Assembly: GCA_903813345.2 (NCBI GenBank)
Contig: CAIIXF020000012.1
Span: 17,044,020 to 17,108,019, forward strand
Length of the DNA: 64,000 bases
Direction: 5' to 3'
From: Owenia fusiformis
Lineage: Eukaryota; Annelida; Polychaeta; Sabellida; Oweniidae
In this document: piece after piece, positions 1 to 64,000 of the stretch
Numbering within the stretch: the first letter of the stretch is position 1
Layout of the letters: every line of letters starts with the position of its first letter
Program-made: the position numbers and the translations under genes
Notes under the pieces: model-generated
The model's database searches: none
What the model was told of the DNA's origin: nothing
What the model saw: the letters and a program-made list of their open reading frames with translations, nothing else

Positions 1-1165
1 AATTCTTCACTTAAGTTACCCTACTATCACACCAAACTAGTTGTCACTACGTTCTTGAAAACGGGCTTTAACTGTGTACGAACGGACTGGACGTACTAAG
101 AACCGTTTGGGATCTATTTACAAACTTCATCGAACGTACTCGAACGGGTAGGTCCTCTAGAACTTAGACAATGCTCAAAATGTTCTCGTGGTCGTCACGT
201 TCTACAATTAGAACGAGTGACAACGTAATAACGACGAGCCGGACGTACTACGAACGGAACCGTCGTACTTCAATCCTACTAGGGACGTTTTAACAACGAG
301 TTGAACTGTCTGAGGACGTGTTGAGAACGAGGTAGAACTCATTGCAAACGGGTTTAAACTGATTAAGAACGTATTTAACACTGCTTATGAACGAGTTAGC
401 AAAAATATAGCTATCACACCAAACAAGTTGCCACTGCGTTCTTCAAAACTGGTTCTAAACTATGTGCGAACGGAATGAACGTAGCTGCAACTTTCTAAGG
501 TCTATTTACGAACTTTATGAACGTTCTCAGACGGGAATGTGATTTTAGAATTTTGAATCGATTCAAAATTCGATTGCGACCATACCGTTCTGTTATCAGG
601 TCATGATGACCTTCTAGACTAAGGGACGCGTTCTACGGCGTTGCACACCGACGTGGTGCGACCTGAACGAACTGCGAACGAGATGGACGTATTGAAGACT
701 GTTTAAGAACGAAGAAGCTAATTATTTCAGACATATTTCCCGACCACAGCCAGATTGAGCCCGTTTTACGACGTTTTCGTAGGACTGGCAAGAACGGGTA
801 AGAACGAGTTTGGTGTGATACGGGGGTTACATAAACGGTTTGGGTTAAAAGAGCAGATCTTAACTGTTTTTCGAAAAACCGTTTATGTAACTTAAGTGAG
901 GAATTAAATCGACGATTCTGTTGTCTCCTGAACTATTTGTTCGCAAATATGTACATTTTCTTAAACATATGATACTGATACATGTTTGTGTCAAAAATGT
1001 CGTGAGAATTCTGTCTACAACGTGTGAAGTAAGGAAAAAAGAAAATCGTACCCTCGATGTTCCGACATTTTGTTACCAAAACGAATCGTTTTGGTAACCA
1101 GCGTAATCGAGTGTATCTCCAGTGTGCATGAACAATTGGTCATGTCGTAATCATAAAAGGACCTT
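1..1165. repeat. Long palindromic repeat, copy 1, interrupted
   Basis: Bases 1-14 are the inner end of a left arm cut off by the window edge, and 831-1165 hold the loop and the right arm. The complete form is at 25010-25560. The arms meet around a short inner stem (ATAAACGGTTTGGGTT against its complement). An 806-bp insertion sits in the inner arm at position 20. Confidence 0.75.
20..825. mobile_element. 806-bp TIR element with GAACG repeats
   Basis: The insertion is defined by its absence at 25245-25250 in copy 2. It is flanked by a 5-bp duplication, GTTAC (15-19 and 826-830). The ends form an imperfect terminal inverted repeat with a TATCACACCAAAC core. The first 120 bp or so (24-147) recur in diverged form at 411-535, so the element contains an internal direct repeat of its own left end. 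The pentamer GAACG occurs at least 15 times on the + strand. There is no ORF, so it is non-autonomous. Its superfamily is unknown. Confidence 0.8.
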
Positions 1166-2200
1166 ATACACTCTCCATTGGGATCTCCCCATGGGAAAAA
1201 AATAATTCATCTGATTTTTCAAAATGAGTTGCTTCAATTATTACATTTATATGCACACAAGTAGCTTGTTGACCTATATTCAGCACTGTATTGATGTATA
1301 GGCCACTTATTAGGGTCATAATTCAATCATGAAGTGTAGAGGCATAGATCATGTAGATTCCAAACCAGGAAGTATTTTTGTGTCTGTCAAAATCCATTTA
1401 CATCCTACGCATCCCTGCATCTTATCCAAATATGTTACTACATAATGAAATATAATAGTATAATCTTTGGTTTTACAAACTTGTATGATATTTCATAAGT
1501 GTAAAAGTTGTTTTTGGAGCATTTTTCGATAGCCATTTTGTAGGGAAAAAAATGATGAAAAAATGTACAATCTTTTAATTTTAAGTATGACCTGAATCGA
1601 TTGCAAACTTCATATTTGCACATTTGATGAGATAAACCATTTGTATCGTATTGTGAAATTATTAAGTTTGCAATCGATTCAGGTCATAGTGTATTTTTGG
1701 TATTTCAGTGTGATAATCAATGGAAACCAATGGCCTCTATTGGGATCTGCTGACATCCCCATGTTAAGTCAATGGTACACAGCCCCATGTAAGTCAATAC
1801 AACCTTACTGAACGAAATGATCCCTATCTCAGCTTATGTGTGTCCGAGCACTATAATATTTTCCAAAGTATTATATGACATTTTATTCTTCATGTTACAC
1901 CTACGAATGATTCATTTTGTCCATAGGGATATTTGCCAATAATTGCACCTTGTCCTTTGAAATCATATCACAATTTGAATTGCAAGTTTTGGTCTTATTA
2001 CCTCACCAAAAATTCCAAAACACACATGAAGTGATCAGTGTATTAGATTAGTTCACATCTTCTGGATCACTAACTTAGAATTTACAGCCAGTTACTAATG
2101 TCAGACGTTAACGAGATTTCGTCCAGTTTTCGAATATCGCCATTTTTCTTCGAGCCATTTTGTTTTAATTTTAGACGAAATCCTGACAATCATGTCATAT
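1166..2200. other. Duplicated intergenic DNA, no gene seen
   Basis: The sequence recurs at 25560-26823. It contains only short ORFs and one strong hairpin (1587-1687). No coding signal, RNA gene or promoter could be recognised. A diverged fragment of this sequence reappears near 55930-56290. Confidence 0.7.
1587..1687. repeat. Perfect 23-bp stem with 55-bp loop
   Basis: The 23 bases from 1587 (core CCTGAATCGATTGCAAAC) are exactly complementary to 1665-1687. The same structure is kept in the second duplicate at about 26212-26310. It may be a tiny MITE or the core of an older foldback. Confidence 0.75.
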
Positions 2201-2209
2201 CTCATCAAG

Positions 2210-2301
2210 TAGTCTTGCTTAAAAGACCCTGTACTCCCCCCCCTAATTGCAGGTAAAGAGAGTGAAGGTAACGGGGGGGATACAGTCTTTGTGCAAGACT
2301 A
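2210..2301. mobile_element. 92-bp MITE, 9-bp target duplication
   Basis: The ends are TAGTCTTGC and GCAAGACTA, and the inverted repeat continues inwards to a C-run/G-run pair. It is flanked by exact CTCATCAAG repeats (2201-2209, 2302-2310). A TAG start with an 8-9 bp duplication would fit a hAT-like element, but this is not proven. A second copy is at 26833-26927. Confidence 0.8.
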
Positions 2302-2510
2302 CTCATCAAGGAGCAGAGCCGGTGTAAAAGGAAGGGAGGTCCTATCAAGTTATGGTCCTACTCGCCATAGATTTATATGGTGACCTAAATACAACTCTTT
2401 TCCTCATTATCTTATACACTATTAGGGCCAGTAAGGGCCGTTAAGAAAGGGGACCATAATCCCTGGGGACCATCATTTCTTTCACACCGATTCCCTTTCA
2501 ATTTATGATG

Positions 2511-3243
2511 TATTTGCCGTGATTGGCGCCCGGGCGCTTAAGTAAGTCAAAACAGTTCAAAAACGTGTCCTTATTAGCGCCCACAGTCAGCACTATCAAT
2601 GGTATACTCTACCTTTAGTAATGTAAGAGAGAATTCTCTCTTATATTACTAAAGGGAGATTGATAGTGATGACTTTGCATATGAGTCCCGATGAGAAAAA
2701 TGCCGGAGTTTCACTTTCAGTTTAGAAAAAAATTGGAAAAAAAGTTTGTTTCATGAAATTCGCCATGTTTGCATGAATCGTAGGGTTTTTACCTATCCTA
2801 CTCTTTTCGGAACACTAGTGGAATACAAAACATGTACTTACATCAGTATTTTACTCGATAATGCGATAGAAAAACGATATAAACCTACGGAATCGAATAC
2901 TTCCGTTTCAATTTCTTCTCAGCCTCGTTTTGAAATTTTCAACACAACTGAACGAGGTGGCAAGATTACAGGAAAAATCACAGGTAAACATCAAAATAAT
3001 GGATATAAACTTGAGTAGTCAACATTATATACATTTTATCGTGAAAAGAATGACATATTCGAGCTGGAATACCTTTTGGGAAACTGCAAAAAGTGATAAA
3101 ACCAGGAAGTACTCTATTATCGCCCACTTGTGTTTTTCACATTTGAATGATCGTTGATTCTCCACCCAGGGACTCACCCTCGGACCTCCAAGAGTCTGGA
3201 TGGGCGCTAATAGGAACATGGGCGCCAATTACGGCAAATACGG
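2511..3243. mobile_element. TIR element with GGCGCC ends, copy 1 (left end clipped)
   Basis: The inverted ends contain TTTGCCGTGATTGGCGCCC on the left and the complement of CCGTATTTGCCGTAATTGG on the right. The intact copy is 27708-28494, and empty sites are near 9100 and 19340. In this copy the first bases and some flank are deleted. Inside is a near-perfect 78-bp palindrome at 2591-2668. The open frames at 2746-3157 have no recognisable domain. Confidence 0.75.
2591..2668. repeat. 78-bp palindrome inside the GGCGCC element
   Basis: The outer stem CACTATCAAT pairs with ATTGATAGTG. The inner 44 bp (2612-2655) centre on GAGAATTCTC and pair with one mismatch. It is repeated at 27789-27864. Confidence 0.8.
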
Positions 3244-3494
3244 TATTCAATAAAATCACACGGTGGCCAGTTTTTTCAAATAGAGTTCACAGTATTCCAC
3301 TTCCAGACGAAATCACCTCTATATTTAGCCAAGTATTGGCTAGAGACTCGAGTAAATACAACATGTTTTTAGACCTCTCAATATTATAGTTATACAAAGG
3401 AATTTTCGGTTGATTTAAAAAAATATTCAAAAAAAATTAAAACAAAATCCCCCCAAAATAGATAAAAATCAAGATCAACCTTTTATTTCATTAA

Positions 3495-4823
3495 GGTGCT
3501 ATGGAAGTTAACAGGGAATGACAAAACAGGAAGTGACAATTTTTTTTGCATTTTTAGACATTTTTTGAACAAAGATAACAGAGTTCTGTTTTGACCTCCA
3601 GTCAATTCAACTACAGTGGGGGGCATAAAGAATTACAAAACCTATGGAAATTACATGTTGTCGCATATGTAATAAATTCTTACCTCAGTGTATTCAGTGC
3701 TCTATTTTCTCCGTCATAGTAAGTCCAGATATAGTGGAATTTGTGTCCATAATGACAAATAAGAACTTAAAAATTTGATGTGGAATTCACATGTTAATGC
3801 CGACTCTTCAAATGTTGAGGTGATTTTGGAGCCAGATTACGCCGCAATGTGGGTTGGCTCCCAGAATGCAACATGACACGTGTCAGCTTTCAAAATGCCA
3901 TTCCGCCGTTTTGAAATACGTCACGAATAAATAAGGTTACTTGATGTTGCATTCTGGGAGTCAATCCTCCTTGGATCACAAACATGGCGATTCATGAAAA
4001 CATTAGTCCGATTTGGTAGGGATTTATCCATCATTTGCAGGTATGAGGCTTTGGATTCATTTATTGTGCTACTTAAAGTGGATGGGAATTATTTTTCTAC
4101 CACTTGGGAGAGTTTGAGACATGAAACTTAGAATTTAGCTCATTGTGACAACTTTTGAGGGTTGAGATTTATTTTTGTCCCCCACTTTAGTTCCAAATAC
4201 CATTTACAAGTCCAGGATCACAATGTTCATGGCCAGAATGACCCTAAATGTGAAGAAATAACCTTTTCAGCCCTCTGAAAATATGACTGAAAAATAGCTA
4301 AAAGACGGAGGTAGGAAAGGTCACTGAACAGAATCTTTCGAATTTTTCAGAACATGTGCCCAATATATTGCTCTAAATGATACAATCTTTGAAAATTTGA
4401 TATCATTCATAGAAAAAGAAAAAAAATGAAAAAACTGATTTGAAAAGCGATCTATTTTCCTTTTTATGACCGCCATTTTTGTTTCAGACAATTTTTTAAA
4501 ATATCAAAGATTGTATCAGTTAGAGCATTATATTGGGCACCTTTTCTGGAAAAATCAAAAGATTCTGTTCAGTGACCTTCTCTGCCTTCCTACTTTAGCT
4601 TTTTTTCAGTCACACTTTCAAAGTGCTAAACAGGTTATTTCATCATGTTTAGGGTCATTCTGACCATGCACATTGTGATCCTGGTCATTTAAATGATAAG
4701 TGGAACTAGTTAAATTGACTGGAGGTCAAACCAGAACTCTGTTATCTTTGCTCAAAAAATGTCTAAAAATGCAAAAAATTGTCACTTCCTGTTTCGTCAT
4801 TTCCTGTTAACTTCCATGGCACC
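3495..4823. mobile_element. 1,329-bp TTAA-specific foldback element
   Basis: The ends are GGTGCTATGGAAGTTAACAG and its near-complement. It is flanked by TTAA on both sides (3491-3494, 4824-4827), and the same site is empty at 9353, 14472, 19587 and 34274. Terminal repeats are about 130 bp, and a second inner palindrome spans about 4195-4690, so most of the element can fold on itself. A TTAA duplication is typical of piggyBac and Kolobok-type elements; no transposase is present. A second copy is 28755-30305. Confidence 0.88.
3845..3973. mobile_element. Small MITE nested in the TTAA element
   Basis: The inverted ends GGCTCCCAGAATGCAACAT and ATGTTGCATTCTGGGAG match the terminal repeats of the 304-bp MITE at 45337-45640. 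No clean duplication is left. It is duplicated at 29326-29454. Confidence 0.6.
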
Positions 4824-4905
4824 TTAACAAGATACTTTTTTAAAATCAACCAAAATTTCCTTTGTACAATTATAATATTGAGAGACCTAAACATGTTGTG
4901 TTTAT

Positions 4906-6460
4906 GTTGTTTTGTTCCAATGAGGTTCGGAAAGATGTTTCATTTCACTCTTGAAACATGATACCAAGAACAAAACAAGTGTTTGATGTGTTTTCTAAAA
5001 CAATGTAGATGAAAGTATATACAGTATATATTTTTCAAATTGTATTGTTACCATTCAAAAGGTGACCATTCAATTCACTGTAAATTGACGATGTGTTAAA
5101 CTTTTAGGGTTTTTTATGACTGGTTTAAGAGGAACGTGTGTTCAAAAAGTTCTCCATATCGATACCACTCCTTTGCTAATTGGCCAATTTGTCCAAATAA
5201 ATCAGGTGCCAAATTGAGCCAAGTTTTAGGTATATGCATTTCTTTGGTGAGAGGTCATCAGGCTGAAATGTTAACTATATTTTCACTGTTTTATTGTTAT
5301 AGTCTCAAATTATTTTGTGGGCCGTTGTTGCTCAATGGTCAGCATCTGTAACAAATGACAAGTGGTGACATTTTGCAAGTCATGCCTTGTTACTTAAATC
5401 AAGGGTTTCATTAGCAGCAGGCAACAGGTGATTTTCACCAGTTGTTTTCACTAAATCACCTTTTGTTTTTAGGGACTTTCAACTCTTCATTGTTAAGTTT
5501 ATGATTTCCATTAATTAAATGCCTGTTGTTTTCCTTTAATTAGCCTGTTGTGAAAAATTCTAGTGAAACCCCTGTAAATGTTGTTGGCAATTCTTGTAGT
5601 TGTTTTGTTGTACATTCAAAACATTGTCTGATCCTAAAAAGTGAAACTTAGCCCTTAAACTTGCAAATGAGATTGATTGCAAATGTCCAGAGTTAAAAGA
5701 TTCATCAAATTAATGAATGTGCAGAACCCATTGTACTCAAATAATGATATTGTTATATATTTATATATATATGCAGCAACCATTTTTTGAGAAGCATTTG
5801 GTATTTGTAAGCGTGATTTATAAATATTGTAAATCCAAATGCAACCAGGTACTTGCGGCTTATCATGTTAATGTTTATATCTATATTAATAAAATATACC
5901 TATTTAAAAATGCAAAAATATTGTTTGTGCTATCTAATATCTCATTGAGATTTTTGGAGGAATTTATTTGAATAGTGCTGTCCTATGTACAGGGGGTGAG
6001 TTCCTAATGATGGTAATTCATTAATTGTAATTCCCTCTTCAAGAATTTTTCTAAAACTGCCCCCCCCCCCATTATTACAAAATTGTAATAATGCAATTCA
6101 GTGCACTGTTGACTATATATTCCTATGATAAAAATGTACTCTTTAATAATTGGCACTGGAATTCTTATACCTCAAAGAATTTTAGGAGATTTTATCTTCC
6201 ATAGAACACAATTTTTGTCATAATTCAAATGAGCTCATGTTTTCTGGAAAAAGATAGTTCTGTTCTAGAAGTAATTCCCAATACGGCTGTTGAACTTAAT
6301 GAGCAGATTTAGCACTGCACGTCTTCAACACATGTATGTCTATAAAAAGTGATACTTTTTCAAGAATCTGAAAAGTTCAAGTTGATTATATATCAGTAAA
6401 CATATCAGTTAGTCAAGGGGTTGAATTTTCTTAAATTAAATTATTATTTTTTTGTATTTC
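4906..6460 (+). other. Upstream intronic or 5' flank of zinc-finger unit A
   Basis: The region is repeated before units B, C, D and E, ending at a splice acceptor. It contains an AT microsatellite (about 5755-5772), a C-run of variable length near 6060, and no ORF of note. It probably holds the 3' part of the intron before the coding exon. The upstream exon and promoter could not be placed. Confidence 0.5.
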
Positions 6461-6463
6461 CAG
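6450..6463 (+). other. 3' splice acceptor of zinc-finger A
   Basis: A T-rich tract ends in TATTTCCAG followed by TGCAGCTACACA. The same junction is kept in B, C, D and E, and as GTTTCCAG/TGCAAGAG in the distant paralogue F. The coding ATG lies 122 bp downstream. Confidence 0.75.
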
Positions 6464-6585
6464 TGCAGCTACACATCTAGTCCAGAAAGAATATATAACA
6501 ACTGTGAATTCTGAAAGATTGGACTTTTAATCCACAGATTGTATCATTTAAAGACTCATTGATTGAAAGACACTATCTAAAAAAT

Positions 6586-8436
6586 ATGGATCATGCAGCA
6601 ATAGAGGATGATATGAAACTATCAAATGATGAACCAGTTATCAAAAAAGAAATTGAGGAGTCATTTGCTGAGGGGAGTGTTGCTATAAATGATGCAACAT
6701 GGTCCTATAAAATCAAATGTGATGGTGTCAAACAAGAGGCAAACAGAGATGACTACAATGAATCAGATGTTAAACAAGAGGCAAACACACATAACTACAA
6801 TGAATCAGATGTCAAACAAGAGGCAAACACAGATGACTACAATGAATCAGATGTCAAACAAGAGGCAAACACAGATGACTACAATGAATCAGATGTCAAA
6901 CAAGAGGCAAACACAGATGACTACAATGAATCAGATGTCAAACAAGAGGCAAACACAGATGACTACAATGAATCAGATGTCAAACAAGAGGCAAACACAG
7001 ATGACTACAATGAATCAGATGTTAAACAAGAGGCAAAAACACATAACTGCAATGAATCAGATGTTAAACAAGAGGCAAACACACATAACTACAATGAATC
7101 AGATGTTAAACCAGAATTAGATTATTCATGTGACAATATACAAGAGAATGATATTAAAAACAATGATTTGGACATTGACTCAGATTCTAATGTAAATGAT
7201 GAAACAATTCAAACCATTATACTTGATATTAAGAAGCCTAAGGAGAAACCATTTAAATGTGATCAATGTGATAAATGTTTCAACCAACAAAATGGCTTGA
7301 GATCTCATATCAGAACTCATACCAGAGAGAAGCCTCTTAATTGCAAATATTGTGGGAAATGTTTCAACAAACCATCATATTTGGCACTTCATATCAGAAC
7401 TCACACTGGAGAGAAACCTTTCAAATGTGAATATTGTGAGAGGTCTTTCACAATGAAACAAAATTGTGAGATCCATACACTTCTCCATTCTGGAGAGAAA
7501 CCTTTTGAATGCGAATATTGCAAGAAATGTTTTATAACAGCATCATATTTGAAAAGACATATAAAAATTCATACTGGACACAAGCTGTTAAAATGTGAAC
7601 ATTGTGAGAAGTGTTTCACACATAGATCAACTTTGAAACAGCATATCATGACTCATACTGTTGAGAAACCCTTCAAATGTGAACATTGTGAGAAATATTT
7701 CGCTCAAGAAAGATATTTGAAAGAACATATCAGGATTCATACTGGAGAGAAACCCTACAAATGTAAACAGTGTGAGAAATGTTTTATCAGCCAATACAAC
7801 TTAAAACAACACTTCAGGATTCATACTGGATCAAAACCATTCAAATGTGAACATTGTGGGAAATGTTTCACACGAAGTTATAGTTTGAAAATCCATTTAA
7901 AAAAGAGGCATTCTGGAAAGAAACCTTTTAAATGTGAATATTGCGAGAAAAGATTTTCCATAGCATCATATTTGAAAAGGCATATCAAAATTCATTCTGT
8001 ACACAATCCATTTAAATGTTAACATTGTGAGAAATGTTTCCCAGGAGAAAAAAGCTTTATAGATCATGTACGATCACATACAGGTGAAAAGCCATTCAAA
8101 TGTGAACATTGCGGAAAATACTTTTCACAAAAAAAGAATTTTAATGCTCACTTACAGACTCACAATCAAGAAAAATGTTACAAAGGTGAACATTGTGAAA
8201 TTACTTTCTCCAGACCTTCACATATGAAAGTTGATGTTCAGACTCATACTGAAAATAAACCATTTAAATGTGAACATTGTGACATTTGCTTTAAAAGTCC
8301 CCTAACATTAGCACAACATTCTTATATCCATGCTGGGTTCAAACCATTTAAATGTGGATATTGTGATGAATCTTTTAATCAAACAAAGGATTTGAGAAAA
8401 CATTTAAAGCTATGCAAATCTAAGAAAGATAAATAA
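6586..8436 (+). pseudogene. Zinc-finger gene A, broken by a nonsense mutation
   Basis: The frame encodes the same protein as D: acidic N-terminus, nine 14-residue VKQE units, then C2H2 fingers starting at residue 225. A single G-to-T change at 8020 turns GAA of finger 10 (FKCEHC in the other copies) into TAA. The protein would stop at 478 residues with nine complete fingers. The frame stays open beyond the stop to 8436, through fingers 10-14, so decay is recent. The ATG at 6586 is chosen because the in-frame triplets upstream (TTGATTGAAAGA) give no ATG. A shortened nine-finger protein could still bind DNA, so loss of function is not certain. Confidence 0.88.
6727..7104 (+). repeat. 42-bp coding minisatellite, 9 units (gene A)
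   Basis: Nine in-frame 42-bp units encode VKQEA plus nine residues. There are two main variants, TDDY and THNY. Order: RDDY, THNY, five TDDY, KTHNC, THNY. Each unit supplies one hydrophobic-Lys-x-Glu motif. A single VKPE follows the array. Confidence 0.95.
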
Positions 8437-9765
8437 AAGTTAAGATGTGAAATTTTTAACCCTCATGTCTGCAACCTTTTTTATAACACTAAGTCACAAG
8501 GGGAGGGGTAATTTGGACTTCCTCTGTGATTTTTATTACTTCTCTGATTTCATTATTGTTGATATCCTTGTGACCTTATTCAATTACCTCTTTAGAAAAG
8601 TTTTTTTTCAAAAGTAGGTCAAACCGAGGTCAGTGTGAAGGGGATGTAAATTTTTGACATTTTGTGATGAATTGTCAATGTTCCTTCACAATATTTTTTG
8701 AAGATATTGAATTGAAGATATACAATTTAAAAGATAGGAGGTATCGCGAAATCCCAATGAAATCAATGTAAGGTGAAACTAAATGGTAAACAATTTCAGG
8801 TTCAGCTTCTGACTTGACCAATCAGTGATTTAGTATGCAGATTTATGAATTTATGCCTTGGCATTGTCCCAATATAATTTTGGTCCAAGATGTTGCCTAG
8901 CAACAACCTAGCAGGATCACAAACGTCGAAATGGACCTGAAGCATGTTATTCAAAGTGCTGTAAAATTGTGACTATCAGTCTGATGGTCATGAAATAAAG
9001 TAGGATGGTACAAAATTGAATGATGTACAAATGTGTGAAACATATGAAATAGCAGGGAGCCGAGCCGGTTCCGTTTTAATTTATGATTTATTTATCTGGC
9101 GATTTTTAAAATATTCAATAAAATGACACTGTGGCCAGCTTTTTTCAAATGGAGTTCACAGTATTCCAGATGAAATCACCTCTAGCCAAGTATTGGCTAG
9201 AGACTCGAGTAAATACAACATGTTTTTAGACCTCTCAATATTATAGTTATATAAAGGAATTTTCGGTTGATTTTAAAAAAGTATTCAAAAAATTAAAACA
9301 AAATCCCCCCAAAATAGATAAAAATCAAGATCAACCTTTTATTTCATTAACAAGAAACTTTTTTAAAATCAACCAAAATTTCCTTTGTACGATTATAATA
9401 TTGAGAGACCTAAACATGTTGTGTTTATCTTGTTTTGTTCCAATGAGGTTCGGAAAGATGTTTCATTTCATTCTTGAAACATGATACCAAGAACAAAACA
9501 AGTGTTTGGTGTGTTTTCTAAAACAATGTAGATGAAAGTATATACAGTATATATTTTTCAAATTATATTGCTACCATTCAAAAGGTGACCATTAAATTCA
9601 CTGTAAATTGACGATGTATTAAATTTTTAGGTTTTTTATGACTGGTTTAAGAGAAACGTGTGTTCAAAAAGTTCTCCATATCGATACCACTCCTTTGCTA
9701 ATTGGCCAATTTGTCCAAATAAGGCAGGTGGCAAATTGAGCCAAGTTTTAGGTATGTGCATTTTT
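8437..9765 (+). other. 3' UTR and flank of unit A
   Basis: An AATAAA lies at 8994-8999, about 560 bp after the normal stop, and is conserved in B and D. After it come a clipped PalA foldback (about 9215-9430) and AT-rich sequence. No gene was seen. Confidence 0.55.
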
Positions 9766-10420
9766 ATCCCATCGAACGAAGTTCGGAGGGATATAGGGAA
9801 CGCCTCCGTCCGTCCGTACGTACGTACGTCTGGACAATAACTCAAATACCGTTGGCCCGATTTTGTTCGTATTTTGTACACATATACCCTATGGGGGTAG
9901 AAGTTCTGCTCAAAAGCCGATTTTCAAAATGGCCGCTCATTTCAAAATGGCGGCCATTTTAGTGATGATTTTACAGTAATTTAGGTGCAACATGTAAAAC
10001 TGCAATAGCAATATGTTTTAAATGTAAAAAAAATTATAAAGGACATTAATAATGCTACAGTTGTAGATATTAAAGAAGCACATGGCAGCCATCTTGAAAA
10101 ATGGCGACCTTTACTCGTCATTTTACGATTTTTGCTGTAACTCAAAAAATAGTGGAGCGATTTTGTTCATATTTGGTATGTGAATACTATAAGCATTGCA
10201 CACTGTCTAAAGACACTTTTGGTAGAAGGCGGCCAATTTGAAAAATGGCCGCCATTTAATGTATTTTACAATAACTCGAAAGGTAGTGGAGCGATTTTGT
10301 TCATATTTGGTATGTGAATACTATAAGCATGGCACACTGTCCTATGACACTTTTGGTAGAAGGCGGCCATTTTGAAATAAATTCGAAAAATGTTACCATA
10401 ACTCGAAAAGTAGTGGAGCT
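9766..10420. mobile_element. GGCGGCCATTTT-rich element, copy 1, right end lost
   Basis: It starts at ATCCCATCGAACGAAGTTCG, passes through a CCGTCCGTACGT run, then has repeats of about 135-144 bp, each with GTGGAGCGATTTTGTTCAT and AAAATGGCCGCCATTT. Full copies are 20013-20940 and 34691-35614, and empty sites are near 5235 and 14876. Here the third internal repeat is cut and the sequence jumps at 10421 to DNA like that after 24240. Confidence 0.7.
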
Positions 10421-10929
10421 ATTGTTACATCATGGATCATATTAGAATACACGATAAACTGTAACTTTTGATACTTTTAGAATATTGATAACCTTCTTGT
10501 CATAATTCTGTCCTGTGTGTGAAAATTTATTTATGATAAGGGAAAAGAAGTTATTTTGTATTGGAGAACATGTAAAGGATAGGTATCGATATGGATAACT
10601 GAATTCAACAATGTTTTTTTCTTAAAGTCTCGGATAAATCGGACTACGTATACCGCCGTGTTTACATTAGGGGATTAGAAGAGTTTAATTTTATTTAGGT
10701 ATGCAAGCAATATCAATATTAGGCCTTCATGCATGTACTCATGTGTACAATCAACATGCCCTTCATTATTATATAAACCAGGCTATTCAAGTACTACATA
10801 ATGTACACTATTTATGTGTGTACTACATGAGAATACGATTCCCTTGGGAAACAAAACACAAATACTTTTTATATGTTCAAAATGAGCCATTTGATTGATG
10901 CATATAACCCTAGAAGTGCGCTGAGCGAG

Positions 10930-10992
10930 TTTACTCGCTTTGACGTCACATTCCTGATAAACGATGGGCGAGTTTACTCGCTTGATAATGTT
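10930..10992. promoter_or_regulatory. Paired GCGAGTTTACTCGC palindromes with a CRE
   Basis: The palindrome GCGAGTTTACTCGC occurs twice, about 43 bp apart. A perfect cAMP-response-type octamer, TGACGTCA, lies at 10941-10948 between them. Whether it is functional is unknown. Confidence 0.35.
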
Positions 10993-11029
10993 GAAAGTGT
11001 TTGCAAAAAGTCAGAAGTCTTTACCTTAA

Positions 11030-11433
11030 GGTACAGCTGGAAAGTAACATTTTGGTAAAAAGTTGCTATACCAGCACATGTTATTTTCTGGTACAAAATA
11101 AAGTATGAAGACATGTGTCAATTGCCTTGCTTTTTTCAGGAAAGTATCATTACATTGTCTTCTTTAAGAATATCTAGTAGAAGTTCAATGGGAACTCTAG
11201 GAAATTCTGATATTTCACACTTTCTATTTTTCCAAATTTTCTTTCAAAGTTTCCAGACAACACAGGAGCTCCCATTGACCTGTTTCCAGGTTTACTAAAA
11301 GTAGACAGTGTAATGATACTTTCCTGAAAAAAGCAAGGAAATACACACATGCCTTCATACTTAATTTTGTACCAGAAAATAACATGTGCAGGTATAGCAA
11401 TTTTTTACCAAAATGTTACTTTCCAGCTGAACC
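11030..11433. mobile_element. 404-bp foldback element, left twin
   Basis: Two arms of about 190 bp are inverted copies beginning GGTACAGCTGGAAAGTAAC. TTAA flanks it at 11026-11029 and 11434-11437. There is no coding content. Confidence 0.85.
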
Positions 11434-11437
11434 TTAA

Positions 11438-11831
11438 GGTTCAGCTGGAAAGTAACATTTTGGTAAAAATTGCACATGTTATTTTCTGGTACATAATTAA
11501 GTATGAAGGCATGTGTGTATTTCCTTGCTTTTTTCAGGAAAGTATCATTACACTGTCTACTTTTAGTAAACCTGGAAACAGGTCAATGGTAGCTCCTGTG
11601 TTGTCTGGAAACTTTGAAAGAAAATTTGGAAAAACAGGAAGGGTGAAATATCAGAATTCCCTGGAGTTCCCTTTGAACTCCTACCAGATATTCTAAAAGA
11701 AGACAATGTAATGATACTTTCCTGAAAAAAGCAAGGAAATTGATACATGCCTTCATAGTTTATTTTGTACCAGAAAATAACATGTGCAGGTATAGCAATT
11801 TTTTACCAAAATGTTACTTTCCAGCTGTACC
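11438..11831. mobile_element. 394-bp foldback element, right twin
   Basis: This is a second copy of the same foldback in head-to-tail contact with the first, sharing the TTAA between them (11434-11437). The right flank is TAAA (11832-11835), one change from TTAA. Together the twins carry four arms and can form several alternative long hairpins. Confidence 0.85.
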
Positions 11832-11994
11832 TAAAATAATTTGCCGCTATTCTTCTCAAAATGTGATGTTTTTGATAGTTGATGATGTTGTTAACATTCA
11901 TGCATCATATTTTTATAAAATAAGTTAAATAGACACAATTATTAATGAAACAAAAATATTTTTTAACTTTTCATTTCGAAAATATTGACCGGAA

Positions 11995-13476
11995 CCCAAT
12001 TGAAAAATAAAACTAATTACCAACTTATTACCAACTAATTTACAACTAATTATCAACAATTCTGCTGGCAATTGGAATTAAAGTTAAGCGTTAATTAAAT
12101 CAATGATAATTATGGCCTAATTATCAGTAGCAAGTTCAACGTAAATTAACTTACAATAATGCTGATTTATGATTTTTAGTTGATAATTAAGATATGAAAT
12201 GTTTGAGGGTGATAGTTAGTGGTAAATTAAAACATTTTTGTTCTGAAGTAGATTATTGGTTGATAGTTAACATATAGGATGATTATAATGATAATTAGTC
12301 GTAAATTAGGCCCATGATTTAGAAATACAAACCCCCTAAATTTAATTTCAAGAAAAAGAAAACATGTGAGAGATATTTCTCTCATAAAATTGAGAATTAC
12401 AACGTGAATGGTGCATATACTACCATGAAATTTGGTCAACATTATTATAAGGGTATGTAGAACATGAATACAATGTATGTTAAATCTTATTCACACTTCT
12501 GTCTGAAATGTTTATGAATTTAAAAATCTTTTTGAATCAGATCATATAATATTAATCATAGAATGCAATTTAGGTACTAACATGGGTTACCTATATTTCA
12601 CAAGTAATCCAAATGTGCTCTTCTAAATAATGATTGTTAGATCAAAGACATTTCAAAACATATTTTTGATTATATCTGTTACGTCCTTATTATGTAACAT
12701 TATAGTCTAATGTTTGTGTTCTGATTTTAGTTGTTGATGGCAATAATGATGTTTTCACATGCTTTTCATGAATCTTAAAAATTTGCAAAATAGAATAGCT
12801 TTAAAAAAGAGGGGGAGAAATCCCATGGTTCAAAGATGACATATGCTTATAATGTAAATCTGTATTGAGATGACATCGTTGCTGATTGGTTTAGCGAGTC
12901 GATCGTTGATTGGTTTAAAACTAGGTCAATTTGAAAACTTTGAAAACCAAGATGGAGGGTACGTTTTCGACAAAAGGAGGTGTGCGAAGGAGGAAATCGT
13001 ATGTCATCAATTGAATCATGGGGTTTTCCCTCCTCTTGCTGTGAAATTTCAATAGTTCAAGTTCAATGTTGTCTGTTCTGAAAGATCCTAATTAAGATGA
13101 ATATTCCGTCACAAAATAGTTCAAGATGAAGCAAAAATCTACGAGTGAAGAGAAGCAAAAAAGAAGCGAGTCATTTTTGAGATGTCACAAATCTGACTTA
13201 AACCTAACTTTCAACTAATTATCAATAGTAAGTTAGGTGATAATTAGAGATTAACTTACATCAAACTTACAACTAACTTTCAACTAATTTACGTAAATAG
13301 CTCATTTGCATATTGATGGTAGTTAATCGTTAATTGAGTTGCAAATTAAGCGTTAATTAAGTTGATAATTAGCTCATTTGCATGTGAATTTTTACACCTA
13401 ACTTTCAACCAATTATCAATAGTAAGTTAGGTGATAATTGGAGATGATTTTCCATAGGCTTTTTTCAATTGGGAAG
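11995..13476. mobile_element. 1,482-bp AT-rich element, 9-bp target duplication
   Basis: Exact TGACCGGAA repeats flank it (11986-11994, 13477-13485). The ends are CCCAATTGAAAAA and TTTTTTCAATTGGG. Subterminal zones hold many TAATTATCAAC/TTGATAATTA motifs and a direct repeat of about 55 bp (near 13203 and 13397). The core has two GATTGGTTTA motifs near 12890-12920. There is no significant ORF. A 9-bp duplication would fit Mutator-like or Merlin-like elements; not assigned. Confidence 0.8.
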
Positions 13477-13485
13477 TGACCGGAA

Positions 13486-14060
13486 AGGATCTTTATTTTC
13501 ATTTTTTGGATTAAATTGAAGAATACTCATCAAATATGAGGAGAGCGATCACAATGTATGATCAGGTGATGATATTAGAGGTAAATCTATCATTTTGATT
13601 TGTTAAAAATGAAGAAAATATCATTGATATGTGGGTAAATGGTGATTAGAATTTTTTGAAAATTTTCAGACAAATCTCTGTCATAAACTTTGACTTCAAG
13701 TCAATATAGGGTTAGATGACCCCTTCATAACTCTTAATGCTTTTTCATGGCATTTTTATTAACTTAGCTACCATATTGCATCCACATGATACATGCATAT
13801 GCATCATACTTCTGGTATGATCAGGTTCTATATGCATGTCTGAAAACCAAACAAGTCAGTCTCCACGGAATGCACATCCTAAACAAATCAGCGCTCTAAG
13901 GGTTAATAGCTCATTAATAACATCTACAAAGTATATCTAATAGCAATTTTCAATTTCAATGGTGAAACTTGCCTGTTTACGATTATACGGGAAATCAACA
14001 TGGGACGAAGATTGTTCACCTTCCTGACTTAAATGTACCTCTGAAGCCTGTACCTTGCCA
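13486..14060. other. Right part of the TTAA insertion, no gene seen
   Basis: This is AT-rich sequence with stop codons in all frames and no recognisable RNA or repeat element. Confidence 0.5.
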
Positions 14061-14064
14061 TCTC

Positions 14065-14098
14065 TTTATATAGGTTAGCCAGAGCGCTGCGCCTGCGC
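14065..14098 (+). promoter_or_regulatory. Promoter-like TATA plus NRF1-like site upstream of gene B
   Basis: TTTATATAGG (14065-14074) is followed 14 bp later by TGCGCCTGCGCA, one base from the NRF1 palindrome TGCGCATGCGCA. It is a local GC-rich island in AT-rich DNA, about 2.1 kb before the ATG of gene B and in the same orientation. It lies in the 3.5-kb insertion, so only unit B has it. Promoter activity is inferred. Confidence 0.35.
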
Positions 14099-14297
14099 AG
14101 TATTAAACTTTGGCGCAGACTTTAAACCAATCATTGAAAACATTCTGTAAAAAACACGGTATTCTATGTAATGTTGACTGATTGACAACAATGAAATGTG
14201 AAAATTATTTAGAAATATTTTATTTAACTGTTTTTGTTAACATTTTTTTTTGTGCAATTGTTTTTGGTCCTATCTTCCAATTCTTGAGAATAAAATA

Positions 14298-14586
14298 AAA
14301 TGTCTTTCCGAACCTTGTTGGAACAAAATAGCATATACAACATGTTTTTAGACCTCTAAATATTATAGTTAAACAAAGGAATTTTTGGTTGATTTATAAA
14401 AGTATTCAAAAAATTAAAACAAAATCCCCCAAAATAGATAAAAATCAAGATCAACCTTTTATTTCATTAACAGGATACTTTTTTAAAATCAACCAATATT
14501 TCCTTATTGTACGATTATAATATTGAGAGACCTAAACATATTGTGTTTATGTTCTTTTGTTCCAATGAGGCTCGGAAAGATGTTTC
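14298..14586. repeat. Foldback repeat PalA, fullest copy
   Basis: The inverted arms extend from TCTTTCCGAACC to GGCTCGGAAAGA through ACAACATGTTT and CTCTCAATATTATA. The TTAA in the loop is unoccupied here. Confidence 0.75.
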
Positions 14587-16108
14587 ATTTCACTCTGGAA
14601 ACATAACACCAAGAACAAAATAAGGGTTTGATGTGTTTTCTAAAACAATATAGATGAAAGTACAGTGTATATACAGTATATATTTTTCAAATTCAAAAGA
14701 TGACCATTCAAAAGATGACCATTAAATTGACGATGTAATTTTTAGATTTTTTATGACTGGTTTAAGGGAAACGTGTGTTCAAAAAGTTCTCCATATCGAT
14801 ACCATTCCTTTGCTAATTGGCCAATTTGTCCAAATAAGGCAGGTGGCAAATTGAGCCTAGTTTTAGGTATATGCATTTCTTTGGTGAGAGGTCATCAGAC
14901 TGAGATGTTAACTATATTTTCACTGTTTTTATGTCACCACCACAAGTGATGACATATATTGTTACACCTCAAATTATTTTGTGGGCCGTTGTTGCTGGAT
15001 GGTCAGCATCTGTAACAAATGACAAGTGGTGTCTTTTTGCAAGTTATGCCTTGTTACTTAAATCAGGGGTTTCATAAGCAGGCAACAGGTGATTTTCACC
15101 AGTTGTTTTCCCAAAATCACCTATTGTTTTTAGGGACTTTTCAACTTTTCCATGTTAAATTTATGAGTTCCATTAATAAATGCCTGTTGTTTTCTTTAAT
15201 TAGCCTGTTGTGAAAAATTCTAGTGAAACCCCTGTAAATGTTGTTTGCAATTCTTGTAGTTGTTTTGTCGTGCATTCAAAACATTTTCTAATCCTAAAAA
15301 GTGAAACTAAACCCTTAAACTTGCAAATGAAATTGATTGCAAATGTCCAGAGTTAAAAGATTCATCAAATTAATGGATGTGTAGAACCCATTGTACTCAA
15401 ATAATAATATTGTCATTTATATATGTAGCAACCATCCTGTAACCAGCATTTGGTATTTGTAAGCGTGATTTATGAATTGTAAATCCAAATACAACCAGGT
15501 ATTTGTGGCTAATCATGTTAATGTTTATGTCTAGAATAATAAAGTATACCTATTTAAAAATGCAAAAATATTGTTTGTGCTATATAATGTGTCATTGAGA
15601 TATTTGGAGGAATTGATTTGAATAGTGCTGTCCTATGTACAGGGGGTGAGTTCCTAATGATCAGATGGTAATTCATTAATTATAATTCCCTCTTCAAGAA
15701 TTTTTCTAAAACTGCCCCCCCCCCCATTATTATTACAAAATTGTAATAATGCAATTCAGTGCACTGTTGACTACATATTCCTATGATAAAAACGTACTCT
15801 TTAATAATTGGCACTGGAATTCTTGTACCTCAAAGAATTTTAGGAGATTTTATCTTCCATAGAACACAATTTTTGTCATAATTCAAATGAGCTAATGTTT
15901 TATGGAAAAAGATAGTTCTGTTCTAGAAGTAATTCCCAATACGGCTGTTGAACTTAATGAGCAGATTTAGCACTGCACGTCTTCAACACATGTATGTCTA
16001 TAAAAAGTGATACTTTTACAAGAATCTGAAAAGTTCAGGTTGATAATATATCAGTAAACATATCAGTTAGTCAAGGGGTTGAATTGTCTTCAATCAAATT
16101 ATTATTTC
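14587..16108 (+). other. Upstream intronic or 5' flank of unit B
   Basis: It is homologous to 5000-6460 but without the GGCGGCCATTTT element, so it supplies that element's empty site near 14876. It holds a C-run near 15718. No gene was seen. Confidence 0.5.
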
Positions 16109-16121
16109 TTTGTATTTCCAG
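16109..16121 (+). other. 3' splice acceptor of zinc-finger B
   Basis: TTTGTATTTCCAG is followed by TGCAGCTACACA, as in the other units. The ATG lies 125 bp downstream. Confidence 0.75.
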
Positions 16122-16246
16122 TGCAGCTACACATCTAGTCCAGAAAGAATATATAGCAACTGTGAATTCTGAAAGATTGGATTTTTAATCCAAGGATTTT
16201 ATCATTTAAAGACTCATTGATTGAAAGACACTAGCCTACTAAAAAT

Positions 16247-17761
16247 ATGGATCGTACAGCAATAGAGGATGATATGGAACTATCAAATGATGAACTAGTT
16301 ATCAAAAAAGAAATTGAGGAGTCATTTGCTGAGGGGAATATTGCTATTAATGATGCCACCTGGCCCTATATAATCAAATATGATGATGTCAAACAAGAGG
16401 CAAACACAGATGACTACAATGAATCAGATGTTAAACCAGAATTAGATTATATATGTGACAATATACAAGAGAATTATATTAAAAACAATGATTTGGACAT
16501 TGACTCAGATTCTAATGTAAATGATGAAACAATTCAAACCAATATTTTTGATATTGAGAAGCCTAAGGAGAAACCATTTAAATGTGAACAATGTGATAAA
16601 TGTTTCAACCAACAAAATGGCTTGAGATGTCATATCAGAACTCATACCAGAGAGAAGCCTCTTAATTGCAAATATTGTGGGAAATGCTTCAACAAACAAT
16701 CATATTTGAAACTTCATATCAGAACTCACACTGGAGAGAAACCTTTCAAATGTGAATATTGTGAGAGGTCTTTCACAATAAAACAAAATTGTAAGATCCA
16801 TACACTTCTCCATTCTGGAGAGAAACCTTTTGAATGCGAATATTGCAAGAAATGTTTTATAACAGCATCATATTTGAAAAGACATATAAAAATTCATACT
16901 GGACACAAGCTGTTTAAATGTGAACATTGTGAGAAGTGCTTCACACTTAAATCAACTTTGAAAAAGCATATCATGACTCATACTGTTGAGAAACCCTTCA
17001 AATGTGAACATTGTGAGAAATATTTCGCTCTAGAAAGATATTTGAAAGAACATATCAGGATTCATACTGGAGAGAAACCCTACAAATGTAAACAGTGTGA
17101 GAAATGTTTTATCAGCCAATACAAATTAAAACAACATTTCAGGATTCATACTGGAGAGAAACCATTCAAATGTGAACATTGTGGGAAATGTTTCACACGA
17201 AGTTATAGTTTGAAAATCCATTTAAAAAAGAGGCATTCTGGAAAGAAACCTTTTAAATGTGAATATTGCGAGAAAGGTTTTTCCATAGCATCATATTTGA
17301 AAAGGCATATCAAAATTCATTCTGTACACAATCCATTTAAATGTGAACATTGTGAGAAATGTTTCCCAGGAGAAAAAAGCTTTATAGATCATGTACGAAC
17401 ACATACAGGTGAAAAGCCATTCAAATGTGAACATTGCGGAAAATACTTTTCACAAAAAAAGAATTTTAATGCTCACTTACAGACTCACAATCAAGAAAAA
17501 TGTTACAAAGGTGAACATTGGGAAATTACTTTCTCCAGACCTTCACATATGAAAGTTGATGTTCAGACTCATACTGAAAATAAACCATTTAAATGTGAAC
17601 ATTGTGACATTTGCTTTAAAAGTCCCCTAACATTAGCACAACATTCTTATATCCATGCTGGGTTCAAACCATTTAAATGTGGATATTGTGATGAATCTTT
17701 TAATCAAACAAAGGATTTGAGAAAACATTTAAAGCTATGCAAATCTAAGAAAGATAAATAA
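16247..17761 (+). CDS. Zinc-finger protein B, intact, 14 C2H2 units
   Basis: This is a 504-residue, likely nuclear DNA-binding protein. Residues 1-112 are acidic and low in order, with hydrophobic-Lys-x-Glu motifs IKKE (19-22), VKQE (48-51) and VKPE (62-65), which match the SUMO-acceptor consensus. Fingers begin with Cys113 and run to the C-terminus. Unit 12 is degenerate: its first Cys is Gly (YKGEH), its second is Trp only in this copy, and its first His is Asp. Unit 14 ends in Cys instead of His (C2HC). Several linkers depart from TGEKP (TGHKL, TVEKP, SVHNP, NQEKC). There is no KRAB, BTB, SCAN or ZAD domain. An in-frame TAG just upstream supports the ATG, and the context has A at -3 and G at +4. 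Target DNA is unknown; repression is an inference from the SUMO-type motifs. Confidence 0.88.
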   Translation: MDRTAIEDDMELSNDELVIKKEIEESFAEGNIAINDATWPYIIKYDDVKQEANTDDYNESDVKPELDYICDNIQENYIKNNDLDIDSDSNVNDETIQTNIFDIEKPKEKPFKCEQCDKCFNQQNGLRCHIRTHTREKPLNCKYCGKCFNKQSYLKLHIRTHTGEKPFKCEYCERSFTIKQNCKIHTLLHSGEKPFECEYCKKCFITASYLKRHIKIHTGHKLFKCEHCEKCFTLKSTLKKHIMTHTVEKPFKCEHCEKYFALERYLKEHIRIHTGEKPYKCKQCEKCFISQYKLKQHFRIHTGEKPFKCEHCGKCFTRSYSLKIHLKKRHSGKKPFKCEYCEKGFSIASYLKRHIKIHSVHNPFKCEHCEKCFPGEKSFIDHVRTHTGEKPFKCEHCGKYFSQKKNFNAHLQTHNQEKCYKGEHWEITFSRPSHMKVDVQTHTENKPFKCEHCDICFKSPLTLAQHSYIHAGFKPFKCGYCDESFNQTKDLRKHLKLCKSKKDK

Positions 17762-20012
17762 AAGTTAAGATGTGAAATCTTTAACCCTCATGTCTGCAAC
17801 CTTTTTTATAACACTAAGTCACAAGGGGAGGGGTCATTTGGACTTCCTCTGCGATTTTTTATTACTTCTCTGATTTCATTATTGTTGATATCCTTGTGAC
17901 CTTATTCAATTACCTCTTTAGAAAAGTTTTTTTCAAAAGTAGGTCAAACCAAGGTCAGTATGAAGGGGATGTAAATTTTTGACATTTTGTGATGAATTGT
18001 CAATGTTCCTTCACAATATTTTTTGAAGATATTGAATTGAAGATATACAATTTAAAAGATAGGAGGTATCGCGAAATCCCAATGAAATCAATGTAAGGTG
18101 AAACTAAATGGTAAACAATTTCAGGTTCAGCTTCTGACTTGACCAATCACACGGGTAACTAGAGTATCCGCGTATATTGAGTATGACCGGTTCTTAGGCT
18201 ACGAATATGACCTGTTTTGGAAAGTCATGAGAGGCACAGCTGCTTAAAAATGGAAAATAAAGGTTAACTTCTATATTATCCTTTTTGAAATTGTGTTTGT
18301 TGAATATAGTTTATGCTGTATTTAATAGTAATGTAACAAAAAAATGTTAAACATGAGCTATTTTGGCAATGTAACTGTTCATAATGGAATATCAATCAGA
18401 AAGTACAGATTTCTCGCCTTAGAGCCAAATCATTAATATCACAGTAGAAAAAAACAAATCCCAAACCTTTTATGGCTAACCTGAACAAGATCTCCAAATC
18501 TCAGTTTATATGATCCCCCGTAGAGTGAGCAAGAGAAGGATTTATCTTTTCCCAGAGGATACGCTTGTGAAATGTCATGGAAACGAGTGTAACACGGCAT
18601 CCAAGACATTTCACAACCGTATTCTCCAATAATGGGGCACCAGTGACATTCGTATTCTCAAAAATTCAAAGATGTATCATATTTGGATAGAGCAGGCTAA
18701 ATTATTTAAAATATTCATGACTAATTCGTAGATCTAGCTATATGTTATACATAAGATGTGTCATCCTCTTCGGAGTTGCGTTGTGTTACACAAAAACTGA
18801 TCAAAGATGCTGGAAACTAGGATTTTATGGCTTCAATCTAATATTAATACGTTTTCTGTTGATTAAGGCCCCTTGTGATATGCCTGGCATTATAAGTATA
18901 CCAAGTATCATTCATTGACCAAGTAGGATAAAAAGAAAACGTTCGAAAGTGTTCATAAAAAGCATGTACTCACCTCGTCTGTTTATAGGAACAGAAATAC
19001 GGTCACACTCGTAAGCTTAGAACCGGTCATACTCAATATACGCGGATACTCTAGTATCCCGTGAATCAGTGATTTAGTATGCAGATTTATGAATTTATGC
19101 CTTGGCATTGTCCCAATATAATTTTGGTCCAAGATGTTGCCTAGCAACAACCTAGCAGGATCACAAACGTCGAAATGGACCTGAAGCATGTTATTCAAAG
19201 TGCTGTAAAATTGTGACTATCAGTCTGATGGTCATGAAATAAAGTAGGATGGTACAAAATTGAATGATGTACAAATGTGTGAAACATATGAAATAGCAGG
19301 GAGCCGAGCCGGTTCCGTTTTAATTTATGATTTATTTATCTGGCGATTTTTAAAATATTCAATAAAATGACACTGTGGCCAGCTTTTTTCAAATGGAGTT
19401 CACAGTATTCCAGATGAAATCACCTCTAGCCAAGTATTGGCTAGAGACTCGAGTAAATACAACATGTTTTTAGACCTCTCAATATTATAGTTATATAAAT
19501 TTTCGGTTGATTTTAAAAAAGTATTTAAAAAATTAAAACAAAATCCCCCCAAAATAGATAAAAATCAAGATCAACCTTTTATTTCATTACAAGATACTTT
19601 TTTAAAATCAACCAAAATTTCCTTTGTACGATTATAATATTGAGAGACCTTAACATGTTGTGTTTATCTTGTTTTGTTCCAATGAGGTTCGGAAAGATGT
19701 TTCATTTCATTCTTGAAACATGATACCAAGAACAAAACAAGTGTTTGATGTGTTTTCTAAAACAATGTAGATGAAAGTATATACAGTATATATTTTTCAA
19801 ATTATATTGCTACCATTCAAAAGGTGACCATTAAATTCACTGTAAATTGACGATGTATTAAATTTTTAGGTTTTTTATGACTGGTTTAAGAGAAACGTGT
19901 GTTCAAAAAGTTCTCCATACTGCCATATCGATACCACTCCTTTGCTAATTGGCCAATTTGTCCAAATAAGGCAGGTGGCAAATTGAGCCAAGTTTTAGGT
20001 ATGTGCATTTTT
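17762..20012 (+). other. 3' UTR and flank of unit B
   Basis: It matches 8437-9765 except for a 914-bp transposon at 18150. The conserved AATAAA is displaced to 19238-19243, about 1.5 kb after the stop. A PalA foldback follows at about 19450-19665. Confidence 0.55.
18150..19063. mobile_element. 914-bp TIR element in the 3' UTR of gene B
   Basis: The terminal inverted repeats are about 47 bp and nearly perfect (CACGGG, then CTAGAGTATCCGCGTATATT). The site is duplicated as AATCA (18145-18149, 19064-19068), and the empty site is present at 8818 and 33744. A 5-bp duplication with ends starting CAC is reminiscent of Transib-type elements, but the duplicated bases are not GC-rich and no transposase is present. 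It is non-autonomous. Confidence 0.88.
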
Positions 20013-20940
20013 ATCCCATCGAACGAAGTTCGGAGGGATATAGGGAACGCCTCCGTCCGTCCGTCCGTCCGTCCGTACGTACGTACGTACGTCTGGGCAA
20101 TAACTCAAATACCGTTGGCCCGATGTTGTTCATATTTTGTACACATATACCCTATGGGGGTAGAAGTTCTGCTCAAAAGCCGATTTTCAAAATGGCCGCT
20201 CATTTCTTAATGGCGGCCATTTTAGTGATGATTTTACAGTAATTTAGGTGCAACATGTAAAACTGCAATAGCAATATGTTTTAAATGTAAAAAAATTATA
20301 AAGGACATTAATAATGCTACAAATGTAGATATTAAAGAAGCACATGGCAGCCATCTTGAAAAATGGCGACCTTTACTCGTCATTTTACGATTTTTGCTGT
20401 AACTCAAAAAATAGTGGAGCGATTTTGTTCATATTTGGTATGTGAATACTATAAGCATTGCACACTGTCTAAAGACACTTTTGGTAGAAGGCGGCCATTT
20501 TGAAAAATGGCCGCCATTTAATGTATTTTACAATAACTCGAAAAGTAGTGGAGCGATTTTGTTCATATTTGGTATGTGAATACTATAAGCATGGCACACT
20601 GTCCTATGACACTTTTGGTAGAAGGCGGCCATTTTGAAATAAATTTGAAAAATGGCCGCCATTTTAACATATTTTACCATAACTCGAAAAGTAGTAGAGC
20701 GATTTTGTTCATTTTTGGTATGTGAATACTTTAAGCATGGCACACTGTCCTATGACACTTTCGGTAGAAGGCGGCCATTTTGAAAACAATTTTTCTGATG
20801 ACAACTTGGCTCGTGAGCAACCATTTTGAAAATGGTGGCCTTTCTGGTGTGTTGTTTTATGATATTTGCGCTTCGTTTGTAAAAATGCCAGCCATTTCTG
20901 TTCGATGGGATTTGCTACGCTTTGGCGTTGCCGTTGTTCT
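20013..20940. mobile_element. GGCGGCCATTTT-rich element, full copy (unit B flank)
   Basis: The inverted ends are ATCCCATCGAAC and GTTCGATGGGAT, the latter near 20900. A CCGTCCGTCCGT...ACGTACGT run follows the left end, then three diverged repeats of about 135-144 bp, each with a short AAAATGGCCGCCATTTT palindrome. The empty site is seen near 14876. Confidence 0.75.
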
Positions 20941-22307
20941 GGTTTGGAGAGAGGTTATCAGACTTTTTGAAATGTTAACTATATTTTCATTATTTTAATG
21001 TTATAGTCTTAAATTATTTTGTGGGCCGTTGTTGCTCAATGGTCAGCATCTGTTACAAATGACAAGTGGTGACATTTTGCAAGTCATGCCTTGTTACTTA
21101 AATCAAGGGTTTCATTAGCAGCTGCTAACAGGTGATTTTCACCAGTTTTCACAAAATCACCTGTTGTTTTTAGGGACTTTTCAACTTTTCATTGTTAAGT
21201 TTATGATTTCCATTAATTAAATGCCTGTTGTTTTCCTTTATTTAGCCTGTTGTGAAAAAATCTAGTGAAACCCCTGTAAATCATCGTGAGATATCACAGC
21301 TCAGTGTCCTTCTAGAACTAGAATTCTTGTGCATAGCAGAGATGGTCTGAGTATCAGAATGCCTGTAAATGTTGTTAGCAATTCTTGTAGTTGTTTTGTT
21401 GTGCATTCAAAACATTTTCTGATCCTAAAAAGTGAAACTTAACCCTTAAACTTGCAAATGAGATTGATTGCAAATGTCCAGAGTTAAAAGATTCATCAAA
21501 TTAATGGATGTGCAGAACCCATTGTACTCAAATAATAATATTGTCATTTATATATGTACAGTAGCAACCATCCCGTGACCAGCATTTGGTATTTGTAAGC
21601 GTGATTTATAAATTGTAAATCCAAATGCAACCAGGTATTTGTGGCTAATCATGTTAATGTTTATGTCTAGAATAATAAAATATACCTATTTAAAAATGCA
21701 AAATTATTGTTTGTGCTATATTATGTCTCATTGAGATATTTGGAGGAATTGATTTGAATAGTGCTGTCCTATGTACAGGGGGTGAGTTCCTAATGATGGT
21801 AATTCATTAATTATAATTCCCTCTTAAAGAATTTTTCTAAAACTCCCTCCACCCATTATTACAAAAATTGTTTGTCACTATCAATTATCTACATTTGAAG
21901 ATAAAATGTAAAAAAATAAAATGAAGGTTTTTGTGTCACTACGAATCAATTCAGTGCTCTGTTGACTACATATTCCAATGATAAAAACGTACTTTTGTAA
22001 TTTGCACTGGAATTCTTATACCACAAAGAATTTTAGGAGATTTTATCTTCCATAGAACACAATTTTTGTCATAATTCAAATGAGCTAATGTTTTATGGAA
22101 ATAGAGAGTTCTGTTCGAGAAGGAATTCCCAACACAGCTATTGAACTTAATGAGCAGATTTAGCACTGCATGTCTCATGTGTCCTAAATACATTTAGCCT
22201 TTAAAAAGTGAAACTTGTTCAAGAATCTGAAAAGTTGATTGTAAATAAATGATAATACATATCAGTTAGGCAAGAGGTCGAATTGTTTTAAATTAAATTA
22301 TTATTTC
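20941..22307 (+). other. Upstream intronic or 5' flank of unit C
   Basis: It is homologous to the upstream regions of the other units, with an 80-bp insertion at 21282-21361. No gene was seen. Confidence 0.5.
21282..21361. mobile_element. 80-bp insertion with 9-bp target duplication
   Basis: CCTGTAAAT stands on both sides (21273-21281, 21362-21370), and the other units have one copy of it. The insert has no poly(A) and no clear inverted ends. It could be a retroposed small RNA fragment or a very short transposon remnant. Confidence 0.65.
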
Positions 22308-22320
22308 TCTGTATTTCCAG
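22308..22320 (+). other. 3' splice acceptor of zinc-finger C
   Basis: TCTGTATTTCCAG is followed by TGCAGCTACACA. The ATG is 252 bp downstream because of the 65-bp repeats in between. Confidence 0.75.
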
Positions 22321-22334
22321 TGCAGCTACACATT

Positions 22335-22529
22335 TAGTCCAGAAAGAATATATAACAACTGTAAATTCTGAAAGATTGGATTTTTAATCCACGGATTGCT
22401 AGTCCAGAAAGAATATATAACAACTGTAAATTCTGAAAGATTGGATTTTTAATCCACGGATTGCTAGTCCAGAAAGAATATATAACAACTGTAAATTCTG
22501 AAAGATTGGATTTTTAATCCAAGGATTGA
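22335..22529 (+). repeat. 65-bp tandem repeat, 3 units, in the 5' UTR of C
   Basis: The unit starts TAGTCCAGAAAGAATATATA and ends in the ATCCACGGATTG region. C has three units, E has two, and A, B and D have one. It changes the distance from acceptor to ATG. Confidence 0.92.
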
Positions 22530-22572
22530 ATCATTTAAAGACTCATTGATTGAAAGACACTATCTAAAAAAT

Positions 22573-23819
22573 ATGGATCATGCAGCAATAGAGGATGATA
22601 TGAAACTATCAAATGATGAACCAGTTATCAAAAAAGAAATTGAGGAGTCATTTGCTGAGGGGAATATTGCTATTAATGATGCCACCTGGCCCTATATAAT
22701 CAAATATGATGATGTTAAACAAGAGGCAAACACAGATGACTACAATGAATCAGATGTTAAAGAAGAGGCAAACACAGATGACTACAATGAATCAGATGTT
22801 AAACCAGAATTAGATTATTCATGTGACAATATACAAGAGAATGATATTAAAAACAATGATTTGAACATTGACTCAGATTCTAATGTAAATGATGAAACAA
22901 TTCAAACCAATATTTTTGATATTGAGAAGCCCAAGGAGAAACCATTTAAATGTGATCAATGTGATAAATGTTTCAACCAACAAAATGGCTTGAGATCTCA
23001 TATCAGAACTCATACCAGAACTCATACCAAAGAGAAGCCTATTCATTGCAAATATTGTGGGAAATGTTTCAACAAACGATCATATTTGAAACTTCATATC
23101 AGAACTCACACCGGAGAGAAACCTTTCAAATGTGAATATTGTGAGAGGTCTTTCACAATGAAACAAAATTGTGAGATCCATACACTTCTTCATTATGGAG
23201 AGAAACCTTTTGAATGTGAATATTGCAAGAAATGTTTTATAACAGCATCATATTTGAAAAGACATATAAAAATTCATACTGGACACGAGCTGTTTAAATG
23301 TGAACATTGTGAGAAGTGCTTCACACTTAAATCAACTTTGAAAAAGCATATCCTGACTCATACTGTTGAGAAACCCTTCAAATGTGAACATTGTGAGAAA
23401 TATTTCGCTCTAGAAAGATATTTGAAAGAACATATCAGGATTCATACTGGAGAGAAACCCTACAAATGTAAACAGTGTGAGAAATGTTTTATCAGCCAAT
23501 ACAAATTAAAACGACATTTCAGGATTCATACTGGAGAGAAACCATTCAAATGTGAACATTGTAGGAAATGTTTCACACGAAGTTATACTTCGAAAATCCA
23601 TTTAAAAAGGCATCTGAAAAGAAGCAGACTCATACTGAAAATAAGCCATTTAAATGTGAACTTTGTGACAAATCCTTTAAAAGTCCTGTAACGTTAGCAC
23701 AACTTTCTTATATTCATACTGAGTTCAAACCATTTAAATGTGGATATTGTGATGAATCTTTTAATCAAACAAATGATTTGAGAAAACATTCTAAGGGTTG
23801 CAAATCTAAGAAAGAATAA
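22573..23819 (+). pseudogene. Zinc-finger gene C, internal deletion and frameshift
   Basis: The 5' part matches the intact genes: IKKE, two 14-residue units (VKQE, VKEE), VKPE, then fingers from Cys127. Unit 1 has an extra RTHT. After finger 8 the sequence jumps to the end of unit 12, losing units 9-12 and shifting frame. The open frame stops at 23691 after 372 residues. Units 13-14 follow in another frame to 23819. Units 13-14 and the 3' flank match the diverged remnant at 37138-37400 rather than A, B, D or E, so C looks like a recombinant of two subfamilies. An eight-finger product is possible. Confidence 0.85.
22714..22797 (+). repeat. 42-bp coding repeat, 2 units (gene C)
   Basis: These are two VKxEA units of the same 42-bp repeat that is expanded to nine in A and D. 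The second unit reads VKEE instead of VKQE. Confidence 0.9.
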
Positions 23820-24391
23820 AATTTAAGATGTGAAATTTTGTCTTTATACATGTTATAAGATACAAGGATATAAGGGTGTGGATTATAAATGTATGATAAG
23901 GATAAAAACTATCAGTTGTTTAAATTTCCAATATTTAAGAAATAAAGACCAAGATTTTATGATTTATGGTGCAATACTAGTATATGACTGAACATTTAAT
24001 TCTGTTCATTGTTAAAAGACTTAAATTGCGTAGGCCTACAGGCCTCGTGATCAAGGTCTTTGACAACCGCCAGAACAAAATATGAGGTCATATATTTGCC
24101 ACATATCATAAAATCGAGGTCTTTGTTACCATTCTTATATGATAAACAGACAAGAAACAACTTTTGGCATTTATTGATTAAAGCAGTCAAACATACTCCA
24201 GTATAGACCAGTAAATCAATTGTTTTAGCTATTTTTACGTCACGTATAATATTAGAATACACAATAAACTGTAACTTTTGATACTTTTAGAATATTCATA
24301 ACTTTTTTTGTCATAACTCTGTCCTGTGTGAACATTTATTTATGATAAGAGAAAAGAAGCTATTTTGTATTGGAGAACATGTAAAGGATAG
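23820..24391 (+). other. 3' flank of unit C
   Basis: AATAAA at 23941-23946 is the likely poly(A) signal. The flank resembles 37400-37900 and not the 3' flanks of A, B and D. No gene was seen. Confidence 0.5.
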
Positions 24392-24701
24392 CCCAAATAG
24401 CACAACTCTGATGGGCCAACGTTGGCCCAACAATTACGTATCTGTTGGTCCAACGTTGGCTGACGTGGTTGGCCCACCGTCGCTATGTACATTGGCCCAC
24501 CGAAGGAAAATATGGTTAGCCCAACTACAATTTGCCAACTGCAATTTTGCACTGATTTATCGATAGGTACTGTTGGCTCCCTGGTATTAGCGGCAGCAAA
24601 CGAGGGGCCAAAGTTGGCCCAACTTCAATTTGCCAACTGCGACCATGCCAACCAATGGCCACCAATAGCGACGTTGGCCCGACGTCTTTGTGCTATCTGG
24701 G
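24392..24701. mobile_element. 310-bp MITE with TTGGCCCAAC motifs
   Basis: The inverted ends are CCCAAATAGCACAA and TTGTGCTATCTGGG. TAG is duplicated (24389-24391, 24702-24704), and the empty site is at about 10589. A 3-bp duplication fits PIF/Harbinger-like elements. GTTGGCCCAAC-type palindromes and two direct copies of CAATTTGCCAACTGC lie inside. Confidence 0.82.
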
Positions 24702-25009
24702 TAGGTATCGATATGGAGAACTGAATTCAACAATGTTTTTCTCTTAAACCAATCATTGAAAACATTCTGTAAAAAACATGGTATTCTATGTAATGTTGAC
24801 TGATTGACAACAATTTAATGTGAAAATTATTTAGAAATATTTTATATACCGTTTTTGTTAACATTTTTTGTTTTTTAGTGCAATTATTTTTGCTCCTATC
24901 TACCAATTCTTGGGAATAGAATAAAATATCTTTCCGAACCTTGTTGGAACAAAATAGCATATACAACATTACCTTCTTCTAAGGCCACTGTAGCGTGGCC
25001 TTCCTGGAA
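24702..25009. other. Intergenic DNA with the empty TTAA site
   Basis: It matches 10589-10625 joined to 14122-14340. It gives the unoccupied form of the 3.5-kb insertion at TTAA 24744-24747. No gene was seen. Confidence 0.6.
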
Positions 25010-25560
25010 AGATAATTTCCTGCATCACTGGTGATCCACTAGATTACGCTGGTTACCAAAACGATTCGTTGGAACGTCGAAGGTACGATTTTTCTTCTTT
25101 CCTTATTTCACGCGTTGTAGGCAGAATCCCAACGATGTTTTTTGTCACAAACGTGTATCAGCATCATATTTTTTAGAAAACGTACATGTTTGCGAAAAAA
25201 TAGCTCAGAAAACAACAGAATCGTCGATTTAATTCTTCACTTAAGTTACATAAACGGTTTGGGTTAAAAGTGCAGATCTTAACTGTTTTTCGAAAAACCG
25301 TTTATGTAACTTAAGTGAGGAATTAAATCGACGATTCTGTTGTCTCCTGAACTATTTGTTCGCAAATATGTACATTTTCTTAAACATATGATACTGATAC
25401 ACGTTTGTGTCAAAAATGTCGTGAGAATTCTGTCTACAACGTGTGAAGTAAGGAAAAAAGAAAATCGTACCTTCGATGTTCCGACATTTTGTTACCAAAA
25501 CGAATCGTTTTGGTAACCAGCGTAATCGAGTGTCTCCAGTGTGCATGAACAATTGGTCAT
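25010..25560. repeat. Long palindromic repeat, complete copy
   Basis: Arms of about 230 bp face each other around 25255-25290. Inner stems are perfect (CACTTAAGTTACATAAACGG) and outer parts are diverged with indels. The outer ends contain GATTACGCTGGTTACCAAAA. A short perfect stem (ACCAAAACGA...TCGTTTTGGT) lies inside the right arm. It may be a long-TIR MITE. Confidence 0.78.
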
Positions 25561-25659
25561 GTCGTAATCATAAAAGGACCTTATACACCCTCCATTGGGA
25601 TCTCCCCATGGGAAAAAAATAATTCATCTGATTTTTCAAAATGAGTTGCTTCAATTATT

Positions 25660-25868
25660 CAGGCCCGTAGCCAGGGGGGTTCGCAGGGTTCGGGCGAACC
25701 CCCCCCCCCCCTGGCCAAAAATTATTTCAAAATCATGCAGTTTTTCACCATTTTGAGCACTTCTCAAGTGATTTTAGCCATATTTGGGCCAAAATTGTCA
25801 AATGTGAACCCCCCCTGGAAATTTTTGAAAAATGAACCCCCCCTTGGCAAATCCTGGCTACGGGCCTG
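25660..25868. mobile_element. 209-bp MITE with CAGGCCCGTAGCCAGG ends
   Basis: The ends are CAGGCCCGTAGCCAGG and CCTGGCTACGGGCCTG, a perfect inverted repeat. ATTATT flanks both sides (25654-25659, 25869-25874); copy 1 has one ATTATT near 1237. The end sequence looks hAT-like, but the duplication is 6 bp, not the usual 8. Long C-runs lie just inside each end. Confidence 0.88.
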
Positions 25869-25874
25869 ATTATT

Positions 25875-26823
25875 ACATTTATATGCACACAAGTAGCTTG
25901 TTGACCTATATTCAGCACTGTATTGATGTATAGGCCACTTATTAGGGTCATAATTCAATCATGAAGTGTAGAGGCATAGATTCCAAACCAGGAAGTATTT
26001 TTGTGTCTGTCAAAATCCATTTACATCCTACGCATCCCTGCATCTTATCCAAATATGTTACTACATAATGAAATATAATAGTATAATCTTTGGTTTTACA
26101 AACTTGTATGATATTTCATAAGTGAAAAAGTTGTTTTTGGAGCATTTTTCGATAGCCATTTTGTAGGGAAAAAAATGATGAAAAAATGTACAATCTTTTA
26201 ATTTTAAGTATGACCTGAATCGATTGCAAACTTCATATTTGCACATTTGATGAGATAAACCATTTGTGTCGTATTGTGAAATTATTAAGTTTGCAATCGA
26301 TTCAGGTCATAGTGTATTTTTGGTATTTCTGTGATAATCAATGGAAACCAATGGCCTTTATTGGGATCTGCTGACATCCCCATGTTAAGTCAATGGTACA
26401 CAGCCCCATGTAAGTCAATACAACCTTACTGAACGAAATGATCCCTATCTCAGCTTATGTGTGTCCGAGCACTATAATATTTTCCAAAGTATTATATGAC
26501 ATTTTATTCTTCATGTTACACCTACGAATGATTCATTTTGTCCATAGGGATATTTGCAAATAATTGCACCTTGTCCTTTGAAATCATATCACAATTTGAA
26601 TTGCAAGTTTTGGTCTTATTACCTCACCAAAAATTCCAAAACACACATGAAGTGATCAGTGTATTAGATTAGTTCACATCTTCTGGATCACTAACTTAGA
26701 ATTTACAGCCAGTTACTAATGTCAGACGTTAACGAGATTTCGTCCAGTTTTCGAATATCGCCATCTTTCTTCGAGCCATTTTGTTTTAATTTTAGACGAA
26801 ATCCTGAAGAAATCATGTCATAT
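25875..26823. other. Duplicated intergenic DNA, no gene seen
   Basis: This is the counterpart of 1240-2200, including the 23-bp hairpin at about 26212-26310. It contains short ORFs only. Confidence 0.65.
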
Positions 26824-26832
26824 CTCATCAAG

Positions 26833-26927
26833 TAGTCTTGCTTAAAAGACTCTGTACTCCCCCCCCCCCTAATTGCAGGTAAAGAGAGTGAAGGTAACGG
26901 GGGGGATACAGTCTTTGAGCAAGACTA
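26833..26927. mobile_element. 95-bp MITE, duplicate of 2210-2301
   Basis: It has the same TAGTCTTGC/GCAAGACTA ends and CTCATCAAG flanks. It differs mainly in C-run length. Confidence 0.8.
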
Positions 26928-27094
26928 CTCATCAAGGAGCAGAGCCGGTGTAAAAGGGTGGGAGGTCCTATCAAGTTATGGTCCTACTCGCCATAGATTT
27001 ATATGGTGACCTAAATACAACTCTTTTCCTCATTATCTTATACACTATTAGGGCCAGTAAGGGCCGTTAAGAAAGGGGACCATAATCCCTGGGG

Positions 27095-27639
27095 TTATCC
27101 CGTTCCCGGACTATAGTCCTGCACTGATCGCATTCATTTGCCTGTACGATTACAACTTGGGAGAATTATCTACGCCCCTTACACTTAAGATACCTACCTC
27201 AATGCATTATAGAACTCAAGATGTAACTTCTAATATATTGGAACCGCCGATTGTCTGGGTATATCGGCAGAACGGGAACATTTTCTCTTTTTCATCGAGA
27301 GAGATTCCATCACTTTTCAAAATGGCGGTTGGATTTAAAAGGGGAATCCCCCGTTTGGCTGTCCCGGATGTAGCCCGGAAGTACCAATATGGAGGAATTT
27401 GACGGTTGAAATAAGTTAATGTTACACGCAAATATTGCGATCAAAAACGAAAATGTCTTCGTTCTGCCGATAAACCCAGACAATTGTGGATTCAACTACA
27501 CGAAAAGAATGCTAAATTACCAAGGAATCTATTGAAGTAGGTATCTAAAGTGTAAGATCAGTAAAAAATTCTCCCATGTTGTAATCGCACAGGCAAATGA
27601 TTGAGATGTTCACAGGACCATAGTCCGGGAACGGGATAA
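27095..27639. mobile_element. 545-bp TIR element, 8-bp target duplication
   Basis: The terminal inverted repeat begins TTATCCCGTTCCCGGACTAT and continues for about 90 bp. CCCTGGGG is duplicated (27087-27094, 27640-27647), and the empty site is copy 1 near 2461. An 8-bp duplication fits hAT- or P-like elements. No transposase is present. Confidence 0.88.
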
Positions 27640-27707
27640 CCCTGGGGGACCATCATTTCTTTCACACCGGTTCCGTTTCAATTTATGATTTATTTATCTG
27701 GCGATTT

Positions 27708-28494
27708 CCGTATTTGCCGTGATTGGCGCCCGGGCGCTTAAGTAAGTCAAAACAGTTCAAAAACGTGCCTTATTAGCGCCCATATGAGCACTATCAATGG
27801 TATACTACCTTTAGTAATGTAAGAGAGAATTCTCTCTTATATTACTAAAGGGAGATTGATAGTGATGACTTTGCATATATATATTCAATGCTTTATTGTA
27901 CTAAAAATCCCTTTCGGGTGAGTGTACAGCAAATAAACATGATGAGAAAAATGCCGGAGTTTCACTTTCAGTTTAGAAAAAAATTGGAAAAAAAGTTTGT
28001 TTCATGAAATTCGCCATGTTTGCATGAATCGTAGGGTTTTTACCTATCCTACTCTTTTCGGAACACTAGTGGAATACAAAACATGTACTTACATCAGTAT
28101 TTTACTCGATAATGCGATAGAAAAACGATATAAACCTACGGAATCGAATACTTCCGTTTCAATTTCTTCTCAGCCTCGTTTTGAAATTTTCAACACAACT
28201 GAACGAGGTGGCAAGATTACAGGAAAAATCACAGGTAAACATCAAAATAATGGATATAAACTTGAGTAATCAACATTATATACATTTTATCGTGAAAAGA
28301 ATGACATATTCGAGCTGGAATACCTTTTGGAAAACTGCAAAAAGTGATAAAACCAGGAAGTACTCTATTATCGCCCACTTGTGTTTTTCACATTTGAATG
28401 ATCGTTGATTCTCCACCCAGGGACTCACCCTCGGACCTCCAAGAGTCTGGATGGGCGCTAATAGGAACATGGGCGCCAATTACGGCAAATACGG
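27708..28494. mobile_element. 787-bp TIR element with GGCGCC ends, intact
   Basis: The ends are CCGTATTTGCCGTGATTGGC and the complement of CCGTATTTGCCGTAATTGGC. The empty sites near 9105 and 19345 read on from GGCGATTT to TATTCAAT. It contains the 76-bp palindrome at 27789-27864. Confidence 0.8.
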
Positions 28495-28754
28495 TATTCA
28501 ATAAAATCACACGGTGGCCAGCTTTTTTCAAATAGAGTTCACAGTATTCCACTTCCAGACGAAATCACCTCTATATTTACAGACTGTAGCCAAGTATTGG
28601 CTAGAGACTCGAGTAAATACAACATGTTTTTAGACCTCTCAATATTATAGTTATACAAAGGAATTTTCGGTTGATTTTAAAAAAATATTCAAAAAATTAA
28701 AACAAAATCCCCCCAAAATAGATAAAAATCAAGATCAACCTTTTATTTCATTAA

Positions 28755-30305
28755 GGTGCTATGGAAGTTAACAGGAAATGACAAAACAGGAAGTGACAAT
28801 TTTTTTTGCATTTTTAGACATTTTTTGAACAAAGATAACAGCAGTGTTCTCCCCAAAAAAAGTTTTCAACTGGGTGCAAGATTTCAAGTCTAAAAAAATC
28901 AGCACTCGCTACGCTCACAATATCTCGGTGTAGGTGCTTACTTCACTCATTCTTTAAATCAGAAGTTGAAGTGCAGATGCCAACTGGGTGCCAACTGGGG
29001 GGCCTTTGGTTTCAAGTAGGGGGAGCCCCCGGTAAAAGTGACATGGGGAGATCACTGAACAGAGTTCTGTTTTGACCTCCAGTCAATTCAACTACAGTGG
29101 GGGGCATAAAGAATTACAAAACCTATGGAAATTACATGTTGTCGCATATGTAATAAATTCTTACCTCAGTGTATTCAGTGCTCTATTTTCTCCGTCATAG
29201 TAAGTCCAGATATAGTGGAATTTGTGTCCATAATGACAAATAAGAACTTAAAAATTTGATGTGGAATTCACATGTTAATGCCGACTCTTCAAATGTTGAG
29301 GTGATTTTGGAGCCAGATTACGCCGCAATGTGGGTTGGCTCCCAGAATGCAACATGACACGTGTCAGCTTTCAAAATGCCATTCCGCCGTTTTGAAATAC
29401 GTCACGAATAAATAAGGTTACTTGATGTTGCATTCTGGGAGTCAATCCTCCTTGGATCACAAACATGGCGATTCATGAAAACATTAGTCCGATTTGGTAG
29501 GGATTTATCCATCATTTGCAGGTATGAGGCTTTGGATTCATTTATTGTGCTACTTAAAGTGGATGGGAATTATTTTTCTACCACTTGGGAGAGTTTGAGA
29601 CATGAAACTTAGAATTTAGCTCATTGTGACAACTTTTGAGGGTTGAGATTTATTTTTGTCCCCCACTTTAGTTTCAAATACCATTTACAAGTCCAGGATC
29701 ACAATGTTCATGGCCAGAATGACCCTAAACGTGAAGAAATAACCTTTTCAGCCCTCTGAAAATGTGACTGAAAAATAGCTAAAAGACGGAGGTAGGAAAG
29801 GTCACTGAACAGAATCTTTCGAATTTTTCAGAACATGTGCCCAATATATTGCTCTAAATGATACAATCTTTGAAAATTTGATATCATTCATAGAAAAAGA
29901 AAAAAAAAGAAAAAACTGATTTGAAAAGCGATCTATTTTCCTTTTTATGACCGCCATTTTTGTTTCAGACAATTTTTTAAAATATCAAAGATTGTATCAG
30001 TTAGAGCATTATATTGGGCACCTTTTCTGGAAAAATCAAAAGATTCTGATTAGTGACCTTCTCTGCCTTCCTACTTTAGCTTTTTTTCAGTCACACTTTC
30101 AAAGTGCTAAACAGGTTATTTCATCATGTTTAGGGTCATTCTGACCATGCACATTGTGATCCTGGTCATTTAAATGATAAGTGGAACTAGTTAAATTGAC
30201 TGGAGGTCAAACCAGAACTCTGTTATCTTTGCTCAAAAAATGTCTAAAAATGCAAAAAAATTGTCACTTCCTGTTTCGTCATTTCCTGTTAACTTCCATG
30301 GCACC
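28755..30305. mobile_element. TTAA foldback element, copy 2, with nested MITE
   Basis: This is the counterpart of 3495-4823, flanked by TTAA (28751-28754, 30306-30309). It is longer by a 216-bp MITE and its duplicated target at 28842. Confidence 0.85.
28842..29057. mobile_element. 216-bp MITE with CAGTGTTCTCCCC end
   Basis: The ends are CAGTGTTCTCCCC and GGGGAGATCACTG. AACAG flanks both sides (28837-28841, 29058-29062), and copy 1 (near 3580) is empty. The ends resemble hAT elements. A related right end (GGGGAGATCACTG) is at about 55818-55830. Confidence 0.85.
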
Positions 30306-30334
30306 TTAACAAGATACTTTTTTAAAATCAACCA

Positions 30335-31372
30335 TTAGCAGCAGGCAACAGGTGATTTTCACCAGTTGTTTTCACTAAATCACCTTTTGTTTTTAGGGAC
30401 TTTCAACTCTTCATTGTTAAGTTTATGATTTCCATTAATTAAATGCCTGTTGTTTTCCTTTAATTAGCCTGTTGTGAAAAATTCTAGTGAAACCCCTGTA
30501 AATGTTGTTGGCAATTCTTGTAGTTGTTTTGTTGTACATTCAAAACATTGTCTGATCCTAAAAAGTGAAACTTAGCCCTTAAACTTGCAAATGAGATTGA
30601 TTGCAAATGTCCAGAGTTAAAAGATTCATCAAATTAATGAATGTGCAGAACCCATTGTACTCAAATAATGATATTGTTATATATTTATATATATATGCAG
30701 CAACCATTTTTTTGAGAAGCATTTGGTATTTGTAAGCGTGATTTATAAATATTGTAAATCCAAATGCAACCAGGTACTTGTGGCTTATCATGTTAATGTT
30801 TATATCTATATTAATAAAATATACCTATTTAAAAATGCAAAAATATTGTTTGTGCTATCTAATATCTCATTGAGATTTTTGGAGGAATTTATTTGAATAG
30901 TGCTGTCCTATGTACAGGGGGTGAGTTCCTAATGATTGTAATTCATTAATTGTAATTCCCTCTTCAAGAATTCTTCTAAAACTGCCCCCCCCCCATTATT
31001 ACAAAATTGTAATAATGCAATTCAGTGCACTGTTGACTACATATTCCTATGATAAAAACGTACTCTTTAATAATTGGCACTGGAATTCTTATACCTCAAA
31101 GAATTTTAGGAGATTTTATCTTCCATAGAACACAATTTTTGTCATAATTCAAATTAGCTAATGTTTTCTGGAAAAAGATAGTTCTGTTCTAGAAGTAATT
31201 CCCAATACGGCTGTTGAACTTAATGAGCAGATTTAGCACTGCACGTCTTCAACACATGTATGTCTATAAAAAGTGATTCCTTTCAAGAATCTGAAAAGTT
31301 CAAGTTGATAATATATCAGTAAACATATCAGTTAGTCAAGGGGTTGAATTTTCTTAAATTAAATTATTATTT
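30335..31372 (+). other. Upstream intronic or 5' flank of unit D
   Basis: It begins at a deletion junction (AATCAACC joined to ATTAGCAGC) and then follows the 5408-6450 sequence. No gene was seen. Confidence 0.5.
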
Positions 31373-31385
31373 TTTGTATTTCCAG
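31373..31385 (+). other. 3' splice acceptor of zinc-finger D
   Basis: TTTGTATTTCCAG is followed by TGCAGCTACACA. The ATG is 125 bp downstream. Confidence 0.75.
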
Positions 31386-31510
31386 TGCAGCTACACATCT
31401 AGTCCAGAAAGAATATATAACAACTGTGAATTCTGAAAGATTGGACTTTTAATCCACAGATTGTATCATTTAAAGACTCATTGATTGAAAGACACTAGCC
31501 TACTAAAAAT

Positions 31511-33361
31511 ATGGATCATGCAGCAATAGAGGATGATATGGAACTATCAAATGATGAACCAGCTATCAAAAAAGAAATTGAGGAGTCATTTGCTGAGGGG
31601 AGTGTTGCTATAAATGATGCAACGTGGCCCTCTAAAATCAAATATGATGATGTCAAACAAGAGGCAAACACAGATGACTACAATGAATCAGATGTTAAAC
31701 AAGAGGCAAACACACATAACTACAATGAATCAGATGTTAAACAAGAGGCAAACACACATAACTACAATGAATCAGATGTTAAACAAGAGGCAAACACACA
31801 TAACTACAATGAATCAGATGTTAAACAAGAGGCAAACACAGATGACTACAATGAATCAGATGTTAAACAAGAGGCAAGCACAGATGACTACAATGAATCA
31901 GATGTTAAACAAGAGGCAAATACAGATGACTACAATGAATCAGATGTTAAACAAGAGGCAAATACAGATGACTACAATGAATCAGATGTTAAACAAGAGG
32001 CAAACACAGATGACTACAATGAATCAGATGTTAAACCAGAATTAGATTATTCATGTGACAATATACAAGAGAATGATATTAAAAACAATGATTTGGACAT
32101 TGACTCAGATTCTAATGTAAATGATGAAACAATTCAAACCATTATACTTGATATTAAGAAGCCTAAGGAGAAACTATTTAAATGTGATCAATGTGATAAA
32201 TGTTTCTACAAACAAAATGGCTTGAGATCTCATATCAGAACTCATACCAGAGAGAAGCCTCTTAATTGCAAATATTGTGGGAAATGTTTCAACAAACCAT
32301 CATATTTGAAACTTCATATCAGAACTCACACAGGAGAGAAACCTTTCAAATGTGAATATTGTGAGAGGTCTTTCACAATGAAACAAAATTGTGAGATCCA
32401 TACACTTCTTCATTCTGGAGAGAAACCTTTTGAATGTGAATATTGCAAGAAATGTTTTATAACAGCATCATATTTGAAAAGACATATAAAAATTCATACT
32501 GGACACAAGCTGTTAAAATGTGAACATTGTGAGAAGTGTTTCACACATAGATCAACTTTGAAACAGCATATCATGACTCATACTGTTGAGAAACCCTTCA
32601 AATGTGAACATTGTGAGAAATATTTCGCTCAAGAAAGATATTTGAAAGAACATATCAGGATTCATACTGGAGAGAAACCCTACAAATGTAAACATTGTGA
32701 GAAATGTTTCATCAGCCAATACAACTTAAAACAACACTTCAGGATTCATACTGGAGATAAACCATTCAAATGTGAACATTGTGGGAAATGTTTCACACGA
32801 AGTTATAGTTTGAAAATCCATTTAAAAAAGAGGCATTCTGGAAAGAAACCTTTTAAATGTGAATATTGCGAGAAAGGTTTTTCCATAGCATCATATTTGA
32901 AAAGGCATATCAAAATTCATTCTGTACACAATCCATTTAAATGTGAACATTGTGAGAAATGTTTCCCAGGAGAAAAAAGCTTTATAGATCATGTACGAAC
33001 ACATACAGGTGAAAAGCCGTTCAAATGTGAACATTGCGGAAAAGACTTTTCACAAAAAATGAATTTTAATGCTCACTTACAGACTCACAATCAAGAAAAA
33101 TGTTACAAAGGTGAACATTGTGAAATTACTTTCTCCAGACCTTCACATATGAAAGTTGATGTTCAGACTCATACTGAAAATAAACCATTTAAATGTGAAC
33201 ATTGTGACATTTGCTTTAAAAGTCCCCTAACATTAGCACAACATTCTTATATCCATGCTGGGTTCAAACCATTTAAATGTGGATATTGTGATGAATCTTT
33301 TAATCAAACAAAGGATTTGAGAAAACATTTAAAGCTATGCAAATCTAAGAAAGATAAATAA
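31511..33361 (+). CDS. Zinc-finger protein D, intact, expanded VKQE array
   Basis: It has 616 residues. Residues 1-47 carry IKKE (19-22). Nine 14-residue VKQEA units occupy 48-173, then VKPE (174-177) and an Asp/Asn-rich stretch. Fourteen finger units start at Cys225, with unit 12 degenerate (first Cys is Gly, first His is Asp) and unit 14 of C2HC type. The array makes the protein 112 residues longer than B and E with the same fingers. D is the intact twin of A by segmental duplication. At contact positions it shares finger 5 (His at -1, Gln at 6) with A and E, not with B and C. An in-frame TAG precedes the ATG. Likely a nuclear DNA-binding regulator; SUMO dependence is inferred from the motif only. 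Confidence 0.9.
   Translation: MDHAAIEDDMELSNDEPAIKKEIEESFAEGSVAINDATWPSKIKYDDVKQEANTDDYNESDVKQEANTHNYNESDVKQEANTHNYNESDVKQEANTHNYNESDVKQEANTDDYNESDVKQEASTDDYNESDVKQEANTDDYNESDVKQEANTDDYNESDVKQEANTDDYNESDVKPELDYSCDNIQENDIKNNDLDIDSDSNVNDETIQTIILDIKKPKEKLFKCDQCDKCFYKQNGLRSHIRTHTREKPLNCKYCGKCFNKPSYLKLHIRTHTGEKPFKCEYCERSFTMKQNCEIHTLLHSGEKPFECEYCKKCFITASYLKRHIKIHTGHKLLKCEHCEKCFTHRSTLKQHIMTHTVEKPFKCEHCEKYFAQERYLKEHIRIHTGEKPYKCKHCEKCFISQYNLKQHFRIHTGDKPFKCEHCGKCFTRSYSLKIHLKKRHSGKKPFKCEYCEKGFSIASYLKRHIKIHSVHNPFKCEHCEKCFPGEKSFIDHVRTHTGEKPFKCEHCGKDFSQKMNFNAHLQTHNQEKCYKGEHCEITFSRPSHMKVDVQTHTENKPFKCEHCDICFKSPLTLAQHSYIHAGFKPFKCGYCDESFNQTKDLRKHLKLCKSKKDK
31652..32029 (+). repeat. 42-bp coding minisatellite, 9 units (gene D)
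   Basis: Order: TDDY, three THNY, TDDY, STDDY, three TDDY. The number is the same as in A but the order of variants differs, so the two arrays were reshuffled after, or unequally during, the block duplication. Confidence 0.95.
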
Positions 33362-34690
33362 AAGTTAAGATGTGAAATTTTTAACCCTCATGTCTGCAAC
33401 CTTTTTTATAACACTAAGTCACAAGGGGAGGGGTCATTTGGACTTCCTCTGCGATTTTCATTACTTCTCTGATTTCATTATTGTTGATATCCTTGTGACC
33501 TTATTCAATTACCTCTTTAGAAAAGTTTTTTTTCAAAAGTAGGTCAAACCGAGGTCAGTGTGAAGGGGATGTAAATTTTTGACATTTTGTGATGAATTGT
33601 CAATGTTCCTTCACAATATTTTTTGAAGATATTGAATTGAAGATATACAATTTAAAAGATAGGAGGTATCGCGAAATCCCAATGAAATCAATGTAAGGTG
33701 AAACTAAATGGTAAACAATTTCAGGTTCAGCTTCTGACTTGACCAATCAGTGATTTAGTATGCAGATTTATGAATTTATGCCTTGGCATTGTCCCAATAT
33801 AATTTTGGTCCAAGATGTTGCCTAGCAACAACCTAGCAGGATCACAAACGTCGAAATGGACCTGAAGCATGTTATTCAAAGTGCTGTAAAATTGTGACTA
33901 TCAGTCTGATGGTCATGAAATAAAGTAGGATGGTACAAAATTGAATGATGTACAAATGTGTGAAACATATGAAATAGCAGGGAGCCGAGCCGGTTCCGTT
34001 TTAATTTATGATTTATTTATCTGGCGATTTTTAAAGTATTCAATAAAATGACACTGTGGCCAGCTTTTTTCAAATGGAGTTCACAGTATTCCAGATGAAA
34101 TCACCTCTAGCCAAGTATTGGCTAGAGACTCGAGTAAATACAACATGTTTTTAGACCTCTCAATATTATAGTTATATAAAGGAATTTTCGGTTGATTTTA
34201 AAAAAGTATTCAAAAAATTAAAACAAAATCCCCCCAAAATAGATAAAAATCAAGATCAACCTTTTATTTCATTAACAAGATACTTTTTTAAAATCAACCA
34301 AAATTTCCTTTGTACGATTATAATATTGAGAGACCTAAACATGTTGTGTTTATCTTGTTTTGTTCCAATGAGGTTCGGAAAGATGTTTCATTTCATTCTT
34401 GAAACATGATACCAAGAACAAAACAAGTGTTTGATGTGTTTTCTAAAACAATGTAGATGAAAGTATATACAGTATATATTTTTCAAATTATATTGCTACC
34501 ATTCAAAAGGTGACCATTAAATTCACTGTAAATTGACGATGTATTAAATTTTTAGGTTTTTTATGACTTGTTTAAGAGAAACGTGTGTTCAAAAAGTTCT
34601 CCATATCGATACCACTCCTTTGCTAATTGGCCAATTTGTCCAAATAAGGCAGGTGGCAAATTGAGCCAAGTTTTAGGTATGTGCATTTTT
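33362..34690 (+). other. 3' UTR and flank of unit D
   Basis: It matches 8437-9765. AATAAA is at 33919-33924. The AATCA target used in unit B is empty at 33744-33750. A PalA foldback lies at about 34135-34350. Confidence 0.6.
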
Positions 34691-35614
34691 ATCCCATCGA
34701 ACGAAGTTCGGAGGGATATAGGGAACGCCTCCATCCGTCCGTCCGTACGTACGTACGTACGTACGTCTGGCCAATAACTCAAATACCGTTGGCCCGATTT
34801 TGTTCATATTTTGTACACATATACCTTATGGGGGTAGAAGTTCTGCTCAAAAGCCGATTTTCAAAATGGCCGCTCATTTCAAAATGGCGGCCATTTTAGT
34901 GATGATTTTACAGTAATTTAGGTGCAACATGTAAAACTGCAATAGCAATATGTTTTAAATGTAAAAAAATTATAAAGGACATTAATAATGCTACAAATGT
35001 AGATATTAAAGAAGCACATGGCAGCCATCTTGAAAAATGGCGACCTTTACTCGTCATTTTACGATTTTTGCTGTAACTCAAAAAATAGTGGAGCGATTTT
35101 GTTCATATTTGGTATGTGAATACTATAAGCATTGCACACTGTCTAAAGACACTTTTGGTAGAAGGCGGCCATTTTGAAAAATGGCCGCCATTTAATGTAT
35201 TTTACAATAACTCGAAAAGTAGTGGAGCGATTTTGTTCATATTTGGTATGTGAATACTATAAGCATGGCACACTGTCCTATGACACTTTTGGTAGAAGGC
35301 GGCCATTTTGAAATAAATTTGAAAAATGGCCGCCATTTTAACATATTTTACCATAACTCGAAAAGTAGTGGAGCGATTGTGTTCATTTTTGGTATGTGAA
35401 TACTTTAAGCATGGCACACTGTCCTATGACACTTTCGGTAGAAGGCGGCCATTTTGAAAACAATTTTTCTGATGACAACTTGGCTCGTGAGCAACCATTT
35501 TGAAAATGGTGGCCTTTCTGGTGTGTTGTTTTATGATATTTGCGCTTCGTTTGTAAAAATGCCAGCCATTTCTGTTCGATGGGATTTGCTACGCTTTTGC
35601 GTTGCCGTTGTTCT
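34691..35614. mobile_element. GGCGGCCATTTT-rich element, full copy (unit D flank)
   Basis: It has the same ends and three internal repeats as 20013-20940. The ACGT run at 34744-34767 is longer here (ACGTACGTACGTACGTACGT). Confidence 0.75.
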
Positions 35615-35853
35615 GGTTTGGAGAGAGGTTATCAGACTTTTTGAAATGTTAACTATATTTTCATTATTTTAATGTTATAGTCTTAAATTATTTTGTGGGC
35701 CGTTGTTGTTCAATGGTCAGCATCTGTTACAAATGACAAGTGGTGACATTTTGCAAGTCATGCCTTGTTACTTAAATCAAGGGTTTCATTAGCAGCTGCT
35801 AACAGGTGATTTTCACCAGTTTTCACTAAATCACCTGTTGTTTTTAGGGACTA

Positions 35854-35960
35854 ATGCTGGGTTCAAACCATTTAAATGTGGATATTGTGATGAATCTTTT
35901 AATCAAACAAAGGATTTTAGAAAACATTTAAAGCTATGCAAATCTAAGAAAGATAAATAA
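35854..35960 (+). pseudogene. Zinc-finger remnant, unit 14 only
   Basis: Sequence equal to the upstream flank of a unit (ending TTTTTAGGGACT) joins directly to the last finger (GFKPFKCGYCDESF) and the normal stop. Everything between, about 2.4 kb in the other units, has been deleted. It is the scar of a lost gene. Confidence 0.85.
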
Positions 35961-36674
35961 AAGTTAAGATGTGAAATTTTTAACCCTCATGTCTGCAACC
36001 TTTTTTTATAACACTAAGTCACAAGGGGAGGTGTCATTTGGACTACCTCTGCGATTTTTTATTACTTCTCTGATTTCATTATTGATTTTGTTGTGACCTT
36101 ATTCAATTACCTCTTTAGAAAAGTTTTTTTTCAAAAGTAGGTAAGGTCAAACCGAGGTCAATGTGAAGGGGATGTAAATTTTTGACATTTTGTGATAAAT
36201 TGTCAATGTTCTTTCACAATATTTTTTTGTGCCAAAATATACTTCGCTGCCTCATAGAATAATCTATTATCTTTCAAATGAAACTAAAATAATGGTAAAA
36301 GCTTTTCAAGAACTGAAGTTATACACTTTAAAAGATAACAGGTATCGCGAATGAAGTCAATGTAATGTGAAATTGAATAGTAAACAATTTCAGGTTCAAC
36401 TTCTTTTTGTCTTCAGCATTCATATTTCAAGATGTACAACACATGCCAATCAGTGATTTAGTATGCAAATGTATGAATGTATGACTTGGCATTGTCTCAA
36501 TATAATTTTGGTCAATGATGTTGCCTAGCAACCACCTAGCAGGGGCACAAACGTCGAAATGGTGAAATTGAAAAATTTGGGGGTTTTGGAGAATAAAAAA
36601 CAAATCTAAAACTTTGAAGAAGGTTTCATCATTACTCACCCTACATGAACCAAAACAAATGAAAACAACATATT
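35961..36674 (+). other. 3' flank of the deleted unit
   Basis: It follows 8437-8960 with more divergence and then diverges at about 36560. No gene was seen. Confidence 0.5.
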
Positions 36675-37110
36675 ATCAGGATTCATACTGGAGAAAACCC
36701 TTTCTAATTTGAACGTTGTGAGAAATGTTTCACGCAAGTTACTGTTTGAAAATCCATTTAAAAAGGCATTCTTGAGAAAAACCTTTTAGATGTGAATATT
36801 GCAAGAAATGTTTTTCTGCAGCACCATATTTGAAAAGGCATTTCAAAATTCATTCTGACCATAATCCATTTTAATTTGAACATTGTGAGAAATGTTTCCC
36901 AGGAGAAAAAAGCTTAATAGATCATGTACGAAACACATACAGGTGAAAAGCGGTTTAATTTGCTTTAAAAGTCCTGTAACATTAGCACAACATTCTTATA
37001 TTCATACTGGGTTCAAACCGTTTAAATGTGGATATTGTGATGAATGTTTTAATCAAACTCATGATTTGAGAAAACATTCTAAGGTATACAAATCTAAGAG
37101 AGATAAATAA
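36675..37110 (+). pseudogene. Zinc-finger remnant, units 8-10 and 13-14
   Basis: Finger coding with stops (the finger Cys in FKC lost to TAA-type changes near 36703 and 36872), a frameshift in the HVRTH segment near 36930, and an internal deletion joining unit 11 to unit 13. The last two fingers stay open to 37110. It belongs to an older subfamily than A, B, D and E. Confidence 0.82.
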
Positions 37111-37137
37111 AAGTTAAGATGTGAACTTTTTAGATTA

Positions 37138-37400
37138 AACCTTACAAATGTAAACATTGTGAAATGACTTTCTCTAGACCTTCGCATATGAAAGTTTATG
37201 TACAGACTCATACTGAAAATAAGCCATTTAAATGTGAACTGTGTGAAAAATCCTTTAAAAGTCCTGTAACATTAGCGCAACATTCTTATATTTATACGGA
37301 GTTCAAACCATTTAAATGTGGATATTGTGATAAATCTTTTAATCAAACAAATGATCTGAGAATACATTCTAAGGTATGCAAATCTAAGAAAGATAAATAA
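37138..37400 (+). pseudogene. Zinc-finger remnant, units 12-14
   Basis: It reads from PYKCKHCEMTF to the stop. Here unit 12 keeps both Cys that the intact genes have lost, although its first His is Tyr. This sequence and its 3' flank are the closest match to the 3' end of gene C. Confidence 0.82.
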
Positions 37401-39269
37401 AATTTCAGATGTGAAATTTTGTCTCATAAGATACAAGGATATAATATAAGGATGGGAATGATATGATAAGGATAAAAACTATCAGTCCTTTAAATTTCCA
37501 TTATTTTAGGAGTAAATGATCCAAGATTTTATGATTTATGGTGCAATTAATATATGACTGAAAATTTAATTCTGTTCATTGTTAAAAGACTGAAATTGCG
37601 TAGCGATTGAGGTCTTTGGCAACTTCCAGAACAAAATATGAGGTCATATATTTGCCACATATCATAAAATCGAGGTCTTTGTTACCATTCTTATATGATA
37701 AACAGACAAGAAAAACAACTTTTGGCATTTATCGATTAAAGCAGTCATACATACTCAAGTATAGACCAGTAAATCGATTGTTTTAGCTATTGTTACGTCA
37801 CGTATCATATTAGAATGCACAATAAACTGATACTTTCAGAATATTCATATAGCTTTCATGTAATTCTGTCCTGTGTGTGAACATTTATTTATGATAAGGG
37901 AAAAGAAGTTTCCCAGTAAATTATTTTGTATTGGAGAACATGTAAATTTGCTAATTGGCCAATTTGTGAATAAGGCAGGTGGCAAATTGAGCCACGTTTT
38001 AGGTATATGCATTTCTTCGGTTAGAGGTCATCAGGCTGAAATGTTAACTATATTTTCACTGTTTTTTATGTCACCGCCACATTTGATAACTTATTGTTGT
38101 AGTCTCTAATTATTTTGTGGGGCCATTGTTGCTGGATGGTCGGCATTTGTAACAAATGACAAGTGGTGACTTTTTCCAAGTCATGCCTTGTTACTTAAAT
38201 CAGGGGTTTCATAAGCAGGCAACAGGTGATTTTCACCAGTTGTTTTCACAAAATCACCTATTGTTTTTAGGGACTTTTCAACTTTTACATGTTAAATTTA
38301 TGATTTCTATTAATACGAATAAGCGCGTGTTGTTTTCCTTTAATTAGCCTGTTGTGAAAAACTCCAGTTAAACACCTGTAAATGTTGTTCGCAATTCTTG
38401 CAGTTGTTTTGTTGTGCATTCAAAAAAGATTCATCAAATTAATGGATATGCAGAACCCATTGTACTCAAATAATGATATTGTCATTTATATATGTAGCAA
38501 CCATCCTGTGACCAGCATTTGGTATTTGTAAGCGTGATTTATAAATTGTAAATCCAAATGCAACCAGGTACAACCAGGTACTTGTGGCTTATCATGTAAA
38601 TGTTTATGTCTATGATAATAAAATATACCTATTAAAGAATGCAAAAATATTGTTTTTGCTATCTCATTGAGATATTTGAAGGAATTGATTTGATGCTGAT
38701 CTATGTACAGGGGGTGAGTTCCCAATGATGTTAATTCTTTAATTATAATTCCCTCATAAATTTTTTCTAAAACTGCCCCCCCCCCCATCAGCAGACTGAA
38801 AGCTGGCTATAGAGAGGCCAAACAGTCGTTTCTTAATTGCAATTATTACAAAATTGTTGTCACTATCAGTTATTTACATTTGAAGATAAAATGTAAAAAA
38901 TAAAATGAATGTTTTTGTGTCACTAAGAATCAATTCAGCGGCACTGTTGACTAAATATTCACATGATTAAAACATAGTACTCATTATTAATTGGCACTGG
39001 GATTCTTATACCACATAGAATTTTAGGAGATATTTTCCTCCATAAAACACAATTTTTGTCATAATTCAAATGAGCTAATATTTTATGGAAACAGAGAGTT
39101 CTGTTCTAGAAGGAATTTTCCAAAACGACTGTTGAACTTAATGATTAAAAACACCATAGCCTTTAAAAAGTGATACTTGTTCAAAAATCTGAAAAGTTGA
39201 TTGTAAATAAATGATAATACATATCAGTTAGGCCAGGGGTTGAATTGTTTTAAATTAAATTATTATTTC
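37401..39269 (+). other. Upstream intronic or 5' flank of unit E
   Basis: It resembles 23820-24380 and then the upstream flanks, closest to unit C. It contains a C-run near 38775 followed by an insertion of about 60 bp. No gene was seen. Confidence 0.5.
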
Positions 39270-39282
39270 TCTGTATTTCCAG
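39270..39282 (+). other. 3' splice acceptor of zinc-finger E
   Basis: TCTGTATTTCCAG is followed by TGCAGCTACACA. The ATG is 187 bp downstream. Confidence 0.75.
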
Positions 39283-39296
39283 TGCAGCTACACATT

Positions 39297-39426
39297 TAGT
39301 CCAGAAAGAATATATAACAACTGTAAATTCTGAAAGATTGGATTTTTAATCCACGGATTGCTAGTCCAGAAAGAATATATAACAACTGTGAATTCTGAAA
39401 GATTGGATTTTTAATCCACGGATTGA
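39297..39426 (+). repeat. 65-bp tandem repeat, 2 units, in the 5' UTR of E
   Basis: This is the same unit as at 22335-22529 in C (three units). Confidence 0.92.
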
Positions 39427-39469
39427 ATCATTTAAAGACTCATTGATTGAAAGACACTATCTAAAAAAT

Positions 39470-40984
39470 ATGGATCATGCAGCAATAGAGGATGATATGA
39501 AACTATCAAATGATGAACCAGCTATCAAAAAAGAAATTGAGGAGTCATTTGCTGAGGGGAATATTGCTATAAATGATGCAACATGGCCTTACATAATCAA
39601 ATATGATGATGTCAAACAAGAGGCAAACACAGTTGACTACAATGAATCAGATGTTAAACCAGAATTAGATTATATATGTGACAATATACAAGAAAATGAT
39701 AGTAAAAACAATGATTTCGACATTGACTCAGATTCTAATGTAAATGATGAAACAATTCAAACCAATATTTTTGATATTGAGAAGCCTAAGGAGAAACCAT
39801 TTAAATGTGAACACTGTGATAAATGTTTCAACCAACAAAATGGCTTGAGATCTCATATCAGAACTCATACCAGAGAGAAGCCTCTTAATTGCAAATATTG
39901 TGGGAAATGTTTCAACAAACGATCATATTTGAAACTTCATATCAGAACTCACACTGGAGAGAAACCTTTCAAATGTGAATATTGTGAGAGGTCTTTCACA
40001 ATGAAACAAAATTGTGAGATCCATACACTTCTTCATTCTGGAGAGAAACCTTTTGAATGTGAATATTGCAAGAAATGTTTTATGACAGCATCATATTTGA
40101 AAAGACATATAAAAATTCATACTGGACACAAGCTGTTAAAATGTGAACATTGTGAGAAGTGTTTCACACATAGATCAACTTTGAAACAGCATATCATGAC
40201 TCATACTGTTGAGAAACCCTTCAAATGTGAACATTGTGACAAATATTTCGCTCAAGAAAGATATTTGAAAGAACATATCAGGATTCATACTGGAGAGAAA
40301 CCCTACAAATGTAAACAGTGTGAGAAATGTTTTATCAGCCAATACAACTTAAAACAACACTTCAGGATTCATACTGGATCAAAACCATTCAAATGTGAAC
40401 ATTGTGGGAAATGTTTCACACGAAGTTATAGTTTGAAAATCCATTTAAAAAAGAGGCATTCTGGAAAGAAACCTTTTAAATGTGAATATTGCGAGAAAAG
40501 TTTTTCCATAGCATCATATTTGAAAAGGCATATCAAAATTCATTCTGTACACAATCCATTTAAATGTGAACATTGTGAGAAATGTTTCCCAGGAGAAAAA
40601 AGCTTTATAGATCATGTACGAACACATACAGGTGAAAAGCCATTCAAATGTGAACATTGCGGAAAATACTTTTCACAAAAAAAGAATTTTAATGCTCACT
40701 TACAGACTCACAATCAAGAAAAATGTTACAAAGGTGAACATTGTGAAATTACTTTCTCCAGACCTTCACATATGAAAGTTGATGTTCAGACTCATACTGA
40801 AAATAAACCATTTAAATGTGAACATTGTGACATATGCTTTAAAAGTCCCCTAACATTAGCACAACATTCTTATATCCATGCTTGGTTCAAACCATTTAAA
40901 TGTGGATATTGTGATGAATCTTTTAATCAAACAAAGGATTTGAGAAAACATTTAAAGCTATGCAAATCTAAGAAAGATAAATAA
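39470..40984 (+). CDS. Zinc-finger protein E, intact, 14 C2H2 units
   Basis: It has 504 residues from the first ATG; a longer frame would need a TTG start. Residues 1-112 are acidic with IKKE (19-22), one VKQE unit (48-51, variant TVDY) and VKPE (62-65). Fingers start at Cys113. Unit 12 is degenerate, unit 14 is C2HC, and the last linker has Trp (AWFKP) where the other copies have Gly. Its 5' UTR resembles C, its fingers 5-7 resemble A and D (His/Gln, Gln, Asn), and its array length resembles B, so E is a mosaic. Likely a nuclear DNA-binding regulator; target unknown. Confidence 0.88.
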   Translation: MDHAAIEDDMKLSNDEPAIKKEIEESFAEGNIAINDATWPYIIKYDDVKQEANTVDYNESDVKPELDYICDNIQENDSKNNDFDIDSDSNVNDETIQTNIFDIEKPKEKPFKCEHCDKCFNQQNGLRSHIRTHTREKPLNCKYCGKCFNKRSYLKLHIRTHTGEKPFKCEYCERSFTMKQNCEIHTLLHSGEKPFECEYCKKCFMTASYLKRHIKIHTGHKLLKCEHCEKCFTHRSTLKQHIMTHTVEKPFKCEHCDKYFAQERYLKEHIRIHTGEKPYKCKQCEKCFISQYNLKQHFRIHTGSKPFKCEHCGKCFTRSYSLKIHLKKRHSGKKPFKCEYCEKSFSIASYLKRHIKIHSVHNPFKCEHCEKCFPGEKSFIDHVRTHTGEKPFKCEHCGKYFSQKKNFNAHLQTHNQEKCYKGEHCEITFSRPSHMKVDVQTHTENKPFKCEHCDICFKSPLTLAQHSYIHAWFKPFKCGYCDESFNQTKDLRKHLKLCKSKKDK

Positions 40985-41355
40985 AAGTTAAGATGTGAAA
41001 TTTTTAACCCTCATGTCTGCAACCTTTTTTATAACACTAAGTCACAAGGGGAGGGGTCATTTGGACTTCCTCTGCGATTTTTCATTCTCTGATTTCATTA
41101 TTGTTGATATCCTTGTGACCTTATTCAATTACCTCTTTAGAATTTTTTTTTTCAAAAGTAGGTCAAACTGAGGTCAGTGTGAAGGGGATGTAAATTTTTG
41201 ACATTTTGTGATGAATTGTCAATGTTCCTTCACAATATTTTTTTGAAGATATTGAATTGAAGATATACAATTTAAAAGATAGGAGGTATCGCGAAATCCC
41301 AATGAAATCAATGTAAGGTGAAACTAAATGGTAAACAATTTCAGGTTCAACTTTT
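40985..41355 (+). other. 3' UTR of gene E
   Basis: It follows the common 3' flank up to TTTCAGGTTCAACTT and then leaves it. The usual distal AATAAA is missing; the nearest is at 41423-41428 in the relic that follows. Confidence 0.5.
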
Positions 41356-41560
41356 ACACCGGTACCAGTCACCAGTGGCATGTTATTTGTAATCTATTTA
41401 TGTTAATGTTTATACCTTGAAAAATAAAATATACCAGGTACCTGTACCTATTTAAAATGCTAAAATACTGTTTGTACTTATACATACTATATCCAATTAA
41501 ATATATTGAGGAAATGGTTAGAATGATGCTGCTACTATGTACAGGATGTGCCAAAATGTA
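41356..41560 (+). repeat. Diverged relic of a unit's upstream flank
   Basis: Motifs in order (ATGTTAATGTTTAT, AATAAAATATACC, TGTACAGG) match about 15505-15640 upstream of unit B. It marks the eroded right edge of the tandem array. Confidence 0.6.
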
Positions 41561-42240
41561 GTTTTCAGCATTCTATTCAATGCAAAAGTTTTACACCGAT
41601 GTTAGTTTTCTAAGGATAGTTTATTTCATATTATTCACATACTAGTATACAAAACAGTATAACAGTGTTACATATATGAAATCCAAGCACGGTGTTAGTC
41701 ATGCTTCAAATACAGATTGACATATTATATTATTAAGTGTGAAGAAAGAAAGACATAGATACGACGTTAGATACTGTGCATTTTACTGCATCTTTACATG
41801 CGTACTTACTTTTAGAACCGCGATATCTCAACATATTCTATATTTTTATCAAAAAACTATATCATTTCGATTAAAATTCAGTCTGTAAGAAGTATAAATT
41901 CATAAATATACCCCTTCCTACATACAATTAATTTCATTTAATTTGAACTTGAAATAAAGTCCAAAAATGATTTAGTATTCCCAGATTTGAAGCAGTATAT
42001 ATTGAGATAAACATCATTTTATCACCGCAACCCCAAGTGAAGCATTTACAAAATAAGACGTTACCGTACGCCGTTAGCGTATTATATGTTCACCTTTATT
42101 ATTCATTGCTTTAAATAAATAAAACTTAATTTTCGAGTTAAAATAAATTACAGAAAATACATTTAAATTAACAATCCTTATAAATCTGTAAATCTCCTGC
42201 TCATCTTTATCGGCGTCATGCTAGCGCATGTCTTCCCAAC
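41561..42240. other. AT-rich intergenic DNA, nothing recognised
   Basis: No ORF, repeat or RNA was recognised. Confidence 0.5.
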
Positions 42241-42350
42241 CCCGCCCACCCCGAGCCGGTGCACTAGAAAAGCTCACCCGCTCAATGTTCTTTCCGGAAT
42301 CTATGATGTCATGATCAGGCCAGTCATTGGTAGCCGTCTCGTTTTATAAG
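42241..42350 (+). promoter_or_regulatory. Promoter-like GC-rich cluster
   Basis: CCCGCCCACCCC (Sp/KLF-like, 42241), TTCCGGAA (ETS-like, 42292), GATGTCAT (CRE-like, 42304), an inverted CCAAT (ATTGG, 42326) and TTTATAAG (42343) fall within 110 bp in an AT-rich region. The order would fit a promoter on the + strand. No exon was found downstream before the 42536 element, so the gene it would serve is unknown. Confidence 0.35.
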
Positions 42351-42535
42351 CAATTTGTTTTGGTGTCTTATGGTGGCGTTTCAGTATTAGTACTCTTCTC
42401 TCTACTCACAACCTATTCGAATATTTTGGCCTAACGATCGTTAGGGTGAAATAATTTTCACAATACTGATGAGAAAACATATCCAAATACATTTATCAAA
42501 AAATGATATTGATTCCTTTAGGCCTATGTCAAAAA

Positions 42536-44636
42536 GGTTTCCGGACAACTCGGACCCAGGACAAGTCGGACCCTGGACAACTCGGACCCAAGACATCTCG
42601 GACCCAAGACAACTCGGACCCAAGACAACTCGGACCACTTTTTAAAATAATGATTTTTATCATTGTTTAGGGTTTTTTAGTCTTTGTTTTATGCTTATTA
42701 AAGGGTGACGCATATCGTTTAGCAAATCGAACGCTCGTTTCTGGTGTTGCTCACCGTTTAGTATAAAAGGCCCGATCCCGGAATAATACTCAAGGGTTCA
42801 CAGGTTCGAGTCGTTGTGTCAACACCTCTAACTGTTATATAGCATAAGTATATTATAGATCGTCACACATTTATAAAAGGGTGATTTTTATTTTGACAAA
42901 TCAATTCCACATTTATGGGTGAAGTTTCAGGATCTTCTATTTGTGTATAATAAGGAAAAATTGGCATCTAAATTTCCCCATAACGTAATAGCACACAGCT
43001 TGGCATATGAAATATCCTACAAATGAAACAAAGCAAGACAAACCGGTTTCTAATACAAGAATTTATATTGGCTGTTGTACATGCATTATGTGAACGCAAT
43101 CACTCTTTGGATAACGTTTTCAAAATCATTATAAACGGATTACTTTATCTCAAAGGCAATTTCAATAAACTGGATTTTACAGAACTCCCCTTATTTCTTA
43201 AAAATGGACTGATCCAGTTGATTCGCCTGGAGCCGCCATATTGTTTTTATGCGGGATGCTAATCGGAACCCTTTAAATATAGTTAATGAAAACACAGAAT
43301 GAAATCCTGTGCTAATTAGAAGCTATTGAAGCTATAAACCCAAGACAACTCGGACCACTTTCTGAAATGTTAGTTTTTGTAAGGTACTTTTTTGTTTTCA
43401 TGATATGGGATTATTTGTAAATGTTTAGCATGACATGGTTTAGATATTTTGTGAGTTTATATTTTGTGTTTACATGTAAAGATGAACAAGATGTTTCAAT
43501 TAACTTATTTGATGAGAGTTGAGAATACAACTTGTTATATAGAGGTGTTAATGAGTCTTTTCATACAGTTAATACCAACTCATATGGAAAATCACTAAGG
43601 AATTAAAACAATAATAATTTTAATCCTAATCTCATTATCTCATTTACAGTCACCACCGTGAAGTCATATTATTAATATCACTGAAAGACCTATGTCACAT
43701 AGAGATCAATGAAAGAGTTTGTATTCTGTTAATCCTAAAGTTTTTTTGATAATTTAATCTTAATCTCACAGAAATATTGAGGAATGTGTTTGTATTCTGT
43801 AAATCCTCATTTTTATCATTTAATTAAGAAATATAGACTGAACAACAGTCGTTATATGGATGAATAAACCCCGCGGAGCAGGGCTAGGCATGAACGTGCT
43901 CTGTACCCAAAATGGCCGAAGGGAGTGAGGGGTCCGAGAGCTGTCTAGCCCTAAAGGGTTTATTCGTCGATATAATACCTGATCTGATAGTACGATCAGA
44001 ACATGAAAACTCACCAAATTATTAAGTTGATTTTAAACAATTACATCAAATAACACCATAAATATTTGAATTCAAAATATGTATAAAGTGTCAGACTAGT
44101 CGACTAAACATAAAATAAAAAAAATAAAAAAAACATATCACGATTAAAATCATAATTTCAAAAAGTGGTCCGAGTTGTCTTGGATCTTTAGCTTCAATAT
44201 TTTCTTCTTAATTCTCTCTAATTAAGTTCATTTTAAACAATAAAATTACATCAAATTAACACAATATTTGAATTCAAAATATATAATATGTCATACTAAA
44301 CATAAAATAAAAAAAATGAAAACCATATCATGATAAATATCATAATCTCAAAAAGTGGTCCGAGTTGTCTTGGGTCTTTAGCTTCAATATTTTCTTTTTA
44401 ACTATCATTAAATAATAAGTTGATTTAAAACAATTTCAATTCATCAAATTAACACAATAAATGAATGCAAAGTACATAATAAATGTCATCTAAACATAAA
44501 ACAAAAATTAAAACTCCATATTATGATGTTAATATCATCATTTCAAAAAGTGGTCCGAGTTGTCTTGGGTCCGAGTTGTCTTGGGTCTGAGATGTCTTGG
44601 GTCCGAGTTGTCCTGGGTCCGAGTTATCCAGTTACC
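42536..44636. mobile_element. 2.1-kb element with iterated 16-bp ends
   Basis: GTCAAAAA is duplicated exactly on both sides (42528-42535, 44637-44644). Each terminal inverted repeat is a tandem array of the 16-mer CGGACCCAAGACAACT: about five units on the left (42547-42632) and about four on the right (44557-44625). Single copies lie inside at 43337, 44167 and 44354. The right half has three direct repeats of about 150-190 bp, each ending in an iteron. A 79-codon ORF (43023-43262) has no recognisable domain. An 8-bp duplication fits hAT- or P-like insertion. Confidence 0.85.
43846..43978. mobile_element. Small inverted-repeat insertion inside the 2.1-kb element
   Basis: GATGAATAAACCCCGCGGAG faces CCTAAAGGGTTTATTCGTCG, with AGGGCTAG/CTAGCCCT inside. 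It is GC-richer than its surroundings. Ends and target duplication are unclear. Confidence 0.5.
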
Positions 44637-44644
44637 GTCAAAAA

Positions 44645-45328
44645 TACCATTTCATATCTGCTTTAAGATTCATTCTTTAAGTCATTCTTTTTCATGTCTA
44701 CATTATTTTCTAAAAATCCCATAAGTGCACATATTATTTCAGGAAAACTAAAGATTGTTACAATAATGTTTTATTTTTCTATAAGAATGGTTACCATTCT
44801 TATTATTTGGGAGAATTTGAACATTTTTCACCCATTTTTGCACTTTGAATCCATAATTACTTCACCAATTTATAACATATCATGAATCTTTTGGGAGATA
44901 TTGTATTTGATATTGTAAGGAATAGATTGGTAGGTCAATTGTACATGTTCCTTGTAATTTTGTCACCCCCATAGATCTGATTCTGCCTTAAATACCCCAA
45001 AAAGTGGGCTTAGTCATTACTGGGCCTTCAATGGCCTCACTTTTTAATTTCAGGCCAAGCGTGAACTCCCGTGCAGTCACGGACATCTAATACGTTCTTC
45101 GAACTGCCCTGGAACTATATCTATTTGAAATCCCAGAATTTCGCCAGAAACATTCTCTCTGACTGTGCGTGCAGTGATATATGAGACACTGCATGGGAGT
45201 TCGGCGCAAGCGGGGAAGTTTTTTTCTCTGACCTGAAATTTGGGCCCTCCCTTGTTGGTTCCCAGTTCCCAGATCCGCCCCTGGTTTTACAAGCGAATTG
45301 TGGTTTATTCACGAATCATCAGAGCTCT
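44645..45328. other. Intergenic DNA, nothing recognised
   Basis: It contains short ORFs only. The stretch 45230-45300 has CCCTCC/CCGCCCC patches like degraded MITE ends. Confidence 0.45.
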
Positions 45329-45336
45329 TACGAATC

Positions 45337-45640
45337 CAAGGAGGATTGGCTCCCAGAGTGCAACATCGATATTCTGCCCCATATATGGGTATGTCGTGCT
45401 ACAAAATTTGAATTCCAACGACCGCCATTTTGTTCACTTCAACATTTGAATCGTGAATTTTGGTCTTATTTCCCAACGAAAAATTCCAAAACTCACAAGA
45501 AATGATCGAGATATTGGTTCGAATATTTTGAACTGTTTATTTTGAATTTATAATCGGTTATAATTTCAGAAAATAACGACATTTCGGCGTTTTCATTGTT
45601 GGAAAATATCGACTTCGATTCTGGGAGCCAATCCTCCTTG
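45337..45640. mobile_element. 304-bp hAT-like MITE
   Basis: The ends CAAGGAGGATTGGCTCCCAG and CTGGGAGCCAATCCTCCTTG are perfectly inverted. TACGAATC is duplicated on both sides (45329-45336, 45641-45648). The 8-bp duplication fits hAT. The same family is found at 3845-3973. Confidence 0.88.
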
Positions 45641-45648
45641 TACGAATC

Positions 45649-46310
45649 ATTAAAGTCCCCGCCACAACTGAATGAACCAATGACATCACTTGATTCAAAC
45701 AAAAGCAATAAGCCAATCAAAACGTCTCTTCTATCAGACTATTGGCATTCTGTTGAAATGAAGCAACAATAAAACCTGTTTTCTCAATATTATAGCGATT
45801 GTAGGGAACTATTTGTCTGTTTTGGGTGCAGGAACAAAAGTAAGTACATTTCGTTTGACTTTAGAAACTCAACGTATTTATTTTCATGCCAACGGGTTTA
45901 CACATTCTATTTTTAGTCAAATATTCTGAAATCAATTTTTGGAAAAAAGTTAAAAATGCCTCAATCGAATCATTTGGTCTCCCTCACAGATGTTGGCCAG
46001 ATTGTTTTGTAAGCTTAGTAGGATCATAGGCTCAAAACTATTCTAAACATATGTACATGCGATACTAAATCACCGTGGCGTATCGACACCAAAACCTCTT
46101 TTTACAACTCAATATCCATCCTCTCTTCACAGTCAGAGATGTTCTGGCAAAAAGGAGATTCTTGGATTCCAAATATTGATATAATTCCAGTTCGAAGAAC
46201 GTATTTGATGTCCGTGCTCTCTTTAACGATAGCACCCATATTTTTGGTCACATTCAGGTTAGCGGTGCAAGTTTCCAGGATAATGATTTTAACTTTAATT
46301 TTGGCCAAAC
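45649..46310. other. Intergenic DNA, nothing recognised
   Basis: No ORF with a recognisable domain on either strand and no clear repeat. Confidence 0.45.
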
Positions 46311-48419
46311 ACTTACCCTTAAGAAAAAAGCCATGGTAACCATGGTATTCCATGGTGCGCCCATGGTAATCCATGGTTTTCCATGGAAATTCATGGTTTT
46401 CCATGTTATTTTCCATGGAAATTCATGGACGCCCATGGTAATCTTCCATGGATATTTACCATGATTTTCCGTGGTAATTGTTGGTTTGGTAATTGTTTTT
46501 TAATGGATGTGTCATGGAGATGTAAAATCAACAATTTTGGTAGGATTTGTATTTACCAAAATCTCCAAAATGAATGTTTTGATGATATATCCCAGTTAGA
46601 CTGAGACTTACCATTGAGAAAAAAGGGTGGACATTTCATTTTGAAGGTATAGCAAGAACATTCATCGAATGTTAGACTCAGCTTACAAATGAGAAAATAT
46701 GTGAAACAGCAGAGCAGAGAGTAGGCCACAAGATTTCAAAAACAATTGTGCAAAGGTCTTTTGTGTAGATCAAGACTAGATAGAGATTGCTTATTTTTTA
46801 GGCCAAACACTTCCTTCCTTTGAAAAAGATTAAGTCAAACTAGCCCAAGCTCTGTTTTATTTCAATACTTTCTTTAATTTTCAGTTTTAAAAATCAATAT
46901 GAAGTAATTATAGAACACTGTGGCTAGTCGATCTATGTGGATGCAGTCAGGCACATGTAATGTTTAGTGAGTACCCGCCTCTGTACTTTTCAATGGAAGA
47001 ATTTTGCACTTCTGTTTAAATAATCTATATTTACTCATCCGTGTATAGCATACTTCATTGATTTACAAAACCAAAGCTACGCTATAAACACACATTCTCT
47101 GATATTTTTACGGAGAATTGATAACTCAAACGAGTTCACTCGACCAGTTTTATCATCTCGCTCATAGCTGTGAGAAGGTATGTATAATTTGCCATAGGTT
47201 TACCTTGTAATGGGGAATAAAAAATTCAAGTAATATAATTATTTCACATACACAAATATGTCTGTGTGAAGTAAAATACAAATACAATGCGTTCTATAAT
47301 ATTTTTGGAGTTATGGTATGAAATATCAGCTTTAAAAAAGCAATTTAATTATGATGTATCATGTGGATTAGTAGACGTTCTGATTGGATTCATTGAACAG
47401 ACTGGCTAGGTTTCAATTGAATCATTTTGAATGTGTGTATTTTTAATGTTTTAATCCACAGTGTCCGAAAACAATAATAATGCTATATTGGTAATTGGAA
47501 AAATTCCACTTACCACGATTTCAAAAAATTGTAAATAGATAATACTCTTCTTGAATGATGGTCATTTGTTTCAAGGAATCTGGAGGCTCGTTCAGCTGAG
47601 CTGACAAAATCATCAAGATTTACGGATGGTCCATCTGTTGGCTGCTCATTGTCACCTTCAAGGAATGTTAATGGCTCTGAAACTGGTAGCCTTGCCCAAG
47701 TCGGTATTTATTTACTTATCTGATCTTGAATTATTACCACCTTGTACAATCCAATGTATCATCGCTGATATTATGCTAAGTTATTCAGCGGTTCCGAGAT
47801 TCCCATAATACCTAGGCTACCTAAGGGTATCGCAAAACCATATTGATTGACAATATGGACATGGACACAACGTGTGACTTCAGGCTGATTGACCAATCAA
47901 AACGTTATCAGGTTGACCTGCATAAAAAAGCTAACTACCCGTCTAGGACTTGAAATTCAATGATCTGATCGACTGTTTCTTGAGAGTTACAATATATTAT
48001 GTTATTAAATGTACATTGGAATGTAAGCAGTCATTAATACTCGTCTAAATGAAACCATGCAATTCAATGTTGATTCAAAATCAAAACTGAATTCGCGATG
48101 GAAATGCACGAAGACCTAGTCCGGCAATGTAGGGCCGTCATTGATTTGTCAAATTTTACCGACAAAAACATTGGGTCGGTAAAGCACATGGCTTTCTCTT
48201 GGGTACAAGGCGGTCATAATAGAAATCAAGATAAGTAAAATAGACCGACTTTGGCAAGGCTATGAAACTTGATTTATGGGTATTCCAGTGGGTCGATGGG
48301 TCTTTTGCTCTGAATTCACTTCATTAGCGTACCTAATTTCAACATTTTCATTGTCATCATTACATGTTATGGACCCGTTTTTCAAATTAACAGTATCAGC
48401 GATAAAACCATAGTTTTTG

Positions 48420-49473
48420 GCTCACACAGTGAGACTATGGGATCGACCAGGCGTCCGTCCGTTGGTCCGTCCGTTGGTCCGTCCGTTGGTCCGTCCGTCT
48501 GTCAACATTGGCTGCACAAATTAAAACTGCTATTCGGATTGAGTCATTTCCACATTCATTTTATGCATATCCATAATGTCTATTTGACCTGTCATCGCCA
48601 TTTCGCAAGTTCGCCCGGTTTCCGAGAAATTGCTGATTTTTAAATTTCGAGAAAAATCGATCTGATGATAGCCTTATAGAAATTCAAGAGAAGTGAAGAA
48701 AAGATTGAAAAAATACCATTCCAGTCCATTTCCATATGCATTTCCAGGTCCAAGTCCAGGTCCAGGTTCAAGTCAAGGTCCAGTTCAGGTCCAAGTCCAG
48801 ATCTGGGTGTAATCAGGTTTAAACCAGGTCAAAGGTCAAGAACTAGGTCAAATCCAGTACTCTGTCATTTTTTTCAATTTTCTCAGTCGTCCTTGAATAT
48901 TTTTGCTCCGTTTTTTAATCATGTTCCTTGGAAAAAAGCTAATCCCTACAGGCAAGTTGTTTTTGATCACTCTTACCGTTTTTGAGATATGGTATCCGAA
49001 AAGTAGGTCACAATAAAAAGTTCTTGGAATTCAATGTATAAGTTAATTATGAAATGTGTAAAATTGTCCAAGGAATCCGAATCTGCAAACCAGATTTTGA
49101 TCCGACTTCCGGTTCGGAAGTTATGGCATTTTGAAATCTCAAAAATCGCTATTTTGGTATCCCATGTTAAGTCAATGGGGCTTGAGAAAATTATCAATTG
49201 TAACAACACAACACTAGATACAGCTTGGATGCAGCCAACTTAATAAGAATCTACAATAGAGCCGTCCTCAAAATCTACTTTCCCTCAAAATTTGAACACT
49301 AAAAGGCCTAGGTCAAAATCTAGGTCAAATTCATAGTTTTTCTTTTGACTACAACATTAAATCATATCTGAACCAACAAAAAAGGACTCACCTTTAATTG
49401 ATCTCATATTTACCAATACTTTTGTTTGTAAATCAGGATATTCATTCCTCTGTAGGTTCTACACTGTGTGAGC
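48420..49473. mobile_element. 1.05-kb inverted-repeat element, nested deeper
   Basis: The ends are GCTCACACAGTG and CACTGTGTGAGC. Just inside the left end is a 12-bp repeat TCCGTCCGTTGG (48450-48500). From about 48740 to 48860 is a run of CAGGTCCAAGTC-type hexamers. No transposase was seen. Confidence 0.55.
48826..48838. promoter_or_regulatory. DR1 nuclear-receptor-type motif
   Basis: AGGTCAAAGGTCA is a perfect direct repeat of AGGTCA with one spacer base, within a longer CAGGTC/AGGTCA-rich tract. The tract's low complexity could produce it by chance. Confidence 0.35.
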
Positions 49474-50079
49474 ACGGGACCGTGGGTCCTTTATTTCATT
49501 TGTAATGGCATTTTCCAGTTGATGGGTTTATATATAGTATTTTCAATTTTTCATGAGGGTGCCTTTACACTACTTGTAATGGGGTGGCTAATTACTTTAC
49601 TGAATGAGGAACGTTTATCCAAACAATGGATACAAAGAAAATCTGGCCAGTTGTCCATCAGTAAATAAATCATCATGATAAAAGTATAAATTATTAAAGC
49701 ATCCATTTGTTACCGTTCTGAATCCAAATGATACATAGGTGCATCCATTTTATACATATATGTTGACGTTTACGAAATGTTTTTCAAATATCTTCCCTAT
49801 AACAGGAATATGGTAGCTGAAACTTTCACACATTGTCATACTATGAATATTGAATATGTGTGCAAGATTTCAAGTCACAATGTTAAGTAGAAACTCTGAG
49901 ATCACTTACCTCAATTTGCTGTCATTTTTTTGCAATGATCCCATTCCCTATAATGTACGCGAGTACCCACGAAACATTACATATAAATGACTGCATCCAC
50001 ATAGATCGACTAGCCACAGTGTAAGAAATAAATAACTCATTTTCTTAAATTACATTTCGTACATTTGAGAATACAATCA

Positions 50080-50280
50080 AAAACCATGGTTTCTTTCTTT
50101 GAAGTTGAGAAAACTGCAATCAAAAGCCATGGAAGACGGTTGATTGCAATCGAAAGCCATGCTTTTCCATGGTTATTTCTTTGATGTTTTGGAAAGTGCA
50201 ATCAAAAGCCATGGTTTTCCATGATTATTCTTTTGATCTTTTGAAAGTCCATGGTTTTCCATGGGCTATTTGTTTGGTCT
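50080..50280. repeat. CCATGG patch with CAATCAAAAGCCATGG repeats
   Basis: There are five or so spaced copies of AATCAAAAGCCATGG or TTTTCCATGG, alternating in orientation. They are related in style to the element ends at 46311 and 51566. Confidence 0.65.
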
Positions 50281-51770
50281 TTTGGAAGCAGAAAAATGAA
50301 TAATACATTATGTTTCTAAATGAACTTCTCCAAATTAAGTCCCATTCAACTTTTATAAGCATATTATCTGAAAAAATCCACAGAAAAGTATATACTTTTA
50401 CAGAATTTTGACTTGAAATTGAGATGGGGGATTAAACACAAGCATATGACTGCAAACTGAAATGTTATACCTAAGTGATAAAAATTCAATTTGTCTATGT
50501 AAGAATATTATATTTAAAAAGAAGTTGCATGAAGGAAGGGGAGGGGGTTAACAACACCATTTGGCTTAAAACATGAAACATAGTATAAGTAATTAAAATT
50601 GATTTGTCTTTGAATAGGAATAAATAATCATTTGCATAATTTTTAAATATTTGGTTGCCATTATTCTATGTTAATTAGGTGTCTTAACTCTCAAATTAAT
50701 GTCAAAAGATTAATCTCTTTACAACAGATTATAAGAGTTCATTTGCATAATTCTTAAATATTCTGATCTTTATTGTTATTATATATGATAATCTTACTCT
50801 TTCTAATGCTCCCTCTTCAGTAATTATTATTGTCTGTGAGTGTAGACAGTGCAAGTCAAAAACTCATTGTTGGTCAAATAAAACCAAATAGGATTTACTC
50901 CAAGTAAAAATGTTTATTCAGTCTGCAATAAGGGAATCCAGTGAGCTGATTTTATCACTTATTTTGTCTTTTTTTACATACATGCCAAAGTTAAATGATA
51001 GCAAATCCCAGCAAACAAATTATTACTTTTAATTGTGGGGTCAAATCATCAATTAAAAAAATATTAAGTAAACAGTTCTTTGTCATATGACACTATGTAC
51101 AGAATGTACTAAAGATATATTCAGATTGTAAAAACATGGTTGTATTTCAGGCCTGAAACCAGCTTTTGTCAAGAAGGTTGACTTTCTCAAAGATTTTGGG
51201 GTGGGGGGGGGGTGTCATATTCTTTTATCTATGATTAATGAGACTAATTCTCAATCCAGCTTGGATTCATTCGTTAAAATATTGATTCAATTTTGAAGAT
51301 TTTAGTAAAAACAAAACCTGCCAAAATTGTTGATTTTACAACTCAAGTGTCATGGTAAAAACATGGCATGTTCATGAAAAAACAATTACCAAACCACCAA
51401 TTACCACGGAAAATCATGGTAAATATCCATGGAAGATTACCATGGGTATCCATGAATTTCCATGGAAAATACCATGAAAAACCATGAATTTCCATGGAAA
51501 ACCATGGATTACCATGGACGCACCATGGATTACCATGGTTACCATGGCTTTTTTCTTAAGGGTAAGTTTTGAAATGCCTGTAACTTTTTCCCATTTGAAA
51601 GTTGGATGTTGATACTTGGCAAATCAATGTAACTTTGAATGAGCTTTAAAATAATATATGACACATACTATGGAAACATTGGTGTATGTCTGCCTAGGGG
51701 GGGGGCATACTTTTGGGACACCCTGTACATGTAACCAAAGACATATTTATTTACTTATTTACCTGCATTT

Positions 51771-52013
51771 GGGTTTGTGTAAAAAACCGGCCCCGGGTGA
51801 CCAGGTAACTGGGTAGCTGGGTAACTGGGTACCCTACCTTCCTACCAGGGTTAGGAATTTAATTTTTTATTCATTGTATGCCTCAAAACGCCCAACTGAC
51901 ATCCCAATCAACGTACCAGTGACACGACCAATCAAGCAAACAACCTAAAAGTTGTAAGTACCCAGTTACCCGGCCACCCGGCAACCCGGTCATCCGTTTT
52001 TTTACACAAACCC
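51771..52013. mobile_element. 243-bp MITE, 9-bp target duplication
   Basis: The ends are GGGTTTGTGTAAAAAA and its complement. CCTGCATTT flanks both sides (51762-51770, 52014-52022). Inside each end are degenerate CTGGGTAA decamers. It is non-coding. Confidence 0.85.
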
Positions 52014-52244
52014 CCTGCATTTTGACAGAGTTGTTTTTAACATATTTACATTTTTCGTCACAAAGTTGTGCATATACGTGCGTCATGCAATACATATTAT
52101 ATAATCATCTTCAACATTACAATCGGGATGATATACAATATTATAGCACGTAGAACATTTTGTCACAACTAGATGTTTGCTAAGTTCATGCCATAATTTA
52201 ATTTTTCTATGTCACATCCAAGGCATGACCTTTCTGGTCATTAC

Positions 52245-54326
52245 TACCATGTTTAAACGTAAACCATGATACCATGGTATACCATGGTTTACCATGGTCT
52301 ATCATGATCGGCAATGAAATTACCATCAACTCTGACCATGGTGGCAATGATGTTTTTTTGGTCAATTTTTGACCATGGTATACCATGGTATATCATGTTA
52401 TACCATGTTTCATGGTATTTCATGTCCAAAGTTTGCCATCAAATACCATGGTATTTCATTGCCATGTTCCTGACCATCATTTACCATGGTATTACCATGG
52501 TATATCATGGTTGATTGCATTTCATGGCATTTCATTGTAAGATGTGACAATCAAATACCATGGTATTTCAATGCCATGTTCCTGACCATAATTTACCATT
52601 GTATATCATGGTTGATGGCATTTCATTATAAGATGTGACAATCAAATACCATGGTCATACCATGGTATTTCATTGCCATGTTCCTGACCATCATTTACCA
52701 TGGTATTACCATTGTATATCATGGTTGATGGTATTTCATTGTACAATTTGACAATCAAATGTCATGGTCATACCATGATATTTTATTGTTATGTACCTGA
52801 CCATCATTTACCATGGAATAACCATTATATATCATGGTTGATGACATTTCATGGCATTTCATTGTACCGTGTGACAATCAATGACCATGGTCATACCATG
52901 TCATTTCATTGCCAAAATCATAACTCTCATTTATCATGGTTTTATCATTGCATTTCATGGTTGGTGGTATTTCATGGCATTTTATTGTCAAACCTGACCA
53001 TCAAATACTATGGTCACACCATGGTATTTCATTGCCATAATCATAACTATCATTTATCATGGCATATCATTGCATTTCGTGGTTGATTGTATTTCATAGC
53101 ATTTCATTGTCAAACCTGACCATCAAATACCATGGTTATACCATGGTATTTCATTGCTAAAAAGAACTCTACAAGAGTCTCAAGTCTAAAATTGGTCAGA
53201 GTTGAAATGGATCATGAAATGCAATTAAATACCACGTTTAACCATGAAATGCAATGAAATACAATGATTGATCATGATATGCAATGAAATGCAATGGTCT
53301 TTCTTGCAATGCAGTGAAATACAATGAAAGGCCATGTTCAAAAAGTATTTTTTACATGAAATATCTTTATTAATAAATGTTGATTAGATAACCAAATTAT
53401 TATAATTAGTGATTCTGATATTCATCAAAATCACAACTTTATATACTTTTGTTCCTTTATTTAATAAATTAATTTCTGTTATGAATAATTAAGTTAATAA
53501 CCCTAGAAACAATTTTTTTTTTGTTAAACAAATATGCTTTACTTTTGTTTGACTGTTGTCGGTTAAATAAGAGATCAACTTAATATTTTGTAAGTCAAAC
53601 CTCCAGTCTTCGATTAAACATCTTGACTGTACTTCATTGCATTTGATGGTTTGCGACCATGAAATACTGCAAAATAGCAGTATTTTTAAATGCAAAATTT
53701 TAAGTATAGTTTCAACAATATTATTATATATTATTATGAGCTTTATTTTGTGATAATTAAATGGCTCCATTGCATATCATGGTTAAATGTCTAGACCATG
53801 ATATCACTGCATTTGATGGTATTTGACCATGAAATACTGTGAAACGGTGGTATTTTTTAGATACAAAATTACATGTTAATTGACCATGGTATACCATGGT
53901 ATATCATGATCGTTAAATGGCACCATTGCATTTCATGGTCAGGAGCGTTTTTTTAACATGGAGTTTCCCATTGAAAAAATACTGCTGTTTCACAGTATTT
54001 CATGGTCAGAAACCATCAAATGCAATGATATCATGGTCGAGAAACCATCAAATGCAATGATATCATGGCCGAGAACTTGACCATGATATCATTGCATTTG
54101 ATGGTTTCTGACCATGAAATACTGCGAAACGGCAGTATTTTTTCAATGGAAAACTCCATGTTAAAAACGCACTGTTAACAATGAAATGCAATGGTGCCAT
54201 TTAACGTTCATGATCGGCCATGGTATTACCATGGTATTTCATTGCATTTCATGGCCATATACCATGGTATACCATGGTCATACCATGGTATACCATGGTA
54301 TGGCCATGGTCCATTTCAACATGGTA
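52245..54326. repeat. 2.1-kb array of CATGG palindromes and foldbacks
   Basis: The outer ends TACCATGTTTAAACG and CATTTCAACATGGTA face each other. The left half (52430-53160) is a tandem array of about seven diverged units of roughly 90-125 bp, each with CCATCAAATACCATGG, TTTCATTGCCATG and TATATCATGGTTG. The right half is a long palindrome (53884-54226). CCATGG, TACCATGGTA and TATACCATGGTATA motifs are extremely frequent. ORFs in it (for example 52700-53086) are repeat translation. Confidence 0.8.
53884..54226. repeat. Long palindrome in the CATGG array
   Basis: Arms of about 150 bp meet near 54055-54070. The inner part pairs GACCATGATATCATTGCATT with its complement, and a short duplication of ACCATCAAATGCAATG precedes the centre. 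Confidence 0.85.
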
Positions 54327-55320
54327 GGCCTTTTAAGGTACTATTTTTTTTATTTTTATGCCAAATTTTGATGAAAATCGGCCTCGGAATTTTAACCCAA
54401 TGCAAGATATTACCATCTTATTTTCATCCTAAAAAGTTACACTTGCAAAATGAGTTTCTCTCTTCACGTTTTTAATGGTTAGCCCTGGGTACATTTTTTA
54501 TTAAAAGTGGAAAATAACTGACCCTTGTCGCAGAATACTAGAAAAACTTTGGTCAGATTTTGTTTAAAAATTATCAGCAGCTTAGTCATTATTTCAGCTA
54601 TATCTAGATAAGGTGTACAGATCCAACAGGGCGTTTTGGAAGAGAACGGGGCGTTTAGATCAATTTCAAACAGACGCGTAGGAAATTGCTGCGTTTATTG
54701 TAATGAATATGTTGATGCAGGGATGGAGGGTTGTAATGGGAGTCCTTGTGCAAAATATAGGGGAGAATAATTAGAAGAACTGGCGATATATCGAGGCTTT
54801 TGATTGAAATTTCTGAAGATTTGCACGTTCTCAAATTTAGGGACCAAAACGCCGTTAAAACGAAGGCCTCTGTACACAAAAGCAATGTCTCGACTGAAAG
54901 GTTTTTCTGTGAAGGTTTTAATGGAACAAGTTTGAAGAAAAATGCTGTAGTTCGAGACTCATCATCAATTTTCCAAAGGGTAGGTTTGAAATTCAAATTA
55001 ACAGTTTTGCGGGGCGTTTTGGTTTCAATATGCCCTGGTGAGTTAGTACCGCGTGATGTAATATCACATTATGTAATAAATGTAATTAACAATCTCAAGT
55101 ATTGATGGTCAAGTTTACAAAATATAATGACTTGTCATATCATGAAATTTTTTTGAATCATCCACCATTTTGAAATTTAGAGGATTAAGAAGAAGAAAAT
55201 TTAATTGGACATAATTCTACTCAGCTCCCTGACGAAAGGTAGGAGGTGTAGATAAGTCATGGGCCAAATTTATTATATACGGCCAAATGAGAAAATAAAT
55301 AGATTTTTCAACTGTACTAA
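54327..55320. other. Intergenic DNA, no recognised gene
   Basis: Overlapping frames of 101-113 codons occur on both strands around 54655-55105, with no recognisable domain and no splice or poly(A) support. Confidence 0.45.
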
Positions 55321-56290
55321 CATTCTTTCACATATGTCATAAATTCTTACCTCAGTGAATTGAGTGCTCTATTCTCTCCGTCCCGGAACATACAAATAAC
55401 TTGGAATTTGTGTCCATAATGACAAAAAGGAAATACCTCCTAAAGATAGTGCCAAGTTCGCTTGGCGCTATTTCCCAAGAAAAATTCTGCCATCTGTGGT
55501 CAAATAAGGGAGCAGATCAAAGGAGCATATTGAATTGGAAAAAGTATATATGTAAAAATAGAAAAATAAATATAACTTACATGGCCTAAATTTTGTATAG
55601 GCTCTATTTTAGTTTGTTTTGTAGTTTACCGGTATGCACTGATGCACATATGTACTCAAGTGGGTGCATACATGTAATTCTCATTTTCACAATTCAGACC
55701 AAAATTGGTCAAATTATGCCCATTTTTCATGATTTTTCTTATATTCAAATGGGTGCAGGAGGATGCAAGTGTATTTTCAAAATCTCAGGTGGGTGCTACG
55801 CCCACTTGCTTTAATGCCGGGGAGATCACTGATATGTGTGGCCTTACCATATTCTATGGCCACTGAGTGTGGCTTACCTTCTTCTAAGGCCTCTATATTG
55901 CGGCCTTCATCCAAAGATAAATCCCAGCATGTTTTTACTGCTGTATACAGGTCATGTCGTAATCATAAAATTTGAAATCAAATGTTCACCATTTTTCCAA
56001 ATCACAATTTCAATTGCGAGTTTTGGTCTTATTACCTCACCAATAATTCCAAAACACACATGAAGTGATCAATGTAGTAGTTCACATCTTATGGATCGCC
56101 AACTTAGAATTTACAGCCAGCTACTAATGTCAGACAATTACAACATTTTGTCCAGTTTTCGAATATCACCATTTTTTGGAGAAGTTTATTTTAATTTTAG
56201 ACAAAATCCTGACAAAATCATGCAATATCTCAGAAAAATAACAGTGTTCCAGATGAAATTACTTCTAGCCAAGGATTGACTAGAGACTAG
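55320..56290. repeat. Diverged fragments of the array's intergenic repeats
   Basis: 55326-55430 resembles the TTAA element near 3660-3760. 55818-55830 is a MITE end (GGGGAGATCACTG). 55845-55960 resembles 24970-25010 joined to 25550. 55990-56250 resembles 1985-2200. The order is kept but pieces are missing, so this is an older copy of the block edge. Confidence 0.65.
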
Positions 56291-56375
56291 AGTGAAGTGT
56301 GGCCATACATGTAGAATATAAATAAGACACTCTTTGTTGTTTTGAATTTGCCTTTAAATTGCCCAGCTGGGCTTT

Positions 56376-56574
56376 TTATTGAAAAGTCAGACTCTTAAGG
56401 TGATAACACACTTGAAACTTATGATGTCACCTTGCCTGATACATAATGATTTCAAACTAGAATTAGATTGTGCAGGTGGCCAAGTAGTGATTGCTTCAAT
56501 TGACTATAAGTGTTGAAGAAGAGTCAGACTGTAAAGGTGACAACACACTTGAAACTCTTGATGCCACCTTGCAC
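56376..56574 (+). pseudogene. Relic of the N-terminal exon part of an F-like gene
   Basis: It matches 61210-61355 of gene F (the VKLELDCAGG and SVEEESDCKGDN coding stretch) with indels and a stop. Part of it (CAGACTxTxAAGGTGA...) is present twice. It is followed at once by finger sequence on the other strand. Confidence 0.75.
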
Positions 56575-57452
<878 letters not shown>

Positions 57453-57579
57453 TACTAGCAGCATAAACATCATCACCATTGCTCAGAATCATTTCATACA
57501 ACCATCTATGAATGGAGATCTTAAAGACAGTATTTGTGCAATAGAATTTTTAGTTAACTATTGAACTCAAGAGTTGCCG

Positions 57580-57822
57580 ATTTAACAGTAATTTAGGTAC
57601 TGCATATAAAACAGTAATAGCAATATGTTTTGAATGTAAAAAAGTTATATAAGACATTGATTAAGCTAGAAATGTAAATATAGAAGAAATACATGGCAGC
57701 CATTTTGTAAAATTACGATTTTTGCTGTAACTTGAAAAGCAGTGGAGCGATTTTGTTTATATTTGGTAGGTGAATACTTTAAGCATGGCACACTGTCTAA
57801 TGACAATTTTGGGTAGTAGGCG
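57580..57822. repeat. Old fragment of the GGCGGCCATTTT-rich element
   Basis: It matches about 20235-20500 (CAGTAATTTAGGT..., GTGGAGCGATTTTGTT, AAGCATGGCACACTGTC, AGGCGGCC) with many substitutions and no terminal repeats. Confidence 0.75.
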
Positions 57823-57827
57823 GCCTA

Positions 57828-58165
57828 CCCATCTCCTCCCCCTATCCCTTTCCCTCCCCTTATGCCCTCCCCCTATGCCCTCCCCTTATGCCCTCCCCTT
57901 ATGCCCTCCCCTTATGCCCTCCCCCTATGCCCTCCCCCTATCCCTCCCCCTATGCCATCCCCCTATCCCTCCCCCTATGCCCTCCCCCTATCCCTCCCCC
58001 TATGCCCTATCCCTCCCCTATCCCTCCCCCTATGCCCTCCCCTGTCCCTCTCCCCCTTTCCCTGAGAGAAAGGGAGACAGGGGGAGGGAGACAGGGGGAA
58101 CACATCCCTCCCCCTGCCCCCCCCTGTCCCTCTCCCCCTTTCCCTGCCATGGGAAGATGGTGACT
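57828..58165. repeat. Polypyrimidine minisatellite with a hairpin
   Basis: CCCTCCCCTTATG- and CCCTCCCCCTAT-type units run from 57834 to 58050, then a CTTTCCCTGAGAGAAAGGGAG hairpin, then G-rich and C-rich mirror tracts to about 58145. The minus strand has many closely spaced G-runs of 4-5, so G-quadruplex or triplex folding is likely. Frames across it encode only Pro/Ser/Leu repeats. Confidence 0.85.
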
Positions 58166-58344
58166 TACAGGGTTTGGGTCAATGGCTTCAGGAGTAATTT
58201 TGGAGAGCTGTTCATATAGGTCACATCCTTCCTTGGACAACTCTCCCAAACTACCTCTTTACCCAATTTGACCCTCCCTGTAAATCACCTTCCCCAATGG
58301 ACAAAATTTTCCCATGGACACCCAAATCCCAGACACGGGAACAC

Positions 58345-58535
58345 GAGCTATGAATAGACCCTAGTCAAGCTACAGAACACCTCTTAAAACAATCATTGGT
58401 GTACCGACTCGCTATGACTAGACCCCAGTCAAGCTACAGAACACCTCATAAAACAATCATTGGTATACTGAGCTATGACTAGATCCCAGTCAAGCTACAG
58501 AACACCTCATAAAACAATCATTGGTGTTCTGAGCT
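58345..58535. repeat. Tandem repeat of about 60-70 bp, 3 units
   Basis: The core AGTCAAGCTACAGAACACCT...AACAATCATTGGT is repeated three times. A fourth, diverged unit is at 59645-59705, beyond the 1.05-kb insertion, so that insertion probably entered this array. Confidence 0.8.
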
Positions 58536-58587
58536 GCTGTGTTCCCATCACCCTCTCCAGTGGACACCCCAATCCCAGACACGAGCA

Positions 58588-59641
58588 GTGTCAGGTCAAA
58601 AGAAAAGGTTGGTTTTACCAAGGGAAAGATCAATACCCGGTGATTTCAGCGGGAAGTGGCGTTTCGTATAGTGGATTAGCTGCGCGCGCACGCATAAATG
58701 TGATTATCCAATATATTTAGGGGAGGGCTATTTGAAATAGTTTTTGGTCTCAGGCGCGACCCAGGGCTGTTGTCTTAAGGACATTTAGTTGAAAATGAGC
58801 CATTCGGCTGATAATTGGTAAGAGTTTGCGATCTTATAATGTATAACTGTTACCCAGACACATATTTTGACACGAATCTGTTGGAAATAAGCTTTGAACC
58901 GAGAGATATTCACGATTGATATGCACATTTTTGATTGTGCCATTGCTTTTCCATTGCACAGTCCATGTATTGATAGAAGTAACATTAATAATGCAGATTG
59001 GTTTACCATCAATACATGGCAAACACTACATATCGGTCTATTAAATACCAGTTTGTGTCTTAAATAGTTTTATATTTCCATCCATGGCCTGAAGTCCGGT
59101 AGAAATACAGAATATTTAAACATCAAAGTTGAAAGTTAAAAGCTAATCTGTCAATTTTCTGTCTGCAAAAGAGCGTTTACATTTGACACAATAACAGACT
59201 GAGGCTTTGAAATCGAGGATTCCCCATGAAAATATGACGTCATACTAATTAGCATAAGGATTTCCTTATTGGTCTGGGTCGAGCCTTGTTCGAAAACACA
59301 ATCCATAAATACATGCTAATTTCTAAGGAGATAGGAAGTGTATAACGTGTTTATCGATTTTGTTTAAAGATTTAATCAATTATCAAATTGTTGAAGTGGA
59401 TAAAGTGGTCACACTTGCTTCAATTCATAGCGTAATCGACGGATAGAAACTGACCGAATTCCCGATATCCTACCCCGTATTACTGTAGGCTATTAAGCAC
59501 AGTGACCTACAGAGGGCGCTATCACAAACAAGTACTGCATGAACCGATAAATTCCCGGGTATTGTAACGCCCTTGGTTTTACCCAGCCACTGTCAGTGAT
59601 CTGACATATCAACCATGTCTAAGCTCTGCCCAGCCTGACAC
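58588..59641. mobile_element. 1.05-kb TIR element in the tandem repeat
   Basis: The ends are GTGTCAGG and CCTGACAC. Further in, ACCAAGGG...CAATACCCGG faces CCGGGTATTG...CCCTTGGT. It is GC-richer than its surroundings, with GCGCGCGCACGC at 58682. Possible AGC duplication; superfamily unresolved. Confidence 0.65.
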
Positions 59642-59705
59642 AAGCTCTGACTAGACCCTAGTCGAGCTCCAGAACACCTCATAAAACAATCATTGGTAAA
59701 CTGAG

Positions 59706-60896
59706 TTGTAGGCTTCATATTGGACTGTTTGGAGACAAGGTAATTTCAAAATTCAGAAGTAATGGTTTTAACTTTTTAACTTTAAGATATGTTTTTCAGC
59801 TTTTTAGTTAGAGGCAGTGAAAAATATAATCATCAAAAAACACAAATTTTAACATTGCAATTTTCTGAATGTGATGAATCACTTTATTGGTTAAAATGTA
59901 GTAGGATTGATTTAATAATATCATTTATTGCTTGCCTGGTCATTCAATCTGGGTGATTTAGCAGGGTACATGTTTCTTGTATCAAAATGAAGAGGTGAAG
60001 AATTAAACTAATAAACTCCTTCTTAAATTGGCTAATTTCGTGCTTTAAATGAAAGTGTCAAAAATATCCAATAACTGAGTGTACAAATTGGTTGGAACTT
60101 TTCTGTATTAAATATCTAAAAGGAACATTTTGCATTGAAAATCTTCAGTCCTGAACAGTAAACAAACTAAAAGGTAGGAACTGTACTGTAATTTTTCACT
60201 ATTGCAAGTTAGAATGATTCAGATTCAGATTGATGGCATTGATATGGCGGATTTTTTCAATCCGCAAATCCATCAAATTAAAACGGTAGCCAAATTAAGT
60301 GTATCTACAGAAAAATGACTAAGTAATACCTGGGGAATGGAAAAATCTTGGAGGAGGGGAGACAAATAAAATTATTTTTACAAAGCTTAAAAAGATATGT
60401 CGATTTTGTTACAGACATCTGAGACATGGCCAGGACCTACCAAAAAACTCATGGATATGTGTCCACCAGCTTTTTAAAAATCATTTTTTACTTTAATTTT
60501 TTTGATCAAAACATGAGTTGCGTACAGTTGTGCTCCACAATATGATATTGAAAACTTTGTATCAGTCAATAAAAGTCTGATTACTAGTACCTTGTAATGT
60601 CTTGTTTGAAAGTGTATTCACTATGTAGTATGGTTGTCCTTGCCTAAAAGTTTTACATTTAAAAAATGATAATAAAAGTGCTTGGAAAATAATATTACAC
60701 CCTGAAAGAGGCATTTCATAATTGATTTTTATAAAACATATATTGAAATATCTTCAAATATACAAGTATTTTAACTTATTTAATTTTTCTAAACTTATGT
60801 TTATTTTATGAATAATTACAAATCCTGTTTCATAAATATGCTTAATATTTTCTTGGAATGAAATACAATATCATTGCCTAATTTGAATATTTTTTA
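59706..60896 (+). other. Upstream intronic or 5' flank of gene F
   Basis: This is very AT-rich DNA with no ORF or known repeat. It is not homologous to the upstream flanks of A-E until the acceptor itself. Confidence 0.5.
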
Positions 60897-60909
60897 ATTG
60901 TGTTTCCAG
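60897..60909 (+). other. 3' splice acceptor of zinc-finger F
   Basis: TTGTGTTTCCAG is followed by TGCAAGAGAAC, aligned with TTTCCAG/TGCAGCTACAC of the A-E group. The ATG lies 175 bp downstream. Confidence 0.7.
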
Positions 60910-61084
60910 TGCAAGAGAACGTCTAGATGATCAAAAGTAGTCGTAGTAGCCGTTCGATTCAAGTGACTTCCAAATAATTTATAAGAGGGGATAATATCAC
61001 AATGACAAATCAGTTTTCAACATCTATTGAAAGATATTAAATAATCAGGTATAATCTTAGATCTTAAGTATAATAATTTTAACA

Positions 61085-62962
61085 ATGGATCGTATGGTAG
61101 CAGAGAATGATGTGAGACAATGTCATGATGAACCAATTATCAAAGAGGAAATCAAGGATTCATTTGACAGTATTGCTACCAATGATCCTACCTTATTTGA
61201 TATAATCAGCCACAATGATGTCAAACTAGAATTAGATTGTGCTGGTGGCCAAGAAGTGACTGCTTCGATTGACTATGATAAACTAAGTGTTGAAGAAGAG
61301 TCAGACTGTAAAGGTGACAACACACTTGAAACTAATGATGTCACCTTGCCTGATAGGACCAGCCCTAATGATGTCAAATTAGAATTAGATGATACAGGTG
61401 GTGATTCAGAGACTTGTGCAATTGACTACAATGAACTTAATATTAAAGAAGAGGCAGACTGCAAAAGTGATAATGTACCCTATTCTGATTTTGATAATCT
61501 ACCTGTTCAGTTAGAGGATAGGGAATCAGATGTCAAACCTGAGCTTGGATGTGTAGTTGGTGATGATGTTTATGCTGCAAGCATTTGCACAGCAGAGGAA
61601 AACTCATTCAAATGTTATCATTGTGATAAATGTTTCACACATAAAAAGTATTTGAAACAACATGTAAAAATCCATACTGGAGAAAAACCATTTAAGTGTG
61701 ATCATTGTGAGAAATGTTTCATTCAACAATCAAATTTGAAACAACATACCATGATTCACACTGGAGAGAAACCATTCAAATGTAGACATTGTGAGGAGGG
61801 TTTCACCCTACAACATCGTTTGATACGTCATATGAGGAATCATACTGGAGAGAAACCATTCAAATGTGAACATTGTGAGAAATGTTTCACACAACAAAAA
61901 TATTTGAGAGAACATATCAAGGTTCATACTGGAGAGAAACCATTTAAATGTGATCATTGTGAGAAATATTTCACTCAACAATCAAATTTGAAACAACATA
62001 TCAAGATTCACACTGGGGAGAAATCATTCAAATGTAAACACTGTGAGAGATGTTTCACACTGCAACATCAATTGCTACGTCATAACAGGACTCATACTGG
62101 AGAGAAACCATTCAAATGTGATCATTGTGAGAAATGTTTCACTCAACAATCAAATCTGAAACAACATACAAAGATTCATACTGGAGAGAAACCTTTTAAA
62201 TGTGATCACTGTGAGAAGTGTTTCACACGACAACACAATTTGATATATCATAACAGGACCCATAATGGAGAGAAGCCATTCAAATGTAATAATTGTGAGA
62301 AGTCATTCAGTCTACAAGATGATATGAAACAACATATCAGGATTCATACTGGGGTGAAGTCATTTCAGTGTGAACATTGTGACAAATGTTTCACCCAACA
62401 AAATGATTTGAAACAACATATCAAAATGGTTCATACTAGAGATAAACCATTCAAATGTGAATATTGTGAGAAATGTTTTACAAATCAAAACAGTTTGAAA
62501 CACCATATCTGGATTCATAAGAGAGGGAAACCATTTAAATGTGAACATTGTGAGAAATGTTTCAGCCAACAAAACAATTTGAAACGACATATCATGACTC
62601 ACACTGGAGAGAAACCATTCAAATGTGATCATTGTGAGAAGTGTTTCAGTGAACAATACTATTTATTGCGCCATATCAGGACTCATACGAGAGAGAAACC
62701 ATTCAAATGTGAATATTGTGAGAAGTGTTTCGGACAACAACACCATTTGACACAGCATAATAGGATTCATACTGGAGAGAAACCATTCAAATGTGATCAC
62801 TGTGGAAAATATTTCACACGACAATACAACTTAAAAGAGCATATCAGGATTCACACCGGAGAGAAACCATTCAAATGTGAACATTGTGAGAAGTGTTTCA
62901 CACAACAATCCAACTTAGAAAAGCATATCAAGATTCATGCTGGAAAAAAACATTCACAATGA
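61085..62962 (+). CDS. Zinc-finger protein F, divergent paralogue, 16 C2H2 fingers
   Basis: It has 625 residues. The first 27 align with the A-E proteins (MDR..E.D.....DEP.IK.EI..SF), including a hydrophobic-Lys-x-Glu motif at 19-22 (IKEE). A 51-residue unit is repeated: VKLE at 46-49 and 97-100, each followed by a Cys and a DYxxL stretch. Further motifs are IKEE (120-123) and VKPE (150-153). Sixteen regular C2H2 fingers start at Cys177, mostly with TGEKPFKC linkers and TQQSNLKQH-type helices, so neighbouring fingers are alike. The stop at 62960-62962 follows a 2-bp loss in the next linker; more finger sequence lies beyond in another frame, so the ancestral protein was longer. Likely a nuclear DNA-binding regulator. 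Confidence 0.92.
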   Translation: MDRMVAENDVRQCHDEPIIKEEIKDSFDSIATNDPTLFDIISHNDVKLELDCAGGQEVTASIDYDKLSVEEESDCKGDNTLETNDVTLPDRTSPNDVKLELDDTGGDSETCAIDYNELNIKEEADCKSDNVPYSDFDNLPVQLEDRESDVKPELGCVVGDDVYAASICTAEENSFKCYHCDKCFTHKKYLKQHVKIHTGEKPFKCDHCEKCFIQQSNLKQHTMIHTGEKPFKCRHCEEGFTLQHRLIRHMRNHTGEKPFKCEHCEKCFTQQKYLREHIKVHTGEKPFKCDHCEKYFTQQSNLKQHIKIHTGEKSFKCKHCERCFTLQHQLLRHNRTHTGEKPFKCDHCEKCFTQQSNLKQHTKIHTGEKPFKCDHCEKCFTRQHNLIYHNRTHNGEKPFKCNNCEKSFSLQDDMKQHIRIHTGVKSFQCEHCDKCFTQQNDLKQHIKMVHTRDKPFKCEYCEKCFTNQNSLKHHIWIHKRGKPFKCEHCEKCFSQQNNLKRHIMTHTGEKPFKCDHCEKCFSEQYYLLRHIRTHTREKPFKCEYCEKCFGQQHHLTQHNRIHTGEKPFKCDHCGKYFTRQYNLKEHIRIHTGEKPFKCEHCEKCFTQQSNLEKHIKIHAGKKHSQ

Positions 62963-63220
62963 TCATTGTGAGAAATGTTTCAAACAACAATCAAATTTGA
63001 AACAACATGTAAGGATTCATATTGCATATAATGTGACCAATTTTTTAAGAAGATTTGAAATGGCATATGGAGCCATGTATTCAATTGTGAATATTTTGGG
63101 AAATGTTTCATTTTTGCAAACAAAGTGAATTGAAAAGACATACTTGGGAGAAATCATTCTAATGTGAACATGTGAGATTCATTTTACTTTGATAAGTCAT
63201 TTGAGACAGCATTTCAGTGT
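62963..63220 (+). pseudogene. Decayed C-terminal fingers of gene F
   Basis: Just after the stop, CDHCEKCF-type finger coding continues in another frame (HCEKCFKQQSNLKQHVRIH). Two further finger-like stretches (YFGKCF near 63090, LRQHFS near 63205) contain stops and indels. It is now 3' UTR. Confidence 0.8.
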
Positions 63221-63329
63221 TTAAGAACTTTGATCATTGTTTTAAGAATCACACTTTTTAGGTTGAATCAGAATCTTAATATGATTAGAACATTATACTG
63301 TTTTCTGCAAGTGGAGTTTACATTGAACC

Positions 63330-63335
63330 AATAAA
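63330..63335 (+). terminator. Likely poly(A) signal of gene F
   Basis: AATAAA lies 368 bp after the stop. A second one follows at about 63354. Confidence 0.55.
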
Positions 63336-63359
63336 ATTATTTGATGATTTAAGAAATAA

Positions 63360-64000
63360 AAAAGAAGTAACCTTTGTTAGTTTTCATGTACGTCTGGCAG
63401 TTTTTTCAAATATCGTTACAGATATCACTTTCAAATTTTTAAACTTCAAACTTATGAGTGCATACAGATGTGGGTGAAAAATTTTGGCTAGATACCTACT
63501 TTCTGTCGGCCGTCAAGTCAAATGTTAAATAAAGCTTTAACATCTTGTTCAACTCACTTCATTCTACATTATGCTATAATTTTGTAAAAGGAAACCAGCA
63601 AAACTTTTTTATTGTCATCCGTTTTGGATTTTTCCATCCTAAAGTCTTGTCTGTAAAGTCTTGTCTGCGCGTTTTCATGTGAACCGTTTGGTAGATCAAT
63701 TTCAAATTTTTAGGGAGATTGAATGTTCTTGTTTCAAAACTGAATATTCTTATTACCTTGTGAGACTCTTACAGTATCTTAAGCATGTTTTAAGAGTTGG
63801 GATGTGAATATCTTTTTAAATGCCCATGGGCAATTAGGATAAAATGACGGCAATTAAATGCACATAAGGGCACTTCATTGAGAATGGATTTTCTTATTTC
63901 CATTACTGTACTTCTCACCAGTTTTCTAAACATTTTGGCCACATTCCAAATAGTTATAGGTAGAGATGTCACAGAACAAAAAAAATCGAAATGGTTTGGT
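63360..64000. other. 3' flank of gene F, nothing recognised
   Basis: AT-rich, with a short direct repeat of AAGTCTTGTCTG near 63650. No gene was seen. Confidence 0.45.

Follow-up and report, generated by a model that had tools for sequence, protein, structure and literature searches.

Can a coding minisatellite change how many SUMO-acceptor sites a DNA-binding protein carries, and is there any sign that such changes have been put to use? This question is raised by an animal-type C2H2 zinc-finger gene, gene D (31511–33361, + strand), in which nine tandem 42-bp units each encode a SUMO-consensus motif. It was approached in a window of 64,000 nucleotides, the whole stretch of DNA that was analyzed, which holds five tandem copies (A–E) of the gene on the + strand plus a diverged relative, F; judging by these genes, the window comes from a eukaryotic source. 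The six genes show that this repeat has multiplied a likely SUMO-attachment site, raising it from a single copy to nine, and that the tail already bore several such sites.

The zinc-finger gene cluster and its 42-bp array

Gene D is an uninterrupted coding sequence of 616 residues, composed of a 222-residue N-terminal tail and 14 C2H2-type finger units (finger region, 32177–33358, + strand). Genes B (16247–17761, + strand) and E (39470–40984, + strand) are also open to the common end and have 14 finger units. In all three genes the twelfth unit lacks the first Cys and the first His, and in B the second Cys is missing from it as well. In gene A (6586–8022, + strand), finger 10 is interrupted by an in-frame stop and nine complete fingers remain, and gene C (22573–23691, + strand) loses its frame at finger 8. 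Gene F (61085–62962, + strand) encodes a 174-residue tail and 16 fingers, and contains an internal duplication of 51 residues and no 42-bp array. According to Pfam analysis, D and F contain tandem C2H2 fingers with linkers (PF00096; E value, 2.1e-59 for D and 3.7e-76 for F). The Pfam matches of D and F, listed up to an E value of 1, were to finger-type families and weakly to unrelated ones, and no KRAB domain was found among them.

A preliminary description of the locus held that the fingers are otherwise the same and that the genes differ mainly in the number of SUMO sites. Neither statement survived the comparison, because A and C are truncated and the fingers of B and C differ in their contacts. 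Fingers 5, 6, and 7 read HRSTLKQ, QERYLKE, and SQYNLKQ in A, D, and E, and LKSTLKK, LERYLKE, and SQYKLKQ (SQYKLKR in C) in B and C, and these differences alter base-contact positions. The helices of D and E show few differences (position -1 of finger 1, position 1 of finger 2, and position 2 of finger 11). Therefore, D with nine units and E with one form the fair natural pair for comparison, rather than D and B.

The fingers of E are closest to those of A and D, and its tail is closest to those of B and C. E thus looks mosaic, with its tail and 5′ flank closest to C (93% in the flank) and its fingers to A and D, a make-up that suggests gene conversion or unequal exchange. Between D and E (35854–37446), there are also loose partial copies of the 3′ end of the fingers, 68–99% alike, which are perhaps leftovers of duplication or exchange.

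The 42-bp coding minisatellite is real. The array of gene D (31652–32029, + strand) consists of nine units without indels, each encoding VKQE followed by ANTDDYNESD or variants of it, and was reported by Tandem Repeats Finder as 31649–32040 with a period of 42 and 97% matches. Gene A also has nine units (6727–7104, + strand), in an order unlike that of D and with units 3–7 identical. Gene C has two units (22714–22797; VKQE and VKEE), and B (16388–16429) and E (39611–39652) have one each, in agreement with the counts given before. The earlier statement that each unit encodes one VKQE holds for all units of D and for 21 of the 22 units over the five genes; it fails for the second unit of C, which encodes VKEE. 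At the protein level, all 22 units keep V, K, and E at their places in the motif. As had also been described, IKKE at residues 19–22 (31565–31576 in D, + strand) lies upstream of the array and VKPE (residues 174–177; 32030–32041 in D, + strand) directly 3′ of it, and both sites are present in all five genes A–E. At the place aligned with IKKE, gene F has IKEE.

SUMO-consensus motifs in the N-terminal tails

The canonical SUMO consensus is Psi-K-x-E, of which [IVL]KxE is described as the commonest form (PMC3395311). In its strict form, [VI]KxE, the motif was found 11 times in the tail of D, three times in that of E, and five times in that of F, which bears out the earlier reading of the repeat as fitting the SUMO consensus. 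If F, L, or M is also allowed at the first position, this looser motif picks up FKCE or LKCE within the fingers (eight times in D). In none of the six genes do the fingers contain the strict form, which is therefore the informative one. The inverted motif (ExK-Psi) was absent from all six tails.

The motif is enriched against chance with and without the array. The 222-residue tail of D contains 11 [VI]KxE against 0.26 expected after residue shuffling, and two against 0.18 when the array is removed (p 0.009, 5000 shuffles). Each of the A–E tails without the array has two motifs per 96 residues, where 0.16–0.19 are expected (p about 0.01 each); since these genes are recent copies and not independent, their enrichment counts as one observation. 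The tail of F has five motifs in 174 residues against 0.13 expected, a count reached by none of 5000 shuffles. For comparison, stop-free stretches of at least 40 residues outside the gene regions contained 14 motifs in 28,709 residues (0.05 per 100).

Gene F serves as an outgroup to A–E. Its tail motifs are IKEE, VKLE, VKLE, IKEE, and VKPE, and the tail aligns with those of A–E at the start, IKxEI, SF, ND, and DVKxE. The third site is paired differently by two alignments, the first matching VKPE of F with VKPE of the other genes and the second matching DYNELNIKEE of F with DYNESDVKPE of E, and as the motif is present in either partner, it is uncertain which pairing of this site is homologous. 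By the second alignment, only 41 of 105 residues are identical between F and E, but eight of the nine Psi, K, and E residues are (the ninth is V/I), with p 0.002 in a test picked after the motifs had been seen. The internal duplication of F has an offset of 51 residues and 32 identities; both copies have VKLE, and the IKEE of one copy corresponds to VEEE in the other. Together with the 42-bp array, this duplication indicates that motif-bearing stretches of the tail underwent duplication on at least two occasions, with units that differed in length.

Because the tail of F is rich in motifs without any 42-bp array, the tail is a motif-rich SUMO-acceptor candidate by ancestry, and the array is later copying of it. 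The same observation raises the likelihood of a SUMO role beyond what a first reading of the sequence could show. Relatives were also searched for with the alignment of the six tails, which gave 69 pattern matches in viral contigs and 182 in prokaryotic genome contigs, none of them confirmed in either collection. As the scanned collections were viral and prokaryotic, the missing relatives say little, and the conservation described here is that of one window. Tail pieces 42–80% alike to F occur in changing frames at 56327–56580 (+ strand), beside finger fragments and another weak tail match (E 0.056) at 56579–56811 (- strand) and 57436–57477 (- strand). The pieces at 56327–57477 look like a broken copy of F, a rearranged pseudogene.

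The tail is predicted to be unstructured (mean pLDDT of 45 from only six aligned sequences), with a single weak helix at 15–29. Mapped SUMO sites are reported to lie mostly in flexible, disordered domains (PMC7915335). For the acid-dependent motif (NDSM), acidic residues at K+3 to K+10 were counted; three are present in six of the nine D units and one in the other three. Synergy-control motifs have prolines on both sides of the SUMO consensus. Here, no Pro follows within three residues of any tail site, and an upstream Pro is present at the first tail site in A, C, D, E, and F, not in B. The phospho-dependent motif (PDSM) is given as PsiKxExxSP (PMC7915335), and SP stands at the required place after none of the tail sites. 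Among the six tails, a SIM-like ILDI at residues 212–215 (32144–32155 in D) is present only in A and D, the genes with long arrays. The corresponding residues are IFDI in B, C, and E, and two SIM patterns scanned had no match in the tails of B, C, E, and F. The ILDI may simply mean that the tails of A and D share an ancestor.

Copying, turnover, and selection

In B and E, the DVKQE and DVKPE sites are offset by 42 bp and agree at 12 of 15 bases. In B, these 15-base stretches form the two ends of a possible duplication seed (16385–16441, + strand), both encoding SUMO-consensus sites. The case for this seed as a special feature is weakened by its statistics: a match of 12/15 at offset 42 had p 0.03, but p 0.44–0.45 over offsets 30–90. 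Since so short a match is not rare, we infer the copying between the two sites rather than read it directly from the bases. Among the 17 units that come after the first of each gene, 11 begin with GTT AAA CAA, five (in A) begin with GTC, and the second unit of C begins with GTT AAA GAA; the first unit of C also carries GTT. GTT matches the downstream VKPE site and CAA the upstream VKQE site, which fits in part the pattern expected from exchange between the two sites.

The A array has five identical GTC-type units in its middle, and the D array has three HN-type and five GTT-type units. Elsewhere the two genes are close, with eight changes in 288 tail bases outside the array, 18 in 1179 finger bases, and 0.7% in the 3′ flank. 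The arrays differ in order although the genes are otherwise so close; they have thus been rebuilt after the genes split, and their equal unit number does not reflect simple inheritance.

Within the units, eight nonsynonymous and two synonymous kinds of change were found against 96 and 22 possible ones, a ratio of 0.92, and the sparing of V, K, and E was not significant (P 0.15 by chance). Finger dN/dS among A, B, D, and E was 0.40–0.88 and significantly below 1 in none of the four pairs tested (A-D, B-D, B-E, and D-E; p 0.11–0.36). The four rows of C were left out as unreliable, since the frame of C is lost either inside the stretch that was compared or close to its end, and the comparisons with A take in the stretch downstream of its stop. 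Tail dN/dS without the array ranged from 0.17 to 1.78, on few changes. The fingers of B, D, and E have 23 variable residues, of which one is a zinc ligand (56 of 394 finger positions were counted as ligands), and this one lies in the already degenerate twelfth unit. Constraint is thus either weak or masked by recent duplication.

These results bring in the strongest alternative, a neutral coding minisatellite. As 42 bp keeps the frame in a disordered tail, copies would come and go freely, VKQE would be a passenger, and SUMO would not be dose-dependent. The near-neutral changes inside the units agree with this explanation, as does the long array of the truncated gene A. The A and D arrays, both of nine units but not colinear, point to fast turnover, and tandem repeats are abundant in the window (67 rows, some overlapping and some from fingers), including a 65-bp leader repeat in C and E. 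However, a 42-bp repeat does not account for the enrichment of the motif in F or in the parts of the tails outside the arrays. We consider neutrality throughout to be a serious contender, somewhat short of an even chance.

The 65-bp repeat lies in the presumed leader just upstream of the start codon (22335–22528 and 39297–39425), with three copies in C, two in E, and a single copy in A, B, and D, and is a second minisatellite of these genes. The window holds other repeats as well. An inverted repeat at 11026–11835, with 365-nt arms that are 95% complementary and 80 nt apart, resembles a fold-back element. A 16-bp tandem unit, GACAACTCGGACCCAA, occurs at 42544–42636 and 44552–44625 in opposite orientation about 2 kb apart (compared by eye), and the two arrays are perhaps the ends of one element. 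Many short tandem repeats based on CCATGGTAT, with periods of 10, 20, 32, and about 113 bp, occur within 46331–54310.

A probable SUMO-acceptor tail, its alternatives, and known systems

The account that we prefer builds on what was observed directly, namely the array, the enrichment of the motif, which F shows as well, and the differing make-up of the A and D arrays. From these we infer a course that leads from a copying mechanism through SUMO conjugation and corepressor recruitment to repression and an output that depends on repeat number. The N-terminal tail would be a disordered acidic platform with the ancestral site order IKxE, DVKxE, and a third site, and the fingers would place the protein on DNA. 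SUMO on the tail would recruit corepressors that carry SIMs, such as a SETDB1-type silencing complex, and would do so without KRAB. Genes A, C, and D would have gained copies of the 42-bp stretch lying between two existing motif sites through unequal exchange or slippage, every extra unit adding one in-frame acceptor site. D would thereby have up to 11 tail acceptors against three in E, with nearly alike fingers. The length changes would be chiefly mutation and drift, with the SUMO load altered as a side effect. Taken as a whole, this account has a slightly better than even chance of being right. Of its parts, the tail is likely a SUMO acceptor, an effect of repeat number on SUMO dosage is possible, and the array as an adaptive dial is unproven.

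Recruitment of SETDB1 has been tied to SUMO carried by DNA-bound factors and by TRIM28 or Su(var)2-10, and the 'SUMO spray' idea has been put forward (PMC9406493; PMC7915335). More SUMO on p53 is reported to repress its activity (PMC12630355). RNF4 is described as having four SIMs (PMC7915335), so high SUMO valence could instead cause turnover. The preferred account and its alternatives are not mutually exclusive, and their likelihoods need not sum to one.

The tail might also be an acidic activation or interaction surface, in which the unit matters by its charge and not by its lysine. The net charge of the tail, -47 in D and -21 in E, would suit such a role. However, six of the 22 units have lost two acidic residues (DD to HN), whereas every unit retains the motif K and E. 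Lysines would also be needless, yet 11 of 19 in the D tail and five of nine in the F tail lie inside [VI]KxE. This explanation is therefore unlikely. An extended version of the SUMO account is also improbable, in which the family recurrently shifts repression strength by tandem duplication of SUMO-consensus segments, first the older 51-residue segment in F and then the younger 42-bp unit in A, C, and D. It would give paralogues with nearly the same DNA target and different SUMO valence, a multi-SIM readout, and probable polymorphism between individuals.

The preliminary description had seen in the repeat an evolutionary dial. If the dial were selected, repeat number would tune the SUMO load and through it repression strength or protein turnover, and selection would keep long and short versions. 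D and E, with nearly the same fingers and 11 and three tail sites, are what such a dial would produce, and the motif V, K, and E are intact in every unit. However, support from selection is absent: the array is near neutral in data from one genome, finger dN/dS is not significantly below 1, and the truncated gene A equals the intact D in array length. We therefore regard selection for repeat number as quite improbable. Tandem arrays and near-identical gene copies, the setting of this locus, are prone to assembly errors in repeat number. Such an error is nevertheless very unlikely here, because the arrays of A and D have their units in different orders, carry private variants, and are thus not one array placed twice.

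Returning to the putative SUMO-acceptor tail, if the array is conjugated, the D/E pair would offer a direct way to ask how the output of a DNA-bound protein depends on its number of SUMO sites, and if silencing can be tuned by polymorphic repeats. Conjugation would further hint that a zinc-finger family could repress its targets by a route free of KRAB.

Several known systems share features with these genes. FiNZ sequences of cyprinid fish may also bear several [VI]KxE sites. FiNZ is a large C2H2 family with a short Glu-rich N-terminal sequence; its knockdown in zebrafish derepresses transposable elements, and co-immunoprecipitation suggested TRIM33 binding (PMC10547256; PMC11603059). The word SUMO is absent from the main text of both papers. 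The FiNZ sequence is reported there as 28 residues long, encoded by its own exon, and cyprinid-specific, whereas the tail and fingers described here share one open frame with a minisatellite. The pathway proposed here, finger-guided and SUMO-dependent recruitment of SETDB1, is that described for KRAB zinc-finger proteins and TRIM28 (PMC7915335; PMC9406493). In that system, as described, SUMO is on TRIM28, whereas here it is proposed on the finger protein itself, and KRAB was not found in D or F.

Synergy-control SUMO motifs are few fixed sites with prolines around them, which lie outside the DNA-binding domain and dampen activity. The tail sites also lie outside the DNA-binding domain, but they occur in up to nine tandem copies, and no proline follows soon after the site. 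Coding minisatellites vary the repeat number of proteins, in-frame units expand and contract fast, and finger arrays are another example; the difference here is that each unit carries one SUMO-consensus site. Proteins with several SUMO sites are already known. One protein with tandem repeats and a SUMO site was considered as a parallel and set aside, as its site is described as C-terminal and outside the repeats (PMC10028187). Judged by titles in the openly licensed literature, no report of a SUMO-site minisatellite or array in a zinc-finger protein was found. Finger families with Glu-rich N-termini, coding minisatellites, and multi-SUMO-site proteins are each known, and it is their combination, a SUMO-site minisatellite in a finger gene, that appears to be new.
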